Source of the DNA: a virus
Length of the DNA: 20,682 nt
Virus record (IMG/VR): IMGVR_UViG_3300020204_004736
Location: 1-20,682 of that record
Strand: one strand, 5' to 3'
In this document: positions 1 to 20,682 of the stretch, one piece after another
Numbering within the stretch: the first letter of the stretch is position 1
Layout of the letters: the number at the start of each line of letters is the position of its first letter
Translations under genes and position numbers: made by a program
The notes under the pieces: model-generated
Seen by the model: only the letters and a program-made list of their open reading frames with translations
Told to the model about the DNA's origin: nothing
Database searches by the model: none

Positions 1-1548
1 GCTGGCGCAACAAGGCTTAGCTCATTGGGTGGAACTCAAGAAAAAGTCCTCAAAAATATGGAACAAGTAAACGACAAAAGAATAGCCGCCCTATCTAGAG
101 CAACTGGAAAATCTGGAGCCGAACTGGAAGTACTTGCTCAAGAACTTGGTGTTAATTTGTATGACGCTACTGTCAAGTACTCTGACCTTGTTAAACAAAT
201 GGGTGGTGCGATGATTAAAACAGCAGACCAGCTGAATAATGCATTAATAGATTTGTTTATGAATACTGGAAATAAATATCAAACCAACATAAAAGCACGA
301 GAGGCGCAACAAACAATAGACAGAGCCTCGCAGGGTTATCGCGACAAAATGCTGGCAAAAGATGCAACAGAAGAAGAAAAACAAATAGCGACAGATGAAT
401 ATTTTGCTGATTACGCATCAAATATTTTAGCCCTCAATAAGGGCGATGCATTTGCGGCGTACACGGACACCAGAGACATGTTCAAGAGGGGAGACGCCTT
501 TGAAGAAGGAAATGTCTTTGAGGGCATGAAAGGAACAAAGGCTGAAACGGAAGGCTTGGCGATGGTTAGCCAAATGCGAAAAGATATGGAGGTTGGCATA
601 ATTGGTCAAATGACAGGTATGGCTGCCAATGCCGGACAGGAGTTTGACGCAGCGGCACTAGAGAAATATATAAGTGGATTGACCGATACTGAATTTGAAA
701 CACTTGCTGGAGCCACATTTTCAAAGAATAAGGCGACAGGGAAAACTCGACTAGAAAATCTTTACGGTGATGGCGGAGACACCGGAATGCAAAACTTGAT
801 GAGAGTTTTGAAAATGGACCCAACAAAACTTGGATATAAGACCGTAGAAGCAGGTGAAGCAGGAGAACGTGGGGCCCTTGATGAATTTACGGGTGATTTG
901 AAAGCATTAGCTGACAAACAAGTTCTTGATTACAAAATAATGAGTGATGCAGTTAATATGTACAAAACGACAACTGAACAATTTTTTAAAGGCGAAGCTG
1001 GAGGTCCAGACTGGTGGCAAACTGGTTTGATTTGGGATTCAGCAAAAGGACAGCTAAGACCACCAGATACATATTCACCACGTGGCGGCCAAATAGGCGA
1101 CACAACAACATCCAAACTCTCTCAAACAATGGCTCGCCATCAAGCAATGGATGGTCAGCTTACCGGTAAAAGGACTGTAACTTCATCATGGAGAAACTTC
1201 AATCTTGGTTCTTCCAACTCAGACCACGTAACCGGAAGGGCATACGACCTTGTTGGTCAAAATCTTGGCAAGTACGCAACAATGATTCATGCAAATGGTG
1301 GCTTTGCGGAATTCCACGGGAACATGGCAGAAAGACACCTCCATGTTGTACCAGGACCAGTGCCTGGCGTTGGGGACACACCAGTTCCGGCAAATAATAC
1401 AGCCGTTGTATCTGCGAAAAACTCTTCTGCTGGCGTAATGGGAAACTACACAATTAATATAAACGGCGCAAATGCTTCACCAGAAGCAATTGCAAATATG
1501 GTTGTCGCAAGACTTGACGACCGCGAACGCAAATATAGAGAGAGATAA
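1..1548 (+). CDS. Tail tape-measure protein, C-terminal part, with M15-type peptidase domain (partial at left edge)
   Basis: The reading frame is open from the first base of the window, so the N-terminus is missing and the first in-frame start-like codon (TTG at 25) is probably internal. The visible 500+ residues begin with a helical, Gln/Lys/Ala-rich stretch as in tape-measure proteins, which set tail length and are ejected at infection. Near the C-terminus is the signature of M15 / D-Ala-D-Ala carboxypeptidase-like peptidases: SDHVTGRAYD (SxHxxGxAxD; H and D are zinc ligands, bases 1219-1248) and HLH at 1336-1344 (distal zinc ligand). The last residues (NYTININGANASPEAIA) resemble the usual tape-measure C-terminal tail. 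Position immediately upstream of baseplate genes fits. Inferred role: tail-length ruler whose C-terminal domain cuts peptidoglycan peptides during DNA entry. The fold is clear from motifs; activity is inferred. Confidence 0.8.
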   Translation, partial: AGATRLSSLGGTQEKVLKNMEQVNDKRIAALSRATGKSGAELEVLAQELGVNLYDATVKYSDLVKQMGGAMIKTADQLNNALIDLFMNTGNKYQTNIKAREAQQTIDRASQGYRDKMLAKDATEEEKQIATDEYFADYASNILALNKGDAFAAYTDTRDMFKRGDAFEEGNVFEGMKGTKAETEGLAMVSQMRKDMEVGIIGQMTGMAANAGQEFDAAALEKYISGLTDTEFETLAGATFSKNKATGKTRLENLYGDGGDTGMQNLMRVLKMDPTKLGYKTVEAGEAGERGALDEFTGDLKALADKQVLDYKIMSDAVNMYKTTTEQFFKGEAGGPDWWQTGLIWDSAKGQLRPPDTYSPRGGQIGDTTTSKLSQTMARHQAMDGQLTGKRTVTSSWRNFNLGSSNSDHVTGRAYDLVGQNLGKYATMIHANGGFAEFHGNMAERHLHVVPGPVPGVGDTPVPANNTAVVSAKNSSAGVMGNYTININGANASPEAIANMVVARLDDRERKYRER

Positions 1549-1550
1549 CA

Positions 1551-3128
1551 ATGGCATACGGCGACATTTCTCTTTTTACTGTTGACTATACAAAAAAAGA
1601 TAATTCAAGTTTGTATAAAAACTATCCAATAAAGAAAAAATACAAACAAACTATTGTCACAAATACGCCAGAGTTTCCAAATTCTTACACTCTTTACGAT
1701 GACCAAAAATACTGGTTTCCGCTTAGCGACGTATCGGTATCTGATGAAAATTATCTTCCATATTCAACTGGTGATGAATATACGTTTGACAAAGACGAAT
1801 ACATACGAAAAATTAGAGCTGCTGCTCCCAAACCCAATAAACAGATTTCTGCTCGCATAGCCGAGGGAACAAGAGTCATTTTTGCAAACGACATATATCA
1901 ATCTATTGCAGCACAATTCAAATGGAAAGATACTGGATTTTCCGAAGATAAAAATCCATATGACACCGAGTCAATACCTCTATGGAGAAGGATGAGTGAC
2001 ACAAGCATAATCCCATCATATTTTTGGTACCACCCACTATTGAGAAGGTTTTTTCCGATTGCCGACAAACCAATACTTAAAGACCTTCCATTGGTTGGTG
2101 ATTTTCAGGTTTCGAAATGGGATTCATTTATAGGTGACGCAACAGAAATTAATCTTCAAAATTTTACAATACGACAAATACAGGAGCTTGTTTCTACTGG
2201 GGTTCCATTTGCTGGTGCAACTCAAATTATAGAAAATTTAGACATGGCCACACTCAGGGGGCTTTCTGGGGAAAGTGTTCCTGGTTCGTGGTCACTAGAT
2301 GGAAGATTTTTGAGTTTGTCACCGGATGGCACGGAAGAGTATAAGTCCGATGATGGGTTTGAAAAGAATAAAGCATCAACAGTTAGGGTCACAAGAAGAG
2401 TACCAACGGGCATGATTGGTGGCGCTGGCACAACCGGAGAGTTTGGTAATTTTTCTGTTGATAAGCCACAAATGATTCAGTACTACAAAGACGCGAGTGG
2501 CTCAACTTTGTCCGCACCTGACAGATTTGTATTTGATTACAGGCCAAATAACGTAACATATTCAAACATTGGTGCAGAATGGACAGAAATAGACAGAGTC
2601 AATAACACCCCATATGTAGATTTTAAAAACTTTAGACTAATGAAAATACAATTTGAGTTTGTTGTTGGTGATGCGGGAAATCTATACACGTCAGTAGATG
2701 CAAAACTGAAGCAGCTCAGAAAAATGTCAATGCGCCCACAACCTGTAACTTTTCTTGGATTTGACGCAATGTTTCAAGAACAAATTATTGTTCCGAATCT
2801 AACTGGTGGAAGTGGAATTGTTTTTGCAATAGTTGATTTATCAATAACATCAGCTCAGCGTTCTCGTTCCGGAGATGGTTCATTACCACCCTCAAGAGCA
2901 GATGTGCCGTCGGGCAGCATAAATAGAGCGACTGTAAATATGACAATTCAAGAATTGCCACTTGAGGGTCCAAATCTCATTGTAATGCCAAGACCACCAA
3001 AAGATATACCACAGGTTCCACCGCCACCAACAGAAGATGACCCATGTATAGCTAGATTTTCAACAACGACAAAAATGGGCCCAACCGCTGCACCCAAAAA
3101 TGACTGCCCTCCACCGCCTCAGGATTAA
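1551..3128 (+). CDS. Tail-tube initiator / LysM-like baseplate protein (525 aa)
   Basis: The start ATG lies two bases after the tape-measure stop. Around residues 324-440 it has the pattern of the contractile-injection-system tube/initiator family: FVFDYRPNNVTYS, then GAEWTEIDRV, a conserved beta-strand pair and a helix with KLKQLRKMSMRPQPVTFLGF. Proteins of this type (P2 gpX/T4 gp53/Afp7 group) sit between tail tube and hub, often with a LysM domain; no clear LysM is visible here. The first 300 residues are Tyr/Asp/Lys-rich and unrecognised. The last 45 residues form a low-complexity Pro-rich tail with two cysteines (runs such as VPPPPTEDDPC and CPPPPQD), unusual for an internal baseplate protein. 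Position between tape measure and hub supports the call; the exact family is inferred. Confidence 0.6.
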   Translation: MAYGDISLFTVDYTKKDNSSLYKNYPIKKKYKQTIVTNTPEFPNSYTLYDDQKYWFPLSDVSVSDENYLPYSTGDEYTFDKDEYIRKIRAAAPKPNKQISARIAEGTRVIFANDIYQSIAAQFKWKDTGFSEDKNPYDTESIPLWRRMSDTSIIPSYFWYHPLLRRFFPIADKPILKDLPLVGDFQVSKWDSFIGDATEINLQNFTIRQIQELVSTGVPFAGATQIIENLDMATLRGLSGESVPGSWSLDGRFLSLSPDGTEEYKSDDGFEKNKASTVRVTRRVPTGMIGGAGTTGEFGNFSVDKPQMIQYYKDASGSTLSAPDRFVFDYRPNNVTYSNIGAEWTEIDRVNNTPYVDFKNFRLMKIQFEFVVGDAGNLYTSVDAKLKQLRKMSMRPQPVTFLGFDAMFQEQIIVPNLTGGSGIVFAIVDLSITSAQRSRSGDGSLPPSRADVPSGSINRATVNMTIQELPLEGPNLIVMPRPPKDIPQVPPPPTEDDPCIARFSTTTKMGPTAAPKNDCPPPPQD

Positions 3129-3136
3129 ATTAATTT

Positions 3137-4966
3137 ATGCCTAGCCCAGATACCTTAGAAGCCATAGCAGCGCTAAAAGCAAAACTTGCGGCACAATCTA
3201 AAAATAAAACAGAAAAATCACTAGACGCAACAGCGGCACCAGTTGTTTCATTTCCAGAATGGTCACTGGCAAGACAGAATCGCGGACCTTTTGAAAGAAA
3301 AATACTTATAGCAGATTTGCCGAATCTGGGTTCAGGCGCTTTTACGGACGTATCTGGTCTATTGACACAAGCAAGTGTGAACTACACAATGGACATGGCA
3401 TCTGAACTGTCATTTGAAGTTATCGACCCTGATTTGCAAATGGCAGAAAATAATTATTTTTCACTTACCAGAGATGTAATTTATGAGACACAAACACTTG
3501 GCCGATTGCAACCGTTTGAGCCAAACATAGTATTTGTAAGACAATTATTCGAGATAGCAAACGTAAGTGTTTCTCAAGGTCCTGGCGGTAGTCCTGCGTT
3601 TTCAATTAAATGTTATACAAAAGCAGTACAACAAATGAAACGAGATAGAAAAATTGCATCATCCATAAAAGGAACCGGTACTGCTTTTGTGCGAAACGCA
3701 GCAAAAAAATTTGGATTAGAATTTTATGGACAACAAACCGGAAAATCACAGCAAATAAAATCTTCCGGAAGCAAACAAGCAGACTCATTGTGGGACATAA
3801 TGAAACGTCTTGCTGGAGATGCAAAATTTATATTGTTCGAAGTTGATGGAATTTTGGTTTTTGGTTCAGAAGAATGGCTATTGGATAAATGGGGCAGCAA
3901 CTCACTTACCGTACCGAAATTTAAAAAAGACCCCAAAAATCCCAAGAAGCGAATACAGGATGGAACAAAACAAAAAAAATTTATTTCTTTACAATTTCCA
4001 AATAAGGGAGTCAACTACATAGGCAGGGCTGGAATATTTACTTTGACGGGGTATCCATCTATAACAAAATCAGATAATGACCCAAGAGAGGCTGATGGAA
4101 GTTGCACAGTAGAAAGAATAAGTGGAACACAAATACGACCAGGAATGACAGCATACGTTGGAAATATTCCAAACATGTCGGGATATTATTTGATTGACAG
4201 TGTTTCATATAATGAAATGTCACCAGACCCAGTAAGTGTCAGTTTTAGAACTCCAAATAGAGATGAAGAAAAATACAAAAAGAAAGAACTTCCAGTAGGA
4301 ATAAAATATCTGCAGACTTATGCTGATGGTTCTATATCTGTTCGGGTAGTAAAACAAAATAATAAAAATGATGCAGGACAATCTGCTGCCGGAATCAGGC
4401 AAGATGCACGCATAATTCTGTATCCACAGGCAGCCGGCCAGTTGGACAGATACCCAAGAATGGAATATGCGAATTTAACAATTGAATATCCAGCGTTTAT
4501 TAATTTAATAACAAACGGGAAACCAACGGAAAAAAGCACGGGAGACAGAAATAGTCTTATTTATTCTGGAAATCTAGACTTGTACACTCGTCCAGTTTTG
4601 CCAGATGGCAACAATGAACCCAAAACAATTTTTTCATTAACAATTACAGAACAATACGGAAGTGAATATCGAGCGATTCTTTTGCCACTTATCTACACGG
4701 AAAATGGACTTGCGGTAACAAAAGAAAATTACGTTTCGCAAGTAGAAAGCAAGTTTTGGAACGCTGGTGGATACGAAGGGTCAGGAAAACATCTTGGAGT
4801 TCTTCGAGGCAAAACAGAAAAAGATGCAATTTTAAACGCAAGAGATTATGGAAAACTCATATCTTTACAACAACGATTGATTCTAAAACATCGATTTCCA
4901 CAATATGAAAGTGCACTCAGTTCTATTCCGAACACTGCAGGTGGCTCGGATTCCTCATGGGTTTAG
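3137..4966 (+). CDS. Baseplate hub protein, gp27 / gpD / XkdQ-like (609 aa)
   Basis: The start ATG is eight bases after the preceding stop, without a strong Shine-Dalgarno. Residues about 50-120 form the typical first hub domain: a strand-rich segment with DVSGLLTQASVNYTMDMASELSFEVID, where user-defined fields of a vector-like beta barrel occur in XkdQ/gpD proteins. Residues about 178-250 contain GTGTAFVRNAAKKFGLEF and SLWDIMKRLAGDAKFILFEVDGILVFG, the helical domain typical of the family. A second barrel follows (TVERISGTQIRPGMTAYVGN, then YLIDSVSYNEMSPDPVSVSF, about residues 320-375). The C-terminal 230 residues (about 380-609) are an extension not recognised by eye and may be a lysozyme-unrelated, beta-rich domain. 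In phage particles the hub is a trimer that connects the tube to the spike. The next gene is a small OB-fold-like protein, the normal partner. Confidence 0.7.
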   Translation: MPSPDTLEAIAALKAKLAAQSKNKTEKSLDATAAPVVSFPEWSLARQNRGPFERKILIADLPNLGSGAFTDVSGLLTQASVNYTMDMASELSFEVIDPDLQMAENNYFSLTRDVIYETQTLGRLQPFEPNIVFVRQLFEIANVSVSQGPGGSPAFSIKCYTKAVQQMKRDRKIASSIKGTGTAFVRNAAKKFGLEFYGQQTGKSQQIKSSGSKQADSLWDIMKRLAGDAKFILFEVDGILVFGSEEWLLDKWGSNSLTVPKFKKDPKNPKKRIQDGTKQKKFISLQFPNKGVNYIGRAGIFTLTGYPSITKSDNDPREADGSCTVERISGTQIRPGMTAYVGNIPNMSGYYLIDSVSYNEMSPDPVSVSFRTPNRDEEKYKKKELPVGIKYLQTYADGSISVRVVKQNNKNDAGQSAAGIRQDARIILYPQAAGQLDRYPRMEYANLTIEYPAFINLITNGKPTEKSTGDRNSLIYSGNLDLYTRPVLPDGNNEPKTIFSLTITEQYGSEYRAILLPLIYTENGLAVTKENYVSQVESKFWNAGGYEGSGKHLGVLRGKTEKDAILNARDYGKLISLQQRLILKHRFPQYESALSSIPNTAGGSDSSWV

Positions 4967-4998
4967 TAAAATTGTCAATACAAACGGAGCGTAAATAA

Positions 4999-5406
4999 AT
5001 GTCAAAGAAAAGAATGCAACCAGATGTAATTGCAACAGACAAAGCATCTTCACATCCATTACAGCCCGGAAGATTCTATTCTTGTTCTGTTTTGAGCGTT
5101 GACAAATCTGGAAGAATAATGGTCAGCATTGGCGATTTGGGAATTACAAGTTTTGGTCCAATATTGCCGATTGGAACCACGAAAAGAAACAAGCTGTCCA
5201 AAAAGGACTCCATTACTCTTACTTTTACTGATGAATTCTTTAATAAAGCAGTTGTTTTGGGGGCAGAAAATATTAAAAAAGACATATTTACAGGAGCAGA
5301 AAAATTTAATGCACTTGTTGACCAAATGCAGGCTCAAATAAACGCATTGAGAGCTCAAGTGCAACTTGGAAATATAAATCTACAAACATATAAACAAACG
5401 GACTAA
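4999..5406 (+). CDS. Small OB-fold-like baseplate spike-region protein (135 aa)
   Basis: A GGAG at 4986-4989 precedes the ATG by nine bases. Residues about 20-90 look like a five-strand OB barrel of the type found at the base of phage spikes: GRFYSCSVLSVDKSGRIMVSIGDLG, then ILPIGT and SITLTFTDEF-KAVVLGA. The C-terminal 40 residues are a heptad-like coiled coil (NALVDQMQAQINALRAQVQL), consistent with trimerisation. There is no long beta-helical needle and no lysozyme domain, so it is shorter than gpV or gp5 and more like the compact spike/adaptor proteins of Gram-positive or environmental myophages. The order hub - this gene - gp25-like gene supports a central-spike or hub-plug role. The function is inferred from fold appearance and position. 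Confidence 0.55.
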   Translation: MSKKRMQPDVIATDKASSHPLQPGRFYSCSVLSVDKSGRIMVSIGDLGITSFGPILPIGTTKRNKLSKKDSITLTFTDEFFNKAVVLGAENIKKDIFTGAEKFNALVDQMQAQINALRAQVQLGNINLQTYKQTD

Positions 5407-5410
5407 AGCC

Positions 5411-5710
5411 ATGGACATGATTCAGTTTCCCCTAGCGTTTGACTCAACTGGGCTAAAAAAATTAAAAGAGGGAGAATTTGATTATTATTCACAGCTTTTG
5501 TCAATATCCATATTGACTGAACCACTGACGCACCCGATGACTCCGCAATTTGGCGCCTATGACCCAACACTAAGAACCGTAGACAAAGGTTTGTTTATTT
5601 TGAATGCGGCAAGATACGTTCCAGAGGTAAGAGTAACCGAGGTTGTTACACAACAAGATAATAATTCAATGATTAATGTTAAATTTTCTTTTGAAATAGA
5701 AGAGAGATAG
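5411..5710 (+). CDS. gp25/gpW-like baseplate wedge protein (99 aa)
   Basis: This starts four bases after the preceding stop. Length and layout match the gp25 family, the lysozyme-like but non-enzymatic wedge component that primes sheath assembly: SQLLSISILTEPLTHPMTPQFGA matches the family pattern of 'L-TepGeR-m-PeFG', followed by a helix and the terminal strand hairpin (ARYVPEVRVTEV, then SMINVKFSFEIE). The canonical EPR-type core motif is altered here to TEPLTHPMTPQFG, with His-Pro in place of Gly-Glu-Arg. The immediate downstream neighbour is the gpJ-like wedge protein, which is the invariant gene order of contractile tails. The call rests on family pattern plus synteny. Confidence 0.75.
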   Translation: MDMIQFPLAFDSTGLKKLKEGEFDYYSQLLSISILTEPLTHPMTPQFGAYDPTLRTVDKGLFILNAARYVPEVRVTEVVTQQDNNSMINVKFSFEIEER

Positions 5711-5712
5711 TC

Positions 5713-7179
5713 ATGCCTGCAGATTTTTCGGAATATGTAAATTTAAAAATATTTGATAAAGAGCCTGGTGATATTTATCGCGACGCTCTTGAGGTGGCAA
5801 GGCTTGCTTTGCCTGAATTCAATCTTCGAACAGGAACACCAGAAGACGCAATATTTCAAGCAATATCGTATATATCTTCTTTAAATATTGCCGCAATAAA
5901 CAGAATACCAGACAGGCTCATGGCCGGAATTGTTACACTGCTTGGATACTCTAGACAAGAAGCAGTTTTTGCCACTGTCGACGCAACGGTTACCCTAAAC
6001 ACATACGACGGAGGAGCAATACCTGCCGGAACTGTATTTACTTATAAATCTTCATTTGAAGATGAAATCATTGAAATTGGATTCCAAACAGTGGAACAGT
6101 TAATAATTGATGAAGTTGACCTAGAAATATCGCAAGATTTTCCGTCAGCCTCGACAACACTTGTTTGTTTACAGGGCGGAGTTATTCCACCACTAGTTGA
6201 TGATTTTTTACTTGAAATAAATTCATCTGGGTTGCCTATTCAGTCGTGTGTTACAAATAGCCCAAATAATTTCTTAAATGGAATAAACGCAGATACAGAC
6301 GAAGAATATCTTTCAAAGTCAACCACATATCTTCGCTCTCTTACTTCTGCAATAACAACATCAAGTCAGGTTGATTCATATTTGTTGACAAATTATCCGG
6401 ACGTAATAAGCAGGGTGCGGACATATGATTTGACAAAAAATGGATTACAGGAAGCAAAAAATATAACAGTAAATAGAGAAATAGGAATAAACAAGGTTTT
6501 TTTAACAAATAATGTGGCAACTGTTCAAACAGTTGATAGTCATTTGTATGTTGTTGGCGATGTTGTTGAAATCGAAGTTTTAAATAACTCAGCAAGTACA
6601 ACATTCAATGGCACTCATGAAATAATAGCAACAGGAGATACAACGTTTTCATTCAATAGAACAGCATCTAATACTGCAAGCACTACAGTAACCGCTTCTG
6701 CGTACACTGGCATTGACGCGACTGGACATGTTGCAATTTTTGCTTACGGGCTAAATGATTTCTTGACTTCTACACAAAAATCGCAAATTCTAAATGATGT
6801 CAGGGGAAAGTCTGTTGCTGGTTTGACGTTAAAAATTCTTGACCCAACTCTTGTAAATTTTGGCATAACTGGAACAGTAATTATTGACGAAACATACAAT
6901 AACGAAGAAGTTCAATTTATTGTTGAGAGAACACTTATCAACTATTTGAATCCAACTACGTTTCCCTTTAATACGAATAGAATACGCAAAAATCAATTGA
7001 TTTCTTTGATTGCTTCAATTCCTGGTGTTGTATATGTGGAAGACCTTGTTCTTTCTAGGAGCGGAACGGGATGGCTACCCCAACATGGCGATGACATATT
7101 GTTCTTAAACAAGGGAACTCTTCCAATAATTGCCGCAGAAGATATTGATTTAACTTTTGAAATTTGGGATTTGGAATAA
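5713..7179 (+). CDS. Baseplate wedge protein, gpJ / gp6-like (488 aa), with inserted fibre-type domain
   Basis: The ATG lies two bases after the gp25-like stop. N-terminal residues 20-115 carry the Baseplate_J signature: FNLRTGTPEDAIFQA, a helix with INRIPDRLMAGIVTLLGYSR and then the AVFATVDATVTL strand with GAIPAGTVF. Residues about 195-240 (GINADTDEEYLSKSTTYLRSL and TNYPDVISRVRTYD) are the second conserved block. Residues about 258-333 interrupt the family: NKVFLTNNVATVQTV-HLYVVGDVVEIEVLNNSASTTFNGTHEI is a beta-domain type normally repeated in tail fibres of environmental phages. The C-terminal domain resumes with LNDVRGKSVAGLTLKILDP and ends with the LISLIASIPGVVYVEDL strand pair. In the particle this protein forms the ring that links sheath and baseplate. 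The assignment is strong; the role of the insertion is unknown. Confidence 0.85.
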   Translation: MPADFSEYVNLKIFDKEPGDIYRDALEVARLALPEFNLRTGTPEDAIFQAISYISSLNIAAINRIPDRLMAGIVTLLGYSRQEAVFATVDATVTLNTYDGGAIPAGTVFTYKSSFEDEIIEIGFQTVEQLIIDEVDLEISQDFPSASTTLVCLQGGVIPPLVDDFLLEINSSGLPIQSCVTNSPNNFLNGINADTDEEYLSKSTTYLRSLTSAITTSSQVDSYLLTNYPDVISRVRTYDLTKNGLQEAKNITVNREIGINKVFLTNNVATVQTVDSHLYVVGDVVEIEVLNNSASTTFNGTHEIIATGDTTFSFNRTASNTASTTVTASAYTGIDATGHVAIFAYGLNDFLTSTQKSQILNDVRGKSVAGLTLKILDPTLVNFGITGTVIIDETYNNEEVQFIVERTLINYLNPTTFPFNTNRIRKNQLISLIASIPGVVYVEDLVLSRSGTGWLPQHGDDILFLNKGTLPIIAAEDIDLTFEIWDLE

Positions 7180-7181
7180 AT

Positions 7182-8408
7182 ATGCCAAAGGTTTTTAATC
7201 TTTTACCAAACGCTGACGCATTTTTAAAAATTGACGAATTTGGTATTCAAGTTCTTTTGTCTGATTTGCAAACCGGGTGGGAAGCCGTTGACTTACAGAA
7301 TCAGGAAATTACAACAGAGGTTCAATCTGAAAATTTTTCTGTTTCATCTAGATATGTTCTTGTAATTTATCCAAACACTATACAACCGATAAAAATACGA
7401 CTCGTTAGCACTCCTTTATATTTGAGCGACAATGGACGATTGTTGTCTTTTAATGCAAAATTGAAATGTTCTTCCCAAATAATCACGTCAACCAAATTGT
7501 ATATTGATAACAATTCCTCTGTAGACCCATACACACAATCTCTCTCAAGTGGTAAATACAACGCTATTCACTCACATACATCAATTGTCGAAGACGACGA
7601 GGATAATCACACAGCAACAATTGAAATAAATGTTTCTGGACACGGACAAAATCCAATATTTTTTACATGTCCACACTTAATACATGATTTGGCGTTTGCT
7701 AATAATCCAATGATTGGGTTAATTCGCAGATATTTGCCTGACTTTTATTGGGAGTTTGATTCGCAGTCTTCAAATCCAACTTTTCCATTTTTTAAATTTA
7801 TTGATGCATTGACACATGCCATTGGAGATACAAGACTCGAATATGGCTCGCTGTATGGGTTTGAACTAGACCAACTGCAAAATCCGGATTGGATTCCGGA
7901 ATATTGGACAAATAGTGTAATGACCGATATAAATTACGTTCGAGATGACTATATTCCTTGGCTTTCGCTTTTCACTGGTGAACATATTATACAAAATGTT
8001 CAAAACAAAAACGGTGATTATTATTTTGAAAATGCTGCCAGCATAAGAGATTTTATGGAATTTCAATTACGAACAAGAAGTTTTGGAAGCAATTCTGGAA
8101 CAAGAGGCTCAATTATTAATTCAATAAAGCAAGTTTTAATAAAAACAAAAAATAATCAAACAGCAACACGTGTTGTCGCCCTTACGCAAAATTTTGGTGG
8201 TGACCCGTTTGCGATAAGGGTTAAAACCCTTGTCAACGAGACGGACGATGTTACTGGCGTCGGTGAAAGCAGTTACCTGGTTCTATCGGCAGCAGAAAAA
8301 GCAAGACCCATGGGCTACAAAATTACTCATTCAGCAGAAGCACAATTTGTATTTACTCTTGACGATGCAACACTTGGGGTCCTAAATACCGGATTCCCGT
8401 TGGGTTAA
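7182..8408 (+). CDS. gpI-like baseplate / tail protein (408 aa)
   Basis: I place the start at the ATG at 7182, two bases after the gpJ-like stop; an in-frame TTG at 7164 would overlap that gene and is less likely. The middle and C-terminal parts look like P2 gpI-type proteins: MIGLIRRYLPDFYWEFD (about residues 175-195), DWIPEYWTNSV, DYIPWLSLFTGE, a helical block ENAASIRDFMEFQLRTRSFGSNSGTRGSI, and a closing RPMGYKITHSA-FTL strand pair shared by many gpI-like proteins. The first 170 residues are beta-rich and add length beyond P2 gpI (176 aa), as in many actinobacterial and environmental phages. Position between gpJ and the fibre is where gpI is always found; gpI links the wedge to the receptor-binding fibres. 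Confidence 0.65.
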   Translation: MPKVFNLLPNADAFLKIDEFGIQVLLSDLQTGWEAVDLQNQEITTEVQSENFSVSSRYVLVIYPNTIQPIKIRLVSTPLYLSDNGRLLSFNAKLKCSSQIITSTKLYIDNNSSVDPYTQSLSSGKYNAIHSHTSIVEDDEDNHTATIEINVSGHGQNPIFFTCPHLIHDLAFANNPMIGLIRRYLPDFYWEFDSQSSNPTFPFFKFIDALTHAIGDTRLEYGSLYGFELDQLQNPDWIPEYWTNSVMTDINYVRDDYIPWLSLFTGEHIIQNVQNKNGDYYFENAASIRDFMEFQLRTRSFGSNSGTRGSIINSIKQVLIKTKNNQTATRVVALTQNFGGDPFAIRVKTLVNETDDVTGVGESSYLVLSAAEKARPMGYKITHSAEAQFVFTLDDATLGVLNTGFPLG

Positions 8409-8441
8409 TCGCATGAATAGTAAAATGCATAAGGAGAAACT

Positions 8442-9467
8442 ATGCCATCTTTAGGTATCAAATTATTCCTTCCGGGGGACACCCTGCCCGCAGAAGAGTT
8501 AAATGGCTATCTCATGAATCAGGTTGTAGCCGTTTACAACACTCCTGCGGCCCGTGATTCGGCGTATGGTGATGGTGTTCCCGTTTCTACCGGTGGCTCG
8601 GGGAAGCCAGCACTATCACTGGGTATGTTGTGTTTTGTAAAATTTGAATCAGACGGAACAACCCCTCGCAACACAATTCAATTTTATGACGGGTCCGCAT
8701 GGCAGGATTCGGAACAATTTGTTGTTAGCGACGGCACTATTACAACTGCAAAACTTGCTGCCAACTCAGTAACTTCAGACAAAATTGCACCAGGAACAGT
8801 AATTGCGGCGGACATAGCTGCTGGAACGATAACCGAAACAGAGATTGCAAACAGTGCTGTAGCTTCTGCGAAAATCGCAAATGACGCAGTAACCACAGTA
8901 AAGATTGCTGATGCTAATGTAACCACGGCAAAGATTGCTGATTCCAACATAACCACAGAAAAGATTGCTGATGCCAATGTAACCACAGTAAAGATTGCTG
9001 ATGCCAATGTAACCACAGTAAAGATTGCTGATGCCAATGTAACCACGGCGAAGATTGCGGACGAGGCCGTAACATCAGCAAAAATTGCAGACGGAACCAT
9101 CGTCAATGCTGACATAAGCGCAAACGCCGCTATAGAAATTGGCAAGATTGCTGACGCAACGATTAATACTAAGACTGCAAATTATTCACTTGTGCTGACC
9201 GATAAGAATAAATTCATCAAAATGAATTCCTCAAGCAGTAGAACTATTACAGTTCCCTTGCAAGCCACTGTGGATTTTCCTGAAGGTGCACAAATTCATC
9301 TTGTTAGGTATGGGTCGGGTACCTTGGAAATCGTAGGAGAGTCTAACGCGGTAAATATTTACGCTACGCCAGGAAAATTCTTGAGAGCACGGTATTCTTC
9401 GGCAACACTTTTGAAATGTGTCGATACGAACGCTTGGCTGCTGATAGGCGATTTGAGCGAGTCGTGA
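8442..9467 (+). CDS. Tail fibre / receptor-binding-type protein with decapeptide repeat shaft (341 aa)
   Basis: AAGGAG at 8431-8436 lies five bases upstream of the ATG, the first strong Shine-Dalgarno in the window. Residues 1-99 are the usual attachment head of such fibres (AEELNGYLMNQVVAVY; RNTIQFYDGSAWQD). Residues 100-229 are thirteen decapeptide repeats with consensus VTTxKIADAN, which would form a regular beta-structured shaft. Residues about 235-341 are a C-terminal beta domain (TITVPLQATVDFPEGAQIHLV, ending in NAWLLIGDLSES), as seen at the tips of many marine and actinobacterial phage fibres. The stop codon overlaps the GTG start of the next gene, which lies in the -1 frame, so a frameshifted longer product is possible. 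Inferred role: adsorption to the host surface. Confidence 0.75.
   Translation: MPSLGIKLFLPGDTLPAEELNGYLMNQVVAVYNTPAARDSAYGDGVPVSTGGSGKPALSLGMLCFVKFESDGTTPRNTIQFYDGSAWQDSEQFVVSDGTITTAKLAANSVTSDKIAPGTVIAADIAAGTITETEIANSAVASAKIANDAVTTVKIADANVTTAKIADSNITTEKIADANVTTVKIADANVTTVKIADANVTTAKIADEAVTSAKIADGTIVNADISANAAIEIGKIADATINTKTANYSLVLTDKNKFIKMNSSSSRTITVPLQATVDFPEGAQIHLVRYGSGTLEIVGESNAVNIYATPGKFLRARYSSATLLKCVDTNAWLLIGDLSES
8889..9068 (+). repeat. Six in-frame 30-bp tandem repeats in the fibre shaft
   Basis: Near-identical 30-base units begin at 8889, 8919, 8949, 8979, 9009 and 9039, each starting with GTAACCACAG or a close variant and encoding VTTxKIADxN. The two central units at 8979 and 9009 are identical base for base. 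Weaker copies extend the protein-level repeat on both sides (8739-9128). The array can expand or contract by slippage or recombination without breaking the frame. Confidence 0.9.
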
Positions 9468-10282
9468 TTCCTGGCAATACATCCAGTGGCGGCAAGTATG
9501 TTGGTCCCCCAACAAATATAAGTGCCTCTGCTGGAAACGCTCAGGTAACCGTAAGTTTCACTCCACCCGTATACGACGGCAAGGGTGTCGCCACGTATGT
9601 GGTCACAGCAAGCCCTGGCGGAGCAACAGCATCGGGTAGCGCATCGCCGATAACCGTTGCTGGTCTTTCCAATGGAACGTCTTATACGTTTATCGTGACG
9701 ACGATAAGTGGCTATGGGATTAACAGTTCATCTGGAGCATCCAGTGCCGTTATTCCGCAGGCACCGGCACCACCGCCTCCCCCACCGCCACCACCGCCAC
9801 CACAGCCCCCCCAGGTACCGTGCGACAACAAACCATGCGGTTGCAACTATTCTCCAGGTCCAGAGAAATGTGCTCCATGCATGGGAACCACACCGTGTGG
9901 TGGTCCTGCAAATGGGTGCACCTGCGACGGACAAGCCTCATATTTCTACTATTGCCAATATTGCCCAACCGGGGAGGGCGGGTACCATGGGGCATTTAGG
10001 GAGGGCTGTTGTGGCTATTCCAGCGGTGTAACTCCTCCGGTACCGCCGCCGCAACCGCCGCCGCCACCGCCGCCAGGGCCGCCAAGCTGTGCAACGTGTC
10101 TTGCCGCTGTCCCATGCGCAATGCCGCACTTTGTTTACACACAAAGAGTAGTCAACCACACGAACTGCTCCTTCTTCGCGGGTATCTGCAATGGAGGGTG
10201 CACTGGTAGTTATGATGAATACGTCCATCCTTGCGGATATGGCTGTTGCGCAAGTCTGGCACTAAATGCATCATGTGCGTAA
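9464..10282 (+). CDS. Fibronectin III domain + polyproline linkers + two cysteine-rich modules (272 aa)
   Basis: I choose the GTG at 9464, which overlaps the fibre stop as GTGA (translational coupling); an ATG at 9416 in the same frame would overlap the fibre by 52 bases. Residues about 15-100 are a fibronectin type III domain (PTNISASAGNAQVTVSFTPP through GLSNGTSYTFIVTT). Then come an 11-proline run (103-113), cysteine-rich module 1 (about 119-183, 12 Cys), a second Pro-rich linker with a 7-proline run (198-204), and cysteine-rich module 2 (about 209-272, 10 Cys). Each module has an adjacent Cys pair in the pattern GCC. FN3 domains on phages are surface decorations that bind carbohydrates weakly; the Cys modules are unrecognised and may be disulfide-bonded in the particle. 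The frame relation to the fibre (-1) also permits a fusion by frameshifting. Codon use is richer in G/C than in the baseplate genes. Confidence 0.7.
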   Translation: MIPGNTSSGGKYVGPPTNISASAGNAQVTVSFTPPVYDGKGVATYVVTASPGGATASGSASPITVAGLSNGTSYTFIVTTISGYGINSSSGASSAVIPQAPAPPPPPPPPPPPQPPQVPCDNKPCGCNYSPGPEKCAPCMGTTPCGGPANGCTCDGQASYFYYCQYCPTGEGGYHGAFREGCCGYSSGVTPPVPPPQPPPPPPPGPPSCATCLAAVPCAMPHFVYTQRVVNHTNCSFFAGICNGGCTGSYDEYVHPCGYGCCASLALNASCA

Positions 10283-10328
10283 CACCAAGATATGTTAGAG
10301 TTTGGCGTAGACAAACGGAGGAAAACAA

Positions 10329-10631
10329 ATGAGCGATGAATCAATTCCGGCATTTTTCTCACCCATGCGCATAACCGAGCCGGCACCGACCGATACACCG
10401 AGTGCGGCCCCTGAGGCTTTTAGGACGTTTGCATTCGTCGTTGATGGGGAGGTTGGCTTCAAGATGTCAATATCTGCGCATCCTGATTTTCTGCCAAGCA
10501 TTGCCTGCTTGTCGTCAAATCCGACAATCATAGAATTGCACGGGGACGACAAGGTAATGGTTACGCCGGCATGGAAAAATACCATGGGTTGGACATTTGA
10601 CGGCGAAAACTTTCATCCACCAGTTGAATAA
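10329..10631 (+). CDS. Small protein of unknown function (100 aa)
   Basis: A perfect GGAGG at 10317-10321, seven bases before the ATG, indicates strong translation. The N-terminal 30 residues are Pro/Ala/Thr-rich (TEPAPTDTPSAAPEA) and likely unstructured. Residues about 33-100 alternate hydrophobic strands and polar turns (FRTFAFVVDGEVGFKMSIS, PTIIEL, GWTFDGENFHPP), suggesting a small beta domain. There is no signal peptide, membrane segment or known motif. Its place between the FN3/Cys-rich virion protein and the oxygenase block suggests an accessory virion or modification-related role, but I cannot name a family. Confidence 0.6.
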   Translation: MSDESIPAFFSPMRITEPAPTDTPSAAPEAFRTFAFVVDGEVGFKMSISAHPDFLPSIACLSSNPTIIELHGDDKVMVTPAWKNTMGWTFDGENFHPPVE

Positions 10632-10645
10632 TTTTGGAGGAAACG

Positions 10646-10702
10646 GTGTTCGCAACGATTGCAAACGAAAACGCCGCCTTTGACCAAGGCGAAGGAGAAT
10701 AA
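10646..10702 (+). CDS. Possible 18-residue micro-ORF with strong ribosome binding site
   Basis: GGAGG at 10636-10640 stands five bases before a GTG that opens an 18-codon frame ending in TAA at 10700-10702 (peptide MFATIANENAAFDQGEGE if GTG is read as Met). The Shine-Dalgarno has no other start codon in range. The Shine-Dalgarno of the next gene lies inside this micro-ORF, so its translation could act as a leader that keeps the downstream start open. It may instead be the remnant of a longer gene. Evidence is limited to the ribosome binding site and spacing. Confidence 0.3.
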   Translation: MFATIANENAAFDQGEGE

Positions 10703-10706
10703 TTGC

Positions 10707-10952
10707 ATGAGCGCATGGGAAGAGTACAAGAAGCGTCGAGCTGCCCAGTTGGAGAACGGAGCATCGGTGAGACCGACAGACATGTTGGACAAGGAAAATT
10801 ACACCACCGATGATGTTGCCAAGCGTCGCTATGAGATATGCGAGCAGTGTCCAAGCCTCATCAAATTGACCAAGCAATGCAAAGAGTGCGGATGCTTTAT
10901 GAAACTAAAGACAAAACTAATTCATTCCTCGTGTCCGCTGGGTAAATGGTGA
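10707..10952 (+). CDS. Small zinc-ribbon-like protein (81 aa)
   Basis: AAGGAG at 10692-10697 precedes the ATG by nine bases; an in-frame TTG at 10659 lacks a good site and is rejected. The N-terminal 40 residues are charged and helical (MSAWEEYKKRRAAQLENG). The rest has six cysteines in the order C45-x2-C48 ... C58-x2-C61-x-C63 ... C76 (CEQC, CKECGC, SSCPLGKW), a pattern of small zinc-ribbon proteins that recur in aquatic myophages near structural and hydroxylase genes (from general knowledge, similar to the DUF6171 type). Its stop overlaps the start of the next oxygenase gene by one base, so the two are co-translated. Role unknown: a small adaptor or nucleic-acid/protein-binding factor is plausible. 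Confidence 0.65.
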   Translation: MSAWEEYKKRRAAQLENGASVRPTDMLDKENYTTDDVAKRRYEICEQCPSLIKLTKQCKECGCFMKLKTKLIHSSCPLGKW

Positions 10953-11689
10953 TGTTTGATTTTTCTGATAAAACGAGTTTTCAATACAAGAATTTTGAGT
11001 TCTTTGTAAATCAAGAAACAAACGAGCCACGCCCCCTCCACACCATGGACAGAAGTGGGTTTCCGTATCAATTTGTTGATGAGCCAGAAAGCCCAAAGAT
11101 ATTCACCGAGGACAATTTGCTGTCAAAAGATGAATGTGATTATTTGATTTGGCTTGCCACAGAATCGGAAGACTGGTGGATACCGACAATACCTTTTTGG
11201 GAAGATAGAAATTGTCCACTTTTTGGGATGTTGGAGAATAGACCAAGTGCTGGTTTGGTTTCGCAAAAAATTGCTCTGGATATCCACGACAGAATCAAAC
11301 GAACCATATCAGAATGGTTCGGTCAAGAAGTATACGTGGACCAAATTGGAATAGTGAGATGGCCAGTTGGAAGTTGGCAAATGACACACATTGACCAAGT
11401 GGAGGGGTTAGACAGGGTTGCTGGAAGTGTTGTTTTCCTCAACGATGATTACACGGGCGGTAAACCTTTCTACCCCTACTACGGGTTACAGGTTCAGCCA
11501 AAAACCGGGATGTTGTATGCGCATGACGCCGGTCATTCCCACCTTCACGGTGTCACCAAAATTTCCGGAACTACGAGATACACAATCTCTTCAACATGGA
11601 CCAAGAACCCGGCGCTTGAGCGGTACAAGGAGTTGATGGCATTGGCAAGGAATAAAGTCGCATCAGTGCAGTTCCACGACATGTCCTAG
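10952..11689 (+). CDS. Fe(II)/2-oxoglutarate-dependent oxygenase, prolyl-4-hydroxylase-like (245 aa)
   Basis: This is a double-stranded beta-helix oxygenase with all expected residues: H146 and D148 in MTHIDQ (first iron ligands), H199 in HLHGV (distal ligand) and R209 in GTTRYTISSTW (2OG carboxylate). The N-terminal helix LLSKDECDYLIWLATES is the usual start of the prolyl-4-hydroxylase domain, preceded by about 45 residues of unassigned sequence. GSVVFLNDDYTGGKPFYPYYG is the conserved strand pair between the ligands. I choose the ATG at 10952, which shares its A with the TGA of the zinc-ribbon gene; ATG 10946 and GTG 10949 are also possible. Substrate unknown; the nearby polyproline protein is a candidate. 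Enzyme class is well supported. Confidence 0.85.
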   Translation: MFDFSDKTSFQYKNFEFFVNQETNEPRPLHTMDRSGFPYQFVDEPESPKIFTEDNLLSKDECDYLIWLATESEDWWIPTIPFWEDRNCPLFGMLENRPSAGLVSQKIALDIHDRIKRTISEWFGQEVYVDQIGIVRWPVGSWQMTHIDQVEGLDRVAGSVVFLNDDYTGGKPFYPYYGLQVQPKTGMLYAHDAGHSHLHGVTKISGTTRYTISSTWTKNPALERYKELMALARNKVASVQFHDMS

Positions 11690-11698
11690 TATTTATAT
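11686..11698 (+). promoter_or_regulatory. CTAG plus nine A/T-rich bases before the pseudo-oxygenase start
   Basis: CTAG with TATTTATAT directly before the ATG at 11699; the TAG is also the stop of the preceding oxygenase gene. The layout resembles the leaders at 18434 and 20503. It may be a late-promoter-like or start-region element, or chance. Confidence 0.25.
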
Positions 11699-12316
11699 AT
11701 GGAAAAATCCAATATTCAACGCAAAGACAATTTCCTCAGCGCAGAAGAATGCGAATACATTTCGTGGATACTGAATGCAGACGAGCAATGGAGTTACATA
11801 TCAATCCCATCCCCAAGTGTCAAATTTGCTGAATGGTTCACCACACTTCAGTACAAGAGATATTCATCCCATGCACTGCAGCGACTTTCCATGCAGATAT
11901 ATCGCAAAACACAGGACTTTGTCAATAAGGGTGGCGATTCCCAATTGCACCTTTCGGCCATGTTTGCTGGTGTTCGAGAAGTTGACACGGTCGCACCACT
12001 TACCCCAGTCGGGTCATATTTTTCACCAATGTCAACTGTGGCAATTGTGTGGCTGGGTGGTCATACCACGAGTGAGAGTGTGTATCTGTCTCTAAACGGG
12101 AACAAAGTAGAAGTAAGACCAGGGGGGATAATTGCTTATCAGCCAGAGCGGCTTACAGATGTATTGAAGGTGCCAGCAATGAATCAAAATTTCATTATTT
12201 CCTCGTGGAGCACGAACGAGTTGTCCACTGAACTCACCCAACAACTTGACAAGATGAAAAGTTACCTAGACGCATGCTGCAACGAAGAGCAACCAGTAGT
12301 GAAACCCCAGGAGTAA
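11699..12316 (+). CDS. Degenerate 2OG-oxygenase paralogue lacking all catalytic residues (205 aa)
   Basis: This aligns by eye to the preceding oxygenase over its whole core: FLSAEECEYISWI matches LLSKDECDYLIWL; PVGSYFSPMST matches PVGSWQMTHID; GGIIAYQ...FIISSW matches GMLYAH...TISSTW. At the four functional positions it has M111 for His, T113 for Asp, T153 for the distal His and Q163 for the Arg. It therefore keeps the beta-helix framework but cannot bind iron or 2OG in the usual way. The frame is intact with no stop or frameshift, so it is more likely a repurposed pseudoenzyme than a decaying pseudogene. A CTAG plus nine bases precede the ATG, as at two - strand genes; no Shine-Dalgarno is visible. 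It could be a binding or regulatory partner of the neighbouring enzymes. The C-terminus is a charged helix. Confidence 0.7.
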   Translation: MEKSNIQRKDNFLSAEECEYISWILNADEQWSYISIPSPSVKFAEWFTTLQYKRYSSHALQRLSMQIYRKTQDFVNKGGDSQLHLSAMFAGVREVDTVAPLTPVGSYFSPMSTVAIVWLGGHTTSESVYLSLNGNKVEVRPGGIIAYQPERLTDVLKVPAMNQNFIISSWSTNELSTELTQQLDKMKSYLDACCNEEQPVVKPQE

Positions 12317-12325
12317 AAAACTAAG

Positions 12326-13363
12326 ATGAACATTTATTCCGCGTCAACCCCTCGCATTGGCAGAGAAGAAGTATTGGAAATCGATGGATTTGACGACGTT
12401 CATCTTGGTGGTGGTGTTGTTCTTTTTAGAAATGCGGTTGACGTAAAACGTGATGTCATGGCACCGTGGATTGACGCTCACGCGCAAGCCGCACATGAAC
12501 AACGCTGGAAATATCACAAAGACCTTGATGGGCAGACTTATGCCGTGAATGAAGATGGAAATAAGTTTTCGCTGGAGCAAATTGAGGAGGTTCCGGTTCG
12601 TGTACTGCAGCCAGTAACAGAATCGACTGAGCCAGAAATAGCAGATATATTCAGAAACTGGGAAGACCAAATATACAAATGCCTACTAAAATACTCATAC
12701 AGATTTCCGTTTGTGGTGGGAACGATTTGGTGGCGTAGTCGAGGCCATGTCCTTCGTTATGACAAGGGAGACTACCTGGGCGTTCACAACGACAACGACT
12801 CCAATTACAGGGCAACTGGCGGAGAAAGATTCATACCAAAGGGACAGGTACAGATGCGCCAAGTGGTAGCAGTGATGCTGTACATAAATGACTGTGTTGA
12901 TTCTCCGGAAAAGATTGATGGAACCAATTACACGGGAGGTGAGCTGTTTTTCCCGTACCTAGATATCACCCATCAAGCAAAAACTGGTGACATTGTTATT
13001 TTTCCTTGCAATTTTATGGCTACACATGGCGTACACACCGTGACCGACGGGCAAAGGTACGGATATCTTGAGTTTTATTCACAAGGAGTTTCTCATCCTG
13101 AAGTGTTGATAAATGTTAGTGAGCCGGAAGACTGTGATGATTGGTGTAGGCCGCACTGGATTGATAATTTTTATGACGATTTTGCAATCTACTCGAAGCA
13201 TGCAGAATTTGGAAAAGACAATTTTGGGATTATGCAGACCAACCCGGTTTATCAAAACCGCGCACTAGAAGGCGACAACGGCTTAATAAAACCATATTAT
13301 TCGTCAAAAGTAAAAGAGGACACACTTAGCCGAGGAAAAGAATACCCGGCTGAACTTCTTTAA
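12326..13363 (+). CDS. Fe(II)/2OG-dependent oxygenase, P4H-like, with C-terminal extension (345 aa)
   Basis: The catalytic set is present: H154 and D156 in GVHNDNDSNY, H234 in ATHGVHTV and R244 in QRYGYLEFYSQG. Upstream are YKCLLKYSYRFPFVVGTIWWRSRGH, split here as CLLKYSYRFP and IWWRSRGHVLRYD, features shared with two - strand genes of the block (starts at 17517 and 16712). It differs from them by about 75 extra C-terminal residues, a Trp/His/Asp/Tyr-rich segment (DDWCRPHWIDNFYDDF) of unknown role. GGAG at about 12309 and a purine-rich stretch precede the ATG by a suitable distance. The stop TAA overlaps the stop of the convergent PhyH-like gene. Substrate unknown. Confidence 0.85.
   Translation: MNIYSASTPRIGREEVLEIDGFDDVHLGGGVVLFRNAVDVKRDVMAPWIDAHAQAAHEQRWKYHKDLDGQTYAVNEDGNKFSLEQIEEVPVRVLQPVTESTEPEIADIFRNWEDQIYKCLLKYSYRFPFVVGTIWWRSRGHVLRYDKGDYLGVHNDNDSNYRATGGERFIPKGQVQMRQVVAVMLYINDCVDSPEKIDGTNYTGGELFFPYLDITHQAKTGDIVIFPCNFMATHGVHTVTDGQRYGYLEFYSQGVSHPEVLINVSEPEDCDDWCRPHWIDNFYDDFAIYSKHAEFGKDNFGIMQTNPVYQNRALEGDNGLIKPYYSSKVKEDTLSRGKEYPAELL
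13360..13363. other. Overlapping convergent stop codons (TTAA)
   Basis: The + strand TAA at 13361-13363 and the - strand TAA at 13362-13360 share three bases. The two operons meet with no intergenic DNA and no stem-loop terminator visible at the junction. Confidence 0.9.
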
Positions 13364-14148
13364 TTCATATTACTTAGATATAAATTGTCGCCTCGTTTAG
13401 ATTTGACATAAACGGTTTGGCTAACTTTATTCATCTCCTCGTCATTCACTACTGAAAAGTGAAAAAATAATGAGTTTCTATAAGTTGATTTATCGGTTAC
13501 CCAATCTTCTTGCGGCAAGTCTGATTGTTTCCCACGGTGTATTGCCAAGCCGTGCCAAATTATAAAGTCGCCCTTTTTGGCTTTAAAGTTGTACGTTTTT
13601 GTATTGAGTCTTGCCATGTTTTCGGCAACAAGTTTTTCGTAGTACTCGTAGCAAACACGCGGATTATCCATCAAATTTTTATAGTTGATAATTGATGGGT
13701 CGGTGTGCAATGTGTGGGAATAAGGGACAACCTCAAATGAACCGCAATTTGGACCAAAATCTTCTAGGGCTATTATTGCGCCATAGTAATGGTCTCCGTT
13801 TGGCACAAGACCACCGTACCTATGATTGGATTGTTCAATATCATTGTTAAAGTCTCTATGCCACTGTATGTTGGAGGAGCCAATTCTTGCTTCGACCATA
13901 TGCACTGAAAATTTACGGTTTATCGACTTGGCATATTCATCTAACATTTGCGGATGTATCAAATCGACTATTAGTTCGTCTTGCAAATATTCTGACCGGG
14001 ATGGCAAATATGACTTCCACGGCTCAAGAATTGACGATGTAACTTCTTTATACTGTGTATTAAATCTATCTATTAGCGATATGTCTATTGCGTTTTCAAT
14101 TACTTGAAATCCGAATTGCTGTATTGCTTCATGCGATATTTTGCTCAT
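13360..14148 (-). CDS. Phytanoyl-CoA dioxygenase (PhyH)-like Fe(II)/2OG oxygenase (262 aa)
   Basis: GGAGG (14162-14158 on the - strand) sits nine bases before the ATG at 14148, so the in-frame ATG at 14178 is rejected. PhyH-family residues are present: W96-H97-R98-D99 (iron ligands H97, D99), GAIIALEDFGPNCGSFEVVPYSHTLH after it (PhyH core: 'a-l-d--~~NG~l-vvPGSH'), W198-H199-G-L-A-I-H204-R-G (distal ligand H204) and R224 in YRNSLFFHFS (2OG contact). PhyH-type enzymes hydroxylate small molecules, lipids or antibiotics rather than protein prolines, so this member suggests a metabolite or lipid/glycan substrate. The gene overlaps the upstream dehydrogenase-like gene by 20 bases. The product length is in the family range (about 250-300 aa). 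Confidence 0.85.
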   Translation of the reverse strand: MSKISHEAIQQFGFQVIENAIDISLIDRFNTQYKEVTSSILEPWKSYLPSRSEYLQDELIVDLIHPQMLDEYAKSINRKFSVHMVEARIGSSNIQWHRDFNNDIEQSNHRYGGLVPNGDHYYGAIIALEDFGPNCGSFEVVPYSHTLHTDPSIINYKNLMDNPRVCYEYYEKLVAENMARLNTKTYNFKAKKGDFIIWHGLAIHRGKQSDLPQEDWVTDKSTYRNSLFFHFSVVNDEEMNKVSQTVYVKSKRGDNLYLSNMN

Positions 14149-14995
14149 GCTGCAACACCTCCGGGTCGTGCCAAACATTTCTATCTTCTGGGCGCTGTTT
14201 GTGCAAGTGCTTATTCGCGGTTAGATTTTTGCAGAATCTATTTATCCCGTGGATGAACCCTAGATGTTCCGGGAAACCTAATTCTGCGCAAATGTTTCTG
14301 AGTTTCCCATCATTAATTTGTTGCCAAATTTCTATCATCGCCTCAGCGCCAGTTCTACCGTCTACATAAAACTTATCCGCAATGAGGTCTAATGACGACT
14401 GCTCCCATGCCATGATTTTGGGAGTTTTCTTGTCTTGGTATAGGGGCTCATTCTCGGCTGCTTTTTCAGCAACAGCCATATATCGATTTACGATTTTAGC
14501 TTGAGTTTCAGAATATTGAACACTCCATATTGTGTTTTGGAATATTCCATAAACGTCATTTGCCCTATCCCCGGACACAAGCATTAAGTGGGTGCCAGGC
14601 TTTGTTTCTCGAATATTATCAAATGGGTAGCCCCTAATCGCGCCCTCGACGTAATTGTCTGTGAGATTTTGGATAATTGTTCGCCAATGGTTTTCTTCAT
14701 CTTCACCATTTAGAGAATTTAGGTCTATATATAAACCCTCGAATTTTGCATCCATAAAAAGGACTTTGGGCGTATCAAATGCGATGCTCCCTGTGCCAAC
14801 ACAAATCACAGTTTTGCAAATCTGACTGATGTCATTAAGATTGTTCACTTTTGTAAAACCACATTTGAGTGCCGAAGCAATCGTTTCATCTGTTCTTTCA
14901 TAAGCAGGGAAAAATATTTTATGACCTACTGCTTGGAGTGATATGCCAATGCTCCTACCCATTTTCCCTGGCGAAATTATCCCGATGTTTTCCAT
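14129..14995 (-). CDS. NAD(P)-dependent beta-hydroxyacid-dehydrogenase-like protein (288 aa)
   Basis: The N-terminus is a Rossmann fold with IGIISPGKMGRSIGISL (residues 4-20) followed by GHKIFFP, resembling 6-phosphogluconate/3-hydroxyisobutyrate dehydrogenase relatives of the DUF1932 type, which start with 'IGiIgpGeMG'. Further blocks fit: VICVGTG at 63-69, LYIDLNSLNG at 88-97 (substrate-loop DxN), YVEGAIRGYPFD at 115-126 and HLMLVSGDRA at 136-145, with SETQAKIVNRYMAVAEKAAE supplying a candidate catalytic Lys (about 167). The C-terminal helical domain is short and somewhat unlike the family. It is translated just upstream of, and overlaps, the PhyH-like gene, so the two may act on the same compound: one hydroxylates, one oxidises the hydroxyl. 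That pairing is inference. Nucleotide preference (NAD or NADP) cannot be read. Confidence 0.65.
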   Translation of the reverse strand: MENIGIISPGKMGRSIGISLQAVGHKIFFPAYERTDETIASALKCGFTKVNNLNDISQICKTVICVGTGSIAFDTPKVLFMDAKFEGLYIDLNSLNGEDEENHWRTIIQNLTDNYVEGAIRGYPFDNIRETKPGTHLMLVSGDRANDVYGIFQNTIWSVQYSETQAKIVNRYMAVAEKAAENEPLYQDKKTPKIMAWEQSSLDLIADKFYVDGRTGAEAMIEIWQQINDGKLRNICAELGFPEHLGFIHGINRFCKNLTANKHLHKQRPEDRNVWHDPEVLQHEQNIA

Positions 14996-15004
14996 GGCGT
15001 GCTG

Positions 15005-15814
15005 CTACCTTTCAGGGATGCTTCCAATTAGCGCGAGCGGCTGGTACTGAACCCCAACCTCTTGCGAGAATTTACCGAAGTCTATATACGAAGACGAATT
15101 AAGCCAAGACGTTTTTATCTCTTCTTTGGTTGACGGCAATTTTGGGCTTGCTCCAGGTATATCGCCATGACCATACCAAGACAAATATGCGTATCTTGTT
15201 CCGTTTGTTACTGGGTAAATTTCGTGGCACCCAATAAAGTTTGATGGATATACCAGAATTCGTCCGTAAATTCCTGGAACGGAAATACCCCAAGGTCTAA
15301 ATCCGGTTTGTCCGCCAGTGAATTCATCATTGAGCGTAATCGTGCAGGTTAACGTATTGCACACTGGTTGCTGATTCAACGGCGTAAAGTTGTCATTTCC
15401 GTATGGAATCGATGCATCAGAATGTGGACCCATTGAATGGCCTTCGTCGTACCGAATCATATACCCACGAGTTTTCCATCTAATTGATGTCATTGCGGTT
15501 GGAAATTGTCTGCAATACATAACGACGGCATCGTATATGGCTTTTTCTAGGCTTGAAATTGTTGCCACATTTTCTTGCGATATTCCATTGAACATTGTGT
15601 TTACATAGCGCAATGGAGCAATATCACGATGCTGCTGCTGGTCATGCTCATATCCCCCGCTATTCAAAACTCTGCCATGTTCATCTGTCTCATAGCCTTC
15701 TGGGGCGACATTCTGTTCAATGTCAGAAATCAGTCGCTGAACATCAGTGCGACTTGCCTCAATCAATCCATCAAACATCATTATCCCATTGCCAAGATGA
15801 GCTATTTTGCGCAT
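15005..15814 (-). CDS. Fe(II)/2OG-dependent oxygenase, P4H-like (269 aa)
   Basis: Catalytic residues are complete: H131 and D133 in GPHSDAS, H197 in IGCHEIYPV and R207 in TRYAYLSWYGHG. MYCRQFP (99-105) and IRWKTRGYMIRYDEGHSMG (111-129) precede the first ligands as in the related genes of this block, and LNDEFTGGQTGF is the strand pair between ligands. The start ATG is one base after the stop of the upstream oxygenase (TGAcATG), so translation is coupled. The N-terminal region (LGNGIMMFDGLIEASRTDV) matches the 'gGi-lFknai' start shared by its neighbours. The C-terminal 50 residues end with a short tail without motif. Enzyme class is clear, substrate unknown. Confidence 0.85.
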   Translation of the reverse strand: MRKIAHLGNGIMMFDGLIEASRTDVQRLISDIEQNVAPEGYETDEHGRVLNSGGYEHDQQQHRDIAPLRYVNTMFNGISQENVATISSLEKAIYDAVVMYCRQFPTAMTSIRWKTRGYMIRYDEGHSMGPHSDASIPYGNDNFTPLNQQPVCNTLTCTITLNDEFTGGQTGFRPWGISVPGIYGRILVYPSNFIGCHEIYPVTNGTRYAYLSWYGHGDIPGASPKLPSTKEEIKTSWLNSSSYIDFGKFSQEVGVQYQPLALIGSIPER

Positions 15815-15815
15815 G

Positions 15816-16712
15816 TCAGAATCCGGCTCGAACCAGCGCGAAAGCTAGCGAGCTGCGGTCGTAGTTGTTTATTTCAAGATACTCGCGGAAATCTTCCCTA
15901 AGTGTAGGCATATAAACGTTTGTCGCTACTTGGGCTAGGTCTGGTTCTTTTATTGGGTCGACGATTGCTTCATTGTATTGAATATTGGGACTCCCATGTG
16001 AATACCATCCAAGATAGCTGTAGCGGGAACCACGCGTTACGGCGGTCACCTGATGTGAAGCAATAAAATTGGATGGGAACATTAAAATGTCTCCCTTTTT
16101 GGGCAAATAAGTTATCTCCAAACCATCAAATACGTGGTGGCCACCACTAAAAGAATTATTAGTGACAACATCTATGTCGTCTGTGCAATCGTTGAAATAC
16201 ACAATACACGACACAGTGTTTCTGGTGGCCAGTTGGTCTGATGGCTCAGGGAACCCATAAACATAGTCAGCACTTGTATCGGAATGCACGCCTAGGTACT
16301 GAGAGTTTTGTGCTTCATATCGAACAATATGTCCTTTCACTTTCCACCAAATATTTTTATATGCAAGAGGAAATTTTGCCAGATATTGAAGCAAGTATGT
16401 ATCTTTTGATTTCTCTAGAACATTTAAAAACTCTTTGATTTGTGGGTCTTTTCTTTGATGTGCAGAAGAGCACCTCCCCGGCATTGCCATGAAAGTGTCA
16501 TCGCTAAATATGTAGCCGCTTTTATTTATTAGCGCTGGTTTTCCTGTTTCTGGATGTACGGTTGGCGTGTACATATCCGCGACATCCTCGCCAACCAATT
16601 TCTCTACTGTGCGATATGTCCATTCCCAGTCGAGAGTTATTGCGTTTTTGAATAAACATACACCAGACCCAAGATGCTCCATGGCTGAGCTATTAAACTC
16701 TGTAGTGGTCAT
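15816..16712 (-). CDS. Fe(II)/2OG-dependent oxygenase, P4H-like (298 aa)
   Basis: AGGAG at 16725-16721 (- strand) is eight bases before the ATG, which lies inside the 3' end of the upstream gene (20-base overlap). Ligands: H143 and D145 in LGVHSDTSADY; H220 in IASHQVTAV; R230 in SRYSYLGWYSHG. LGSGVCLFKNAI at the N-terminus and IWWKVKGHIVRYEAQ before the first ligand match the paralogues at 12326 and 16693. VYFNDCTDDIDVVTNNSFSGGHHVFDG is the inter-ligand segment, longer than in the 269-residue neighbour. Distinctive feature: residues 50-85 contain a Pro/Cys/His-rich insert (HPETGKPALINKSG, then MPGRCSSAH). Substrate unknown. Confidence 0.85.
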   Translation of the reverse strand: MTTTEFNSSAMEHLGSGVCLFKNAITLDWEWTYRTVEKLVGEDVADMYTPTVHPETGKPALINKSGYIFSDDTFMAMPGRCSSAHQRKDPQIKEFLNVLEKSKDTYLLQYLAKFPLAYKNIWWKVKGHIVRYEAQNSQYLGVHSDTSADYVYGFPEPSDQLATRNTVSCIVYFNDCTDDIDVVTNNSFSGGHHVFDGLEITYLPKKGDILMFPSNFIASHQVTAVTRGSRYSYLGWYSHGSPNIQYNEAIVDPIKEPDLAQVATNVYMPTLREDFREYLEINNYDRSSLAFALVRAGF

Positions 16713-17517
16713 TGCTTCTACTCCTGTGCATTACAAGATGTGGTGGCGGTGTTTCCCCGTATTTGGCGTTTATGTACTTATCATAGTCTCCCAGAACGCT
16801 CTGGAGCCAAACCTGACCGCCATTGGAACTAGCGGCGGCCTGCGGGTCTATTCCGTGCTTTGCGTCTTCTGAGCCCTGAGCGAACCAAGCAAGATACGAA
16901 TATCTCTTACCTTTGGTTACCTCGTTTATTTGGTGAGCAGCCGTATAGTTGGCTGGAAAAAATACAGCGTCCCCCGCTGAGGGAATGATATCAACATCAG
17001 CATATGGAAAATACATTGACCCGCCATCAAAGTCACTACCTGCTGTATTGAGAAAAATGATGGCACTCACAACATTTCTTGTTGCGTGTTGTTCGTCTGG
17101 AACATTTCCATATTTGTAATTTACGTCATTATCGCAGTGCAATCCAAGAGAGCCACCAGCAGAATATGACAAGATATGTCCGACACTTTTCCACCACAGG
17201 CACGGTAGAAGAGCTGGAAATATTTCTAAGTATTTCAATAAGCAGTCATACAGCACTGCTTCGTATTCGTTATACCAGTCGTCTCCAAGTTTCTGCAAAC
17301 GCAACGGTGCTCGACGCATATCGTCTAAGCCGTATATGAACCCGCCCTCATTGATTGCGTGGATTGGGTTCCCTGATTCATCGTAAACAATCGTGAAGTT
17401 TGATTCAATTGCTTCCTGCTCAAGTCTCAACAACCTGTCTTGCATCTCGGCAAAATTAACCCTGTGTGCATTCTTGAATGTGACTATTCCATACCCGTGA
17501 TTTATTATTTCATTCAT
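16693..17517 (-). CDS. Fe(II)/2OG-dependent oxygenase, P4H-like (274 aa)
   Basis: The ATG forms an ATGA overlap with the stop of the upstream peroxidase-like gene. Ligands: H127 and D129 in LGLHCDNDVNY; H195 in AAHQINEV; R205 in KRYSYLAWFAQG. DCLLKYLEIFP and LWWKSVGHILSYSAGG precede the first ligands and make this the closest relative in the window of the + strand gene at 12326 (which has CLLKYSYRFP, IWWRSRGHVLRYD and GVHNDNDSNY). RNVVSAIIFLNTAGSDFDGGSMYFPYAD is the inter-ligand segment. Hence the same family was duplicated or acquired on both strands. The C-terminus (HVVMHRSRSND-like tail) is short and basic. Substrate unknown. Confidence 0.85.
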   Translation of the reverse strand: MNEIINHGYGIVTFKNAHRVNFAEMQDRLLRLEQEAIESNFTIVYDESGNPIHAINEGGFIYGLDDMRRAPLRLQKLGDDWYNEYEAVLYDCLLKYLEIFPALLPCLWWKSVGHILSYSAGGSLGLHCDNDVNYKYGNVPDEQHATRNVVSAIIFLNTAGSDFDGGSMYFPYADVDIIPSAGDAVFFPANYTAAHQINEVTKGKRYSYLAWFAQGSEDAKHGIDPQAAASSNGGQVWLQSVLGDYDKYINAKYGETPPPHLVMHRSRSNDHYRV

Positions 17518-18131
17518 AGTATTTCGCTAATCACTTCAACTACGGACGGACTGCCGACAGCAACTGCAGGGCCGATTGGTGAATCGCCCCAGTTGAATCT
17601 CCAATAATTTCTTCCAGCTCTATTTGTTAGAAATTTTTCGTAGTTATTTGGAATTCTCATTATCGAGCCTCCGGCAATATTTTGACCTGTAGCAGCCGTT
17701 TTACTCGTGTCTGCAGCGGTGTCATCTACCGCTCTAATTTCATCTCCTCCCAAGTATTTCCAGACTGCATGCTTGGCTGGACCATTTACGTCAACTTTGG
17801 TAGTAATAGGAAAAGTTACAAATGGATAATTTGTTTTTAAATTTTCTAATATCTCCCTGTCCGTACCCTGTTCCATCTCTCCAAACTGATTACATGGATA
17901 ACCTATTACGGCAAAGTTCTTACCCCTGAACATGTCGTGTAGCTGTTGCAATTCATACAAATGTTTTGCAGTTCTGGCCCATGACCAAAGGGGCTTGGTT
18001 TTCGGCAAATACCCAGTTTTGGTTGCAATGTTCACATGTAAACAAACATGACCAAGCAGCGGACCAAGTAAGTCATCTGTGCTTTCGTCAAGAGCACTTA
18101 TCTGTATTTGGTGGACAGAGCCATACGTCAC
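17514..18131 (-). CDS. Glutathione-peroxidase-like protein without the peroxidatic cysteine (205 aa)
   Basis: A GGAGG (18142-18138, - strand) lies six bases before the GTG start, which overlaps the upstream stop as GTGA. The glutathione-peroxidase fold is recognisable: LHVNIATKTGYLP (family NVASKC/UGFTP), VIGYPCNQFGEMEQGTDREI (family LGFPCNQFGGQEPG), FPITTKVDVNG (family FPifaKidVNG), HAVWKYL, and NNYEKFLTNRAGR (family WNFEKFLVDRdG). The catalytic tetrad is mostly lost: T39 for the peroxidatic Cys/Sec, M86 for Gln, N162 for Trp; only N163 remains. C80 of the PCNQF motif is kept. A roughly 11-residue insertion follows the active-site loop. It is therefore unlikely to be a standard peroxidase. 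Possible roles: thiol-binding or scaffold protein, or a redox protein using C80. Its place inside the oxygenase operon suggests a link to iron/oxygen chemistry. Confidence 0.75.
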   Translation of the reverse strand: MTYGSVHQIQISALDESTDDLLGPLLGHVCLHVNIATKTGYLPKTKPLWSWARTAKHLYELQQLHDMFRGKNFAVIGYPCNQFGEMEQGTDREILENLKTNYPFVTFPITTKVDVNGPAKHAVWKYLGGDEIRAVDDTAADTSKTAATGQNIAGGSIMRIPNNYEKFLTNRAGRNYWRFNWGDSPIGPAVAVGSPSVVEVISEIL

Positions 18132-18424
18132 TGCAAGCCTCCATAAACTTCGAATTTTAGCGGTGGATAATTGCCAACTTTTATGATTCCGTTTGAACAG
18201 GTCGAGTCAAACTCCATAGAAATGCTTTCCCTGACTGGAGCGCTAATTTCAACGTCGATAGTCACACGTCCGTCGTTGACGCGATGACTGTCTGCCGTGA
18301 ATGGATATTTATCTAAGCCCGAATCAAACACTCCAGAATTATCATCATTGATACGCAGCCAAAACCTATCTAGCCCAAGTGGCGTACTGATTTTTAGTTC
18401 AGAATTATTGAGATTTTGTATCAT
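18128..18424 (-). CDS. Hypothetical beta-rich protein (98 aa)
   Basis: This small protein overlaps the GTG of the peroxidase-like gene by four bases (GTGA). It is predicted by eye to be mainly beta strands (LDRFWLRINDD, VTIDVEISAPV, GIIKVGNYPPLKFEVYGG), with one Cys and no signal peptide or membrane segment. I recognise no family. No Shine-Dalgarno is visible upstream; instead TGGGCTAG followed by nine A/T-rich bases precedes the ATG, as before the Asp/Asn hydroxylase-like gene at 20493. The tight coupling suggests a joint function with the peroxidase-like protein. Confidence 0.6.
   Translation of the reverse strand: MIQNLNNSELKISTPLGLDRFWLRINDDNSGVFDSGLDKYPFTADSHRVNDGRVTIDVEISAPVRESISMEFDSTCSNGIIKVGNYPPLKFEVYGGLQ
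18138..18142 (-). promoter_or_regulatory. Ribosome binding site deciding a GTG start
   Basis: GGAGG on the - strand, six bases before the GTG of the peroxidase-like gene and inside the end of the preceding gene. It supports the GTG start and the GTGA stop/start overlap. Confidence 0.7.
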
Positions 18425-18433
18425 TTTTAGATT

Positions 18434-18441
18434 CTAGCCCA
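18434..18441 (-). promoter_or_regulatory. TGGGCTAG leader element, nine bases before a start codon
   Basis: The 8-mer TGGGCTAG lies nine bases before the ATG at 18424 and recurs at the same distance before the ATG at 20493. A shorter CTAG-N9-ATG is found at 11686. It may be a promoter or translation-leader element; the role is not known. Confidence 0.3.
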
Positions 18442-18459
18442 TGGTCAAGTCAATATGAG

Positions 18460-19077
18460 CTAATTAACTATGGGCCTTTCTTGGTAGATTGACCAGTCTG
18501 CATTTGGCGCAATATTTGGCTTGACAGGGCTTAGATTCATGCTTATCACAATTCTTGGGATGCTTGAATTGTGCCTCGTGGTCATGTGATTTAGGTATGA
18601 ATTAAAGATTGTAAGCATGCCTTCTTTTGGCTCAATCATCACGGAACTATTCATATATCCACACCAGTTTGCAGAAAATACCAGTGCGGCAGAGCCATCC
18701 GGAACCTGTGGATAATACGATACTGAAAAATACTCTTCCGGATATATGTGGTGTTTTTTGTGATGGCAGTGCGCCATAACGCTTTTACCTTTATCAAGAA
18801 GTATTGCCCATAATTCGTCAATTTGATGGGCGCGTCCACCAACCCTGTCCACTGCGGCAATCACTGCTTTTTCGAGTTTTTCAAACTCTTTGCTTCTTGG
18901 GCATACGGTGTCCTCGTATTGTATAAATCCGCTCCAGTTATACCGCTCATCACCAGACGGCACCGCATATCCATATTCTTGTATTTCATGTACAAGCTTT
19001 TTGTTGTCAATATCATTTAAAATTGTTGTAAATATACCCTGTGTTATGAGGGGTGTGTATGCAAGCTCTTCACTCAT
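18460..19077 (-). CDS. Putative 2OG-Fe(II) oxygenase, PF13759/TIGR02466-like (205 aa)
   Basis: The centre reads MAHCHHKKHH...EEYFSVSYYPQVPDGSAALVF, matching the family in which an HxH/HxD-type motif is followed by a 'sGvyYv--P-gsg-l-F' strand pair. The candidate ligands are H103 and H105 (or H106), H164 in YLNHMTTRHN, and R175 in PRIVISMNL (the family's R-s-s-N ending). The N-terminal half (LWAILLDKGKSV before the motif) fits the 'wani---G--~~~H-H' pattern. The start overlaps the end of the upstream oxygenase by eight bases (ATGAGTGA), so expression is coupled. Whether the His-rich cluster binds iron as in related enzymes is inference, because the acidic ligand is not obvious. Function in this family is unknown in general. 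Confidence 0.6.
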   Translation of the reverse strand: MSEELAYTPLITQGIFTTILNDIDNKKLVHEIQEYGYAVPSGDERYNWSGFIQYEDTVCPRSKEFEKLEKAVIAAVDRVGGRAHQIDELWAILLDKGKSVMAHCHHKKHHIYPEEYFSVSYYPQVPDGSAALVFSANWCGYMNSSVMIEPKEGMLTIFNSYLNHMTTRHNSSIPRIVISMNLSPVKPNIAPNADWSIYQERPIVN

Positions 19078-19741
19078 AGAAAAACTTATCTAACCCAAGT
19101 GCGGTCGGTGGGTTGTTTTTGTGCCACACATTGATAACCATTACTTCGCGTTTTCCGGACTTTGCTGGAGTCGTTGAATGAAGAACATGGCCTGCATCGA
19201 AATTAATAAACCTATTGCCCCTGTACGCAATTCTTTCTCTTTGCTCAATTGGAGAAATGTTGCGGTCAATGCTGTCTCGCTCAAGTATCATTTTTTGTCC
19301 GTCAACCAATACGGACTGATGTATCTCTAGAAATCCACCATCTTTATTATCGCAACCGTACCAAATTCCACCAGCATGTGGTCCAGAAAACGTCTTGGAA
19401 TCCGCGTACAAAAACGTATCTTCGTCGACGTGGACATCCAAATATTGGCCGGGAAGATACGTCCTGGTCCAATATTCAAATCCCAATATCTCATCTTGTC
19501 GCGCTGGGAGTCTATTTTCCCATAGCTCCTTGATTACTCTTTTTTTTAGAGTGTTTGCTTCGGATAACCACCACCCATCCCAAAACATATACGGCGCAAA
19601 ACAACTAGCTTTTTCATCGTGGTAGGAATTTAGCTCTGTTGCTATTTTCTCGCCTGGTCCCATCGATTCAGGGAAAAATAAGCAGTCCCCAAGCACATCA
19701 AGATAGAGATTCCTGCTGATTGCATCGTCCAATATCTGCAT
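19070..19741 (-). CDS. Fe(II)/2OG-dependent oxygenase, divergent P4H-like (223 aa)
   Basis: Ligands can be assigned as H104 and D106 in YLDVHVDEDT, H188 (or H185) in FDAGHVLHSTTPA and R198 in GKREVMVINVW. The preceding FEYWTRTYLPGQ is the usual strand before the motif. The rest of the protein is unlike its neighbours: an unusual acidic/aromatic inter-ligand segment (GPHAGGIWYGCDNKDGGFLEIHQS) and a Trp-rich N-terminal part (MFWDGWWLSEAN). The start is eight bases after the stop of the upstream Asp/Asn-hydroxylase-like gene, and no strong Shine-Dalgarno is visible. The double-stranded beta-helix class is likely; subfamily and substrate are unknown. Confidence 0.75.
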   Translation of the reverse strand: MQILDDAISRNLYLDVLGDCLFFPESMGPGEKIATELNSYHDEKASCFAPYMFWDGWWLSEANTLKKRVIKELWENRLPARQDEILGFEYWTRTYLPGQYLDVHVDEDTFLYADSKTFSGPHAGGIWYGCDNKDGGFLEIHQSVLVDGQKMILERDSIDRNISPIEQRERIAYRGNRFINFDAGHVLHSTTPAKSGKREVMVINVWHKNNPPTALGLDKFFYE

Positions 19742-19749
19742 ACATTCTT

Positions 19750-20493
19750 TTACAACCCTTCGATATCTGGAAAGCGAGCCCTGAGATACGTCATATCAAA
19801 GTCGAAAAACAAAACTAATCTATCTTTGTCTCCGTTGTGTCTGACTGAATGCATATATGGGCGACCGTCTTTAAATGCTAGTATTTTTCCTTCTTCCCAA
19901 GTTCTGCTTTTATCCCCTACTGTCAAAATACATTTTGGGTCATTGATTAATGACAAATGACATCTCATATGTTCATCTGCTCCAAAGTGTGGATTGATTG
20001 TTGTCCCTGGCTTAACCAAGCTGTAGAAAGCTCCAGAACATTGCCCCTCGTCTGCAAACTCATTAACTATTTTATTGAATGTTGGGAATTTTTTTCGAGA
20101 ATCTTCGAGATGTTCTGGAATGGTTCTTTTTGTTTTCCATTTAAGCACTTTACGAATGTAATTAGTATTTGCCCATTGAACATTAATGTCTTCTTTTGGC
20201 ATTGTTCCAGCTGCAAACCCCTCCCATACGCCGTCATGCAATTTTTCATTTCCCTCCCTGGCGCTGTCGGGTGTTGTGGCTTCGCGACTCGACTCTTTAT
20301 CTATTTGTCCGCGGTTAGAAATGGCGAATTTGGGAACCGAAAACCTGGTAATGCTATCAGTCGTATTGTTGTTGTTGTGAGAATCCTGTACAAGGTATTC
20401 ATCCCTTATTTTTATCCAATTTTTTTCAAGTTCAATACATACGGGTATTGTTGAGATTATCTCATCCCAAAACTCTGGAGTTTTATTTTTCAT
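19750..20493 (-). CDS. Aspartyl/asparaginyl beta-hydroxylase-like Fe(II)/2OG oxygenase (247 aa)
   Basis: Residues about 150-232 match the Asp/Asn hydroxylase family (PF05118): FYSLVKPGTTINPHFGADEH (H169), the R177-C-H179 'RcHLsL' motif, CILTVGDKSRTWEEGKILAF with the family's W-eG--~-F, and YMHSVRHNGDKDRLVLFFDF with H215 and R225. Iron in this family is held by two His without the acidic residue, which fits the HFG instead of HxD. The N-terminal 140 residues have no visible motif and include a low-complexity Asn/Thr/Ser segment (40-80) that may be disordered. Family members hydroxylate Asp/Asn in EGF-like domains or related peptides in animals and unknown substrates in bacteria. It is upstream in the - strand operon after a truncated gene at the edge. 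TGGGCTAG-N9-ATG precedes the start. Confidence 0.8.
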   Translation of the reverse strand: MKNKTPEFWDEIISTIPVCIELEKNWIKIRDEYLVQDSHNNNNTTDSITRFSVPKFAISNRGQIDKESSREATTPDSAREGNEKLHDGVWEGFAAGTMPKEDINVQWANTNYIRKVLKWKTKRTIPEHLEDSRKKFPTFNKIVNEFADEGQCSGAFYSLVKPGTTINPHFGADEHMRCHLSLINDPKCILTVGDKSRTWEEGKILAFKDGRPYMHSVRHNGDKDRLVLFFDFDMTYLRARFPDIEGL

Positions 20494-20502
20494 AGAAAAA
20501 TA

Positions 20503-20510
20503 CTAGCCCA
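20503..20510 (-). promoter_or_regulatory. TGGGCTAG leader element, nine bases before a start codon
   Basis: Second copy of the 8-mer, in the short gap between the edge gene and the Asp/Asn-hydroxylase-like gene. Only about 22 bases separate the two genes, and no Shine-Dalgarno is visible. Confidence 0.3.
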
Positions 20511-20515
20511 AAACT

Positions 20516-20682
20516 TCAATTTTTAATGAATACAGTTTGTCCGTAACCGTTCGCTAGGTGGTATGTATAGCCGTCTTGCTCTTTAAGCAAATCATGCATT
20601 CTTGAATATGGGTGAATATGAAAGTCTTCTCTATACAGTTTTGTATTGTGATTTGAACAATCTATCAGCAATGCACCGCCGC
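20516..20682 (-). CDS. C-terminal fragment of an unidentified protein (partial at right edge)
   Basis: An open frame enters from the right edge and ends at TGA 20518-20516, giving 54 residues: it contains LLIDCSNHNTKLY, SRMHDLLKEQDGYTYH and ends in GQTVFIKN. It has the look of a folded C-terminus (helix HDLLKEQ, then a final strand) and is followed by the Asp/Asn-hydroxylase-like gene on the same strand. The tail could belong to a methyltransferase-type protein, but this is only an impression. It is cut by the window edge and cannot be named. Confidence 0.5.
   Translation of the reverse strand, partial: GGALLIDCSNHNTKLYREDFHIHPYSRMHDLLKEQDGYTYHLANGYGQTVFIKN

Follow-up and report, generated by a model that had tools for sequence, protein, structure and literature searches.

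A tail-fiber locus in the 20,682-nt stretch of viral DNA analyzed here (the window) is probably the proline-type form of a modular cassette for modifying fiber tips, in which a prolyl-hydroxylase-like enzyme, OX1, would hydroxylate the linker prolines of a tip protein. We favor this reading because the gene order recurs, the linker residue tracks the enzyme, the small protein DUF6171 occurs in two kinds of enzyme fusion, and OX1 has an intact active site and a prolyl-hydroxylase fold. The proposal of hydroxyproline-rich, possibly glycosylated surface fibers made in the initial annotation is thus partly supported: co-occurrence, residue match, and the OX1 fold speak for it, whereas glycosylation is not supported in this virus.

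Organization of the locus

The relevant features of the window are as follows.

8442 to 9467, + strand: tail-fiber protein (PHROG tail fiber, E = 1.6e-31)
9464 to 10282, + strand: fiber-tip protein with FN3, polyproline linkers, and Cys-rich modules, the proposed substrate (fn3, E = 5e-9)
9770 to 9802, + strand: run of 11 prolines (residues 103 to 113), mixed codons
10055 to 10075, + strand: run of 7 prolines (residues 198 to 204)
10329 to 10631, + strand: small conserved gene, function unknown, of a family found at position −1
10707 to 10952, + strand: DUF6171 (PF19668), small six-Cys protein, proposed docking adaptor (Pfam, E = 9e-7)
10946 to 11689, + strand: OX1, prolyl-hydroxylase-like 2OG/Fe(II) oxygenase, overlapping the DUF6171 gene by 7 bases
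11699 to 12316, + strand: OX2, related to OX1, lacking HxD/H/R and hence the metal ligands, a probable pseudo-enzyme
12326 to 13363, + strand: OX3, 2OG oxygenase (PF13640, E = 9e-9)
13360 to 14145, − strand: PhyH-family 2OG oxygenase (E = 9e-12)
15005 to 15814, − strand: OX4, 2OG oxygenase (PF13640)
15816 to 16712, − strand: OX5, 2OG oxygenase (PF13640)
16693 to 17517, − strand: OX6, 2OG oxygenase (PF13640)
18460 to 19077, − strand: OX7, 2OG-FeII_Oxy_5/TIGR02466-like
19070 to 19741, − strand: OX8, weak PF13640 match (E = 0.005)
19750 to 20493, − strand: Asp/Asn-hydroxylase-fold 2OG oxygenase, LpxO/OlsC-like (PF05118, E = 1e-24)

The tip protein is the product of a real open reading frame of 272 codons, which starts at a GTG (9464) overlapping the stop of the fiber gene by 4 bases and encodes 47 prolines and 22 cysteines. 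Its fn3 match spans residues 15 to 93 and is followed by the two proline runs between Cys-rich modules that had been noticed from the sequence alone. These runs are not a simple DNA repeat, since their codons are mixed (CCA, CCG, CCT, and CCC). Among relatives of the tip protein, the junction with FN3 (..VTPVAP) is kept and the linker varies. The region is 100% identical in two more contigs (L002 and L003); as these two remaining copies are identical, they carry no information on selection acting on the tip gene. The relative in L063 found no match among phage isolates. A collagen-like fiber or substrate was considered and rejected, as the linkers listed contain P-runs and PFFPP, TP, VP, and AP repeats and no Gly-X-Y repeat was seen in them.

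Two small genes separate the tip gene from the prolyl-4-hydroxylase-like series, as initially described. The gene at 10329 to 10631 had no match in a Pfam search, and of the roughly 60 loci compared, 24 have a member of its family at position −1. The DUF6171 gene (profile match of 29.6 bits against a cut-off of 27) is followed by OX1 and nine further 2OG-oxygenase-family genes extending to 20493. OX3 to OX6 pass the PF13640 cut-off, and the 19750-to-20493 product matches NCBIfam OlsC and LpxO, both below cut-off.

OX1 resembles prolyl hydroxylases

OX1 alone scores 21.8 bits against PF13640, below the Pfam cut-off of 27 bits. By structure comparison and profile search, it is nevertheless placed among the prolyl hydroxylases, as a putative member by activity. 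The AlphaFold2 model (pLDDT 83) retrieved prolyl hydroxylases as nearly all of its 50 best PDB matches (TM to target of ∼0.6), with P3H1, Bacillus anthracis P4H, PBCV-1 P4H, PHD2, and Chlamydomonas P4H-1 ahead of nearly all other 2OG enzymes. By profile, the closest solved structure is the B. anthracis P4H (3ITQ, 5HV4, and 5V7Y; E = 4e-10), which is also among the best by fold, has the HxD...H ligands in common with OX1, and shares ∼22% identity with it in the structural alignment. The predicted iron ligands and basic 2OG anchor of OX1 (H148-x-D150, H201, and R211) are invariant in its eight closest relatives, and H148, D150, and H201 are at least 90% conserved across 45 cassette enzymes. Arg211 stands where collagen-type P4Hs carry Lys. 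Among phage isolates, OX1 found weak matches only, to cyanophage "leprecan" proteins.

The cassette recurs in viral relatives

The order of fiber, tip protein, small gene, DUF6171, and oxygenase was found again in dozens of unrelated viral contigs. The co-occurrence of fiber and oxygenase genes anticipated in the initial annotation emerged strongly whether loci were chosen by DUF6171, OX1, or FN3. Dereplicated loci selected with OX1 carried the DUF6171 gene in 19/19 cases and a Pro-rich upstream tip in 18/19, the one remaining locus (L114) falling narrowly below the cut-off with 8 prolines in 24 residues and an APAPAP stretch. Selection with FN3 placed DUF6171 downstream in 29/33 loci with a Pro-rich tail and in 0/22 without one (Fisher, P = 1e-11). 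The loci selected by DUF6171 comprised 33 with both a Pro-rich protein and a 2OG oxygenase, 6 with the former only, 6 with the latter only, and 14 with neither (P = 7e-5). At least 9 prolines in 24 residues occurred within three genes upstream in 39/59 DUF6171 loci versus 2/484 more distant genes in related loci, which puts the Pro-rich neighbor far from chance. Exceptions include Pro-rich FN3 tips with neither DUF6171 nor enzyme nearby (L196 and L200) and others with an oxygenase but no DUF6171 (L213 and L219). Oxygenases regularly lacking a Pro-rich neighbor, the pattern held to count against the initial proposal, are found among many generic phage 2OG oxygenases but not in the DUF6171-linked kind. 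Relatives of at least eight kinds have the fiber C-terminal domain and a Pro-rich linker joined in a single open reading frame (L057, L146, L022-25, L060, L030, L320, L091, and L066).

At least 591 DUF6171 loci were confirmed in IMG/VR. The Cys columns of the protein (C-x2-C-x9-C-x2-C-x-C-x12-C) are invariant. It is fused in frame to a P4H-type 2OG oxygenase in L123, through a 17-aa linker, and to GT60 in L084/L086. The AlphaFold2 model of the L123 fusion is confident for residues 1 to 70 (the DUF6171 half) only, the mixed alignment having spoiled the oxygenase half; a structure search with it was meaningless and was not used. DUF6171 also occurs in Stenotrophomonas phage Moby and Synechococcus phage QB2, in different gene surroundings, and strict DUF6171 and OX1 patterns found no cellular relatives in 84,980 species genomes. 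Elsewhere, radical SAM-SPASM enzymes, typical peptide modifiers, adjoin DUF6171 (L043 and L058), and a GT61 gene lies behind it in a Pro-linker virus (L045).

The linker residue tracks the enzyme behind DUF6171

A second group of viruses has a relative of the GT60/PF11397 polypeptide GlcNAc-transferases behind DUF6171, and here the linker is Thr-rich. Among 104 dereplicated loci, a Pro density of at least 8/24 was found in 44/46 2OG loci versus 5/32 GT60 loci (P = 1e-13), whereas a T run of at least 5 occurred in 1/46 and 22/32, respectively (P = 9e-11). Both associations persisted when DUF6171 sequences were merged at 65% identity (P = 4e-4 for Pro and 2e-3 for T runs). A T run, predicted as a hold-out test before the GT60 scan, was present in 25/33 new loci; among the eight without one, three carry ATT/TTTTAAP repeats. 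Pfam confirmed both enzyme sets (44/45 for 2OG and 29/29 for GT60); all 29 GT60 relatives match PF11397 (best E = 5e-40), with an invariant DxH motif (D91-x-H93). Oxygenase and GT60 occur together in some loci (L142, L320, L325, and L091), whose linkers are P- and T-rich. Pairing of Pro linkers with oxygenases and of Thr linkers with GT60 is as predicted for enzyme and substrate. Supported branches of the poorly resolved DUF6171 tree force two enzyme switches and the best tree 14, so that the number of independent enzyme/linker swaps is uncertain, few branches being resolved.

Proposed mechanism and alternative explanations

We infer an adaptor role for DUF6171, catalysis on the linker, and an effect on the fiber. 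The fiber would bear a tip protein made of FN3, a low-complexity linker, and Cys-rich modules, onto whose linker DUF6171 would dock a residue-matched enzyme. The enzyme encoded directly behind DUF6171 would fit the linker, i.e., a P4H-like 2OG oxygenase for Pro and a GT60 GlcNAc-transferase for Thr. OX1 would thus hydroxylate the prolines of the polyproline stalk during virion assembly, and the hydroxylated stalk may form a stiff, protease-resistant rod displaying the Cys-rich modules towards the host.

Fiber loci could instead be hot spots for accessory genes, the oxygenases acting on unrelated targets (host proteins, lipids, or nucleic acid) and the Pro stalk serving as a stiff spacer only. 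Five of ten distant OX relatives indeed have no Pro-rich neighbor, cyanophage 2OG oxygenase copies adjoin UvsY, and the ten oxygenase-family genes of the window, nine of them without an assigned substrate, are more than one linker should need. We nonetheless regard such hitchhiking as quite improbable, given that linker residue and enzyme type track each other both ways, with agreement from the hold-out test, that DUF6171 is fused to both kinds of enzyme, and that none of the 22 linker-less FN3 proteins comes with the cassette. Even less probable, in our judgment, is modification of the Cys-rich modules (e.g., by the Asp/Asn hydroxylation known from EGF-like domains), or of DUF6171 as a RiPP-like substrate, in place of the linker prolines. 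Most tip proteins do contain Cys-rich modules, an Asp/Asn-hydroxylase-fold enzyme is encoded at 19750, and the radical SAM-SPASM genes of L043 and L058 lie beside DUF6171; however, the modules accompany both enzyme types, leaving the match between enzyme and linker residue unexplained, DUF6171 is strongly conserved and fused to enzymes, and OX1 groups with prolyl hydroxylases.

A further possibility, unlikely for this phage but compatible with linker hydroxylation and an extension of it, is that the hydroxyprolines are then glycosylated, as happens in Skp1 and in the wall proteins of plants and algae. The loci with both oxygenase and GT60 and the GT61 gene of L045 point in this direction. Against it, the 20 genes scanned in the window, itself a fragment, include no glycosyltransferase, which leaves the glycosylated fibers of the initial annotation unsupported for this virus, and PF11397 is absent from the Pro-linker contigs L045 and L063 (138 and 114 kb).

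Relation to known systems and implications

The PBCV-1 chlorovirus P4H (5C5T), a structural match, is virus-encoded like OX1; PBCV-1 infects a eukaryotic alga, and we know of no substrate gene linked to its enzyme. By its title, as cited in PMC9301287 and PMC7019647, the study of Eriksson et al. (1999) characterized this P4H and viral peptide substrates, and reference 162 of PMC7019647 is cited there for hydroxyproline not being found in PBCV-1 particles. Unlike OX1, the B. anthracis P4H is a free-standing cellular enzyme with neither DUF6171 nor an adjoining fiber gene; the title of entry 5V7Y describes modification of EF-Tu. The same two enzyme types, P4H and GT60 GlcNAc-transferase, make up the Skp1 pathway of Dictyostelium/Toxoplasma (PhyA and Gnt1), where they act in succession on one proline of a cytosolic protein, whereas the phage cassettes mostly have either one or the other behind a single adaptor, tracking the linker residue. 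According to PMC8724618, the residue modified by GT60 enzymes is either Thr, in mucin, or hydroxyproline.

Plant and algal hydroxyproline-rich glycoproteins (extensins and arabinogalactan proteins) set Pro-rich repeats (PPPP, AP, TP, VP, and SP) beside folded modules, as the phage tips do, but the phage linkers also contain PFFPPYFPP repeats and belong to fiber tips. No plant-family Hyp-glycosyltransferase was found. Mycobacteriophages Che8, Corndog, and Myrna modify their own virion proteins with phage enzymes, as proposed here; to our knowledge, their glycosyltransferases come with neither DUF6171 nor Pro-rich linkers, and no hydroxylation has been described. This virion glycosylation is credited to Freeman (2023) in PMC12363180.

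In a survey of Baltic Sea viruses, P4H genes ranked with the most abundant of the auxiliary genes, and the use that viruses make of the enzyme was said to be one that "remains cryptic" (PMC9301287). The cassette supplies a candidate enzyme, substrate, and adaptor for viral P4H, with the Thr/GT60 version as a built-in control. We lean slightly towards a broader view, in which DUF6171 would be the universal adaptor of an undescribed class of phage systems, targeting residue-matched enzymes (P4H for Pro, GT60 for Thr, and probably GT61, HtrL/YibB, and radical SAM) to low-complexity stalks and yielding hydroxyproline-rich or mucin-like fibers. If so, DUF6171 would offer a portable targeting module to hydroxylate or glycosylate repeat proteins in bacteria, and phages would join plants, algae, and protists as builders of decorated, structural glycoprotein-like fibers. 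Collectively, these findings suggest that many uncultured water viruses of bacteria chemically decorate their own fibers, much like the cell-wall proteins of plants and algae.

Window layout and the tip protein

The 20,682-base window from IMG/VR is probably a virus genome fragment, and its baseplate J-like protein is nearest to those of Gordonia phages (~30% identity). The genes that concern us are the following:

1-9467: baseplate, fibre and related genes
9464-10282, + strand: tip protein
10707-10952, + strand: DUF6171 (PF19668)
10946-11689, + strand: OX1, a prolyl-hydroxylase-like 2OG oxygenase
11699-12316, + strand: OX2, an OX1-related protein

The tip protein gene starts inside the end of the fibre gene (4-base overlap) and encodes 272 aa with a single FN3 domain and 22 cysteines. 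The initial annotation had described runs of 11 and 7 prolines in this protein and a prolyl-hydroxylase-like series beyond two small genes. The runs are indeed present, with mixed codons, and the two small genes are a 100-aa gene and DUF6171 (81 aa, six conserved Cys), within which OX1 starts (7-base overlap). Beyond OX1 lie nine further 2OG-oxygenase-family genes, up to 20493, the later ones interspersed with a Rossmann-type gene and a glutathione peroxidase (GPx); seven cluster with these two on the minus strand (13360-20493). The related locus L088 has PhyH, the Rossmann gene, three oxygenases and GPx in common with this cluster, and L035 and L048 have oxygenases and GPx. Separately, the fibre gene carries tandem IADANVTT-type repeats (8850-9080).

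The cassette recurs in related viruses

Scans with the tip protein and OX1 revealed the same order of fibre, Pro/Cys-rich protein, small gene, DUF6171 and oxygenase in independent viruses. A further scan used DUF6171 as sole query, so that the loci were chosen by neither linker nor enzyme. Together with loci found before, it yielded 90 loci among the matches listed, 61 after dereplication and 59 with sufficient context. A Pro-rich protein (≥9 Pro/24 aa) occurred ≤3 genes upstream of DUF6171 in 39/59 and a 2OG oxygenase ≤3 genes downstream in 39/59, both in 33 and neither in 14 (Fisher P = 7e-5); only 2/484 more distant genes were Pro-rich. The linkers (P-runs, PFFPPYFPP, PTPTPT, PVPV, APAP, VTPAVTPA, PVTPPVTPP, SFPTPSFP) share proline and little beyond, and in at least 8 kinds of relatives a single ORF joins the fibre C-terminal domain to the linker.

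Reverse selection gave the same association. Among 19 dereplicated OX1-selected loci (≥40% identity, ≥2.5 kb upstream sequence), DUF6171 was found in all and a Pro-rich protein in 18, the remaining locus lying one residue below the cut-off. Among 55 dereplicated loci selected by the FN3 tip family, DUF6171 lay downstream of 29 proteins with a Pro tail and was absent in 4, the figures being 0 and 22 for those without the tail (P = 1e-11 for the whole table); scoring an oxygenase or GT60 gene in place of DUF6171 gave 28/5/0/22. The co-occurrence of fibre and oxygenase genes that the initial annotation proposed to look for thus holds in DUF6171-, OX1- and FN3-selected loci. In seven loci (L008:9248-9775 and relatives) a GNAT-like gene stands where the small gene preceding DUF6171 would otherwise be, and at L031:4006-5970 the tip protein C-terminus past the linker is a Hint/intein-looking segment, CIVGSTLISTPNGFVKAEDLKVGDVV.

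Linker residue and enzyme type go together

Several DUF6171 loci without an oxygenase carry in its position a gene of PF11397 (GT60), polypeptide GlcNAc-transferases that target Thr (mucins) or hydroxyproline (Skp1) (PMC8724618), and their linkers are Thr runs. The Thr-run prediction, the sole test fixed beforehand, was recorded before the GT60 scan. The scan added 33 dereplicated DUF6171 loci, 25 of which had a Thr run of ≥5, and three of the other 8 had shorter ATT or TTTTAAP repeats. Over 104 dereplicated loci in total, those with 2OG only (n = 46) had median densities of 12/24 Pro and 8/24 Thr, versus 5/24 and 15/24 in those with GT60 only (n = 32). Pro-rich proteins (here ≥8/24) occurred in 44/46 versus 5/32 (P = 1e-13) and T-runs in 1/46 versus 22/32 (P = 9e-11). 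The Pro-rich contrast persisted when DUF6171 was merged at 65% identity (9/9 versus 1/8, P = 4e-4), and Pfam agreed with the enzyme assignment (44/45 2OG and 29/29 GT60 members). Tip proteins that share the FN3 junction SVTPVAP|linker|C differ in what it joins: polyP (L120), PFFPP (L186), PVTPP (L207) or polyT (L268).

OX1 and its paralogues

Structural matches of the OX1 AF2 model (pLDDT 83, pTM 0.84) are human prolyl 3-hydroxylase 1 (P3H1), the prolyl 4-hydroxylases (P4Hs) of B. anthracis and PBCV-1, PHD2 and Chlamydomonas P4H-1. PDB matches to the OX1 profile at E <0.01 were P4Hs only, and a profile of all cassette oxygenases matched best B. anthracis P4H (1.5e-18) and P3H1 (7e-14). OX1 by itself falls under the Pfam cut-off, so the family name is based on profile and fold. 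The ligands H148, D150, H201 and R211 are invariant across the OX1 family; none of HxD, the distal His and the Arg remains in OX2. Such a predicted dead paralogue adjoins an active-type copy in two different viruses (window 11699-12316; L063:6253-6825), a recurrence that suggests a pseudo-enzyme partner.

DUF6171 as a putative adaptor and the proposed mechanism

DUF6171 is fused in frame to an OX1-type enzyme in L123, across a 17-residue linker, and to GT60 in L084 and L086. Because two unrelated enzymes share this small fusion partner, its likeliest role is one required by either of them, docking on the tip protein. Immediately 3′ of DUF6171 or a DUF6171-GT60 fusion lie GT61 and HtrL/YibB-family genes (L045:6238-7131; L086:7208-7996), possibly further cassette enzyme types. 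Radical SAM-SPASM genes (peptide modifiers) lie close to DUF6171, with GT60 also there, at L043:7811-8851 and L058:2120-3154.

The basis for cassette, matching and mechanism is genomic throughout; gene calling was mechanical, thresholds were simple counts, many contigs are fragments, and the DUF6171 tree is a poor counter of independent swaps. A partial literature search found no paper naming DUF6171 or describing phage hydroxyproline or P4H fibres; a Baltic Sea virus survey termed the use of its abundant P4H cryptic (PMC9301287). As to glycosylation, no glycosyltransferase was found among 20 window genes scanned and none of PF11397 type in two Pro-linker contigs (138 and 114 kb).

We consider it probable that DUF6171 tethers OX1 to the tip protein, where the enzyme hydroxylates prolines in the polyproline stalks, either ahead of fibre assembly or in the course of it. 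By analogy with the known chemistry of polyproline helices, our guess is that the hydroxylated stalks, carrying the Cys-rich modules, would be stiffer and more protease-resistant.
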